Shown here: piece by piece, positions 1 through 64,000 of the stretch
Numbering within the stretch: the stretch's first letter is position 1
How the letters are laid out: each line of letters begins with the position of its first letter
Assembly: GCA_017506865.1 (NCBI GenBank)
Contig: JAFCMP010000548.1
Span: 186,001 to 250,000, forward strand
Direction of reading: 5' to 3'
Length of the DNA stretch: 64,000 bases
From: Tribonema minus
Taxonomy: Eukaryota; Sar; Xanthophyceae; Tribonematales; Tribonemataceae
Program-made: the position numbers and the translations under genes
Notes under the pieces: model-generated
Databases searched by the model: none
Seen by the model: the letters and a program-made list of their open reading frames with translations, nothing else
What the model was told of the DNA's origin: nothing

Positions 1-665
1 CCTTACCTGGAGGTTCAGTGTGTTCACTTCAAATCGCATGGTGAAGCATCGTGTGCATTTAGAATCAAGGCGTGGGCCCCGAGCTAGCTGGTATGCACTT
101 ACCTGACCATTTTGTAAACCTACACTGTTGCAGAATGACAAGCTCCTACTCCAGAAGTACTGAAGTACGTCTACAGCTGACATGCACTCACCTGACCACT
201 TCACCATTTGCACTTCAAATCCAACATTGAGGTTCCGAAGTCAGTGTGTTCATCTCAATAGGTGAGCGCTAGCGAGTTTGTGCTACCTGACCATGTGGAC
301 ACACTGTGTATGATACCATCAAAGCATCTATTGTGTGAAGCTGAACACATGGGCGCTAGCTGGCATGCGCTTACCTGACCTTGCCGACACGCACCTTATG
401 AATTACCCACCAAAATGACATGCTTTTACTTCAGCATGTTTGAAATATGTACAGCCGACATGCACTCACCTGACCAGTTTGCCCCTTACACTTCCAAATC
501 CAACATCGAGGCTCAGTGTGTCCTTCTCAACAGGTGAGGAGCAGCTAATTTGCACTTATCTGATCATGTAGGCACGTGCTTTGTATATCGCACATCAAAG
601 CGACCATTGTGTATAGCTGAACAGGTGAGCTCTATCTGGTGTACGCTTACTTGACCGTGTCAACA
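1..665. repeat. Array of splice-donor-like motifs on both strands, copy 1
   Basis: The motif cttacctgacca and close variants (cactcacctgacc, cgcttacctgacc) recur about every 80-100 bp. Its reverse complement is a strong 5' splice-site consensus (CAG|GTAAG). Interleaved plus-strand words such as acaggtgagc match CAG|GTGAGC. Clear minus-oriented examples begin near 98, 186, 369, 463 and 645. Plus-oriented examples lie near 258, 531 and 622. I see no exon attached to them. Confidence 0.7.
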
Positions 666-1529
666 CACGCACACAATATATTAACCATCAGAGTTGGAAA
701 TCTGTTGAGCACAAGTACCAAATTTGCAAGCAAAGCATATGATGTTTTTTTGTCCAGATAAGCCCTGAAAAATATCGTGTGATAAAACTGACCTTAGTCA
801 TTGTGGACGCGTTGCGGGGGTGCCAACGCGGAAGTGCCAGTGAGGGGGTGCCAAACCAGGGGCCATTGTGTTGAAGTTTCAGGTGGCGCACCCTGAGGCA
901 GAAAAAGAAATGAAAAGCCATGAGCACACGGTGACACCCGTTGTATGACAACAGCATAGGTTAGCTCGGCACATGCGCTATGTTAGAGCACACACATCAT
1001 TAATATGACAGACATTGTTTCGCAACGAGCACGTGCAGGAGATTTCTGACATCAAGGCATGGGGCAACAGATCACGAGGCTATGTCGTCCTGTCAGCGTG
1101 TGATAGCAAAATACAGGCATCTGCGCCACAATGCAGTTCGAAGCTAGGCAGCATATGCGTGCTCACATGCGCGTGTGCACTTACCGTGGTTTCTCCTTGC
1201 AGCAGTGCTCTACGGAGACGAGCGACACCGCTCACCCCTCCCGGCGCGATGATCGCGTGTTGAGCACTGTCCACTGTCGCGTCCCGCCACATAGAGCTCG
1301 TGAAAGAGATCCCAATGAAGACCAGTACGCACAGCGCGCGGCGGCAGCAGCATGGCAATGCCAGTACAATGTCCTGCCAGTCCTGTGCATCATGTGCACG
1401 TCACCGTGCAATCATTGGCCGGGTCCAATCATTGGCCGCGTCCATTCAAAGCCATACACCATTGATGATGCCCAACCAGACGTTCAGTGACGACCATAAA
1501 CGGCACGGCTGGGCACACAAATTCAAGCG

Positions 1530-1990
1530 CAACTTCAACAGGGTGGCTGCTGAGCTGAGCGCCATCGAGTGCTGGTGTTGGTCCACAAGAAGTGATCAAC
1601 AGTGCTGAGTTTCCTGCACTTATTGTCAGCGTGAGCAGTTGCAAAAGAGCCATTTGGGCACTTCAACTCAATCAGTAGCCATGCCTTGTGCCAGTCAACT
1701 CCATACCAGAGGCTTGTGGCTACAGTAGTGCCAAGATGACCACCAAACTTCAGCAGTGAAGGGATGCCATGCCCGTCCCGTACCGTTGTCTTGTCAGCGT
1801 TTGCTCGTGTGCCACTGAGCTGGCTGCACCGTACGAACTCAATGTACATCTGCTCAAACTCCAAAGCGGTGGTGCAATGCTTCCAGTGCTGGTGGCGCCT
1901 ACGTCACAATGTTTGAGGTCTGCCATACCAACTGCAACAGTTAGCTCCATGCTGATATTGCACGCACTGGCGTTAGTCACACCCAATCAC
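1530..1990 (-). pseudogene. Possible HSP70-like relic (distal ATPase region), copy 1
   Basis: On the minus strand one frame reads from a block containing ASACNISMELTVAV to a block FEQMYIEFVRC and then IPSLLKFGGHLG. The order and spacing resemble the HSP70 segment from the ACERAK/IEIDSL region through FEEL..DLFR to the LVGGSTR motif. Identity is low and the frame is broken in places. The same blocks recur in copies 2 and 3 of the 2.5-kb unit, which shows they were once one element. An unrelated, unrecognised exon remains possible. Confidence 0.3.
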
Positions 1991-2529
1991 AGTCATCATG
2001 TTGCCACCAACCAGATGATCACAAGGCTTCCCACATAGCACTGAACTTCAGCGGCTTACATCAGCAGTCAATACGCCATTGAAGCTCTGCCTTGAGCACA
2101 ACTGGTGTCTGCACAAGCACCTCGTTGCAGAGCCTGCGCTACCTTTCCATGGTCGTACTTCAGCAAAATTTTCATATTGAGTAGTGCCGGTGACGTGCTC
2201 AACCTTACCTACACCTAACCCAGTCCTAATCCTACATTTACTCCAGCCCTTGGCGAACCTAAGTGAACATTGACCCTAAGTCAGTACTCTCGACTTCAAC
2301 TTCCTGCAACAATGATTTTACTTGTGGTGCTGCGCTGATCGCCGGCTGCCCCCCCTCGCGCAAAAGGCAGCGGCAGGGTCACGCCATCACCTCTAGTCAG
2401 TACTGTTGACTTCAACTTCTCTGCAACAAGGCATCTATGTGTGGTGCTGCGCTAATCGCCGGCTGCTCCCCCTTGCGCAAGAGGCAGTGGCAGGGTCACG
2501 CCATCACCTCTAGTCAGTACTGTTGACTT

Positions 2530-3265
2530 CAACTTCGCTGCCGGTATGCACTTACCTGGCATGAAAGACACGCCCCTGCAAACCACACACTGAAATATTG
2601 TTTGCACCTCTAAGGTGAGGGCTTGCTAATATGGACTTACCTGACCATTTAGACATTAACACTGATTCAAAATGGCATGTTTTAACTTCAGAAGCATTGC
2701 AGTATGTGTGCAGCTGAACTCACCTGACCAGTTCGCTGTCTACACTTCAAGTCGCAAATTGGGGATCAGTGTGTTCATTTCAAAAGGTGAGCTCTTGCGG
2801 GTTTGCACGTACCTGACCACGTAGACGTATACTTTGTGTAGTGCCATTGAAGCATCTATTTGTGTGTAGCTGAACAGGTGAGCTCTAGCTGGTGTGCGGT
2901 TACCTGACCATGTCGAGACCAGAAGGGCTGCTGAGCTGAACGCGCTGTCAACTGGTATTTACTTACATGACTTTATTCACATATTCACTTCAAATCACAC
3001 AGTGAAGTTGCATTGGCACCTTAAGAGGTAAGGGCTAGCTGGTGTGCACTCACCTGACCATTAAAACACCTACAACAACTCACAATGACATGCTTCAACA
3101 TCAGAGTATTAGTGTACTTCTTGAAGCACTTCTGAAGTACGTGTACAGGTGACATGCACTCACCTGACCAGTTCGCCGCCTACACTTCAATTCACGCTTT
3201 GAAGTTCAGTATGTTCATCTCAACAGGTGAGCGTTAGCTGGTATGCACTTACCTGACCATGCCGA
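2530..3265. repeat. Array of splice-donor-like motifs on both strands, copy 2
   Basis: This has the same architecture as the first array. Minus-strand donor-like words occur near 2548, 2635, 2725, 2810, 2900, 3048, 3158 and 3248. Plus-strand aggtgagc words occur near 2611, 2784, 2874 and 3222. It belongs to the second copy of the 2.5-kb unit. Confidence 0.7.
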
Positions 3266-3755
3266 CTTGCGCACCTTCAATTTACCACCCAAATTAGGAG
3301 CCTCCAAGTACAGACTTTGCCAGCGAACAATATGATGTTTTTCTCAAGGAAAGAGTGTAAAGTCATAAGGAAATCATTCAAGAAAACTTACCTTTGTCGT
3401 TGTGAGCGCCTTGCAGTGGTGTCAACGTGGAAGTGCCAATGAGGGGGTGCCAGCGCAGGGGTTCCAGTGCCGTTGCAGTTGAAGTTACAGCTGGCGCACC
3501 TGAAGCAGAGAAAGATAATGAAAACATGTCAGCACAGGACAGCACACTACTTACTTAAAAGGTCCGTTGTATGACAGCAACATTGGTCAGCGCGGCACAT
3601 GTGCTATGTGAGGGCACATGCCTCATGATCATCAGAGACATTGCTGTGCAACAAGCACGCACAGGAGGTTCCTGATAGCATGGCTAGAGGTACTGGATCA
3701 TAAGACTATGCCACCCTGTCAGTCAATGATGGCAAATTACAGAGGCATCTGCGCT

Positions 3756-4625
3756 TCAACGCGTTTCAAAGAAAGCGGGACCTGCATGCTGAAAATCACT
3801 TAATTGAATAGAGTGCGCACTCACCGTGCTTTCTCCTTGCAGCAGTGCTCTACGGAGGCGAACGCCGCCGCTCACCCCTCCCGGCGCGATGATCGCGTGT
3901 TGAGCACTGTGCACTGTCACGTTCAACGCACCGAGCACCTGGCAGAGATCCCAATGAAGACCAGTACGCACAGCGCGCAGCGGCAGCAGCGTTGCAAATT
4001 GCAATGCCAGTACAATGGCCGCCCACTCCCGTTCATCATGTACCCGTCACAGTGTAGTCACTGGCCCAGCCCATTCCACCCCTTGCATCAGCAGCGATGG
4101 CAATGAGGACCACCAGAGATGAACATGAACAGCAAGGTCACGTGCACAACTTCAAGTGCAACCTCAACAATTTGGCGTGTCGAGGTGAGCGCCGTTGAGT
4201 GCTGGTGACGCTCCGCAGGAAGTGATGCCGATTTCAGGGTTTAATTCCTGCAGCTATTTGCCACTGTAGAGCAGTTGCAGAAGAGCCACCTTGGGTACTT
4301 CAACTGTACCAATATCCATGCCCCGTGCCAGTGAGTCAACTCCATACCAGAGGGTTGTGGTCAGTGCCAAGATGACCACCAACCTTCAGTAGTGACAAGA
4401 TGCCAGCTTGATTTTGTAACGTTGTCGTGTCAGTGCTTGCTCGCATGTCACAGAGATGGCTGCACCGTACGAACTCTGCCCAATGCCCAAAGCGATGGTG
4501 GCAATGGTTGCAGCGGTGGTGGGTACTGGGTGACAGGTCACAATGGTTGAGCTCTGTCATATCCACCGCAACGTTTGACTTCACACTGGCGTTGCACGCA
4601 CTGGCAGTAGTCACAGCCAACCACA
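3756..4625 (-). pseudogene. Possible HSP70-like relic (distal ATPase region), copy 2
   Basis: Minus-strand blocks occur in the same order as in copy 1: ASACNASVKSNVAVDMTEL near 4600, EFVRCSHL near 4490 and LLKVGGHLG near 4390. A further block, RLRRALLQGES near 3850, could correspond to the AAVQAAIL.GE stretch that follows in HSP70. Frameshifts and low identity mean the assignment rests on order rather than on any single motif. Confidence 0.3.
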
Positions 4626-5064
4626 GTCATCATGTTGCCACCACCAACCAGGTGGTCGCAAGGCCTTCCACATAGCACTGAACTTCAGCAGCCTACATCA
4701 GCTGTCAATGCGCCGTTGAAGCTCTGCCTTGATTACAACTGGTGTCTGCACATGCACCTCATTGCAGAGCCTGCGCTACATTTCTGTTGACCTACTTCAG
4801 CGCAACTTTAATTCCTAATAGTGCTAGTGCGCTGAACCTTAACCCAACCCTGCACCAAACCCCACTCCCTACACTTAACCAACCCCAGCCCTTGGCAAAC
4901 CTAGGTGAACATTGACCGTAAGTCAAAACTGTTGACTTCAACTTCTCTGCAACAAGGCATCTATGTGTGGTGCTGCGCTGATCGCCGGCTGCTCCCCCTC
5001 GCGCAAAAGGCATCGGCAGGGTCACGCCATCACCTCTTAGTCAGCACTGTTGATTTCAACTTCG

Positions 5065-5795
5065 CTGCTGGTGTGCGCTTACCTGACATGTTAAACACGC
5101 CCCCTTCGAATCACACACTGAAACATCGTGTGCACCTCTCAGGTGAGGGCTAGCTAATATGGACTCCCCTGACCATTTAGACATTAACACTGATTCAAAA
5201 TGACATGTTTTAACTTCAGAAGCATTGCAATATGCGTGCAGCTGCACTCACCTGACCAGTTCGCTGTCTGAACTTCAATTCTCAAATTGGGGATCGATGT
5301 GTTCATTCCAAAAGGTGAGCGCTTGCGGGTTTGCACGTACCTGACCACGTAGACGTATACTTCGTGTAGTGCAATTCAAGCATCTATTTGTGTGTAGCTG
5401 AACATGTGAGCTCTAGCTGGTGTGCGTTTACCTGACCATGTCTACTCCAGAAGGGCTGCTGAGCTGAGCGCGCTGTCAAGTGGTAGACACTTACCTGACT
5501 TTATTCACATATCCACTTCAAATCACACATTTAATGTTTGTTGGCAATTTTAGAGGAAAGTGCCAGCTGGTATGCACTTACCTGACCATTAAGACACCAA
5601 CACCAACTTGCAATGACATGCTTCAACTTCAGAGTATTATAGTACTTCTTGAAGTACTTCCAAGTATGTACAGCTGACATGCACTCACCTGACCAGTTCG
5701 CCGCCTACACTTCAATTCACGCTTTGAAGTTCAGTATGTTCATCTCAACAGGAGAGCGCTAGCTGGTATGCACTTACCTGACCATGCCGACATGC
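5065..5795. repeat. Array of splice-donor-like motifs on both strands, copy 3
   Basis: Third copy of the array. Minus-strand donor-like words occur near 5077, 5245, 5336, 5428, 5490, 5577, 5685 and 5772. Plus-strand aggtgag words occur near 5139 and 5313, with decayed versions near 5403 and 5751. Confidence 0.7.
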
Positions 5796-6231
5796 GCACC
5801 TTGAATTAACCACCCAAGTTGGGAAACCTCCAGAGCCTCCAAGTACAGACTTTGCCAGCGAACAGTATGATGTTTTTCTCAAGGAAAGAGTATAAAGTCA
5901 CAAGGAAATCATTCAAGAAAACTTGCCTTCTTTTTCTTTGTCGTTGTGAGCGCGTTGCAGTGGTGCCAACGCGGAAGTGCCAGTGAAGGGGTGTCAGTGA
6001 GAGCAGACGTCCCAGCGCCGTTCAAGTTCGAGCCAACGTACCCTGAGGCAAAGAACACAACAAGAAACCGTCAGTACATGATGTCACCCCGTTGTAGGAC
6101 CACAGCATGAGCTAGCTCAGCACATATGCTATAGTAGAGCACATACATCATGATGAACACGGACACGGTGTCGTGCAACAAGCTGTGCAGGAAATTTATG
6201 ACACCATGGCTAGGGGCAACAGATCACAAGA

Positions 6232-7110
6232 TTATGTCATACTGCGTGATGGCAATTTACAGGCACCTGCGCTGCAATACAACTTGGACAAAAGCGAGAT
6301 GTGCGTGCTGCCATTTACGTTGCTGTGCGCACTTAACATGCTTTCTCCTTGCAGCAGTGCTCTACGGAGGCGAGCATCGCTCACCCCTCCCGGCGCGATG
6401 ATCGCGTGTTGAGCACTGTCCACCGTCACGTCCAACACAAAGAGGTCTTTGGCGGATAGCCCGATGAAGATCGGTCAGCATAGCGCGCGGCGGCAGCAGC
6501 AGTACAATGCCAGTACAGTGTCCGGCCAGTCCGTGCATCATGTGCGTGTCACCATGCAATCATTGGCCTGGACCATTCAAAAGCAAGCATCAGCGGCGAT
6601 GGCAACCCAGACAACCAGAGAAGATCCTGGACGAGAAGGCGAATTCAAGCACAACTTCAACAGGCCGACCGCTGACAGCGCCGTTCAGTGCTGGTGACAG
6701 TCCATAGGGAGCAATGCCACAGTGCTGAGAATTATCTTGCAGATATTGTCAGGTTGAGGAGCAGCAGAGTCATCTGGGTAACTTCAGCACCATCAACAGC
6801 CATGAATCATGCCAGTGAGTCAACTTCATACCAGAGGCTTGTGGCCACAGAAGTGTCAGGATGGCCACCAATCTTCAATAGTGAGGGGATGCCATGTCCG
6901 TCCGTAGCGTCGTCTTGTCAGTGCTTGCTCGCATGTCACTGAGACGCTGCGCCGTATGCACTCAATTTACATCTTCCAATGGCCACAGCAGTGGTGCAAT
7001 GCTCGCAGCGATGATGGCTCCTGGATCACTGGTCACAATTCTTGAGCTCCGTTTAACCCACTGCGACAGTGAGCTTCATGCTGGTACAGTGCGTACACAG
7101 CGACAGCAAA
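6232..7110 (-). pseudogene. Possible HSP70-like relic (distal ATPase region), copy 3
   Basis: The RLRRALLQGES block recurs near 6350-6390 on the minus strand. The region around 6900-7100 aligns in DNA with the EFVRC/LLK block of copies 1 and 2, but the frame is interrupted. This is the most degraded of the three copies. Confidence 0.25.
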
Positions 7111-7411
7111 CCAGCGTCTTGGTGCTGTCACCAGCCAGTAGGTACAGTGCCTTGGAGGACTGAAGTTCAGTAGCCAATGTCAGCTGACACTGCGCCATCT
7201 TGTGTCCGCGCGGCAGCTTCATCACCATCAGCATACCTAAGGCTCATCCAACTACGCTCTGTCGGACTGCGTACCAGTGGCCAGATCAGAGGCACAGTAG
7301 TACATTGTTTGCCAAAGCATACATTAGATTGATGTTGTCACGTGTGCCACTGTAAATGCAGCACTGCTCTTGTGAACCGTGCATGGGCACAAGGGGTGTG
7401 CCGCATTAGCA

Positions 7412-8170
7412 CATTAATAGAGGGCCCTCCTAGCACAGGTGACGGCTGCAGGGGAACGCATCTAATTCGTAGCGAACAATTGCAGCTGAAGAGGGATGCA
7501 TGCGGACATCACATAGCTCAGCAGCACCATAACCATAACTAGCCTAAGGAATGAGTCGATTTCTGCTTCTGTTGGGTTTACTCAGCATATAACTTATGAT
7601 ATGGAGGTCCCTCCTAGCAACAGGTGACGGTTGCAGGGATTCACATCTTATTCATAGCAAACCATTGCAGCTGACAGAGGGATGCATGCGGATCACATAA
7701 CATAGCTCAGCAGCACCATCACCTGCAGCTAGCCTAAAGAATGAGTCGCTTCCTGCTCCTGTTTGGTTTACTCAGCATATAACCTATGATATGGAGGTCC
7801 CTCCTAGCAACAGGTGACGGTTGCAGGGATTCACATCTTATTCATAGCGAACCATTGCAGCTGACAGAGGGATGCATGCGGATCACATGACATAGCTCAG
7901 CGGCACTATCACCTGCAGCTAGCCTAAGGAATGAGTCGCTTCCTGCTCCTGTTTGGTTTACTCAACATATAACCTATGATATGGAGGTCCCTCCTAGCAA
8001 CAGGTGACGGTTGCAGGGATTCACATCTTATTCATAGCGAACCATTGCAGCTGAAGAGGGATGCATGTGGATCACATGACATAGCTCAGCAGCACCATCA
8101 CCTGCAGCTAGCCTAAGGGATGAATCTCTTCCTGCTTCTGTTTGGTTCACATAAGCATACAGGTCCCAGC
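7412..8170. repeat. 190-bp tandem repeat, about four copies
   Basis: The word atggaggtccctcc recurs at 7601, 7791 and 7981, exactly 190 bp apart. A first, more diverged copy starts near 7412. Each unit runs through ggtgacggttgcagggattc, a gatgcatgcggatcacat block and atgagtcgcttcctgctcctg. The three later copies are nearly identical, so the expansion is recent compared with the surrounding repeats. No open frame is shared between copies. Confidence 0.85.
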
Positions 8171-9030
8171 TCTTCCCTATCATTAGCATCACATACCTGT
8201 AGGCTGCATGACAGCGCAAGTACTTCTTGTACCTTGGAGCTGGAATCAATTTTTTACATAAGCATTATGACTGGGTCACCTGAATAGCCAATTGTGATGG
8301 TTACCTTGAAGTGTGCCTTGTGCAATTGCGCAGGAGTCATGCATGTACCTCAATCTGACAAAGATTGGATAGCGGAGACGCTCAGCTGCAAAATGCAAAA
8401 CACAACCTACAGCAGCAAAGCTTCAGCTCTGCTGTATTTAGCGGTGAGGGGCCACTGCTATTCCAGCCTCAACCCTAGCTGCCAAACATGCTAGTTGATC
8501 CCATCCTTGAGCTAGCGTAGCTTTTAACTTTACCCTAAGTCCGATATCAACTCCTAAGAAACCCGAAGTTCCATGATTACTGAACACCAACAAGGTCGCG
8601 GTACTTGGCCGACTGCAGCACATATCCATTGTGACCTGCCCCAGGTGTCCATCTGACGGCGATTAAGCCTAGCCCAAGGTGCGTCACACAAAGCCACAGC
8701 TCGTGCACCAGTAGTACAGGCAGAGCAAGGAGCTCCTGTGACGGAAGGCAGCGCTCCTGGTGCTTGAGATTGAAGTCCTAATGTACACAACCCTCCAAAT
8801 GTGTACTTCTCGACAGTACTTCATACTTGAACATCAGTGTCCCCAGCCCCTGGGCAACATGGTGCCCACCACAACGACAGGCCCCACCTAACCCATTTTG
8901 CGCGTGACCGTTGCAGGTCTTTGTCCAGGCGTTGTTGACGTCAGTGCGATGCGCACAGCGCGGTTGTTCCCTCTCAAGACGTGCAGCTAACCAAGGTGGC
9001 GCCGCATGCACTACGCCAGTGAAGATGGAT
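8171..9030. other. Intergenic stretch with no recognisable feature
   Basis: I see only short frames with no family resemblance on either strand, and no tandem structure. One frame on each strand near 8780-9010 is open for about 80 codons, but the composition gives no support for coding. Confidence 0.5.
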
Positions 9031-9605
9031 GGCGAGGCAGGCGCACAGATCCAACTTCAAGTTCAAGATTCGGCGTTCCAGAGGGAGGAGTTTAAGTCAG
9101 TGGTTAGGTCCCTGCTCCTGCATGTGTCAGCCAGTATGTGCGTTGGTAGAAGAGCACCACGTTTGTACTTCAAGCTGATGTCCACGTTTGTCTTTCAACC
9201 TCATGTCCAGTGACACGTGCCAGTGAGTCAATACAACGTCAGAGGCTTGTGACAAGCGAAGGATTGGTCACCTATCAGCAGTGAAGGGACGTCACACTCG
9301 TCATTTGTCGTGTCAGCGGCTGCTCCTGTGAGGTGAGCGACATACATTTCCAACTTCAAGTTCAAGAGGTGGCGCTCCAGAGAAAGGGGTTGGTGTCAGT
9401 GCTCAGATCCCTGCTCCTTGCTTGCATCAGCAGCATGCGCATTCGTAGACGAGCACATCGTTTCTTCTTCAACTTGGTGTCCTGCGTTGCGTGCCAGTGA
9501 GTCACTAAGCCAGAGGCTTGTGACGCGCGTTGGATTGATTGCCCTTCAGCAGTGAAGGGACATCACACTCGTCATTTGTCGTGTCAGCGGCTGCTCCTAT
9601 AAGGT
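9031..9605. repeat. Two-copy direct repeat, period about 270-300 bp
   Basis: The block caacttcaagttcaag near 9052 and 9350 is followed in both copies by ttccagag, ggtccctgctcc-type words and a closing gtgaagggacgtcacactcg or gtgaagggacatcacactcg (near 9282 and 9552). The end of each copy resembles the 1740-1810 part of the 2.5-kb units. Confidence 0.65.
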
Positions 9606-9649
9606 CGCAACATCTTGCATTCTCGATGCGAGATCGCCTCAGGCTCACA

Positions 9650-10060
9650 TCACTGCTTTAAAGGCTGCAGTTGTGGCTCTAGACGTTACAGTACCCTCAG
9701 CTCCTAGGCGATACGCTGTCACACCATTGCAACATTCAGCTTCATTCTGGCATTAAGGCACGGCCGTCCATCGCAGCCATTACTCCTGGTTGATGCAAAG
9801 TGTGCTCAAGCGTTGGTGCATCCACTGGAGCATTTAGCTCCATTCTGGCATCGTATGCACAAAGTTTTAACAATGATGGCTCCTGATTGGCGATTTGGGA
9901 TTTGTTTCACAGGCGTCACCCCCACTGCAACAGTGATCTCCAAACTGGTATCGTAGGCACAACAGTTTGTCAAATGGCGGCTCCCCGGTCACGCATCACG
10001 TGCCTCAAGTCTGCCACACACCCACTGGACCAGCCCCCTAAATGTTGGCATTGCGTCGAA
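9650..10060. repeat. Degenerate copies of a 100-130 bp element
   Basis: Three loose copies share words such as tccattctggcat, cactgcaacagtgatctcc and tggctcct. The same words occur near 1890-1970 and 7010-7100 in the 2.5-kb units, so this is a detached cluster of that element. Confidence 0.45.
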
Positions 10061-10227
10061 AGACATCAGCCATAGTAGGCCAGAGTCATAGCTTTGTCAC
10101 AAGCCAGTTGGGCAGAGCGCCTGCCAGGCAGGGCCAGGTTCCAGCTGAACTAGCTGTGGGCTGGATGACGGGTTGCGATGTGAAGCGTACAGAATCGATG
10201 ATGCACGAGCACCTTAGAGCATCACAA

Positions 10228-10256
10228 GGGTTAGGGTTAGGGTTAGGGTTACCTAA
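10228..10256. repeat. Telomere-type repeat (TTAGGG), about four units, followed by CCCTAA
   Basis: A short run of gggtta units is followed at once by acctaaccct, so the tract switches orientation. It sits just before the 110-bp array. Confidence 0.8.
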
Positions 10257-10269
10257 CCCTGAACCTCAC

Positions 10270-10810
10270 CTCTATTCATCAGTACTTATGACTTCAACTT
10301 ATCTGCAACAAGGCACTATGTGTGGTGCTGCGCTAATCGCCGCTTTGTCCCCTCGCGCAGAGGCAGCGGCAGGGACACGCCAACACCTCGCGTTAGTACT
10401 TGCAACTTCAACATAGAAGCAGCTATTTGTGGTGCTGCGCTAATCGCCGCTATGTCCCCTCGCGCAGAGGCAGCGGCAGGGTCACGCCAACACCTCGAGT
10501 TAGTACTTGCAACTTCAACATAGAAGTAGCATCTTTTTGTGGTGCTGCGCTAATCGCCGCTATGTCCCCTCGCGCAGAGGCAGCGGCAGGGACACGCGAA
10601 CACCTCGAGTTAGTACTAGCAACTTCAACATAGAAGTAGCATCTATTTGTGGTGCTGCGCTAATCGCCGCTATGTCCCCTCGCGCAGAGGCAGCGGCAGG
10701 GACACGCCAACACCTCGAGTTAGTACTAGCATTTTCAACATAGAAGTAGCATCCATTTGTGGTGCTGCGCTAATCGCCGCTATGTCCCCTCGTGCAGAGG
10801 CAGCGGCAGC
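10270..10810. repeat. 110-bp tandem repeat, five copies
   Basis: The word tgtggtgctgcgctaatcgc begins at 10321, 10428, 10538, 10648 and 10758, a period of 107 then 110, 110 and 110 bp. Each unit continues with cctcgcgcagaggcagcggc and a gttagtact...caacttcaaca segment. Earlier, diverged copies of the same unit sit at about 2323, 2440 and 4966. The repeat stays open in all plus frames across units because the period is not a multiple of three. I treat this as a by-product of the sequence, not as coding evidence. Confidence 0.88.
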
Positions 10811-10929
10811 TGGACACATTACACGCACCTGCGCTCTGCTCAATGCCAGGCGCATTACACGTCCCTGCGCCGCACTGGGGCAAGCGCCTGCGTTCAACTT
10901 ATCTCGCGCACGCAATGTGTGCATGCCCG

Positions 10930-11060
10930 CCTGCTCCAACCCTAACCGTGACCATAACCCTCACCCAAAATCCAACCCCATGAAAACAACACTAACCCTA
11001 ACTTCAAACCTAAGCCTCATCAAACCGTAGACCTAAACATTCAACTTCAACCCTAATTGT
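10930..11060. repeat. Degenerate CCCTAA-type tract
   Basis: There is a mixture of ccctaac, ccataacc and cctaag words with no perfect array. It separates the 110-bp array from the GC-rich array. Confidence 0.55.
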
Positions 11061-12030
11061 GACCCGAAGGAGGCGCGTTTTGACGCCTGCCTTGTTGTTT
11101 GGCGGCATGCGCGCCTGCATTCTCTCTTGACGCACCGCTATGCATACGTGCATGGGCGCTCGTCTCCGGCAAGCGCACCATGTTCTACATAGACAGGCGT
11201 GCAATACATGCACCACCGGCGCCACGCTCCCGCATCACGTCTGCATCATACTCCAGCGGTGCACTCGACTCGTGCGCGTGCGCTGTGCGCCCCCAGGCGC
11301 GTCGCACACGTATGCATTCTACTGTGGCGGTGAGTGTGTTACAGGCACATGTCATCTTACCCCGTAAACGCGTGACTTGCCTGCGACCTCCTTTGACGGC
11401 TTGCGCCAAGCGCGATACATTGTCGTGCGCTCATTTCCGGCGTGCATGTTACACGCGCCGCCATGATACTCTGGCGGTGCGCACACAATGCACGTGCGCG
11501 AGCGTTCTGGCTCCTCTCCGGCAGGCGCATCGCGCGTGCCTGCAAGCTACTTGGGCGTCGGGCCTGTTGCGTGCATCTGCGCTCTGCTTCGGCTGGTGCG
11601 TCACGCGCGCCTGCGTTAGACCTGGCACGATGAGTGGGCAAGATCTCTCCTCCAGCAGCACACCTGCTTCTACATTGGCCGCTCTGGTACACGACAGGCA
11701 CATCATGCGCGCCTTCACTCTACTTTGGCGGTACTCATGTGCTGTGAGCGGACGCTCTCCTCCGGTAGTCGTCACGCGTACCTGGAAATTGCTCCGGCGG
11801 CGCACCCGACATGTAGGCGGACGCTCGTGTCTCGCAGGCACGTCCCTCAAGCCTGCAGTTCTACTTTGGAGGCGCCTGCGATACTTGCGCGGACGCTCTG
11901 CTGTGACAGGCGTCACGCGCACCTGTGCTCTGCTTTTGCCGTGCGCGCGTCCCGTACGCACAGGGCGCAAGCGTTGTGTATACACGCTGCAGCGAGCCCA
12001 TGGCATCCCACGAGCAAGCGCCTGAGCCCT
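11060..12030. repeat. GC-rich degenerate tandem array 1
   Basis: About 1 kb is built from loosely repeated phrases such as cgtcacgcgcgcctgc, ctccggcaggcgcat and tctactttggcggt in a variable 40-60 bp rhythm. Similar arrays occur at 14.96 and 17.40 kb and share the ending gtgagccca or gtgagctca followed by a ccac/ccca-rich tail. A 308-codon frame is open here, but its product is low-complexity Arg/Ala/Cys/His text with no domain. I do not call it a gene. Confidence 0.6.
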
Positions 12031-12540
12031 CGCTTGGTGCTACATAGAGGACATTGTCGAGTCACTGTTGAATCAGTGTTGATGGTCGAACGTGCGGTTT
12101 GCGAATTTAAATCTTTTGCCTGCTCACACTGCGCTATTCTGAAGTATTTGTTGTAATGTGGACATTCTTGGTTTACTAATCTGTTCATGTGAAAGTTGCA
12201 GTCGAGATTTTTGATGAATCTGGTGATCCTTGTGTGGGGATATCTGGTGATGGCGCTTTCATGCCACTGGTACAGCAGAGTTTTGGCTCATGAAAGTGTG
12301 GGTCACTGCCAGTCTCATGCACTAACTTACCTTGAAAGCATCGCCATACTGCCAAACTTGCCTGGTACGAATTCCCACGGCTGAAGCACACGGCATTTTT
12401 CTTCGAGTGTTCTCATGAAATCGCTTCAGCACAAAGGTGGTCCTCACGTTGAGAATAATTCAGCGTTGCCAATGAGAAAAGCAATTGTTTGGTGTCACCA
12501 GTCGAGGCTTGACTGCCTCAGACAAGCCAAAAAAGCATTC
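12031..12540. other. Intergenic, nothing recognised
   Basis: Composition is near-average and only short frames are present. No repeat or motif stands out. Confidence 0.45.
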
Positions 12541-12880
12541 AATCCTACCTTGAGCGTACTCCTGACCTTGACCCTACCCGTAACCCTAATTATCACCCCT
12601 ACCCTCACTCTAGTCCTAACCCTAACCTAACCTTACTCCTAACCCTACTCCTCCTAGCCCTAACCCTAACCTTACAGTCAACTTTAACCTACCCCTACCC
12701 TAATCAAAACCCTTACCCTAGCGTTAGTCCGGACTTCAAACCGAACCTTAGTCCTAACCCTAATCCTAACCCTAACCCTACATTCAACCCTAACCTTACC
12801 CCGTAACCCTAATCATAATCCTTACCTAGCCTTAGTCCTAACTTCAAACCGAACCTCAAACCTCACCTTAACCCCAATCT
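12541..12880. repeat. Long degenerate CCCTAA-type (telomere-like) tract
   Basis: About 340 bp is dominated by ccctaac and close variants (cctaacct, cctaatcc, cttaccc). Perfect units are rare and never more than two or three in a row. The C-rich strand is on plus. Confidence 0.75.
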
Positions 12881-13500
12881 AGGCCGTCTAGCCGTGACCG
12901 CAAAATCTGAACTGTGTGTGCTCAGTTTGTTTGTGAGGTCCTGCCCCTGCAATGCTGCATAAGCGCACCTGTGCCGCTGTGTTAGAGTTGCTCGACGTCT
13001 CGTAGACAGTTGACGCCACATGCGCAACGGCTGCTGCAGGTTCTAGTACAGAGTCCAACTGCCCGCATTGTATGCTGACTCAAATCAGACGCGCACCGCC
13101 TGCTGCAGGTTTTCGTACAGGGTCCAACTGCCGCCATCGTACCATTTCTGCACCGCCAGTTTTCAGCCATCCGCTGCACCATTAGTTCTCTGAGTGTTGT
13201 TGTACTTTGAGGCACTTTTTGTTAAAGGGAACTGTTGCGCCGTGTTCCCAAGTAAGTCAGAGCTCATGATTTCCCAGACAACAGACTTCACCAAATCCAA
13301 ATCGCGCAGACCCCGCAATGCCTTCAGTTGTGCATATGTCGCATGCCTCCAGGTACTTTTTCAGCCCAGATCTCCAGCTCGCTGCAGTCCATGTTATCCA
13401 CAGTCACATTTTGTCTCGTCGTGACACATTCTCAGGAAGCCCATGAATTTGATTAGAGCCACTAGTAAACTGGTTGCCAGGAACGACCACTCGCCTGTTT
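12881..13500. other. Intergenic with a small two-copy repeat
   Basis: The phrase gctgctgcaggttctagtac near 13029 and a close variant near 13090 form a two-copy repeat of about 61 bp. The rest holds nothing I recognise. Confidence 0.45.
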
Positions 13501-14280
13501 CAAGGTCGGCCACCATCTCGAGGCACACGCGCAGAAGAATTTCCGAGGCCCTGGGAAACTTCACCTTGTCTCGTTGGTAGGGTTCAGAAGAATGCCTGTG
13601 CAGCAGCGCAGCGGCAGCCAAAGTGCAGGTGAGCGTTGCGCATCATGTGCACCACATCGAAAAGCACATGCTCCTCCAGGTGTGAGCAATGATGATAGTG
13701 GTGATGATCAGTGGCTGTGGACGGCAGAACAATCGCACGGTACGAAGCTCAAGTTGAAGTGCAGCACTGAGCTGAGCTTTGCTCAGTGCGCCAGCAACAT
13801 GAAGTGACAACAGTGTTGAGCACTGCATATCCTTCAGCAATTTGAGCGGTGACACTGTTGCCAATTCAGTACTTACATGACTGGCACAGCTCGCAAAAAT
13901 GTATCGCCCGCTCATGAACCAACGAGCTGCACATGTCACGGTTTACACGGAAGGATTGTCCGAGTAGTACCACAGCACGGGCTTTTCAAACACCATGCCA
14001 ATGAACAGGGGTCAGCTTGCTAAGCTCATGATTTGGGAATTGCATGCGTGTCGCCGATATTTCACTATGCACTTGTGCGAGGAGGGTTGTCAGCCGAGCT
14101 GGATGCGGACAGCGTTGCGCTGCACGCGCGGCCATTGCCGCACCCGCGTGCACTGGCAGTAACAGGGCGCACGTCAAGGAACTTGAGGTGCCACAAAGGT
14201 GGCGCGGGGGCACAGGACTGAGGGTTAGCAGTAGGGTTATAGGGTTAGCCTAGGGTTAGGGGTAGGGCTAGGGTCAACGC
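13500..14280. repeat. Large degenerate unit, copy A (related blocks at 15.7 and 19.1 kb)
   Basis: Blocks around the words cagcagcgcag, gatgatagtggtgatg and gtggacggcag, then aagctcaagttgaag and a hairpin-like gcactgagc...gctcagtgc, recur in the same order near 15,846-16,075 and 19,189-19,455. A further block, gcgcggccattgccg or similar, recurs near 14,130, 16,395 and (decayed) 19,760. The unit ends here in a telomere-like tract (14,219-14,275). Confidence 0.6.
14219..14275. repeat. Degenerate TTAGGG-type tract
   Basis: The words gggttag, agggttat and tagggttagg are mixed with gggtagggc variants, G-rich strand on plus. Confidence 0.6.
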
Positions 14281-14429
14281 CGAGGCTTGCACACACATTC
14301 ACACGTCAAAGATGATGTGGCGTCGGCGCGCAGTTGACATCAACGCAGCTTCGTCTCGTCGCGCGGCCCTCGCATGCGGCGCGCCGACAGCACTGCTCAG
14401 CGATGGTACGGAGCGCGCGCGCATGTGCC

Positions 14430-14834
14430 TAGGTTACGCATTGCGTCGCGCAACGTGAGGCGCACCAGCTCCGCGCGTCACAAAGAACGCAAGACAGTAC
14501 ACCATACGCAGCGCGTTGGAAGCGACACACAACAGAGGAGGCGCTGCCGCGCCGCTGCTGCGCGCGCTCGCCTGCGACAAGTTGCGCGAGCTGCACACCA
14601 GCGCGCAGTGGCAGTGGGCTTGTTGACGATGCAATGGCAAATGTTATTGAAGTGTGTGACGTACCTCGCGTCTTCGGTCGCCGCCTGCACTTCATCAATG
14701 ACGGCCGCCTCGACGTAGTGCCCCAGCGCGCGCGCCGCCTGACGTTTGAACTCCGTCGTGATGGTGGCGCTGACCTCCTTGAGCATCATTTTCTTTCTGC
14801 GCAAGAACGGCAGGAATGAACGCATGGCAGACAC
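14430..14834 (-). pseudogene. HSP70 ATPase-domain relic, copy A
   Basis: On the minus strand the frame gives KEVSATITTEFKRQAARALG, then QAATEDA, then IVNKPTATA, and further on VYCLAFFVTRGAGAP. These match in order the HSP70 segments EEISAMVL.KLK...A...LG, QRQATKDAG, RIINEPTAAA and NVLIFDLGGGTFDVS. The PAYFN stretch is missing or shifted, the frame is not continuous, and residues needed for nucleotide binding (the DLGGGTFD core) are lost. It is one of four such units between 14 and 21.5 kb. It is a pseudogene by sequence; its origin by tandem duplication is inferred. Confidence 0.6.
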
Positions 14835-14959
14835 CGGAACACATGAGCATGGAATGGTTGTGCGTCAGCATGTGAAAGGCATCACGGCATCACAGCGTGG
14901 CTGGCACCAGCGTACCATGTCAAAGGGCGTAGGTGTCCGTATCGGTGAGCCTCGACCGA

Positions 14960-15600
14960 AAGCGCGCCTGGCTTGGCGGTTGACGCTCGCTCGGACATAC
15001 TACATCAGCGGGCACGATACGCGTGCGCTTGCGCTCTGCTGCAATGGCGTATGCACTACACTCCCCTGTGCTCTTCTCGGGCAAGTGCGTCACGCGCGCG
15101 TGCGTTTGACTTCAAATTCACCCGCAATACATGCAGATGCGTTGCAAGTAGAAACAGGTCCGGACGCGTGTCACGTGCGCCTGTTGTTACTTGAGACGTG
15201 CGCGCGATGTCAAATGTCAATGTGCGCGTGTGCTGTGCTTCGGCAGGCACATTCCCGCACTGCCTCAGCCGCAGTCTGTCTTGGCGGCGTGCACGATGTA
15301 CATGTGCGTCCTGTGCTCCGGCAGGCAGTGCGTCACGCACGCCTGCATTCTACTTTGCCGGTGTGCGTGTCACATGCACGCACGGTATTCTCGGCAGTCG
15401 CATTCTATTTCGGCGGGGACGGCCTTTGCGCGCGATCCATGTGCTGGCGCTCTCCGGCTGGCAGGTGCAGTTTAGTGCATGGGCATGCGTGTTGCGTACA
15501 CATGCGCTACACTCCGGCAGGCATGGAAATGCGCTCGCATTCTACTTGGGGGTGCGCGTTGCATACGCATAGGGCGCAAGCAATGCATTCGTACATTGCA
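14960..15600. repeat. GC-rich degenerate tandem array 2
   Basis: It has the same phrase family as the 11-kb array (gtcacgcgcgcgtgcg, ctccggcaggcagtgcgtca, tctactttgccggtg) and the same tail, gtgagcccaccgc. A 295-codon plus frame is open across it, but the product is compositionally biased and domain-free. Confidence 0.6.
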
Positions 15601-15699
15601 GTGAGCCCACCGCAACTCTTCCACGAGTGCTGAGCACTGGGCGCCCACATTCGCATACTGCCTCGCGCGTTGCAATTCATGGCATATTTGCAGTAAGCT

Positions 15700-16480
15700 A
15701 CCGCAATTGATTGGAGACCGCGAGTGACCTGATAACCAGCGGCAGGGGCAAACCCCACTCACCTGTTTATCAGGTCGACCACCATCTCGAGGCACGCACG
15801 TGGAGGAGCCTCAAGGTCTTGAGAGATCTCGCCGGGTCTCATAAAGATGGTCCTGAAAAACACATGTACCAGCAGCGCAGTAGCAGTAGCATGGCAAGTG
15901 AGTAGTGTGCTCGGCATTCAAAAGCAGAAGGTAACCAACATGCAAGCAATAATGGTAATAATGATATTTCAGTGTCTGTGACGGCAGCATGGTGGCATGG
16001 CATGGAGCTCAAATTGAACGTCAGCCATGAGCTAAGCATTGCTGAGTGCAGGTAACGCGCCAACAACATGAGTCGATAACAATGTTCAGCGCTGTGGATC
16101 TTTCGCAATTTGAGCGGTGATAAAATCCATCCTCATAATTACACAACCGCACAACGATCCAACCTCAACACTTTTTCCACGTCCATGGACCATCGCGCTG
16201 CAGACTTCACTGAGTACGTGGATGCTAGAACTAGTGCCTCAGCATTGCCATATCAAAGCTCAGAGGCCTGGAGGGGAGTCCGCTTGCCACACTCATTGGT
16301 AGCGAGCCTCACAAATGATGCGCGCCTGCAACAATGCACTATGCTCGCGTGCACAGAGGGATGCCAGCCGCGATGGAGTGCGGGCAGTATTGCCAGCATG
16401 CGCGGCCATTTGCTGCCCTCGCGCGCGCGCCAACTACCCAACGGTGCAAGTCGCACAACGCCGGATGGTAGAGGCACAGG
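15700..16480. repeat. Large degenerate unit, copy B
   Basis: It shares the ordered blocks listed for copy A: ccaccatctcgaggcac near 15,779, the cagcagcgcag block near 15,870, and the gcgcggccattt block near 16,400. It lies between GC array 2 and HSP70 relic B, the same order as in copies A and C. Confidence 0.55.
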
Positions 16481-16639
16481 GGGTGAGATTGGACGGTTTG
16501 CTCACACAACTATGATAACCGGGCATCAGCGCATGACTAACGCCGACAAAGATTTGTCGAGTCGTGCAGCCCTCACTCATGGCGTGCTGACCCGGTGGCA
16601 ACAGCGCTCGCCGAGGCCACGGAGTGCGCACGCATGCCT

Positions 16640-17016
16640 AGAAACCGTATTGGGTGTCCACGACGCATTGACGTGCTGCACGCCGCACCGTCACCGCGGG
16701 TCGGAAACACTACAACAATGACCATGCCCACAGAGCAGCATCTCTGTAGTTGATGAAATGAGCGCTGCCAGACCGCTGCTGTACGCTCACCTGCAATGAG
16801 CTGTGCAGACCGTGTGCCAACACAGCGGCGGCGATGCGCTCGTTGACGATGCGGCGGCGAATGTTGAAGAGGCGAGGCGGCCCATGAACTTGGTAGCCTG
16901 CTGCTGTTGAAGTGCATGGGAAGTTCAATGACGACGGTCGCCTCGGCCTGCACCAGCGCGCAGTTCGCCTGGCGTTTGCGCTCCGTCGTGATGGCGGCGC
17001 TGACCTCCTTGGGCAT
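16640..17016 (-). pseudogene. HSP70 ATPase-domain relic, copy B
   Basis: The minus strand reads PKEVSAAITTERKRQANCAL, then TVVIELPMHFN (HSP70: AVITVPAYFN). In a shifted frame it reads IVNERIAAAVLAHGLHSS (HSP70: RIINEPTAAALAYGLD), and further on VIVVVFPTRGDGA at the place of the VLIFDLGGGTFD phosphate-binding motif. It has the best block order of the four relics. At least one frameshift and the loss of the Gly-rich motif make it non-functional as an ATPase. Confidence 0.65.
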
Positions 17017-17399
17017 GATGTTTGTCTGCAGAAAAGGGCAGGAACGGACACGTGGCGAACGCCGGGATGCATGAGTATGCAGTGGTCGTGATTGTCGGCA
17101 TGTGAAGTGAATAATTGCGGCGCCGTGCTGTGGGTAGCGCTAGTGCGCGCTCTGCCTGATGCCTGAGCTCCATTCAGATGACGGCGCGCACCTCCCCCCG
17201 GCACAATATCCATCGATCTGCGGAAGGTCTGCCACTTTGAGGGCTTTCAGGGTTCAACCCGACTAGCAACATTCTTGGAAAAGAGCGTGTATCAGCCTAG
17301 TAGCAGCTCAGATACTGTGTCAATGGCGTAGATGTCCATGTCGGCAAACTTCAACAGACATGGCGGCCAGATTGGCGGTGGCTATATTGACTCTGTCGC

Positions 17400-17950
17400 A
17401 CTACTTTACATCAGCGGGCACGACACGTGTGCCTGCACTCTGCTGCAATGGCGGGTGGATCGCGTCCAACTTGGGCAAGTGCATCACATGTGCCTGCGTT
17501 AGCCTTCACACCCGCTTGCAATACGTGCACGGGCTTCAAGAGAAAAAAAGAATCGGCAAGCGCGTCACGCGCGCCTGCATTTCGCCTTAAACGTGCGCGC
17601 AATAAACATATGCATGTGCACTGTGTTCAGCAGGCACAATCCTTCGGCCCCAGCCTGTTTTGGCGGCGTGCGCGATGTGTGCGCGCGTGTGGTGCTCCGG
17701 CAGGCACATTGCGCGCGTCCGCATGCTACCTTGCCAACGTGCGTATCATGTGCGCGAACGCTGCGCTCGGCACGCGCTTTCTACATCGGCGGCGAACTTA
17801 TTGGCGACGTGTAATGCGTTTGCGGGCGTTATGCAGGCGCTCACGCGCGCCTGCACTCTGCTTTGGCGCAGCGCACGTCGCGTACACACAAAGCGTGCAC
17901 GTTGCAGGCGAACAAAGCACAGTGGTTGCATACATATAGTGCAGTGAGCT
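17400..17950. repeat. GC-rich degenerate tandem array 3
   Basis: The repeated phrases gcaagcgcgtcacgcgcgcc, ctccggcaggcacattgcgc and gctttggcg, and the closing gtgagctcatggcac, mark it as the third member of the array family. Confidence 0.6.
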
Positions 17951-18357
17951 CATGGCACTCCCCCAGGTGTGTGGGTAAGTTGCTGCGCGCTGGGGGCGTT
18001 GTGGCATCACTGCTGGTAGCGCAACGTAGGGTTAATGAACACGGATTTGCCTGCTCACATTCAGTGTGATTTGATTGCTCTTGCATGGGAATGGTCATGG
18101 GGAGTCCTTCTTGTTCGCACAGCTCAATTTCAGCTGTCCAAACTTGACCGTGTTGCCACCATTCTCCTCCTGAAGATTGCTTGCATTGAACACCCCTGGC
18201 TGAGCGGTTGACATTGCCATAGACCGCCAAGAAGATCAAGGGTCACTGAGCATTGCCAAGTGAAATGAGGTACTTGCTGGACTCCCGAACATTTGCTAGC
18301 CAGCACAGAGTCTGATGTACCAAGCAAGTAAGAAGAAAGTGTTCTTCATGCCCAAAG

Positions 18358-18515
18358 CCTGACCCTAACACTTAACCCAATTCTACCCCTAATCCCAACC
18401 CTAAACCTAATACTAGCCCCAACCCTAACCCTAGCCCTAATCCTGAACCTAATCCTAACCTGATACTAACCATAACCTTACTGCTAGCCCTAACCCTGAA
18501 CCTGACCTAACCCTA
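18358..18515. repeat. Degenerate CCCTAA-type tract
   Basis: A run of ccctaac, cctaatc and ctagccc variants, C-rich strand on plus. It sits between GC array 3 and unit C, the same place as the 12.5-kb tract relative to array 1. Confidence 0.7.
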
Positions 18516-19079
18516 ATTGCACAAAGCTGAGGTAGTGGCACCCTGCTTAACGCACAGCAATATCGCAACACGTGTCGCCGTGCTCCTCTGTTACACACTC
18601 CTCGTGATCTCTCAGACAGTCACTATAATCAGCCAACCTATGCTTTGAAAGCACTCATGAAAGCTGCGCGATTGCCAAGTGAAGTCACAGTGCTGGCAGC
18701 AGCCAGATATCTTACTGCCTGTTGCAGGGCTGCACACAAATCCAAATTTTGGAGCTGCCCATGCTTTACCCTGGATTCTCCAGCTGCTCACTGCACCACT
18801 GGTTCCCCAGTCGTCACACAATGCTACCACATAAACTGTTACATTTCCATCCTGAAAGAATGTTCACAAGTTGCCAGACGGCCAACCTTACAAGTCTGCA
18901 ATGCCCCAAATCCCCAAATCCGCAGTGCCTCCAAGTTGAAGCTGCTGTTCTAGATTTTCGGCTCGCTGCAGTGCCGTGCCGCCCGTCAGTCACGTCTCGT
19001 CGCATACACTTTGCAAATCGCGATAAAGGTGTAGACATCTTATGACGTTCATAAACGTCACAAGATGAACTGGTTGGCG

Positions 19080-19830
19080 GTGACAGCAGCAAATAACCAC
19101 TTGCCTGTTCCACACGTGGCCGACGTCTTGGCATGCGCACGCAGAGAAACGCCAAGAACTGGGGCGTCATATCGTGTCTTGCAAAAATGGTCCTGATCAA
19201 AAACATACAGCAGCAAAGCGGCAGCAACGTTACAAGTGAGTGTTTCACATCATGTGCATGGCATGGAAAAAGCAAAGGGTAGCCAGTGTGAACGCGATGT
19301 TGGTTATGGTGATGTTTGGTGAGTCTGTGGACGGAAGCACGAGGGCACGGTACGAAGCCCAAGTTGAACTTCAGCTTTGAACTCAGCGTTGCTCAGCGCT
19401 GGTGACGCGCCATCTTGCATGATTCACTTAATGTCCAGCACGCCAAAAACACACATTGGCGACAGTGTTCAGCACTGTGCGTTTTTGGGCGATTTGAGCG
19501 GTGCCATAGTTGCATCCTCAGCATTTGACAAGATGGCACCACGCGCAATCACATCTTGCACGTGCATACACCACCAAGCTACATGCTGCCCGGCCGCTTG
19601 CGGACCGGTACGATCAGCGTCTCGACTACCCTGCAAAGGACGAGCGCATGAGCGGCAGTCGGCTTGCCACGCTCTTTCGTGACAACAATCAATACCCATG
19701 CGAGTCGTCACGATGACTACAAGCACATGCGCGCGGTGGGTTCCGAGCTGACATGGAATGCGGGCAGCGGTTTGCTGCGCGCGCGCCAACCTGGCCCTGC
19801 GCAGACGCAAGCCGTGCAAATCAGGGACGG
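19080..19830. repeat. Large degenerate unit, copy C
   Basis: It shares ordered blocks with copies A and B: ggtcctgatcaaaaacatac near 19,189, gtctgtggacggaagcac near 19,323, and cccaagttgaacttcagc followed by gttgctcagcgctgg near 19,356-19,400. The HSP70 relic follows downstream, as in the other units. Confidence 0.55.
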
Positions 19831-20149
19831 CGCATAGCGATGCGGAGGAGGGCAACGCACAGGCGTGGCTGAGACGTACACTCCACGTTCGCGTAACAGC
19901 ACGGCGCAGTAGCAACAGAGCTTGTTGTGCACTAAAAATCAAATCAGCGCATGTCCGATGTCGATGCAGCTTCTCCGCGCCGCGTGGCCATGGCATGCAA
20001 CTTGCTGATGCCACATTAAAAGAACTTGCCATTCGCAGAGAGTGCGCGCGCGCGCGTCTGGACCGCGAAGACTGCACGCAAGACGCACTTGCCGCGCGCT
20101 GTTAACGAAGCGCGTGCGCGCGCGTCTGGAGCCTGCGATGTGCGACCAT

Positions 20150-20530
20150 GCTGCATTGCGCCGCGCGTCGCGCGCGGCGCCGTAGATCGAAAGCCCCACA
20201 CCATTTCACCATGCACTGAGAGGCAGCATCACTAGACAGGAGGGAGGAAACGCTGCCTCGTCGCGGCTGCGCGCTCACCTGCGGCGTGCTGTGCAGGCCA
20301 TACGCCAGCACGACAGCGGCGGTGGCGCGCTCGTTGACGAATGCGGCCGCCTGACGCGACGCGCCCCGCGTCCTCGGTCGCCTGCTGCTGTTGAAGTGCC
20401 TATACCGCTGTTGAAGTACGGGGGCATGTCAACAATGACGGCCGCCTCGTCGGTGCTCATCGGCGAACGCTTGGCCCGGTGCTTGAGCTCAATTGTCATG
20501 GTGGCGGTGGCCTCCTCGGGCGTGCATTCC
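20150..20530 (-). pseudogene. HSP70 ATPase-domain relic, copy C
   Basis: The minus strand gives EEATATMTIELKHRAK, then AAVIVDMPPYFN (HSP70 AVITVPAYFN), then in another frame FVNERATAAVVLAYGLHST (HSP70 INEPTAAALAYGLDK), then GAFDLRRRA where LIFDLGGGTFD is expected. The AYGL block is the best preserved of the set. Frame changes between the blocks show it is decayed. Confidence 0.65.
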
Positions 20531-21059
20531 TGCATAGCGGGCACAAAGGGACGGGCGTCAGTCGCCAGGATACAAGCTTGAGATGGTTGCACGTGTCAGC
20601 ATGTGAAACGCACTGCGGCATTGAGGCGTGGCTGAGCACTGCGCGCACGCCGCCTGGCGCTTGAGCTTGATGAAGATGATGGTGAACTGACCTTCGGTAC
20701 ATGATCGTCGATGTGTTAGGATACACGGAAACGGGGGCTGCTGGGGTCTTCTATGACGCGCAGCACACAACGAAGCCCCGCGCGCGCGCCGTGCGAATGG
20801 GGGTGGCACATGGTGATATGGGGGGAGGCGACACAGGGCGTCAAGAGCTGCACACCCAACTCACGCAACGACAATATCTTGGCATCATCACAAAGCTGGC
20901 GTCGATGCAGATTCCTCGTGTGGCACGGCTTTCACGTCAAGCGCGGCGGCGCAGCGGCGGCGCGGCGGCGGTGCGGCGGCGGCGGAGCTCGAAGGTGACA
21001 CGGTGCGCGCGCGTGTCTTCACTCCGCACTGCTTGTCGGACATGGCGCATCGCGCCGCG

Positions 21060-21445
21060 CCGCGCTGCGCCGCGCTGCGCACCGCACGAGCACCTTGCGT
21101 CGGAAACGATACATACAAAATCACCATGCCCTGAGACGCAGCACCACCGGAGGGGGGCAGGAGACACTGCTGCACCGCTGCTGCGGGCTCACCTGCAACG
21201 AGTCGCGCAGGCTGTACGCCAGCGTGGCGGCGGCAGCGCGCTCGCCGCCGCCGCCGCGCTCGATGACGATTGGGCGCACATCAAGGCGCACGACACGTCG
21301 CGCGTCGCTGTCGGCCTGTCGTTGCTGAAGCCGCCGTTGAAGTGAGTGGGCACTTCAACAATGATGATTGCTGCGACGGCGCGCCCCAGCGCGCGCTCCG
21401 ACATGTGCATCAGCTCCGCTATGGTGGCAGCGCAGACGTTCTCTG
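21060..21445 (-). pseudogene. HSP70 ATPase-domain relic, copy D
   Basis: The minus strand reads VAAIIIVEVPTHFN, then PTATRDV (HSP70 QRQATRDAG). In a shifted frame it reads AAATLAYSLRDS (HSP70 TAAALAYGLD), and then MVILYVSFPTQGARA at the FDLGGGTFD position. It follows copy C after only about 0.5 kb, so the last unit is truncated. GC-rich expansions (gcggcggc) interrupt it. Confidence 0.55.
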
Positions 21446-21549
21446 CATGCGAGAGCAGCGCGTGGCGGTCGCCGGGGGAAATGAGCATGAGATGATCGTG
21501 TTTGTCAGTATGTGAAAGGCACTTTGGGCATTGGGCGTGACTGATTTTG

Positions 21550-22865
21550 GCTTGCACGCCGCCCGCCTAATGTGCTCTACAGGTATTGATATCGCCCACT
21601 TTCTTTGGCACGTCATCGTCGATGTGCAAGGGATGTGCTTAAACGAGGGCTGCGGTGCGTGTCTATTCTGATGACATCCACAAGTCATCGTCGATCAGCG
21701 GTTCGCTCACGCGTACCAGACGCATGCTGTGTATGCGGAGGCCTCGAAGGCGAGACGCCCGTAGTGTTGACGCCCGTAGTGTTGACTACAAGCATGCACA
21801 TCTTTACGTCTACGCACATGTCTACGCATAGGTTTTGGCATCATCAGAGCTCAAGCTCACGTTCGTGCCATGACCATCGAGCGCAAGGTTGACTCTGCAA
21901 GCTGTGTACGACGTGCTACGGCACGAGTTGCTGCACGAGCAGCAGCAAATTCCTTCAGGCAGCAGAGTACAGTACATCAAGCACGAGAGCTGCAGCCCTG
22001 AGCTTCTGGTAGCATGCATGCGCGAACCAAACGATCTGTTAGTCTGGTAGTCAGGACGTATGTGGATCACGGCACAGCAAGACAAGCAGCACACTTGCCC
22101 TGAACGCCACGCGAGGCATGAGTTCAAGGCCTCCATTTCGGCACAATCACGTGGCCACGCATGCGCGCACACGAGCTGCTGCAACTGCCTGTGATTTGAA
22201 CCTACGCGCAAACATCAACTCAAAATGGCGACTCACCGCCATTTGGGCTGCCTGAGACCTCCTTGCCAGCACGCCAGATCCACGGCTGCACTCCTTGATC
22301 TCACAGTCTTGTGGTGTCGCCTGATGTGGTTGCCTCTGCCTCCAGTGATCGACTCCTTGATGGTGCTCGAAGCAGGATGGCAAACGTCTGCCTCCTGGTC
22401 GCGCCAGAGGCGTCGAAGACGATAGCGTCGCCTCCACGGATGCGTCACGCTCCATGCCCCAGGCGATTGCCAGCGTCTCTCCTTGCGATGTGGCCGACGG
22501 GTGTGGGTGTTTCAAGTTGTCGAACTCAAAACAGAGGCTGCCTCCGGGGCAATCCAAGGTTCACACGCAGGCCTAGCAGTGGCGGGGCTAGAGACAGCAG
22601 AGGTGCTCCAGGCCACGCCGCGCCGGCTGGCAGCCAAGCCCACGCCTGTGCTGCTGCATACGACATGGCTAACACGGCGATGTCGGTTTTTTCTCCTTCA
22701 AGTGCCCGTGCTCCGTGAGCGGAGCTGGCGCAGGATTTGCGGCGCGGTGATGCGTGTGGGGAGCAGCAGCTGAGGGCAGCTGCAGGGCTGCGAGCGCTGC
22801 AGCTCCTTGTGTGGTGCCCATGTGGTGTGATTTCTGAGTGAGATCAGAGCTTTAGACCCCCATGT
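21550..22865. other. Intergenic, no gene recognised
   Basis: The part 22,150-22,770 is richer in GC. It is open for 136 codons on minus and 96-135 codons on plus, but I find no domain, signal or splice-consistent continuation. A decayed exon is possible. Confidence 0.4.
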
Positions 22866-22869
22866 AAAA

Positions 22870-23400
22870 AGTGCGAACAGGGGGGCTCACAACGGAAAGG
22901 GGGGGTCGCGCAGGCAGTGATCCTCGGCACTAAAAGCAAGTTGAAGGGGATCCATCAGATGCATTCATAGAAAATGCAACACCATTCTCTCCAGTTTGAT
23001 GTTGATGATCATCAACTGATCCCCAAAGAAGCTGCTTGTGAGCAGCTTAGCTGTGAGGGAGGATTCGTCAACTCTACATGACCAACTGCCAACAACTGCG
23101 ATGCTGCCAGTTGCGCACCTTAAACAGATTGATGAATGGGCACTGTTCATGGATCACATTATCTTAGTGAAAAAGTGTTTTGCTGACTATGAGAATGCAG
23201 AAGTGCGAACTGAGGGGGTTCGCTAGGGGGAAGGGCAGGTCGGCCTGTGCAGACAGTGATCCGGGGCACTTGAAGGAGGATTCGCAAGGGGAGAAAAGAT
23301 GCAGGGAATTGCGGCATAATTTCTTTGTGCTTCATCATCATTTGATAGTCCGCACGCTGGTGGCTTGTGAGCAGGCTAGCTAAAGGGAGGGTCAATCACC
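22870..23400. repeat. Two-copy tandem duplication, period about 330 bp
   Basis: The order gaacaggggggctc, gcaggcagtgatcctcggcac, aagttgaagggga, catcatcaactga, gcttgtgagcagcttagct in the first copy is repeated as gaactgagggggttc, gcagacagtgatccggggcac, cttgaaggaggat, catcatcatttga, gcttgtgagcaggctagct. Divergence is moderate. Confidence 0.65.
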
Positions 23401-24706
23401 TTCATGGTCAAATATTGGGTGTGGTGCACTAGTGCGGTAGTGTGGAGTTGCTAAACCGCTTGTTTTACTCGGTTCGTGCAAGACCACACGTTGCGCATGC
23501 TGTTTATTCCATAAACGCCAGAAGCTGTCGCGGGGGGCATTTAACAATAGCACGTCATTTGCAAAGATGAACCTCCAGCAAAAGCCTGCTCAAGGCCTCC
23601 ACACACACACACAGATCTGACGCAGCGCCCTTCCGTGATGGTGAAGCCAATGCCGCATGCCGCCACCGAGTGCGTGCAGGAACTCGTTGGCTTGGCATGG
23701 CACAGGCCGCGCAACTTCCACAAACTTCAACTTGCTGTTGCAGCACAGCTCAGCTCCCAAACCCCTCGAGCCCCCTTTCTCCAGCGTTCATCATTTCTGC
23801 CATGCTCGTCGTTGCAGTGCCGCCCTCAGCGCATCTGAACCCACAGCAGGCGCATTAATTGCATTGGTGTTGTAGAGTGAAAGGTCGAGCAGGTGCTCAG
23901 CTTGCGGTATTTCGCCCCCTTCTCATTTGCCTCACTAGCATACGTGTTCGCAAAATGTCGTACCTGCAACTACACGTTGGCTGCATTTGCACGAGTGGTG
24001 CTGCACTCGTACTTGCTGGTTTGTTGGCCTGTGTTGCACCAAGCGGCACGCTCAGCTAAAGGAGCATACGCAGCGTGTGGCACACTTGTGTGTTCATATG
24101 CATGCGCTATTCAAAGTCAAGCCTACCTTCGCTTTGTTGCACGACAGGCAGCAGTCCCACGATCTGGACCGCCATACTTCCGAAGTACACAACAGAGTAG
24201 AACACAACGGTATGCACAATTGTACACCATTGTCCTCCCCCTGACCTGTATCCAAACCGATAGTGGGGCAATACAACATACTTGCAGGGCTCGATCGCGT
24301 TTGATTCGCAACTTCAAGTTCAACAAGTTCCTGGAACAAGGCATGCTGGCACTCTTGCTTGCGCCGATTGCCCATGTAAAACATTGCGCACCTGGTGACC
24401 AGCGCCATGCGCAGAAGCTAAGGCAGCCAGCGACAGTAAGAAATAAGTCCATGCTGCACTACGCCGGAGCTCTGCGATACACTTGTCACATTCATCAGAG
24501 CTGAAAAACATCACATTCGTACGTCTATGGCAGTGGAGGCGCATGCACGGCGCCCTGCCCGTTCTAAGTAGCTGGCGCGCCGCGTCGCGCTGCGGCGCGA
24601 CACCGCTGCTGCGCGCACGCCGAAGCGGCGCCGCGCTGCTGCCGACGCGGCGGCCCGCTGCTGCTGCGCGCACGCCGCGGCAGCAGCAGCAGCGCGCCCG
24701 CAGCGC
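23401..24706. other. Downstream flank of the kinesin gene, nothing else recognised
   Basis: It probably contains the 3' untranslated region of the minus-strand kinesin gene at its right end. The part 24,540-24,706 is GC-rich with gcagcagcagcag runs. I identified no polyadenylation signal with confidence. Confidence 0.4.
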
Positions 24707-30036
<5,330 letters not shown>

Positions 30037-30649
30037 GCCTTGACAGCGGCTGTCAGCACTGCTGATGAGTTGAGTGTCTGTCGAAGCTGATTGGCGACAC
30101 GCTACCCCCTGCTCACGAGATTGAGAGCAGCGGTTCTCTCTCAAAAAGCTGTTGTTCAGCAGGCACGTTTGATTGAGGCTGTCCCGTGCTCAGCTGCGCT
30201 TAGTTGCACGGAAAGGGAGCGTGATACTGCCAGCGATCTGCTCCGGTTGGCTTTTTGCTGTTGTCAGTTAAGATCACCAACTTCAGTTTGCCGCCTAAAG
30301 TTCGCACACACCGAGCTGACGACGCCGCTGCTTTTGAAGAGTATCGATGTTGCCTCTCGGCCACTAAGGCACTCCGTCGCCTCACAGGCAGCGCCGCCGT
30401 GAAAAGCCTTAATTTTGCAACTGACAAGCGGCGCAGCATCGAGTGACCCCAGAAAACAGGTGCCCAAATGCAGCAACAGGCAGAGACCTAAAAAAGAGCA
30501 GTGGCGGCTGCCTGGCGGGGAGCTGGGGCATAATTGCGGCTGGATAAATGTCCGGTGCAGCGCAACCAGCAGCGAGAGCTGGGCTTGCCCGAGCTGCAGC
30601 TCACGGCGGTCTGCAGTAACAGAGCACCCCATCACGCGGGACCATCATC
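30037..30649. promoter_or_regulatory. Divergent (head-to-head) promoter region between kinesin-13 and the kinase gene
   Basis: The 613-bp spacer separates the inferred start codons of two oppositely oriented genes, so both promoters and 5' untranslated regions must lie here unless either gene has further upstream exons. I could not pick a TATA box or initiator with confidence. A bidirectional promoter is inferred from the layout only. Confidence 0.45.
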
Positions 30650-33600
30650 ATGGGAAACTCGCTGCCTAGCTCGCTGGATCTTGGAGGTCGCGTTGTCAAG
30701 GTTCGTGGCCTGCCATCGCCGCTTTGTTCATATAATTTCCGTGTGCCTTGATCTGTGCCAGTCATGACGTGATGAATGAGCAGGCCCCACCGGCTTTCAG
30801 GACCTTCTGTGCAGGATCTGATGGCCACATGGACGGGGATTGCGGTCAAATAATTTTAGCACGCGATTGAGTTCGATGCACAAGGTGGTGTTACGTGGGA
30901 CTGTGTTCGGATCCCTTTTCAATTCTGCTTGGGATGTTTCCAAGCCAACTTCACAATGCACACTGCTGCAGGCAAGGGAGTTGGGTGCACACAACAAGAT
31001 GCTGAAAATGGAAAGTCAGCAACGCAATCATTCCTCGCTCACCTAATCAGAATTGGATTCGCTGCACCACGCAATCATGTTGCACTTCATCATGACTGGC
31101 GATGCGTATGGACAAACCCTACAGCCAGAGTTGACTTATTGTACTCTCGAATATTCAAGGGCCGTTGCTTCCATACTGCTACTTATCTTCAACGGCATCT
31201 GCTTCAGCTGCAGCGAGGTGCACGCAGTGCGTAGACTGTACCACTCGGAGAGCAGTGTTCAGAGAGCAGTGTCCATTTAGTGATGCACGTGCCCCGGTCG
31301 ACGCTCTTAGGGTGTGCCTTGCAGGGCTAGAGCTGCGCGCAGCAATGGCCGTGAAAGTGTTGCAGCCGGTCGTCAAATATGTTTTTTGAGTGCAGCAGAA
31401 AGTCTTTCAGATGTGCATGCCACGGAGTATCACGTACCATCACGAGCATCAGTCATAAGTTCAAACCACTTGTTGTCGCTCAGACACTTCTCGCAGGGTT
31501 CGTCTGTCAGCACTGCTGACCTTGCACAGTTCAGAAGGCAGGGCAGTAAGTGGAGGGCAGTCGCAGCTGCTTCTCTTTTGCGCACAATCCGCGGCAAGCT
31601 GACGAACGTGTCATTAGTGCCTCGCACCTGCACCCGCTTGCGCGCTGCGCGCATGCCAATTTCACTCTGCGTAGGAGAGGGTAGGGTTGTGACTCATCGC
31701 ACAAAGTGCCGCTGCCGACTGTCGCCGTAGCCCGCTGGCGTCGCTGCCGCAAACTCGCAGTGCCACATAAGCAAGCAATGTCGCTACCGCGCGCTGCACA
31801 GATATCACTGCTTCTCGTCCCTCCGTCGCGGCCGCGCGCGTGCGTTCGTCGCATCCGCGCGGCAGCGCGCGCCTCAGATTGAAAGCACCAGATGGCGGAG
31901 AGCGGCTGCAGCTACGCGTACCAACAAGGGCATGGCCAAAGCTGGGCAAGGCATCTGCTGAGCACTGCTGCCAAAAAAGTGCACTGCCACGTGCACGCGC
32001 CATCATAGCGCACACTGCACCCATTTCACCGCTCCAGTGCGCACCCCACCCCGCGCGCGCGCCGCAGATCAAGTGCCAGATTGCGGAGGGCGGCTGCGGC
32101 CACGTGCAACTACGGCACGAACGAGCTGGGCAAAGAGATTGCTGAGCGCTGCTGCCAACAACTCGCACTACCATATGATGCGCGCACCCCCATGTCACTG
32201 CTCTCACCCCCCCTCCCCTGCGCCCGCACGCCACCCCCGCGCGCGCCGCAGATCAAGTGCCAGATCGCGGAGGGCGGCTGCGGCTACGTGTACAAGGGCG
32301 AGGACGAGCTGGGCAAGGAGTACGCGCTCAAGATTGTGCGCGTCGCGCGCGAGCGCGGCGGCGGGCCCGTGGTGGACGAGGAGGCAGCGGAGATGGCGTC
32401 GCTGGAGCAGACGGTCGTGAAGCGCCTGTGCCCGCACCCGAACATCGTGGAGGCGTTCGACTGCGGCACGACGTGGGAGGACTCAGAGGTATGTAGGGTA
32501 TCGATTATTTGAGGCCGGTAGGGGGCGGGTGATTGTGTGTGTTTGTACCGGAGGCGGTCGAGGCGTTCGACTGCGGCATGACGTGGGAGGACTCGGAGGT
32601 ACGAACATGGGTATCCATTTGAGGTCGGTGGCGGGTAGGTGGTTCTGCGCAGTCAGGACAGCCGCTCTGATGTCACTTTGTGGTAGGACCTGCTTACAGT
32701 ATGTTGATGCCAGCGCTGCGCTGTTAACACCAGCTCTGCAGCCTCCTGCAGTCAGCCAAACCTGCTGCCGCGCGGCGCAGCTTGCACCCTTTCACATACT
32801 GCCGCCTGCGCTGCAAGAGCTGCGGCGAGTGCCTCTGCCTACAAAACGACGGCGCCGCGCAACCGCCGCCGCTGCTGCTGCCGCCATCACAATTGCCTAC
32901 TGCGGCATGCTCTGCGTGCTCAGCGCTCAGCATGCTCCGCATCTGCTGCCGCTGCTGCCGCGTCGCGTGCACGCGCAGGTGCGCTACCACATCCTCTCGG
33001 AGTTCTGCCCGCGCAGCGTGCTCGGCATGCTGTCGGACGCGCGTCGCGGCCCCGCCGGCCACCTGCCGGAGCGCGACATCATGTGGATTTTGCGCGACAC
33101 GCTCATGGCGCTGCTCCACATGCACAGCCAGTCGCCGCCCATCGCGCACAGGTGAGGCGAGGGAGGGGAGAAATGGGGGCTGGAGGGGGGGGGGGGAGGG
33201 GCTCACAGGTACAGAACGTGTGAGAGGGGGAGGGGGGGGGGGGGGGGCAGCTGATGCAACGGACGGACCCAGGCGCGACGCGCGCGCTGGGGATATTGCC
33301 AGGATGGCGGAGGCCGCGGCGCATGGAGAGGGGACGCTGGGCAGTGCAGAGTGTACCCGCTGCAGGATTGATGTGTCAGGGAAGGGGGGAGGGGGCACAC
33401 CTGGCAGTCGCTGGCGAGGCATGTACGCGTGGGAAGCACCGCCTACCCCGCCCTCTGCTAGCATCAGCATGATGTCGCTACATAGCCATGTAGCTGTGCA
33501 CTGCCTTTGCTCGCTGGCGTAGAAGCACCAGCAGCCGCGTCGTGACGCACACGCGTGCCCCCCCCCCCCCACACACACACACACACACTCTCTCTACCCC

Positions 33601-36600
33601 CCCCCCGATCCACACGCCTCCCCCCCCCCCCCCCCCCCCCCCTCTCCAGGGACCTCAAGGTGGAGAACCTGCTCATCGGCGCGGACGGCCGCTGCAAGCT
33701 GTGCGACTTCGGCTCGTGCTCCGTGACGCACCGCGCGTTTGCGGGCGCGCGCGATGCCGCGCTCGCCAAGGAGGAGATCCGGCGAAGAACCACGCCCGCG
33801 TACCGCGCGCCGGAGCAGGTCGACCTGCACCTCGGCCACGTCGTCTCGGAGCGCGTCGACGTCTGGGCGCTCGGCGTGCTGCTCTTCAAGCTCGCGTTCG
33901 GCGCGACGCCGTTCGAGGACGCGCGCGGCGACGTGCAGAACCTCGGCATCCTCGGCGGCTTCCGCGCGGAGCGCGCCGTGCCGGCGGCGGCGGCGCACGC
34001 GTACTCGGAGGGCCTGATCGCGCTCATGGCGCAGTGCATGACGCTCGACCCTGCGGCGCGGCCGGGCGCCGCGCAGCTGCTGCGCGCGTGCGACGTCATG
34101 CGCGTCGCCGGCGCGCTGCCGTACTGGCCCTCCGTCGACGACCTGCCGAGCGGCGGTGGCGGTGCCATCAAGAGCAACGGCAGCGCCGCCGCGTTGCCTC
34201 GCAGCGCTGCGCCGCAGCCGTCCAGCGAGCCCGCGGCAGCGGCGGCGGCGGCGCCTGCATCGCCGGAGCGGTCGGCGGCGGCGGCGGCAGCGGCGACGAC
34301 GCCGTCGGCGGCGGCGGAGGCGGCTTCCGCGGAGAGCACGCCGCCGCCTACGTACCACCACAGCAGCAGCGTGGGCCTGTCGCGCACGACGGGGAGCCTG
34401 ATGGGGGGGTCGGGAGGCGTCGCGCTGAGCGCTTCCACGGGGGGCGCGGGGCACCGGCGCGGCGGGTCGGCGTCGGCCGCCACCAGCAGCAGGTGCGTTT
34501 CGTGCGGGCGGCGTCTGCGTGACTTGCGAATTAGGGATACGTGACGAATAGTCGTGCAGCGCTTGACGCGTTTGTCATGTATTTGGTGCTAGAACTGGGC
34601 TTGGCACAGTGTGCGGCAGCGGGCCCATTGCCACACAGTGGATGGGCTCCAAGCCAATGTGATATCATCAATATAGCCCTTTGACGTATAGTAGTCTTCT
34701 CATGTATGCATGTATACATGTGCTCTGCGCGCCCGCAGCCGTACCGCGCCGGCGCCGCTCGTCGTGACGCACCAGCCGTGGATGAACTGCATCAGGGAGG
34801 GCGTGCGGTCCAAGCCAGAGTACTGATACAACCAATACAACCCTTTGAAGTCATAGCAATCTCCTCATGTATGCACATGTACATGTGCGCTCTGCGCAGC
34901 CGCGCCGCGCCGGCGCCGCTGGTCGTGACGGGCCAGCCGTGGATGGAGTGGATCGGCGAGGGCGTGCGCTCCAAGCTGTACAAGATGATGGGCGGCGAGC
35001 AGCAGAAGCGGCTGTGGGTGCTCAAGGCGACGTCGCGCGCGCCGTGCGGGCCTAAGCCCAAGTACGTGCGCAAGATCGTCCTCGCGCTGTGGGACGGCGG
35101 CTTCACCATCGGCGGGTACTTTGAGCTGCTGCGGTGAGTGATAGTGACGCGGTTGCAATATCTACATGTAAAGAAGTACATATGTACACCAGAAGGGGCG
35201 CTCCGCGTGCGGGGGTTGTAGGGGGGTGAGGTGCGCAGCGCGGCGTTGCGGGTGTCGCTGTTGGCAATGGTGCGGTGAGCGGGGCGCGCAGTGGCGTCGT
35301 TCGAGCGCGTGGCTGGTGTAGCGTGTGCGTGCACGTCTGGGGGGCTGCGGCTTCCGTCTATGCGCGCGCTTGCTCTCTTCACGTCAAGATCATGCGGCAG
35401 TTGTCCCCGCTGCTGCCCGTGTTTGTGCACAGCAGGGGGCCGGCAGCTTTTCCGTCGATATGACGCATGGTCTGTTACTTTGGGGGATGTGGCGGACAGC
35501 GAGCAAAACCGATAGTCTCGTCGACCTGCAGGATGGAACGCCGCGCTTGTGGGCACTTTGAGGTGCTTGACTTTTGTGCTGTGCGCGTGAAAGTTTAGCA
35601 CGTTTTGTGTGGATGCCTGATACCGCGAGGTGATGGGAGGCGCAACACCTGCCGCGACTGTCTGTACATCTGCTGAGATTTTTTGAAGCGGAACGCTGTG
35701 TTTGTGCGCAACACGTAAAATTCAACTTGAACTTCAACATTGTGATGATGGCAGTTGCAATGCAGTGGGCGCTTGTTACAGTGCCGCAGTCAAATGAGCC
35801 ACCTCTTCTTGCGGCATTTGCAACATCATCCCTGTTCAACAACCACTTATAAGCACATGACTGCTCGATATCATGGTGTCGCTCAAGTGTTCACTACTCC
35901 ATGCCGCAGCATTGACAATTCTCTTGAAGTACGTGAGTTCGACATGTGATGTGGCGGCCGCGCGCGCAGGTTCCGACCGCTGGCCGAGAGCCCCGTTGTC
36001 GCCGCCAAGGCCCTCATCACGCTGCTTAAGGCGCTGCAGCAGGGGCCGGCGGCGTGCCTCATGGAGTGCTGCAGCTACGCCGACATGGTGCAGGAGATAG
36101 GGGAGATGTGGGCGGGGGCGGCGGAGGGGGGGGGAGGGGGGGGGGTTATGGGGACCGTCGGCCCAGGGGGGGAGTACGGCTCCGATCACGCAGTGGCGAA
36201 CGACGCGGCGTTTTCCGTGCTCATCGTGCGCTTCTCGACGGCGCTTGTGCAGAAGGTGGGTGGTGCAGGCGTTTCGGTCAATTGACGCGCACTTTGAGAG
36301 CTGCCGTAATGGAGTACGGCTCCGATCACGCGGTGGCAAACGACGCGGCGTTCTCGGTGCTCATCTTGCGCTTTTCGACGGCGCTGGTGCAGAAGGCAGG
36401 CGGTGCAGGTGTTTCGGTTGGTCAACGCGCACAGTGAGAGTCGCCGTGCAGAAGCGCGCGCAGGGGATGCTGGCGCGCAGCGGAGAGCGCAAGGGTGCCG
36501 CGGTAGTGGGGGGAGGGGGGCATGACGCCACCGGCCATGCGGTGGCATGCACGGAGCATCTCGATGCTCGCTGTACGCTCTTAGGGTGTGCTGCGCATGG

Positions 36601-39600
36601 GTCAAGGGGGGAAAGGGGGGGGGTGCAGTGCTTCTGATGGCTACACCCCGGCACCTCAAGGACAAGGCATGCGGTGTGGGTACATGACATGTGGTTGCGA
36701 TACCGCTGCTGGAACGGACCTGTTCGATCGCTGTTTACACACAGTGCTCTGACAACTTGCCAGACACCCTTCCGAAGCTGTCTTACGGGCACGGCCTACA
36801 CTCTCACACATGTCCCATCCTCCCTCCCCCCCCCCCCCCCCCCCCCCATCCCCCCTAAAGGTGCGCTTCAACCAGCACCACCCCGAGTACGGCGCGCTCT
36901 TCGGGACCACAGTCAGCGACCGCGACAGCGCATTCGCGGCGGCGGCGGCGGACGGCGGCGGGAGCGGCGGCGGCGGCGGCAGCGAGCGCGCGCAGTCCGT
37001 CGTGCGCCGCCTCCTGTCGCTGCAGGCGTGCGTCCTCGGCGTGCTGCGCCAGGCGTTCCTCGTCCTCGCGGCGAGCCCGATAGAGGCGCAGATCGTCACG
37101 CGCGCGGCGCTGCTGCCGCTCGTCGACGAGGCCTTCGCGACGTACACGGCGGCGCGGCGCCTGCTGCTGAGCTTCGGGCCGCCGCCGCGCGCGCCCGCGC
37201 CGCCGGGCGCCGCGCCCGCGCTCTTCGAGCTCGCCAGCGAGTTCGAGGCGCAGGCGGCGGCGCTGCGCCAGTTCTGCGCGCGCGCGGACGAGGTGGAGGA
37301 GGTGCGCGTCATGGGCCGCACGCCCGCCATCTCCGCCGTCAGCCTCTTTGACCAGCAGCAGCAGCCGGCGGCGGCGGCGGCGGATGCAGCGGGGGGGCGC
37401 GGCGGGGGGCGCGCCGGGAGGGGATTTGGCGGCGGCGGCGGCGCGCGCTCGGGGCACCAGCGGCAGTTCTCGACGGAGCCGGCGGTGGCGGGCCGCGCGA
37501 GCAGCAAGCTGGAGGCGCTGCGGACGCTGCGGCATGAGGAGAAGGTGCGGCAGCTGCGAATGTTGTTAAGGAACAGCCTGTTGAGGTCGTGTTGTTGAAG
37601 CTGTTTGCTTTGTGGTTTGTGCGGCAAGCTGATGGCGCGCTTCGCTGCGCCAGCTGCTGCTGCGGCGCACTTCGCTGCGCCGGCGCAGCAGCTCTGCGCC
37701 CAATGCGTGTCCGCCACCAACGGATGGTGTCACTCATATTTGCATACCCTCTCTGCACGGCGTGGCTATGACAGCATTCGTGATTGCGCGGAGACAGACT
37801 GCCGGTGCCCATGCGGCATCACTGCACCAACCTGAGTCACCGGGCGGCTCGTCCCGTCGCGCGCGCCGCAGGTGCTGCAGCGGTTTGCGAGCACCGTCGC
37901 CGGCGGCGGCGGCGGCGCGCTCGCGGGCTCGCTGGACGCCAGCAGCGGCAGCGCTCAGGCATGAATGTAAAACATCTGCTGATGAAACTAAAACACGAAT
38001 ATGCTGATTTGTAGGTAATTTTACTCTATGATCTACTTCAAGTAAACGTAATCCACGCGCGCCGCCGCAGGTGCTGCAGCGGTTCGCGAGCACCGTCGCC
38101 GGCGGCGGCGGCGCGTTCGCGGGCTCGCTGGACGCCAGCAGCGGCAGCGCTCAGGAGGACCTCAACGACGACGACTCGGAGGGCGATGCGGACGAGATGC
38201 GGGAGCTGGAAGCAGACCCCCATGGGACTCACTCGGGGGGCGACGGCGTGCCGGTGTGGGCGCAGCTGCCGAGGACGCCGCACGAGGTGACTGATGGACG
38301 GGGCGGTTGTTGTGTTGATGGTGCGGGGTGTGCGCGTGTGAGCTTTTTACATATTGTGCTGAATGCGCCGTGTGGGGGGGCGCGGGGGGGGGGGGGGGGG
38401 GGGGGGAATCACTGGGATTTGTCAATGCGCCGTGTGGTTGGGGGGGGGGGGGAGGAAGAGCCCTCCAGGGCTTGTTAAATGTCTCGTGTGCCTTGGGGGT
38501 GGGGGTGAGCTCTTGTTGAATGAGCCGTGTGGCTGGGGGGGGGGGGGGGGGGGGAGCCCCAGGATCTTTCAATGTGCGTCGTGTGGCGGGGGGTGGCAGT
38601 GGGCCTCAGGATTTGTTGGACTCGCGCGGCTGGGGGGGGGGGGGGGATGACGGGACGGGCGGCGCCTGCGAGCGGCTCACGCGGGGGTGTAGATCAGGGT
38701 TGAGGCGAGGGCAGTTTTTCTCATGACAGGTAGGCGGGGGCAAGCTGAGGCGTGCAGCCTCAGCGTGGGCCGTGGCTCATCGAGCACGCACACATCGAGC
38801 TCCGCCGCAGGGACTGATACTGCCGTTGCTGTTGGACGCTGACGCAGCTCATCACGTCTTGAAGTTGAATCCTGCCTGGGTTCTCTGGTTGCCCACCTCT
38901 GGTACGGCGGTGTGCTATACGCTCTCAGACATGCAGTTCTGTTGACTGTCGAGGACTCCCCACTCCCCCCCCCCCATTGCGCCCTGTTTGCCGCAGCAGC
39001 ACCCAACTCCAACGAGCTTCCGCAGCCCCGCGGGCTACGCCGTGTCGCCGCCGGCGTCGAAAGCGGTGGACGACGAGCCGCTCATCTCGACGAGCGACGG
39101 GAGCACGCGAAGCGGCGGCGGCGGCGGCGCGGCGCGCAGCAGCAGCGCGCCACCGCCGCAGGAGCAGCAGGCAGCGCAGGCGGCGCCGCGGTCCAAGCAT
39201 AAGGCGAGTGGGCGCTCCGGCGCTGCGACGCGCTGCGTGGCGCTGCCGCCGGTGACTTGTGGCGACGCGCAGCACGGCGCGCTGCGGCATCGGGCGCCAG
39301 ACCATGCGCGTGCATATGTAGTGTCGGCAAAGCATCATGCACCTGCAGAGCGTAGGCGATCCATCGTGAACAGGTCATGAGCCTCGTTCGCCGCAGCGCC
39401 GTGTGACAGCTGCCACGAGTACAGCAGGAGAGCGCGTGTCGCATGGGAGCCTGCAGTGGAAACCTGCTGGCTGGTGCATTACTTAGTGACGGTGGAGGCT
39501 GCACGCTCTGAGCGAGTCGTCAGTCTTCGCCGGAGGTACGGTCGGATGCTGGTGAGCCGGCGTGCGCGAGACGCTTGCAGGCGCCGCGTGACGCGGAAGG

Positions 39601-42600
39601 TCAGGGTGAAAGTTTGGGATTCCACGAACGGCCTGACACGATGACAATTCAGAGCCCCGTGTCAAATGCAGGGTGTGTCAGGTCTGAAACATCGACGGCG
39701 AGATTTGGCAGCACGACGCATCTCTCATCAAAGAGCAGAAGTATAAAAATCCTGCCGCTGTAACTGATTGCGAGAAGTGCTGCCGCGGTGCGCGCGCGCA
39801 GGCTGTCGCAAACCTGCTCGGGGACTACGATTCGGAGCCGCCGCCGCAGGTGCCGCCGATGCCGTCGCCGCTGCAGCAGCAGGCGCCTTCCGCGCTGCCG
39901 CCGCAGACGCCGTCCCAACACCAGCAGGCGCCATCACAACCTCAGCAGCAGCAGCAGCAGCATGGCGGTTTGAGCGCGAGCGGCAGGCTGCGCGCGGCGG
40001 ACGGCGCGCCGCCGCCGCCGCTGCCTCCGCGGCGCCCATCTGTAGATAATAATGCGGGCGGCGGCGGCGGTAGCAGCAGCAGTGGCAGCGCCACCAACAC
40101 GCCGCCGCCGCCGCTCCCGCCGCGCGCAACGAGGGGCGCGCGCAGTCCTTTCTGGCGTCGCAGCAGGCCGCGCAACACCAGCAGCAGCAGCAGCAGCAGG
40201 CGGTGGCCGCACTACCGCCGCTGTTCCTGCCGATGCCGGTGCTGCCGATGCCGCCGCCGGTGGTCGCGGCGGCGCCGGGCATGGCGCCGGCCGCGAATGC
40301 GGCGGCGGCGGCGCCTGCCGTAAGCATCGCGGCGATGCGGCAAGCGGCGAAGGACGAGGACAGGCTCATACGTGAGCGCAAGCACCAGCAGCTCCAGGCG
40401 CAGCTGCTGGCGCAGCAGCAGAGGCTGCTGCAGCAACAACAGCAGCAGCAGCAGGCGGCAGCGGCGACAGCGGCGGCGGCCGCGCAGCAACAGGCGGCGG
40501 TCGCCGCTGCCGCGGCCGCGGCGCAGCAGTCGCCGACAGTCGCGCTGCTGCAGCAGGCGGCAGCAGCAGCGGCGGCGGGGCAGGCGTTGAGAGCGCAGCC
40601 TGTGCCCTTGGCTCTCCCGGTGCAATCACCGCAGGTGCGCACATACTTCAAATCGCAGCCGTAGTAGAGCGTGAGCATCACGTGCGCGCATGCTGTAGCC
40701 ATGTTGAACACAAATACTGGCAGTTGAAGATGCGAAATGAGGCTGTTGTGCTGCACTGTGCAGGGCTGGCATGCACAGCACTGCTACGTCAAGCAACCGC
40801 TGCGTGCGCCTGTGCGACCATCACGCATGCCCCCTGAAACCATCACAGGCGGGCATAAGCTCACAACTGGGCAACTTTGCTGGCCCTGTCAGTCACTGCC
40901 TCAATCACCTTTGCGTTGCTTTAGCATGGGTCATTCAGAAGCCGCCCCTCCGCCTTGCACCGCTGGACGCTCGGGGATCCGATGCTTGCGCCGCCACTCA
41001 ATGCCGCCGCCGCCGCCGCTGCAGCCTCAACGTCACTGCACGCAAACTCCGCTGGCCACTTTTGGCAGTCAACAATGACTCAACGCGTATGCAGCTCGAG
41101 CGGTAAACCCCCTAGCGCCCCCCCCCTCCCTCCCCTCCCTCATAGGCGCGAACGCCGCAACTGACGCCGCAGGGCGCCGCCGCAGCGGCGGGCGGCGGCG
41201 GCGCGACGCCAAAGCCGCCGCTCGCCGCGCCGCCGCCGCCGCAGCAGGCGTGGCCGCAGCAGCAGCGCTACGCGCAGGCCAAGTTTGAGTTCACGGCGAA
41301 GAGCCCCGAGCAGCTGTCGTTCAAGGCGGGCGAGTTCATCCGCCTGCGGCGCGACACGATCAACAGCAAGGGGTGGGGGCTGGGCGAGATCCGCGGGAAG
41401 ATGGGCTGGTTCCCGGGGGACTTTGTGCGTATTATACCCCCGGGGCAGGTCCCGCCAGGTGCGCGCGCACGACTCGTCGAAGCGCGAGTCGATCTCGTCC
41501 ACGCACCACAGCCTCGAACTGAAACTGCGCAGGCTTTCCAAGGGTGCAAAGCCGCTCGCAAAGCACGAGCGGGTCTAAGCTGAACCGTTGAGCTCGTAAA
41601 AATAGTTGTTTGATTCCGGCGCTCGTGCAAAAACCCATCAAGTGTGGGCGTGACGCGTTGTGCCAATCGTGTAGGAGTTCTGGCTGCACGGGCCGTGCTC
41701 ACATGGCGGCAGCTGCAGCGGCTGCGTGTACAGCTGGCCCTGTCCGCCCCGCGCCGTAGCCACAGCGGTGACTCGCTTTGATGGGTCGAGCTGGGCGAAA
41801 AACTGCTGCTTTGTCGATGCGTGTGTTGGCGTGGTTGCGACCAGTGGGTGGAGGGCAAATGCCGGTGTTGCGCCGCAGCGCGCGGCAGTGCGTCGTCGCC
41901 GTAGACAATCGCAGCTGGGTGCTCCGGACAAGGCGCGGTGCCTTCGTTCTTGAGAAATTTTTAATCTGGGACCTCACCTTTGTTCTTTTGATGCTAAACC
42001 CCATGCTCAGCGCGGGCAAACCAACGAGTTGCTCTTTCAATGTTTGGTGATGAAAGCGCCACGCTGCGCACTGATGATAATTTTCAGAAAGCGACACGCT
42101 GCTCACGGTGTGCTGCCGGCGCTTACAAGTGCTGAGACGGCCGGCATTCAAAGTGTCTTCGCAGGATCGTCTATAGAGCTGGCTGTCTGTGGTGAGCGTA
42201 GAATTGCTGGCTCCTGAGGGTGATTCTCGTGCAGCGTTCATGCACCCTTGTGAGCGTGTTCATGTCAAAGAATTGTTGCTAGTGTTGTGTTGGTCAGGAC
42301 GTACGTCTGCTGTCAGTCCCGTCGATCGTCTGCACGCGCACGTTCACAAGCCCACATCCCCTGTGTCAGGTCCCTCCGCGTCCGCAGACGCGAGTACCGC
42401 TGCCAACGTGAACCGCAGCTGAACCGCACCTGTACCTTCCCTGAACTGCACTTGCTCTGCGCGTACCACCGCCGCCCTGAACCGCAGCTGAACCGCACAT
42501 GTACCATTCCTGAACTGCATCTGCACTGCGCGTGAACCCCCCCACGCCGCAGGCTTGGACGGCACGGCGACGGTCGGCCGCGGCCGCGAGCCGCAGCATC

Positions 42601-45600
42601 AGCACGCCGGCGCAGCGCAGCAGCAGCAGCAGCAGATGCCGCCGGTTGACAATCTCGTCGGCAGCGCTCAGCAGGCGGGCGTGGAGTTCGCGCGCGACGA
42701 GGCGGTGCAGCCTGAGCACCAGTTCGCCATGCAGATGGCGCGCGCGCAGCCGTGGAAGGAGCGGTGAGCGCTGCCGCAGTGGCGCCGGGCGGTGTGCGTA
42801 CGCCCTTCTGAAGTGCATGTTCCGATTGTAATCGACCTCATTCGGATTGATCCAGACGTTGTTCCGTGCGAACCTGTCGCGCCTGGCCGTACGCAGCCGT
42901 GTTCCGTGCTCATAGCAACTACACTTGAATGTCCCATCGGGGGGCTCTGATATATGGCGGCGGTTTAGAAAGTGTGCTCTGACAGCGCTCTTTTTTGTTG
43001 GCTGGTTGTGCCGCACCCGGAGTTCAGCTGGGACCTGCCGACTTGGCTGCGCACTCGCACTCCTGCTTGTTGCTTTGAAGTATCATACCGTTTTGTCAGA
43101 CGCGCGTTCGGCAAGGCAGTGCTCATCACACGTGAGCATCGACCCTGGCGGCAGACCTTCAGAATGAGGATCGGAGCCGTCTTTGCATGGCTATGAATTA
43201 CTAATGTGGAGTGACCGACATCCTGCACTCTGCCGCTGATGCGCTTCTGGTACAGTTTTACGCTACATGACCGCAATGATGCGTCCAGTACAGGCCCACA
43301 CTTCACTCCGCGTTGTTGACCGCCGCTGCCGACGCGCATGCCCCCCCCCCCCCCCCCCGTACTGAGCGCTGCTGTCTCTGACCTTCGCCGCGCTGCGAGG
43401 CATTCGAGACGCACCCTCGCACGTGCACGCCGCGCTCGCGCCGCCATTATTCGTGCATGCCTGCTGCCTCATTGAGCGCTGCCTTCGACCTTCGACCTTG
43501 TGCTGGCACAGCAGGACGTGACAGCGCACTTCTGATGGTGCCATGATGAGACCTGCCTAGAGTCTTCGCCAATTCTTTTCGGAGTGTGTTTTTTGAGGTC
43601 CTTGGTGTCGCTGCTGCCGCCCCCCCCCCCCCCCCCCCCGTCGCAGGCTGACGCCAGGCAAGCGGCCGTGTTGAGCGCTGCCACTGACTGCTTTTGTCGC
43701 ACTGTCACGTGCACTGCTGCGCCCCCCCCCCCCCCCCCCCCCCCGTTCGCAGGCTGACGCCGGGCGGCAAGCAGGCGTACATGGACCTGGTGAGCTTCTT
43801 CAGCGCGTCGGGGCTCATGATGAGCTTTGACGACCTGCAGCTGCGCGCCGTCATCGGCAGCGGCGCGTTCGCCACCGTGTTCCGCGCCATCTACAGGTGC
43901 GTCCGCGCGCTGCTGCTGCCGCCGCCGCCCCTGCTGTTGCTGCTGCTGCACGGCGCTGCGAGGCTCGAGTGCCTCGGGCGGCAGGCAGCGCGAATGCAGT
44001 CACAGCCACTCTCTGCACTATAGTGACACTGCACATGCGGAGAGCAGGCAGTGCGCTTTGCTGACTGACACACACGCACGGCTTCTTCTTGCGGTGCTTT
44101 GCCACAAGCCTGCGCACCCACCCACCATTTTATGAGCACACAAACCCGAAGGGGGGGGGGGGGGGGGGGGATTCAGAAGAGCGTGTGTCGAGGCGGGCGC
44201 ATAATCGTGATGCGTGAGTACAGTGCAGAACTTCAAGTCCAACTTCAAGACAAGAAGTTCGCCGTCAAGAAGCTCATGGGCTGCGCTTTGCCTTCCGCAG
44301 CAGCGCCGCGCCGCAGACGCAATCGGACGCAATGCGCAACGCATACATGTATATTGTTGCCTGACCAGTGCTTACGCGCCCTTCCCTCCTCCGCTTCCGC
44401 CTTTCTGCCTGCGTCGCGGCGACATATATATCGTTGCCTGACCAGTTCTCACGGGCCCTCCCTCCCCCGCTTCCGCCTTTTCCCGTGCGGCGCGGGGCGT
44501 ACGCGGGAGGCGCGACGTCGCCGTGAAGCAGCTCATGGGCGGCGATCTGCACTTCACTCCACAACCTCAAGATTGCAACACCTTCCGCAGCGCCGCTCCG
44601 CAGATGCAGTCGGCCTGCAGCACGCAATACATACATACATGTCATTGCCCGACCAGTTCTCACGCCCCCCCCCCCCCCCCCCCCCTTCATTCCGCCTGCC
44701 GTTCCGCGTCGCGCAGGAAGCGCGACGTCGCCGTGAAGAAGCTCATGGGCGGCGGCGGCGGGCCCATGGAGAAGACACTGCGCGACTTCAAGACGGAGGC
44801 GGCGCTGCTCAGCAGGCTGCGCCACCGCAACATCATCGCGCCGATAGGCGCGACCGCGGACCCCGTGACTATCGTCATGGAGTACTGCAGCCGCGGCAAC
44901 CTCATGATGCTGCTCAACGACACGGCGATCGACCTGCCGTGGCCGCGGCGGCTGCGCATGTGCGTGGACGTCGCCGCGGGCATGCGCTACCTGCACACGC
45001 AGAACCCCGTCATCATCCACCGCGACCTCAAGAGCCTCAACGTCCTCGTGGACGACAACTGGGTCAGCAAGGTGAGGTTGGGGTTGAGGTTAGGGTTCCA
45101 ATCAAGGGTTAGGGTTACCACTAGGTTAGGGTTAGGGTTGAGTTTAGGGCTAGGGGCAACGTCCGCGACAACAACTGGGTCAGCAAGGTGAAGATGGGGG
45201 CTAGGGTTAGACTAGAGTTGGGATTAGGGTTAGGGTTGATGTCCTCATGGACGACAACCGGGTCAGCAAGGCGAGGCTGGGGTTAGGGTTGAGATTAGGG
45301 TTAGCGTTAGGGTTACTGTCACGGTTGGGGGGTAGCATCAACGTCCTCGTTGACGACAACTGGGTCAGCAAGGTGAGGTTGGGGGCCGGGGTTAGGGTTA
45401 GGATTACGGCTAGCGTTAGGGTTACTGTCACGGTTGGGGGGTAGCATCAACGTCCTCGTTGACGACAAGTGGGTCAGCAAGGTGAGGGTAGGGTTGGGGC
45501 TGGGGTCAGGGTTAGGGTTAGGGGTATTGACAACGTCCACATCGATGACAAGTGGGTCAAGGTGAGGCCGCGCTCGTGCGCGCGCGCGGGAGCGGTGAGA

Positions 45601-47321
45601 GAGGTGGTGCGAGTTTGTTGGTGCACGGTTCGGGTTAGAGTCAGTGTCATGGGTAGGTATAGGTATGCAGCGACAGCGCGCTGTACGCGTGCATCGGGCC
45701 TGCCTGATACGGCGAGGGTTGAGTGCATGGGTTGGTTGCGCTGTTCCACGGGCAATTTGCCTCAGCTTGCGAGCAGGGTCAGTGATGCCGCGTATCCCTC
45801 TGGTGAGGCACGCCCTGAACCAGTTGCTTGAGCACTAGAACGCATCCGTGAGAAGGGTCCGCAAGCGGCAAATACTGGGTCGCGTGGAATTTGAATATTG
45901 AACAACAGCACGTATATCCGTATATCCCTGACGGCCGTGCCCCCCCCCCCCCCCTGCCGCTGCGCGCGCATTCGCCATGCAGGTTACCGACTTCGGCCTG
46001 AGCCGTTTCAAGGCGACTTCCGAGTCAGAGAAGATGACGGGCCAGGCCGGCACCTACCACTGGATGAGCCGTGAGTATCCTGCCTACTTTGCACGCATAT
46101 CGAAGTATGGGCATCGCGCTGCACTGGGACCCGTGGTGCCTCACTCTAGGCCGCGCCCATCGCATGTGCATGAAGTCCCCGAAAACGTGGCATTGCGTTG
46201 TTTCGCGCATATCTGAGATGTCTTGTGTACTGCACATGCCTCAAGCGTGCCTCGCGCACCGCGCCTGCAGTTGAGCATACATCATACATACATAGCCATG
46301 CGCGTGCACAGCTGAACGCCGACTGCTGTTGCTGTCGACGATGCGACGGGGAGCCAGCATCACAGCACAAAAATAATTCAAATGCGCCTAGCAAATGCGA
46401 CGCTTTGCGTGCATCTGGGCTGTGTGTCCGTTTGCACAACGCCTGAAGCGTTTCTCTCGCCGCTGCCGCACCGTCCCCCCGTACGCACGTGCAGCCGAAG
46501 TTATCAACTCTCAGCACTACACAGAGAAGGCAGATGTGTTCAGCTTTGGCATCATCATGTGGGAGGTAAGGCAGCATTGTGGTGGCCGGTCGTCTGAGTC
46601 GGAGTCGGAGTCAGACCACCAGCAGCTACAGCGCTCCCACTCTGCCAGCCATGCGTCGCACACGTTTATGCATGCATACATGGTGTGCCAGCGCATCGGC
46701 GTGCTCTTAGAGATGAGCTGCTTTTCCGTTGCATCACTCTGCACTCTTGACTTGATGCACTGCGTCATTCGTGCGGGAGCGCTTTGTAGTATATGGCAAC
46801 TCCCTGAGCTGCTGCCACCTTTGTGGTGCATGCGCGGCCGTGAAACCTCACGGCTACAGGCCCCTTTCAAAGGGTTTATCTTGCGCATGAACAGCAGTCA
46901 CGGCCAATGGCTGGTGCAGAAACACTATCACTCCCCTGACAACAAGCAACGGCATCAGGTTCTAGCAGCGTTGCTCAAAGCAATACCACCAGTTCAGCGC
47001 CAGCTCAACGTGTACAGACCCACAACAGCCTTTAGGTCTCGCTGCAACATCACCTCTCTGACTGAACGCGATCACCCACCCCTCAACTCCCTCCCCTTCC
47101 CCCCCCCTGCCCCCCAGGTGTACACGCGCAGCATCCCGTACGACGGCATGCAGCCCGTGCAGGTCGTCGCGGCGGTGCTCGGGCGCCGCGAGCGCCCGCG
47201 CATCCCCGCCACCTGCCCCCCCATCCTCGCCGCGCTGATCCAGCAGTGCTGGTCGCACGACCCCGCGGTGCGCCCCGCATTCGACGAGATACACGCGCGC
47301 CTCGAGGCCATGCCGTCATGA
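30650..47321 (+). CDS. NAK/AAK-type kinase, ANTH, SH3 and RAF-like kinase in one predicted protein
   Basis: I infer 17 exons: 30650-30700, 32252-32488, 32979-33151, 33650-34492, 34900-35133, 35970-36255, 36861-37544, 38071-38286, 38997-39203, 39802-40634, 41146-41458, 42553-42763, 43753-43896, 44717-45071, 45983-46070, 46495-46565 and 47118-47321, about 1,715 residues. Every junction keeps phase; the intron after exon 9 uses a GC donor. One apparent frameshift lies in exon 10 near 40,100. Order: MGNSLPSS myristoylation-type start, NAK kinase, Ala-rich spacer, ANTH, Pro/Gln-rich region, SH3, TKL kinase. NAK kinases phosphorylate clathrin adaptors and ANTH binds PI(4,5)P2, so a role at the endocytic membrane is inferred. 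The main doubt is whether exons 1-12 and 13-17 are one gene. Exon 12 has a stop codon just past its donor, so a shorter NAK-ANTH-SH3 product ending at 42,767 is possible. Confidence 0.7.
31878..32137 (+). repeat. Two upstream copies of the 5' part of kinase exon 2
   Basis: Copy 1 (31,878-31,953) follows gcgcgcctcag and copy 2 (32,068-32,137) follows gcgcgccgcag. Both begin like the real exon at 32,252 (atcaagtgccagatcgcgga) and extend to about gagctgggcaa. Both copies carry indels that break the frame (ggccacgtgcaactacggc), and each is followed by a gctgctgcca word. They are likely unused duplicate acceptors. Confidence 0.8.
32551..32600 (+). repeat. Downstream copy of the 3' edge of kinase exon 2 with its donor
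   Basis: gtcgaggcgttcgactgcgg to actcggag|gtacga repeats the exon end (gtggaggcgttcgactgcgg to actcagag|gtatgt at 32,488) about 110 bp into the intron. Confidence 0.8.
34670..34818 (+). repeat. Tandem duplicate of the acceptor region and 5' part of kinase exon 5
   Basis: The segment with ctcatgtatgcatgtatac, a gcccgcag acceptor and ccgtaccgcgccggcgccg repeats, about 160 bp upstream, the true acceptor and exon start at 34,900. The copy reads APLVVTHQPWMNCI against APLVVTGQPWMEWI and meets a stop (tga) just after KPEY. It is a decayed exon or a possible poison exon. Confidence 0.8.
34900..37544 (+). other. Domain: ANTH (AP180/CALM-like) lipid-binding domain (exons 5-7)
   Basis: Exon 5 contains KATSRAPCGPKPKY (about residues 477-490). 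This fits the ANTH phosphoinositide-binding pattern K-A-T-x6-P-K-x-K-H/Y and continues with VRKIVLALW. Exon 6 gives VVAAKALITLLKALQQG, matching the ANTH helix that reads like WxVxxKxLIxxHxLxxxG. Exon 7 gives FNQHHPEYGALF and a long helical segment (VVRRLLSLQACVLGVLRQAF) at the place of the second ANTH half. A Gly-rich insert in exon 6 (about 36,100-36,170) and another in exon 7 lengthen loops. ANTH proteins recruit clathrin to PI(4,5)P2 membranes. This domain with a NAK kinase in the same chain is unusual. Confidence 0.75.
36312..36395 (+). repeat. Copy of the 3' part of kinase exon 6 with a lost donor
   Basis: An 84-bp stretch starting gagtacggctccgatcacgc repeats exon 6 positions 36,172-36,255 with a 140-bp period and few differences, including the following intron words. 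At the exon end the real copy has aag|gtgggt, whereas this copy has aag|gcaggc, so the GT is gone. Confidence 0.85.
37872..37959 (+). repeat. Upstream copy of the 5' part of kinase exon 8 with its acceptor
   Basis: gcgcgccgcag|gtgctgcagcggtttgcg to gcagcggcagcgctcagg duplicates the first 90 bases of exon 8 (38,071 onward) about 200 bp upstream. A stop (tga) follows at once, so splicing to it would truncate the protein. Confidence 0.82.
38071..40634 (+). other. Linker: acidic then Pro/Gln/Ala-rich region (exons 8-10), with an apparent frameshift
   Basis: Exon 8 encodes an acidic stretch (EDLNDDDSEGDADEM). Exon 9 is Gly/Ser/Gln-rich and ends KHK at a GC donor (aag|gcgagt). Exon 10 starts AVANLLGDYDSEPPPQ and becomes a Pro- and poly-Gln-rich region with possible SH3-binding PPPPLPPR sequences. 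Near 40,100 the frame used by the first part (PPPPLPPRA) must switch by one base to reach the second part (RAQSFLASQQ to PVQSPQ), which joins in phase to exon 11. A base error or indel in the GC repeat, or a tiny undetected intron, would explain it. Confidence 0.6.
41146..41458 (+). other. Domain: SH3 (exon 11)
   Basis: After an Ala/Pro/Gln-rich lead the exon reads YAQAKFEFTAKSPEQLSF, KAGEFIRL, then GWGLGEIRGKMGWFPGDFV. This covers the SH3 hallmarks in order: ALYDF-like start, LSF with the KGD-like turn, the W of the ligand groove, G-x-x-G-x-F-P and the final Y/F-V. The second groove Trp of many SH3 domains (WW) is a single W here. The exon ends in phase 1 at ccgccag|gtgcgc and joins exon 12 (GLDGTATVG). 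SH3 domains bind Pro-rich peptides, and exon 10 of the same protein offers candidates. Confidence 0.85.
43343..43752 (+). repeat. Repeated C-homopolymer units before kinase exon 13
   Basis: There are three C tracts of about 17-20 bases or more (near 43,340-43,357, 43,620-43,639 and 43,722-43,744). The second is followed by gtcgcag|gctgacgccaggcaa, a short copy of the true gttcgcag|gctgacgccgggcgg at 43,753. Words like ttgagcgctgcc follow each unit. Confidence 0.75.
44252..44552 (+). repeat. Two upstream copies of the 5' edge of kinase exon 14
   Basis: aagttcgccgtcaagaagct near 44,258 and gcgacgtcgccgtgaagcag near 44,513 both resemble the real exon start (gcgacgtcgccgtgaagaag near 44,722). 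Between them the phrase ttgcctgaccagt with pyrimidine-rich text recurs near 44,355 and 44,435, and a ttgcccgaccagt variant near 44,645 before the real acceptor. The whole intron is therefore a three-fold tandem series. Confidence 0.75.
45072..45565 (+). repeat. Five copies of the 3' edge of kinase exon 14 plus donor, alternating with TTAGGG-like DNA
   Basis: The exon end gacgacaactgggtcagcaag|gtgagg (45,071) is repeated in the intron with ends near 45,187 (gtgaag), 45,270 (gcgagg), 45,371 (gtgagg), 45,482 (gtgagg) and 45,561 (gtgagg). Between the copies lie 40-70 bp of gggttaggg-type sequence. Two copies also retain cgtcctcgttgacgacaa. Each copy carries a usable-looking splice donor. Confidence 0.88.
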
Positions 47322-47324
47322 CGC

Positions 47325-47412
47325 GCTGCTGCTGCCGCCGCCGCTGCCGCCACTGTCGCCGCCGCTGCCGCCACTGTCGCCGCCACTGCCGCCACCGCCG
47401 CTGCTGCTGCTG
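47325..47412 (+). repeat. Short GCC/ACTGTC minisatellite just after the kinase stop codon
   Basis: Units of ctgccgccactgtcgccgc repeat three to four times directly downstream of the stop, so they probably lie in the 3' untranslated region. Confidence 0.7.
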
Positions 47413-50084
47413 CGAAGCGGCGCCTCGCGCTGGCTGGCGCCGCCGCAGCGCCAAGATTGGTCTGCCGGCGGCGGCCGCCGCCGCCACCTTGCTCCCGCTG
47501 CAGCCGCCACGGCGCCAGACCGCGCGCAGCACCGCTGCGTCTGATGCAGGGGCTGCGCGCCGTGCGGGGGCGGTGCTGGCGGCGACTGCCGTAGCGGGTT
47601 TACGACGCACCGCTCAGCGCCGTCGCTGCTGCCGCGGCACGGCAGCGGCGCACACCCCGCGTGTCGCCCCCTGCGTTTTGTCCTCCTCCCCCCGTCCCCC
47701 CCCCCCCCCCCGTCTTCGAGGATGCTTAGGTCTCACGTCTCTCGAATTTTTTTCGATGCGCGTTCGCTCGGGTGGGGCTGATGCTGGGGGGCTTGGCCAG
47801 CGCAATGCAAAATCCAGCGGCACTGCTTAGACTAGCTGCGTGTGGTGCCCTAGGAGGGGCGGGTCCCGGTGCTGCGTCACCGGGCTGCAAGTTGAACTTG
47901 AAGTACGCGCTGGCCGCCTGCGCGCTTCGGGCTGCGCCAGTAGTATGTAGGCCTCAACATTCCAACAGCTCAATTTGAAATGGTGGGAAAGACATTGGAT
48001 TTCGGCACTGCGAGTGTCTCTGTGCTGTGTGTGGAGATGCATGCTTGTCTCTTCAGTGCCGTCTGGAGATGCGTGCGCACCAATCGCTGTCTGACACGCC
48101 CTCAAGGCATGGCGCATTTCCTCATGCATTGCCATTTCACGGCAACATCTCATTCACATACCATGCTGCGGGAGGGGCATTTGATCTTCTGTCTTGATCA
48201 AGTGTTTAGAGTATCGACAGCCAAGCACATAATGGCATCTGCAGCTAACAGTGCGTTACCCGATGCAGTGGAAACAGTGCAGAGGCGTCATGCTGTAATG
48301 ATGGCAGTAAACGTGTAGTGAAAAATGCAAAGGTAATTGTTGACTGTGCCCCAACCATCGCCGCTTGCACCAGAAACAGTGCCTGCAACAAAGAGCGCAG
48401 GTTAACCGCCATGCATTCCCTTCAGTTGGTGCTACCCCTGCCACGACATGAACGCAGTCGTTGCCGACCACGCCATCGGTCGCGGCCACATGAAGCGTGT
48501 GAAGCCATCCCGCTGAACCTGACTTGAAGTTTGTGTCGCGTCTACCGGCTGTCGTGCTGCCGCTGGATGGCACTGGTGGAATTCGCAAATGCGCACATGT
48601 GCGCTGGGGGGCAGTGCCCTGTCATGAGCTGAGACAGACCGGGCAATGACTGTGAATTGTTGGCCCTCGAGTGCTGAGACGGAGGCCAGTGGCGCTTGGC
48701 CATGCGGTGGGCCAGCACCTGTGCGCTCATCACCGCATGACCGTGGGCAGAAAGTAGTTTTGCAACGGTTTGTGTCCGTGCAACGTGAGCAAGTTGCAGT
48801 TGGTGATGCTTGAAAAATTGTTGATTTACACTGTCAAACCTGAGGCTTCTTCAGGTTCGATGTCATGGGGTGAGAGTTGTACTTTGCATACCGCGGGATA
48901 TGCAATGTTGCATCAACCTTGAAGTTTAATCTCTTTACGGTCAGTAGCCTTGTGTCAAGAAGTTGACATTATGTTGCGGTCTGAGCTTACATGTGCAGCT
49001 CAGATTTGTAATGCGACAAAGCCTACTGCATGTCAAAGTTCATCCGAATTTACAACCGACTACCCAACTTCCCAAGTATCTTGCAGCACTGTAACCACCT
49101 CAGGTCACTCTCACGCTGGCAACTGAAGTGGATGCGCAACTGACAGTTGCCCATTGCAACTGATGCTTGAGGCCAACAAGTCAAGAGCAAATTTCACACA
49201 TCCGGTGTGCAAAGTAGCTCACTCACTTGCCACGCGATTGACACCCACAGCAGTAACTCATGTGTTGAGGTTCCTCTCTTGAAACGATTCATTTTGTGCT
49301 GTGTGCGCATGAAAAATTTGGAAGACAGCCACCCATGGAGGGCAGGGGGCCTAAAAATGCCGCGTTGGTGTACCGAATGGGGCAACAATGAAAAGGTGGA
49401 GCAATGTTTACCTCCAATTGGCACAGTCATGCCGCTGGTGATAACTTCAGGTACCTGGATCTGAAATAATCCTGCCACAATTCACCTTCTGTTACGATTG
49501 ACATACATTATTTACATCAAATTAATCATCTCATGTATGACACACATCTCGATGACATAACCCAAACCAGCAGCATGACACAATATACAACCACAGCAAT
49601 TTTAAGCAAGCATCACACACAGGTGTTAGAGTTAACTTGATGAATAAGGGTGCGCAAAACCAACTGTGCACACATGCTGGGTTCCCGACAGCTGCTTCAA
49701 CATGCCACAGCAGCACAGGAAAGATTTGACAGAAAAGCCTGTGTATACCATCATGACTCTCAAAATACATAATTTTGTGGTTCATTACTGATGCTTAAGA
49801 CTCAAGTTATGGGAGTACCAAGTGGTTGGAGGGAGCCCTGTCTAGTACCCCACCTTCTACATACAGTCGCTTGCTGGCGAGCAAGGTGCTCGAGCTCTGG
49901 TACAACTATAATGCAAAAGCTCGCAAGTGCTCACATACTGGGCGGGTGGCTGCAGAAGCTGCAGCAGCGGAGCGGGATGCTGCGCTTGGCGCCATGACAC
50001 CCCCCTCCCACCCCACCCTCCCCAACTAAAGGCGCCAATGTAAAGGTGAAACAATCGGCCAGCATCGCGCTGCTGCTCACTCCC
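47413..50084. other. Convergent intergenic region, no gene recognised
   Basis: It lies between the ends of two convergent genes. The first 300 bp are GC-rich and end in a C tract (47,699-47,711). The remainder is average in composition with short frames only. A minus frame near 49,194-49,478 is open for 94 codons without any family resemblance. I cannot support a gene. Confidence 0.5.
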
Positions 50085-53000
50085 TCAGTAGTACTCGTAG
50101 AACTTCCCCTTGTAGTTGTAATAGAAGGCAGAGCCGTGGGGGGTGGTGTCACCGTTCTCGGGGAAGAGAGTTGTGAAGTCGAGTCCCGTCGGCTCGTCGT
50201 ACGAGGGCCCTTGGCCAGGCCACTTAGGGTCGAGCTTGAACTGCGCATTTCGAAAGAAGCAGGGAATCATGAGTCAGGTTGGCGTTTCCGCCAAGATGCC
50301 CTTTGTGGCAAAGATTTCCAGTAGACTTTCCTGCACGCGAGCTACCACATAATACATGTCAATAGAGAATCAAATACAAATACAGGCAAGCATTCCCTTC
50401 GCTGCGAGCATAGTACAAGTCAACAAGAGTCTTGTCTTATCTCAATATTAACTGCAAGCATAGGGCAAACATCCCCCTCGCTGAGAGCGGCGAAACACTT
50501 CTTCAAACACCCCTTCAGGCAAGCCACAACGCGCGAGCACCTAGCACCACCATACTGTCAGCCTGCCTGCTAAGCACTGTTTCCTCCTATTCTGAAACGG
50601 CAACGTAGACAAGCCTTGTCTTGAGAGTGCAGTAGCGGCCCGCCCTATCAAACACCTGGCCTGGTGCATCTGGTCAACCCACATGATGACATGCATTATG
50701 TACCCAAAAGGTGAGGAGGGTGCGTGACCTCACCGAATTATCGTCGAAGGTGAAGACGTACACGCGGTGCTTGCCGCCCTGGCGGATGTTGCCGAACGAC
50801 TGTGGGGAGAAGCAGGCAAGACACGTGCATTGGCACCCAGGGTACTTTTAGCAGGTGCGTCATGAACCCAGGTGGTGTGAAGTATGCCATGCGGAGACTT
50901 CAGTGAACCCAGGTGGTTCGACATGTGCTACATGGAAACATGAGCGCACAAGAAGCGGTGAGTAAAGGATGATGCCCAAGCCACTCTACGCCATACTAGC
51001 AGTAGCTCTGAGTTGTTTTGTGTGCATGCGGCGAATGCAAAGGACTCTCCCATCACAAACTAGCAGTAGCTCTGAGTTGTTTTGTGTGCATGCGGCGAAC
51101 GCAAAGGGCTCCCCCATCACAAACACGAAATTGGGCACACCACAGTGTATGCTTTCGCTTGAAGGTAATGTATGCTCTCGCCTATGGCTGTTTTTCTGCA
51201 CAATGTGCAATTGTTCACGGCACCTATGGGAGCAAGTATTTCGTGCAGTAACAAACGGTAGCAGCCGTAGCACACAAGATCGCGCTAATGACCCCGTAAG
51301 GACAAGCAAGAGGGTTGCCGCTAAACACGTAGAAGTAGCGCAGCAGCTAACATGCATCAGCTTGAGTCGGTTTTGAAACCATGGCAACTGAATACCTGGA
51401 AGTCAAGGAAGTAGTCGATCACGACCAACCGGTTGTCGCCGCGGGTTTCAGAGCCTGGCCAGATGTCAATGTAGTGTGGTGCCGAGCCGCTGGGGAAGTT
51501 GTAGACCTTTTAGCAGTTCGTGTGTGTGTGTGTGTACGGGGGGGGGGGGGGGGGGGGGGGGGGGGGTAGTTGACATGCATGTGACGTGGGTGCATGAGAC
51601 ATATATTGGGGGGGGGAGAGGGGGAGTCAACTAATTGACATGCATTGATTGGTCGTTCTTGCAGGGAATGAGGCTGCTGCCTACAGTGGCGATGCGGCAA
51701 AGCGCACATGCAACACTGCCGAGCAGCTGAGCAGGTGCAACTTCAGCTGAGCGCAGATGCACAACTTCAATCATGGCATTATGCACGACCACGCTGCCGG
51801 TTCTCTGCCCGGGGTCTGCATCTTGCGTGGCGCTGTTGAAGTCTCAGCCGCGTTCAGCGCTTGTCATTATGCAGGGACTTCAATGCTGCTAGCGATAGGG
51901 CGACACCGCGCTACAGGTGTTGAACGACACCACGATGGAGATGCACCAAATGGCACCAACAGACAATGAAGCCAAAAGCGGCAACAGAGGCCATAGCGGC
52001 GGCGCACCTGCTTGATCCTGACGTTATCTGGGTTGCTGACATCGAGGAAGAGGACCTTGCCCGCTGCCGCAAGGCTGAGGAAGGCGTACTTAGAGTCAGC
52101 GGTGATGCGCAGGTAGTGCGGGTTGGCCTTCGGGAAGGGGCCGAAGGTGCCGAACTCACTCGTGTTCTCAATGTCCAGGTCCAGCGCGATCTCAATGTTG
52201 AGATTCTTGTTACTGCGCGGAAAGGCGAATTCAGGGAGGGCAGCGTCGGGCGTCAACCAAGCAAACTCGGGCGCTCATGCGTAATACTTCACAAGTACGT
52301 CGGCGCTGACTTTGCAGCTCCGCCGAGCACTGCAGACAGCAAGTGGAGGAGACCCTGAATCGGAGGAGGCTTGAGGCATATCATAGCTGCCAACTGCCGT
52401 GAGCTACAGCAAGCTACACTTGATGGGATTATGCATACGCAACGGATGTTAGGCAGAGTCCTCTGCAGCGACTCAGATCGGGACTCACCCGCCGGCCACG
52501 TCCGGGTCAAGCAGGTACACCTTGTTAGAGTTGACGCCCACGCCGAACGCCCTGAACAGGGGGTCGCCGCGGATGAAGTAGTTGGTCAGGCACCCCGCGC
52601 CGTCTGCCGGAGGGTTGGGCACGAGGAAGGTGCCAATGACCGTGAACTGATTGGGGCTCGCATCCCATAGACGGAAGGTGTTCTGCGGTGTGAAGGCAAG
52701 CGGAGGGTGTGCAGAAATAAGTACACCCAGTGGAGCGGCGGCGGCGTTTGAGTGATTGTCGTTACGACACTTTCAGACTGTCATACGACATGTAGATTCC
52801 ATACAGCTAGATGCCAATCATCTGGGCTTTTCGCGCCCTGAGCGAGAAGTAATAAAAAGTACACCCAGAATTTGTGGACAAGGTGGGGGTTAGTGCGATG
52901 TCAAGTGCAGCGCAGCGGCGCGGGGTAGGTGCATTGACGGGCAAGTCCTGCAGGCACCAAGTACAACGACATTCGGAAGCCGGCAAACGCCATACACGGC

Positions 53001-55485
53001 GTGGACGAGGAACACCTGTTGCATGAGCCACAGATCAAATGCCACTGGGAACGCCTCCACCAGACCAGACAACCCAGAGCACAGGCCATGCTGCACAAGT
53101 TTCACGGGTGTTCCCCCTGCCCCTTAGTAGCTCGCACATGTTTTGAGATATGACATTTCTTAGTGTACGTTTTCTCGTGTATATGCGCGCGATTGCTCAC
53201 CCTGTACTTGACGCCACCGTTGATGGGCTTCGTCACGACCAGTGCCGACTGCGGTTCGATGAAGTCAGCGGTCAGGACCAGGGGCTTGCCGGGGGCTTTG
53301 TTTGTGTAGGTGATGCCGTGCGTGGCCTGATTGCCCAACCCAGCGATGGTGTTGGCGGTGCTACCGAGGATGTTCTGGATGCCGTCGATGAGGACGCCCT
53401 TGCTGTCCAGCTGGACAGGCTTGGGGTACTGCCCCAGTACCACGCCATCGCGACTGATATGAGCGAGCTGCAAGAGGGGGGGGGGGGTAGACGAAAGAGA
53501 GTGAGGCAGGGCTGTGTGTGGGGGGGAGCAGCAATTCATTGGGGCGGGGGCGGTGATTGGGTGAAAGGTTGACAATCGAGTGCCTGAGCAGTCAAACGAG
53601 CAGCAGGGGCTGGATTGGAACATACTTGTGAATTGCACTTGGGTTTAACTGAGGCCAAGAAGCAAGAAGATGCAAGCCAGGCAGGAGCTGCGGAGGATCG
53701 CTGCGAAGCCAGTGCCATTCGCGTTCGAAAGCACTTCATCACTGGACTCAATTGTTCCTTTGTCATGACCCAAGATTGTGCGCGACAATGCCGACATTTG
53801 CAGCCTCGGGAGCAGCGGCGGAGGCAAAACGGTAGCGGCAGCAGCAGCAGCGGCAGTGGCAGAGCAGCAGCAGCGGCAGCAACCGCAGCTGTGACTAGAC
53901 GGGGCATCACACATACAAACCTGCGGACCGGCGTTCAGACCAGCGCGGTTGCCCAGGCCGCTGACCAGATATGTGTTGTCGGGAAGGGGGTAGAACTCGT
54001 CTGCCGTGCCAAAGTCGAGGGCCAGCCTGTTGGGGAACGGTATCCCCAGCAGAGTGGACTTCTCGTTGCCGAAGAACTTGGGCTTGCGGGGGTTGGTGGT
54101 GTCGTAGAAGTACAGCTGGTACTGAGCGGCCTCGCGCGCCTGCGCACAGAGGCAAAGGTTTGTACACATGACGAGGGCGGATGGGGTGCGTGCAAGAGAT
54201 GCTAGCATGCGACATGGTATGCTTGACGCGAGCTGGCGCGAAAGAAGGTCGGTGCTGCTTGTGCAGTGCAGGCATTGAGAAGACAGGAGTGCAAACAGTA
54301 GCGTTCTCATAATCACCATGCCGCACATGCTGAAGGTCGGTGCTGCTTGTGCAGTACAGGCATTGAGAAGACAGGAGTGCAAACAGTAGCGTTCTCATAA
54401 TCACCATGCCGCACACGCTGATGCACGCCCAGCACCACGACCTCTCTAGTGACACCGCATGCACCAGCGGGGTCGATGCTGCGCAGCTGCAGGCATATGC
54501 CGCTCTGCACAGTGCAACGAGCTTGTGCAAGTGATGAGAGTCTTCACATCCGAGCACATGCGCGCTGTGTGTTGTACCTTGACGGGGAAGAGGAAGGACA
54601 GGATGCCAGCCGCTCCAAATCTGTAGCCGTCGTATGAAAACTGGCCGTGGTGGGGCTGCAGCAGCGAGGAGGAACAGCAGCACGAGCCGAAGCTCAGCGT
54701 GTTGCAGCTATGGAGCAAAGGCACTACTCCAGCTGACATGTGTCATGTCAGTGTGTGGTTTTCATCAAGCATTCACTGTCAGACACTTCTCTCGCGATGC
54801 GAAGGCTCTGGTTGCAAGTCATCTGGGCGGTTGCGTGCCCGGAGCGCGTATCAGCAGGTACGCAGATCGTTCTCTGGGAGTACAGAGGGTTTCTGCGCCT
54901 CTGAGTAGAAGTCAACGACAGCACTAACGGAGCATTGCGACATCTTGACGACGGCTAGCAGCCACTGTGTGACTGCTGCAATCATTCCTACGTGGCTGGC
55001 AGCAGCTGAGCACTGACCTCGTTGCCAAAGGTGCCCGCCCCCACTTTATGAACGAGCTTGCCATAGTCGCTTGAGGTGCGGTTGAACTCAAAGACGGCAA
55101 GGAAGTCCTCCTGCTCCTTGTCAAAGTCCTGTTGCGCAGCGTGTAAAGGGGGCGCATTGGCGTGTGCACCATTTTGTACATGTATACCACCAACAAGGCA
55201 GACTGGCACCATGCAACCTTGCACACATCGGGGGAAAAGCATTTGTTGTGTCAGACAGTGCAGCCTACAGCAGACTTCTCGTAGAAGCATGTCCCAACTG
55301 GGCAAAGCTAACCTCACTGTGCCACTGAAACCAGCACAATGTACCTGTCAGCAGGCTACACTTACCCCAGTCCACACGTAGAGCAGCTCGCCAGGGGCAG
55401 AGTTGATCAGTTCAGGGCTTATGGCGGCCTGCGCCAGCCCCGCGAGGGCACCAAGCGCAGCAGCAGCGGCGGATAGGCGTATCAT
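50085..55485 (-). CDS. Secreted SELENBP1 / methanethiol-oxidase-like beta-propeller protein
   Basis: Exons inferred: 55485-55366, 55128-55018, 54655-54578, 54139-53921, 53467-53201, 52682-52489, about 52265-52008, 51506-51396, 50799-50734 and 50240-50085, about 525 residues. The start gives a signal peptide (MIRLSAAAAALGALAGLAQA). Segments align in order with the selenium-binding protein family: LAVFEFNRTSSDYGKLVHKV (family ATVDVDPxSxxYxxVIHRL), HHGQ (HHSGW), LYFYDTTNPRKPK (IYVVDVGSEPRAPK), TYLVSGLGN (VMISSLGD), HYLRITADSKYAFLSL with LDVSNPDNV (ILLSLDDRFLYFS with YDISDP), and FKLDPKWP (LKLNPNF). The family folds as a beta-propeller; animal SELENBP1 oxidises methanethiol. All phases agree except the exon 6/7 junction. 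Catalytic activity is not shown by the sequence. Confidence 0.75.
51001..51128 (-). repeat. Two-copy tandem repeat in a SELENBP-like intron
   Basis: agtagctctgagttgttttg at 51,001 and 51,065 starts two nearly identical 64-bp units that also share tgtgcatgcggcgaa and ccatcacaaac. Confidence 0.85.
51538..51566. repeat. Unbroken G29 homopolymer
   Basis: About 29 consecutive G follow a (gt)n run (51,521-51,535). On the coding strand this is a C29 tract about 35 bases upstream of the acceptor of exon 8 of the SELENBP-like gene. Confidence 0.9.
54243..54425 (-). repeat. Two-copy 91-bp tandem repeat in a SELENBP-like intron
   Basis: gaaggtcggtgctgcttgtg begins near 54,243 and 54,334. The two units differ at only a few bases, indicating a recent duplication. 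Confidence 0.85.
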
Positions 55486-58400
55486 GGTGGCCGTGGCCTT
55501 AGAGTGCGGGTCGGCTGCCGGTCGGCAAACGCGAAGAGTGAGTGTGTGAGAGACATCCGTGTCCGGAGCTGCCCTGCTCGCAGCATGGCGCCTGGTGCGT
55601 TGCAAAGGCGCCCAGCGGGATCGGTCCTCGCGATGGCTGCCAACCGATCACGTCGGCGATCCACACGGGTAGAGCGATGTGAGATAGAATCCCGCAGTCC
55701 GCGCGAATCTATGCCGCTTGCAGGCCTCCCTCTCGGCTTTTGTTTTCGAAGCAAACAGTTCGCAGGAATCACAGGCCGTTGCGTGCATCAATCACCATCA
55801 CTGCTTTTTGCTTTTGTATATCTTGGCTTCTGGATACATCGCTTGATCATTAAGTTGTACTTCAATGCCTCACTGATCATTGCTCAGATGATCACCGGCG
55901 ACAGCGGCAGGCATGGAGCAAGCACACGCGCACATCTGATCACACGGGCCATTGCCTTGAAAGTCTAGCCGTCGAATTGTCGGATTGTCGTCATTTGTCG
56001 CTGCCACAGACTCACCCACGATCGCTGTGCGAGGACCAGTGCCTGCAGTTTCGCTGCAGAAGAAGCAATCATGTGCAGACGTGTGTGCGGGCATACGACG
56101 TTGAAGTTGAAGTGCTGCCTTGCTCAGCCTTATGCAACTGCTGACCCCCCTGGTCACGATCTATTGAATCGCCCAGGGCGCCGGTACGTATATGTGGTGT
56201 ATCTGGTCCACCCATCACAAATCAGCCAATGTCTCAAAGCACAGAAGGATCTTTCAACGAACTTCACGTTGAGGACCGTTGCAGAAGTGTACCGTGAACC
56301 AACCAGTGGATTCATTGATGCTCTGCCACATCGAACATATTCTTTGTATACCTGTGTGAACAAAACGTCAGCTATGCTCGTGAATAGCTTTTTGACAGCG
56401 GGCCTTGAGCTCTGCTTAATGCACACGTTTCAAGAGCATACAGCAGAGAAGCACAAGTTACCGAATGCAGCCAGACAGAACACCATGAAGCATGATGGTG
56501 CGCCAAGCATGCTGTGACACATACCATGCAGTCATTCCATGTCAACCTCTTGTGCAGCATGGTCCCCTTGAAAGCAGCAGCGCTCGCAGATGCACATACC
56601 TGGAGTATGTCCTTGGAGTTGCTGTCTTGCGCCGTCACGATGATGTTCCGCGACCACCACATGCCTGTCCTGCATATGCGCATTTGCCGCCAGGAACGGG
56701 CTTGCTGAAACCTTTCAGCACTGTGGAAGCTGAAGAGGGCAGAGCGTGATTATTTGCAAGAGCGGACAGGCGCCCTTTTGATGTCATGACGTTCATTCAG
56801 CCCTACATGTCCTAGCAGCATGACTGCACAAGGCATGCAGTAAAACACGCAGGCTGGGAGGTACCTATGGCTGTAGCTAGTGCAAACTTACTTGAGGATG
56901 TGGAGAAGCTGCAAAATGGGCAATCAGTCCCATTGGTGGGGAGAACAGCTTGAGCCTTGACTAGCCTAGCCCTCGCCAAGCACCTAGCCCCGTGCCAGAG
57001 CTCAGGCACCAACAAGACTTCTGCATAGTCATTCCTTGAAGCCACCCTTTGGCGGCAATGACTGTCCTTCTTCTCTTCAACTTCAGTGAGGTAACTCCTC
57101 AACTGCCATTCCTGAACTGCACTATTTACATGCTCAAGCTGTATCAAATGTCATGACGATGAAAATGCGCAGCAACTTGCAAGCCGTGGATGCTACGCAC
57201 ACAGTTAGCAGCATCAGCAGTTCAAAGGAGGGCCGGCATTTTTTTAACAGCGCGCGCGCAAGCATTTCAAGTCCTCTGCAGCTAGAGGTGGCGCAGCACA
57301 ACCCAGCAAGCCAGTAACTGCACCGGCTGTGTCTTACGCAACCAGGCTCGCTGTACTTTACGTGTGTGGCATGACTTGCTCCACAAGCAGAGCATTCTAT
57401 AATTGCGGACTGAGACCGACTGTGAGTGACACTTGTGTGCGGCACTCCCCCTGTGAACCTGGGGAGTGAAAAATCTCAAACCTCTTGAGTCCACGCCGCA
57501 TTGCAGCAGCTTCAGATTTGGCTTAGAGATCTCATATCCCCAGTGACATAAGGAATTTGAAGGATCCGAGCTTGAAGAAGCAGCTGCTAGACTCTCCATG
57601 TAGCGGTCAACATATGACAGGTACTTGGGCAGCGTCCTTGGCTGACTTCGCCCCACCTAATGTGCTCGAAGGCACCGGACCGTCCGAGCCGAGTCAAGTC
57701 GCTTGAAGCCCTTGCGATCATTCAAGCACAGAACGCCACAAGGTTACAAGAGCTAAAGCAAAGCAACCCACCTTTCTTAGCAGCAGCAAGGGCGCTGACA
57801 ACTCGCTGCCGATGCTGGCGGGCAGGTGCCGCAGCCATGGCAGCACGCTGTACGGGCTTGCGCCAACAGGATAGCGAAGCATTGTGACCTGCCGCATGCG
57901 TAGAGGACCTGCGCGACGCAACTGAGTCCTCCATGGTGGGAGGGAGCTACAGGTGCTCAAGCTGTGCCTCCTCTCTGGGTCTCGCTTGGTATCGCGTGCT
58001 GCGTGCTGCGCAGATTGTTTGTGTGCAGATTGTTTGCTCACAGATGTGTGTGTGTAGATTGTTTGCACATAGATTGTTGATCAGAATCGCCGCAGCGAGG
58101 GGGGAAGGGGGGGGGGCTTCAAGCACACATCATGAGGGCTGTTGGCGTGCGAATCATTCATACTGTAGTTGTGTCATTGTCAAATCCAAAAAGCTGAGGA
58201 GGGTGTGCAATGTGCCAGTCTGCCATTCAATGTCCACCTTGCCATGTCGATCACAAGATCCTGTGGCGACTTGGGGTAGGATGCAGAACTCAGATGATGA
58301 ACTAAGAACATGCATCTGCCCCATTGTGGGGTTCCTAGCAACGCTGTCAAAGGGTTTTCTTGGGCGTTGCATCATATGCAGCAATCTGGTAGTCTGCACT

Positions 58401-59464
58401 GCACCTTCAGAGCTTGGACACTGGTGCTACAACAAGGCCCAGGCCAGCACTCGCGCTCCGCGTTGCGTGCGCCAATGAACATATGAGTACTGGCAAAGAT
58501 TCACACACCCCCATCTGTCCCCGCCACATGGTCCACTGCGCACACAAGTTATCCTGATGCACCACTTTCATGATCAGATGAACTCTCTGAGCGATCTCGA
58601 CCGTACAAGAAATGCTCCATGAATGCAGCATGCAGCGCGCCTTGGACAGATAGGCAGCATAACATGCATGTGCAAGCACTGCCAGGCAAACACAAGACAT
58701 GAATGCCACGTGTGCAAAGGTTTGTGCCGCGCTTTCTCATCATCAGCAACGACCTGACGCCAGCATCTTCTACCCACAACCTGTCCCTGAATTGCAACCT
58801 AACACCTGTACTACTGTAGCAGCCTCACTACAAAATTCGCCCCCCATCGTTCATCCTGCCCGCAGCACTACCTACCTACCGCTACGCAAGCAAGCCTGGC
58901 CCTCAAGCGCCAGATTGCAGCAGCGCTCAGGGCTGCGCAGCGCGGCAGTGGCGCTCTTACAAGCTGCCGTGGCGCCGACAGAAGTGCGTCATTGCACCCT
59001 CGGCAGTGCAGCCGCTTATACTTACGCGCAGCAGGCGCCCTATGCATCGCAAAAACGTACCACGTAACTAAAACAACACCACAGAATGGCGCCTTACGAG
59101 GGCAGGTGGGCAATTACTGCCCTCCCTTCGACCCTGCTGGTAGTACCCAAGGTGGCAGGACCAACCCAGTGGGCAAATCACAATGTGAAGCCTCTCCCCC
59201 TCCCAGCCCCCCCTCCCATCTGCCCCCCCCCAGTTCTGTGAGCACATTACTTAAAATATATGATGGATCACAGACCGAACCACGGCACAGGCCCAACGCG
59301 TGGTTGGCTCGGCGGCATAGCTGTGCCTGCAGTGCCAGGCGCATGCTGCCGCTGACGCACGGTCGCACTGCTGCTAGCATGTGTTGAGCTCAAGCGCCGC
59401 TTGGCTTACTTTCGCCAAGCTACTTGAACGTTAAGCTGACTTTGAAGAAGTAACTCAGCCCCCC
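55486..59464. other. Intergenic region, 4 kb, no gene recognised
   Basis: It contains the upstream region of the SELENBP-like gene on its left and the downstream region of the KH gene on its right. Open frames reach 154 codons (55,504-55,968 plus) and 124 codons (57,282-57,656 minus), but I see no domain and no splice-consistent continuation. A lineage-specific gene cannot be excluded. Confidence 0.45.
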
Positions 59465-59754
59465 CTAGAACGGCTGCTGAATCCAGCCGCCGCCGGCGTG
59501 GCCGCCCGGCCAGTACGGCTCCGCCGCCTCGGGCTGCTGGAGTTGAAGTTGAAGATGCTGCCCAACTTCATGCGGCGACGCGCCGCCGCCGCCGTGCGGC
59601 GGCACCGGGTCGATGCCGAGCGCTGCTGCGTGGAGGCGCTGGGCGATGAGCGCGTGCGCCTGCAGCACGCCGTCGGGCGGCCCCGTGATGCACACGCCGC
59701 GGTTAGAGGTGCCCACCAGGAATTCGCCACGCTGCGTGACCTGAGCGTGCGGGC

Positions 59755-59818
<64 letters not shown>

Positions 59819-62800
59819 AGACGGCGCAAGGGGGCGTCAGAGCCGACAGAACGCCAGGCCACGCGTGCAATAACTGTTGTAATGAAAGGACAGCGGCGCG
59901 TCAGACATGGAAGGCGCAGCGGCAGCGCGCGCCGTGCGCATGCGGCGGCGCGCGCCTGGCGCACGCCGCGCGGCCGGTTGGCGCTTCGACACAGGCGATG
60001 CGTTCGAGGGGGGCAGCGGCGCGAGCGGTGTTTCGGGACAGCTGCCTCGGCTGTGAGAACCGCCGTTGGGCGCGCGCGTTCAGTGCTCTTGAGCACTGAC
60101 GCGCTGCGCGACGAGCGCGACGTGCTGTGCGAGGATCACGACGCGCTGCGTGAGAGCGTTGCTGAGGGGATCGCGCAGGCAGAGGGGGCGCGCACAGAGC
60201 TCAATGCTGAAGTTACGGACGGCTCAGCAGCATGGGGAGCGCGCGCCGGCTCCGCGGAGTCTCGCGTGTCGACGCTGCCGTGAAGCGCGTGCCGTGTGGG
60301 CTGCTGCGCGTGCCGCAGGCGGCGCGGCGCGGGGCGGAGCGGCAGGTGGAGGACATCGCGCACTGCGCGAGGACACGCGGGACGTACACACAAACCGCAG
60401 AGTCGCATGGCGTACCTCGTTGAAGCCGACCCGTCGGATCACGTGGAATCAGCGCACTTTCTCACCTTGACGTGCGTCGCGATGGCGCTGTGAACCTCGG
60501 CAATGGCGCACACCTCACGTTCCAGCATCATGTGAACCCCTTGCACACCAACTGGTACACTATCAATGCTGATTTCTGCCGCAGCTTCCCTGCAATGACG
60601 CGTGTCCGAGCTCACCTTGATGCGCGTCGCGGTGGCATTCTGGATCTTGACGATGGCGCACCCCTCGCGGCCGAGCACCGCGCCGACGAGGCACTTACTT
60701 TAATGTTGTACTTCAGAATTTGAGGTATACACAAGCACGGCCCGCCATCACAAAGACAGAGTACCAGATGTGCTTACCGCCATGCATGTACACATGAATC
60801 TCAAAGACTTGGCTCACCTTCACGCGCGTCGCGGTGGCGTTCTGGATCTCGACGATGGCGCACCCCTCGCGGCCGAGCATCGCGCCGACGAGGCTGTCGG
60901 GCACGGCCATGTGCGCCTGCACGTTGCCCTTGTCGTCGCACACGCGCAGCGCCGGCGCGATGTTGACGTGCGGCATGAACATGATGGGCTGCTGCTGCTG
61001 CTGCTGGAGGTGCTGCTGTTGCTGCTGCTGCTGCTGTTGCTGCATCTGCTGCTGCTGGTGGTGGTGGTGGGCTTGCGCGTGCTGCTGCGCCTGCAGCGGC
61101 GCGCGGGCGTAGGAGGGCGGCGTGATCATGCTATCGTCATCAGAAGGTTGTGTCCGGCGGGTCACCGTTCGCCCTCTACAGCGCTGTGCTGGATCATACG
61201 TACCATCCGACACTTCCACGTCGCCTGACACACAACATCACTCACTACTAGCAATACGTGGCACGCAGTACACACGGCTTGCCTGCTGATCACAATCATC
61301 ACTCACTACGTACATTGAACTAGCACAGATCGCCCGCGACTCGCCTGTACACACGGCCTGCCCGCTGATCACAACCATCACTCACTCCGTACTTTGAAGT
61401 AGCAAAGAACACACGCGACTCGCCTGCAAACACGGCCTGCCTGTGCACACGGCTTGTCTGCTGATCACAACATCACTCACTGGTAGTTGATTCACTACTT
61501 TGACGTAGCACAGAACACACGCGGCTCGCCTGCTGCTGCTGCGCCTGCGCGTGCGCCTGCGTGTGCTGCTGCATGTACGCGTGCGGCGGCAGCAGTCCCG
61601 ACAGAGTGCGTCACCTCGACACTTCCACAAATGCCTGATTCACAACTTCACTCACTACCGGTAGTACGTCGCACACAGTACACGCGACTCGCCTGCTGCT
61701 GCTGCGCTTGCGCCTGCGCGTGCTGCTGCATGTACGCATGCGGCGGCAGCAGCCCCGCCATGGGCGCGGTGGCGATGGGCATGGCGGCGCCGTTCTCCAG
61801 CCTGAAGAACGGCACCGGCACGTTCCCCAGGAACCCTTCCGAGAACAGCGGCGCCGGCGTCAGGAATGATCCGTCCGCCGGCGCGTGCGTCGGCGGCAGC
61901 TGTAGGGTGGTGGGGGTTAGGGGGGACCCTTGGAGGTCGAGTTGGTCGGGGGCGTAGGAGGTGCTGGGGTTGGCGTACTTGCTGAGCACTGGCTCCTGCG
62001 CCATCTTCTCAATCATGAAGCTGGCGACCTCAAGCACGCCCTGCGCGCGTGCACACGGCAGAGAGCGAAGATGATTTCTTAAAGCGGCGCGCAAGTGATA
62101 ATGGAGGCGAAAGACGTCACCAGCGCCGAGGGCTAGGGTTAGGGTTAGAGTTGCGGTTAGTGCGCAAAGTGGTTGCTGAGCGCTGCGCGCACTGCCCGCC
62201 GAGCAGCGCTGACACAAGCAACGCGGTAAACCACCAAAGCGTGGAGCTGCACGGGGTTAGGGTTCAGCTTATAAGTAGGGATAGTGCAGAGCTGCACGCG
62301 CTGCTCTGATCTTGAACCCCTGGCGCCAGCGGAAACGCAAAGCGGCAGGGTTCTCACTTGCAAAATAGCAGCAAAGGTCGGACCAGTGCGCGGCCAAACA
62401 AATGTCAGCATGCGCGGAGCAATGCCATCATGCACAGCGCTCCAGAAAAGCAGTCCACTGTGCTGCAGCGCTATGCCCTAGCGAAACTCGCGACGTTACC
62501 GTCACACACAACGGGTGCCCAAACCACGATGATTTGCTCTATGGGTGCCCAAAACACCATTGTTTGCTCATTTTTACAACACGGACGCAACGGACCTGCA
62601 CGGATCCGGTGACAGTGCAGATAGTGCCCCCCCCCTCTTGCACACAGCATTGGTTTGTGATGCTTCCTTGCAGACCGCAGCAACGTACGTGCATGCGCTG
62701 GCAGCGGTGCTGATGCGCTCCCTGGCGATGGGGCGCTAGTGCCTTGTTGGCATATTATCGCCGTATTGGGGAGCCGCACGCGCCACCACAAGCCCAACTC

Positions 62801-63221
62801 TAACCCTACGTAATTCATGTCACACATGCCCCTTTTCCTCCTGCAACTGTAGCGGACGCGCGCACCTGCATGGAGCCGGTGACGGTGCAGATGCGCTCTG
62901 TCGCGATGGCGCACTGCGCCTCGTCAGCGAGCGGCACGCGCCAAATACACAGGTAGGTAGGTATTCACACTATACGAATACAGGCGCGCGCACCTGCATG
63001 GAGCCGGTGACGGTGCAGATGCGCTCCGTGGCGATGGGGCACTGCGCCTTGTTGGCGAGCTGCACGCGCGCGCCCGTCTGCTGCCCGAGCGCCTTGACCG
63101 TCTCGCCGCCGCGCCCTATGATGAGCCCCGCCGCGGCCATGGGCAGCACGGCGCGGAACAGCGCGCCGGGCTTCTTGGCGGTGGGCGACGACGACGACTG
63201 GTGCTTGATGGCGCGCAGGCC
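59465..63221 (-). CDS. KH-domain RNA-binding protein (NOVA/PCBP-like), 5' end beyond the window
   Basis: Exons inferred: 63221-62994, 62040-61693, 61183-60818 (start uncertain) and 59740-59465. KH1: AAGLIIGRGGETVKALGQQT and ARVQLANKAQCP, then ERICTVTGSMQ joined to GVLEVASFMIEKM. This has the GxxG loop (GRGG) and the closing helix. A Gln/His-rich linker follows (HAYMQQHAQAQ, then poly-Gln). KH2: VPDSLVGAMLGREGCAIVEI with GREG, then ATRVKV joined to TQRGEFLVGTSNRGVCITG and LQAHALIAQRL. This two-part spacing is that of NOVA/PCBP-type KH proteins, which bind pyrimidine-rich or YCAY RNA and act in splicing, stability or translation. One intron appears to use a GC donor (cag|gcgagt at 61,693). The acceptor at 63,222 is preceded by decayed copies of the same exon, so N-terminal exons lie outside the window. 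Confidence 0.85.
59755..59818. repeat. CGG trinucleotide repeat, about 21 units
   Basis: It is uninterrupted on the plus strand and ends about 15 bases before the last acceptor of the KH gene (minus strand: CCG repeat, then cgcacgctcag|gtcacg). It occupies the place of the polypyrimidine tract. Confidence 0.9.
60462..60690 (-). repeat. Two intronic copies of the 3' edge of the KH2 exon
   Basis: ctcaccttgatgcgcgtcgc near 60,614 and ctcaccttgacgtgcgtcgc near 60,461 repeat the true exon end and donor at 60,812 (ctcaccttcacgcgcgtcgc). The nearer copy would encode GREGCAIVKIQNATATRIKV and keeps the donor. The farther copy is more decayed. Confidence 0.82.
61255..61610 (-). repeat. Repeated copies of the 3' edge of the Gln-rich KH-gene exon with a GC donor
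   Basis: On the minus strand the end of the exon (cagcag|gcgagtcgcgtgtac, 61,693) recurs near 61,530 with a long stretch of the exon (MQQHTQAQAQAQQQQ). It recurs again in shorter, decayed form near 61,425, 61,355 and 61,280, each followed by a gtgagtgatg...tgatcagc segment, giving a tandem series of roughly 80 bp. Confidence 0.7.
62585..62945 (-). repeat. Copies of the 3' edge of the KH1 exon
   Basis: gcgcgcacctgcatggagcc to gatggcgcactgcgcctcgt near 62,858-62,940 repeats the true exon end (62,985-63,060) with the donor intact. A more decayed copy near 62,590-62,745 keeps ctgcacggatccggtgac and ctggcgatggggcgct. Confidence 0.75.
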
Positions 63222-63330
63222 CTGGAAAAAGCAGGAACATCAGTTGGGGGGTAGGTTTGAGGTTTGCTCGATCACAGCAGCTGCAGGGGGGGGGCAGCAC
63301 GCGCGGGGGTCAGGATGATGAAACGGTCTT

Positions 63331-63805
63331 AATGGCAGCACGGCGCGGAACAGCGCGCCGGGCTTCTTGGCAGTGGGCAAGGAGGACGATGACTGGTGCT
63401 TGATGGCGCGCAGGCCCTGCGGCAGGGGGCGGGGGAGCGCTCGCGGGGGTCAGGAAGATGAAACAGTCTTGTTAGGGTGATGACACGGTGGGCGAGGAGG
63501 ACGATGACTGGTGCTTGATGGCGCGCAGGCCCTGCGGCCGGGGGGGGGGGGGGGGGGGCGCTCGCGGGGGATTGGGAAGATGAAACAGTCTAATTAGGAG
63601 GACGACAGGGCTTCTTGGCGGTGGGCAAGGAGGACGCTTGGTGCTTGATGGCGTGCGGCCCCTATGGCAGGGGGGGGGGGGGGGCAGCGCTCGCGGGGGT
63701 AAGGAAGTTGAAACGGTCTCATTAGGAGGACGACAGGGCCCGCTGCGCGGGGCTTCTTGGCGGTGGGCGCGGATGTGTGGTGGTTGATGGCGTCGGGCCT
63801 GCGGG
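63331..63805 (-). repeat. Four decayed copies of the 5' part of the KH1 exon
   Basis: The phrase ttcttggcggtgggc or a variant plus tggtgcttgatggcgcgcag recurs near 63,361, 63,485, 63,610 and 63,748. This matches the real exon start at 63,175-63,221. Each copy is followed by a G tract (for example 63,540-63,558) and a gaaacagtct or gaaacggtct word. The nearest copy keeps an open KH-like start and a ctgcggcag acceptor. Confidence 0.8.
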
Positions 63806-64000
63806 CGGGAAAGTTAGTTAGGGGTAGGGCCAAGGCTTGCGCGCTTGGGACAAGTATAGTAGACCGCCTCAAATAAGAGCGAGGCCCTGTGAGGAACAGT
63901 GGTCGCGTCATCAGGAAAAGTAAAGTGGCTTAATAGGAGCGAGGTCGGCGTGATAGAAGCGAGGACTGCAAGGAGGGCGATGCTTACGTGATCAGGAAGG
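63806..64000. other. Upstream part of the KH gene intron, cut by the window end
   Basis: No exon is recognised. Words such as aataggagcgaggtc and gatcaggaa repeat loosely (63,870-64,000). Confidence 0.4.

Follow-up and report, generated by a model that had tools for sequence, protein, structure and literature searches.

Introduction

AAK1 and GAK are kinases that act on adaptors, and Ark1/Prk1 are likewise NAK-type kinases. Members of this family have a long low-complexity tail with proline motifs, a feature shared with the protein described here. We know of no ANTH domain, SH3 domain or second kinase domain in GAK, AAK1, BIKE, STK16 or Ark1/Prk1. Nor, to our knowledge, is there a kinase domain in the ANTH proteins Sla2/HIP1R and AP180/CALM. 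Among the RAF-like TKL kinases, which include CTR1, ZAK and TAK1, those of the MLK type also carry SH3. In yeast, the SH3 domain of Abp1 is described as recruiting Ark1/Prk1, with the result that the Sla1/Pan1 complex is disassembled (PMC10011730).

Protist proteins with two kinase domains have been described. The main text on the Phytophthora infestans kinome lists dual-kinase proteins, one of them bearing a WW domain and others being transmembrane proteins, and contains 0 occurrences of 'ENTH' and 'SH3' (PMC3019232). As far as that text describes them, the presence of two kinase domains in one protist protein is common to the oomycete examples and to the one reported here. Among the open-access full-text matches listed, none was seen to describe a fusion between an ANTH domain and a kinase, a scope distinct from that of protein databases.

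Here, we analyse a gene of Tribonema minus that lies within a 64,000-nucleotide stretch of contig JAFCMP010000548.1 (the window; unmarked positions refer to it). Our overall best explanation, to which we give a probability of roughly 0.6, is that this one gene encodes a coat-docked protein composed of a NAK kinase, an ANTH domain, a linker with PPLPPR motifs, an SH3 domain and a RAF-like kinase, with two kinase outputs. All of the parts are of known kinds; the novelty is their combination.

Results

Gene model and splicing

The gene occupies positions 30650–47321 of the plus strand, and all 17 exons and 16 junctions could be located. The original prediction had drawn the same 17-exon model from the letters of the DNA, and inspection of every exon end and phase shows that it splices as claimed. 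Splice phases are consistent at each junction with the sole exception of a frame break within exon 10, where a local frameshift had indeed been proposed. Fifteen introns are of the GT-AG type and one, after exon 9, is GC-AG. No stop interrupts exons 1–9, and from the latter half of exon 10 a single open frame extends over exons 11–17 to the stop, which ends at 47321. Apart from the break in exon 10, the roughly 1,700 codons contain neither a stop nor a shift of frame, and the predicted protein is about 1,700 residues long. The features are as follows, with reference to a paralogue in the same genome that is described below.

30650..30700, +, exon 1: encodes MGNSLPSSLDLGGRVVK; the paralogue exon reads MGNSVPSSLTIGHQTIK and has the same phase-0 junction
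32252..32488, +, exon 2: NAK kinase N-lobe with EGG loop and YALK; Pfam and structure matches
32979..33151, +, exon 3: middle of the NAK kinase, HRD at its end; Pfam
33650..34492, +, exon 4: NAK kinase C-lobe (DLK, DFG, APE), then an Ala/Ser-rich linker; Pfam
34900..35133, +, exon 5: start of the ANTH domain; Pfam and solved-structure match
35024..35065, +, ANTH lysine motif KATSRAPCGPKPKY (K-x9-K-x-K-Y): read from the sequence; KTTSRSACGPKPKY in the paralogue
35970..36255, +, exon 6: middle of the ANTH domain; ANTH profile at 5.4e-5 for this exon alone
36861..37544, +, exon 7: C-terminal half of the ANTH domain and linker; Pfam
38071..38286, +, exon 8: linker; weakly supported, by the splice model only, and aligns poorly to the paralogue
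39000..39203, +, exon 9: linker with the GC donor; weakly supported, by the splice model
39802..40634, +, exon 10: Pro/Gln/Ala-rich linker; frame break between about 40126 and 40160
40015..40032, +, PPLPPR motif 1 (SH3-ligand type): kept in the paralogue
40108..40125, +, PPLPPR motif 2: kept in the paralogue
41146..41458, +, exon 11: SH3 domain; Pfam
42553..42763, +, exon 12: linker plus the initial half of the pre-kinase segment (PEHQFAMQMARAQPWKER); the paralogue counterpart lies in the SH3 exon
43753..43896, +, exon 13: remaining half of the pre-kinase segment (LTPGGKQA...) plus the glycine-rich loop, GSGAFATVF
44717..45071, +, exon 14: RAF-like kinase from AVKK through HRDLKSLN; Pfam and structure match
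45983..46070, +, exon 15: RAF-like kinase activation segment, DFGLS; structure match
46495..46565, +, exon 16: RAF-like kinase, PEVINSQHYTEKADVFSFG; structure match
47118..47321, +, exon 17: C-lobe of the RAF-like kinase, and the stop codon; structure match

Domain identities

Four modules had been proposed, and in a Pfam scan of the spliced exons 1–7 and 11–17 all four pass the curated cut-offs. The matches are Pkinase (2.7e-38), ANTH (2.6e-11; 43.5 bits against a cut-off of 21.5, covering positions 6–250 of the 276 in the profile), SH3_2 (3.2e-9, with SH3_1 at 3.5e-7) and, for the second kinase, PK_Tyr_Ser-Thr (5e-66). In the paralogue, the ANTH domain scores 42.3 bits and SH3_1 matches at 9.3e-11.

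Comparison with solved structures places the first kinase among the NAK kinases, which it resembles in its kinase domain. The best 13 of 2039 distinct matches are GAK, BIKE, AAK1 and STK16 (3.2e-41 to 9.8e-24), and the next among the best 60 of 2039, OSR1, is far weaker at 1.2e-16. The catalytic motifs YALK, HRDLK and DFG are intact, and the activation segment aligns well to that of GAK. The genome contains another NAK-like kinase, on contig C23, which is apparently ordinary: its one open frame matches only kinase profiles in Pfam, and none of the 9 matches of the genome ANTH search lies on that contig.

The ANTH domain is nearest to that of Sla2 among solved structures, followed by HIP1R, and it has in common with Sla2/HIP1R and AP180/CALM the arrangement K-x9-K-x-K-Y, which we take to be the consensus for PI(4,5)P2-binding lysines. 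In the window protein it reads K-x9-K-P-K-Y, a lysine motif of the putative PI(4,5)P2-binding type, as had been noted. Other features of these families are missing. Unlike AP180/CALM, the protein has no clathrin-box, DPF, DPW, NPF or FxDxF pattern; with patterns that we presume to represent clathrin-, AP2- and EH-binding peptides, zero matches to these five were found in either copy (2/2 spliced proteins scanned). The pattern W-x-x-[FW] matches once in the window protein, as W-x-x-W at residue 449, ahead of the ANTH core, and has no match in the paralogue. Clathrin binding by the window protein is at most putative. Unlike Sla2/HIP1R, it gives no Pfam match to the I/LWEQ actin-binding domain in exons 1–7 and 11–17, and its C-terminus is a kinase; a search of the genome's contigs for I/LWEQ, run without a positive control, also found none. 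An ANTH family search of the same genome gave nothing and missed the known ANTH exons too, and so is not informative on absence. A search for relatives of the ANTH pair gave 77 pattern matches among viral contigs and 25 among prokaryotic ones, none of which was confirmed, as expected for a eukaryotic gene.

The second kinase resembles the RAF-like TKL kinases, and its catalytic motifs AVKK, HRDLK and DFG are intact. Arabidopsis CTR1 is the best match among solved structures (3.5e-62), and the best 60 of 2672 matches are led by CTR1, ZAK, Roco4, MLK1 and TAK1, with an EGFR-titled chain third and tyrosine kinases after. The earlier description of this domain as a MAP3K-like TKL kinase thus stands as a statement of sequence similarity, CTR1 being nearest and the next relatives mostly TKL. 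Unlike in TKL kinases, SH3 and kinase are here fused to NAK and ANTH, and no further CTR1-type domain is matched by Pfam in exons 1–7 and 11–17. At the other end of the protein, the N-terminus MGNSLP has no Ser/Thr at position 6, presumably a requirement of the myristoylation consensus, and a myristoylation site there is doubtful.

A second copy of the gene

The 158 Mb genome (554 contigs) was searched with three spliced pieces of the window gene, and the best candidates were scored. Among these, one contig region besides the window matches all three pieces. This paralogue lies on the minus strand of contig C509, at positions 155111–144031, and comprises 12 exons, separated by GT-AG introns throughout, that encode 1,672 residues in an unbroken frame. 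It has the same order as the window copy: the MGNS start, NAK, ANTH, two PPLPPR motifs, SH3, a PWKD-RLTPGGKQA bridge, the RAF-like kinase and the stop. That a diverged second copy repeats the order of the modules suggests an arrangement beyond chance. Window introns 2, 3, 11 and, by eye, 7 are missing from the paralogue (12 versus 17 exons). Its NAK exon continues into MEWVKSRW, and the corresponding MEW segment of the window gene is found in exon 5, together with ANTH.

Identity between the copies is 68% for NAK, 60% for ANTH, 63% for SH3, 64% for the bridge and 83% for the RAF-like domain, and the codon-based dN/dS ratios are 0.36, 0.73, 0.32, 0.35 and 0.24, respectively. All five stretches compared thus have dN/dS below 1 (0.24–0.73; no significance test was applied). 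The ratios are probably too high, with dS underestimated, because G or C occupies 86–96% of third positions. On both measures, conservation is greatest in the RAF-like domain, and the ANTH ratio is the weakest sign of constraint among the five.

The paralogue NAK domain has HRDLR and NFG in place of HRDLK and DFG in the window copy. A kinase that lacks the aspartate of DFG is expected to have no activity, and the paralogue NAK is therefore predicted to be inactive. Given these two substitutions, NAK catalysis may be dispensable in some copies.

One protein or two

We consider it very probable, from the domain matches, the closest solved relatives and the paralogue of the same order, that NAK, ANTH, SH3 and the RAF-like kinase belong to one polypeptide, as originally predicted. 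Alternatively, two adjacent genes, one encoding a NAK-ANTH kinase and the other an SH3-RAF-like kinase, might have been wrongly chained. Some observations would fit such an arrangement. Exons 8–10, which connect ANTH to SH3, are of low complexity, and exons 8 and 9, poorly alignable to the paralogue, are the least supported part of the model; the ANTH-to-SH3 linker is, on this alignment, the weakest link of the one-gene case. A Met in the PPLPPR exon of the paralogue could also, in principle, start a second protein. Nevertheless, both copies have the modules in the same order and on the same strand, with neighbouring exons 0.2–1.6 kb apart. In the paralogue, moreover, the SH3 domain and the pre-kinase PWKD segment are encoded by a single exon, and its spliced model contains zero Met from the SH3 core to the glycine loop of the second kinase (six in the window copy), which argues for one gene. 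So does the way in which its NAK exon continues into MEWVKSRW, the window counterpart of which shares exon 5 with ANTH.

The flanks point in the same direction. We compared positions 20001–30600 and 47322–62000 of the window with the flanks of the paralogue (5.9 kb upstream, 3 kb downstream) and found no similarity by nucleotide or translated comparison. Within the sensitivity of this search, the homologous unit therefore runs from MGNS to the kinase stop in both copies, which again favours a single gene over two neighbours. Synteny of the paralogue flanks with the window, considered in the same comparison, was not found.

Taken with the points above, this makes an erroneous joining of two genes highly improbable. 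The original prediction would have given way to separate genes if a promoter and first exon were present between 42.8 and 43.7 kb, or if the two kinases were always separate in relatives. The paralogue speaks against the former, since its SH3 and PWKD segments share an exon and are Met-free up to the glycine loop; a hidden alternative first exon may exist. As for the latter, the one relative found, the C509 copy in the same genome, has both kinases together.

The frame break in exon 10

We enumerated phase-compatible GT-AG introns able to connect the two reading frames in exon 10. Several weak combinations were obtained, of which 39850–40163 (314 nt) has the top score. As a cause of the break this intron is disfavoured, because splicing it out would cost the protein its two PPLPPR motifs, and these are conserved in the paralogue. 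The counterpart of exon 10 in the paralogue has no frame break. Given the conservation of PPLPPR, we therefore interpret the break as either an error of assembly or an allelic difference; it lies in repetitive GC-rich sequence, where an assembly error is plausible.

It could be argued that the window copy is decaying and that the full protein is made only by the C509 copy. The exon 10 break would be a symptom, and the copies of exon ends found in 7/16 introns (see below) could mislead splicing. However, the gene is otherwise unbroken over about 1,700 codons, both of its kinases keep their catalytic motifs while the NAK substitutions sit in the C509 copy, and the dN/dS ratio of the pair stays under 1 in 5/5 stretches. 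With the break itself open to explanation as an assembly error, decay of the window copy seems improbable.

Copies of exon ends within introns

Seven of the 16 window introns (1, 2, 4, 6, 7, 13 and 14) contain, close by, a degenerate duplicate of the end of the neighbouring exon, together with its splice site. These copies, which lie within 32068–45560, have alignment scores of 66–101, against a highest control of 36, with the gene's other introns serving as controls. In the paralogue, 1/11 introns has such a copy (score 58; highest control 22). By a second method, 8/11 local duplications of the window gene extend across an exon edge, where 3.3 are expected by shifting and 16/5000 shifts reach 8; in the paralogue, the same test gives 0/1.

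One conceivable origin of these copies, intron gain, was rejected. By eye, the copy in intron 2 holds intron sequence beyond the splice site, and therefore it post-dates intron 2. Exon-end duplication is possibly a general way of intron growth in this genome. Local duplications number 33 in 20 kb around the clathrin heavy chain gene, 4 in 20 kb around the paralogue and 43 in the whole 64 kb window. In the clathrin region, duplications overlap, by eye, an end of 7/10 profile-matched stretches, profile ends not being exon ends. At 45033–45560, the last ~35 bases of exon 14 appear by eye to be repeated several times in intron 14, interleaved with TTAGGG telomere-like repeats; CCCTAA-like repeats also occur at 18404–18517.

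Discussion

How might such a protein act? We propose that the ANTH domain would dock it onto PI(4,5)P2-rich membrane at forming coated vesicles, where the NAK domain could phosphorylate coat or adaptor proteins, in the manner of Ark1/Prk1, which promote disassembly of the yeast coat, and of AAK1/GAK, which act on adaptors. The SH3 domain might bind PPLPPR in cis, as a clamp released by a partner, or else recruit proline-rich partners, and the RAF-like kinase would constitute a second output at the same membrane site. A role in the regulation of endocytic coats is probable. Autoregulation through SH3 and PPLPPR is possible, at somewhat less than even odds, and the idea that the RAF-like domain may feed a MAP-kinase cascade is rather unlikely. 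The genome contains the clathrin heavy chain, which a profile search matched in 10 stretches of a single locus, and mu-type adaptor subunits (15 matches on four contigs).

It is also conceivable that the protein is mainly a membrane-recruited RAF-like signalling kinase, in which NAK and ANTH serve as docking or allosteric modules and not as an endocytic enzyme. The greater conservation of the RAF-like module relative to NAK (83% and a dN/dS of 0.24, versus 68% and 0.36) is in keeping with this, as are the NFG and HRDLR of the paralogue NAK and the want, in both copies, of clathrin-box, DPF, DPW, NPF and FxDxF motifs. Against it, the window copy retains all of its NAK motifs and an activation segment that aligns well to GAK, and we regard a mainly signalling role as unlikely. 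A coat-cycle kinase that is docked by ANTH and gated by SH3 is favoured instead, because equivalents of three components of the yeast loop (NAK, a Sla2-like ANTH, and SH3 with two ligand motifs) are present in cis.

More tentatively, and with the odds against it, the two copies may represent an undescribed protein class, in which a coat-cycle kinase, a PI(4,5)P2 anchor, an SH3 domain and a RAF-like kinase are united in one chain. Such a class would amount to a fusion of the feedback loop that yeast builds from separate proteins (Sla2-type ANTH, Abp1 SH3, Ark1/Prk1), with an in-cis SH3/PPLPPR switch and with duplicates of split roles, one having an active NAK and the other a NAK pseudokinase, the RAF-like output being active in both. 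Provided that the protein is made as a single chain, coat recruitment, coat-cycle phosphorylation and RAF-like signalling are linked in cis; the fusion of genes in nature is evidence for the joint working of the functions so combined. The pair of copies, one with NAK intact and one with NAK apparently dead, also offers a clean comparison for the contribution of NAK catalysis.

Finally, several features elsewhere in the window and genome were observed. A kinesin motor-like open frame, named by eye, lies on the minus strand at 29020–30189; since it runs away from the start of the window gene, the two may share a promoter region. Two minisatellites (2279–2541 and 10316–10809), eight kilobases apart, consist of related units of 110–117 bases with, by eye, a GTGGTGCTGCGCTAATCGCCG core. 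On two other contigs, C334 and C112, which may be nuclear, there are rbcL-like fragments, each with a stop inside the match. They look by eye to be of the red type, as judged by residue signatures that we assume to be diagnostic, and they are probably plastid-derived insertions.
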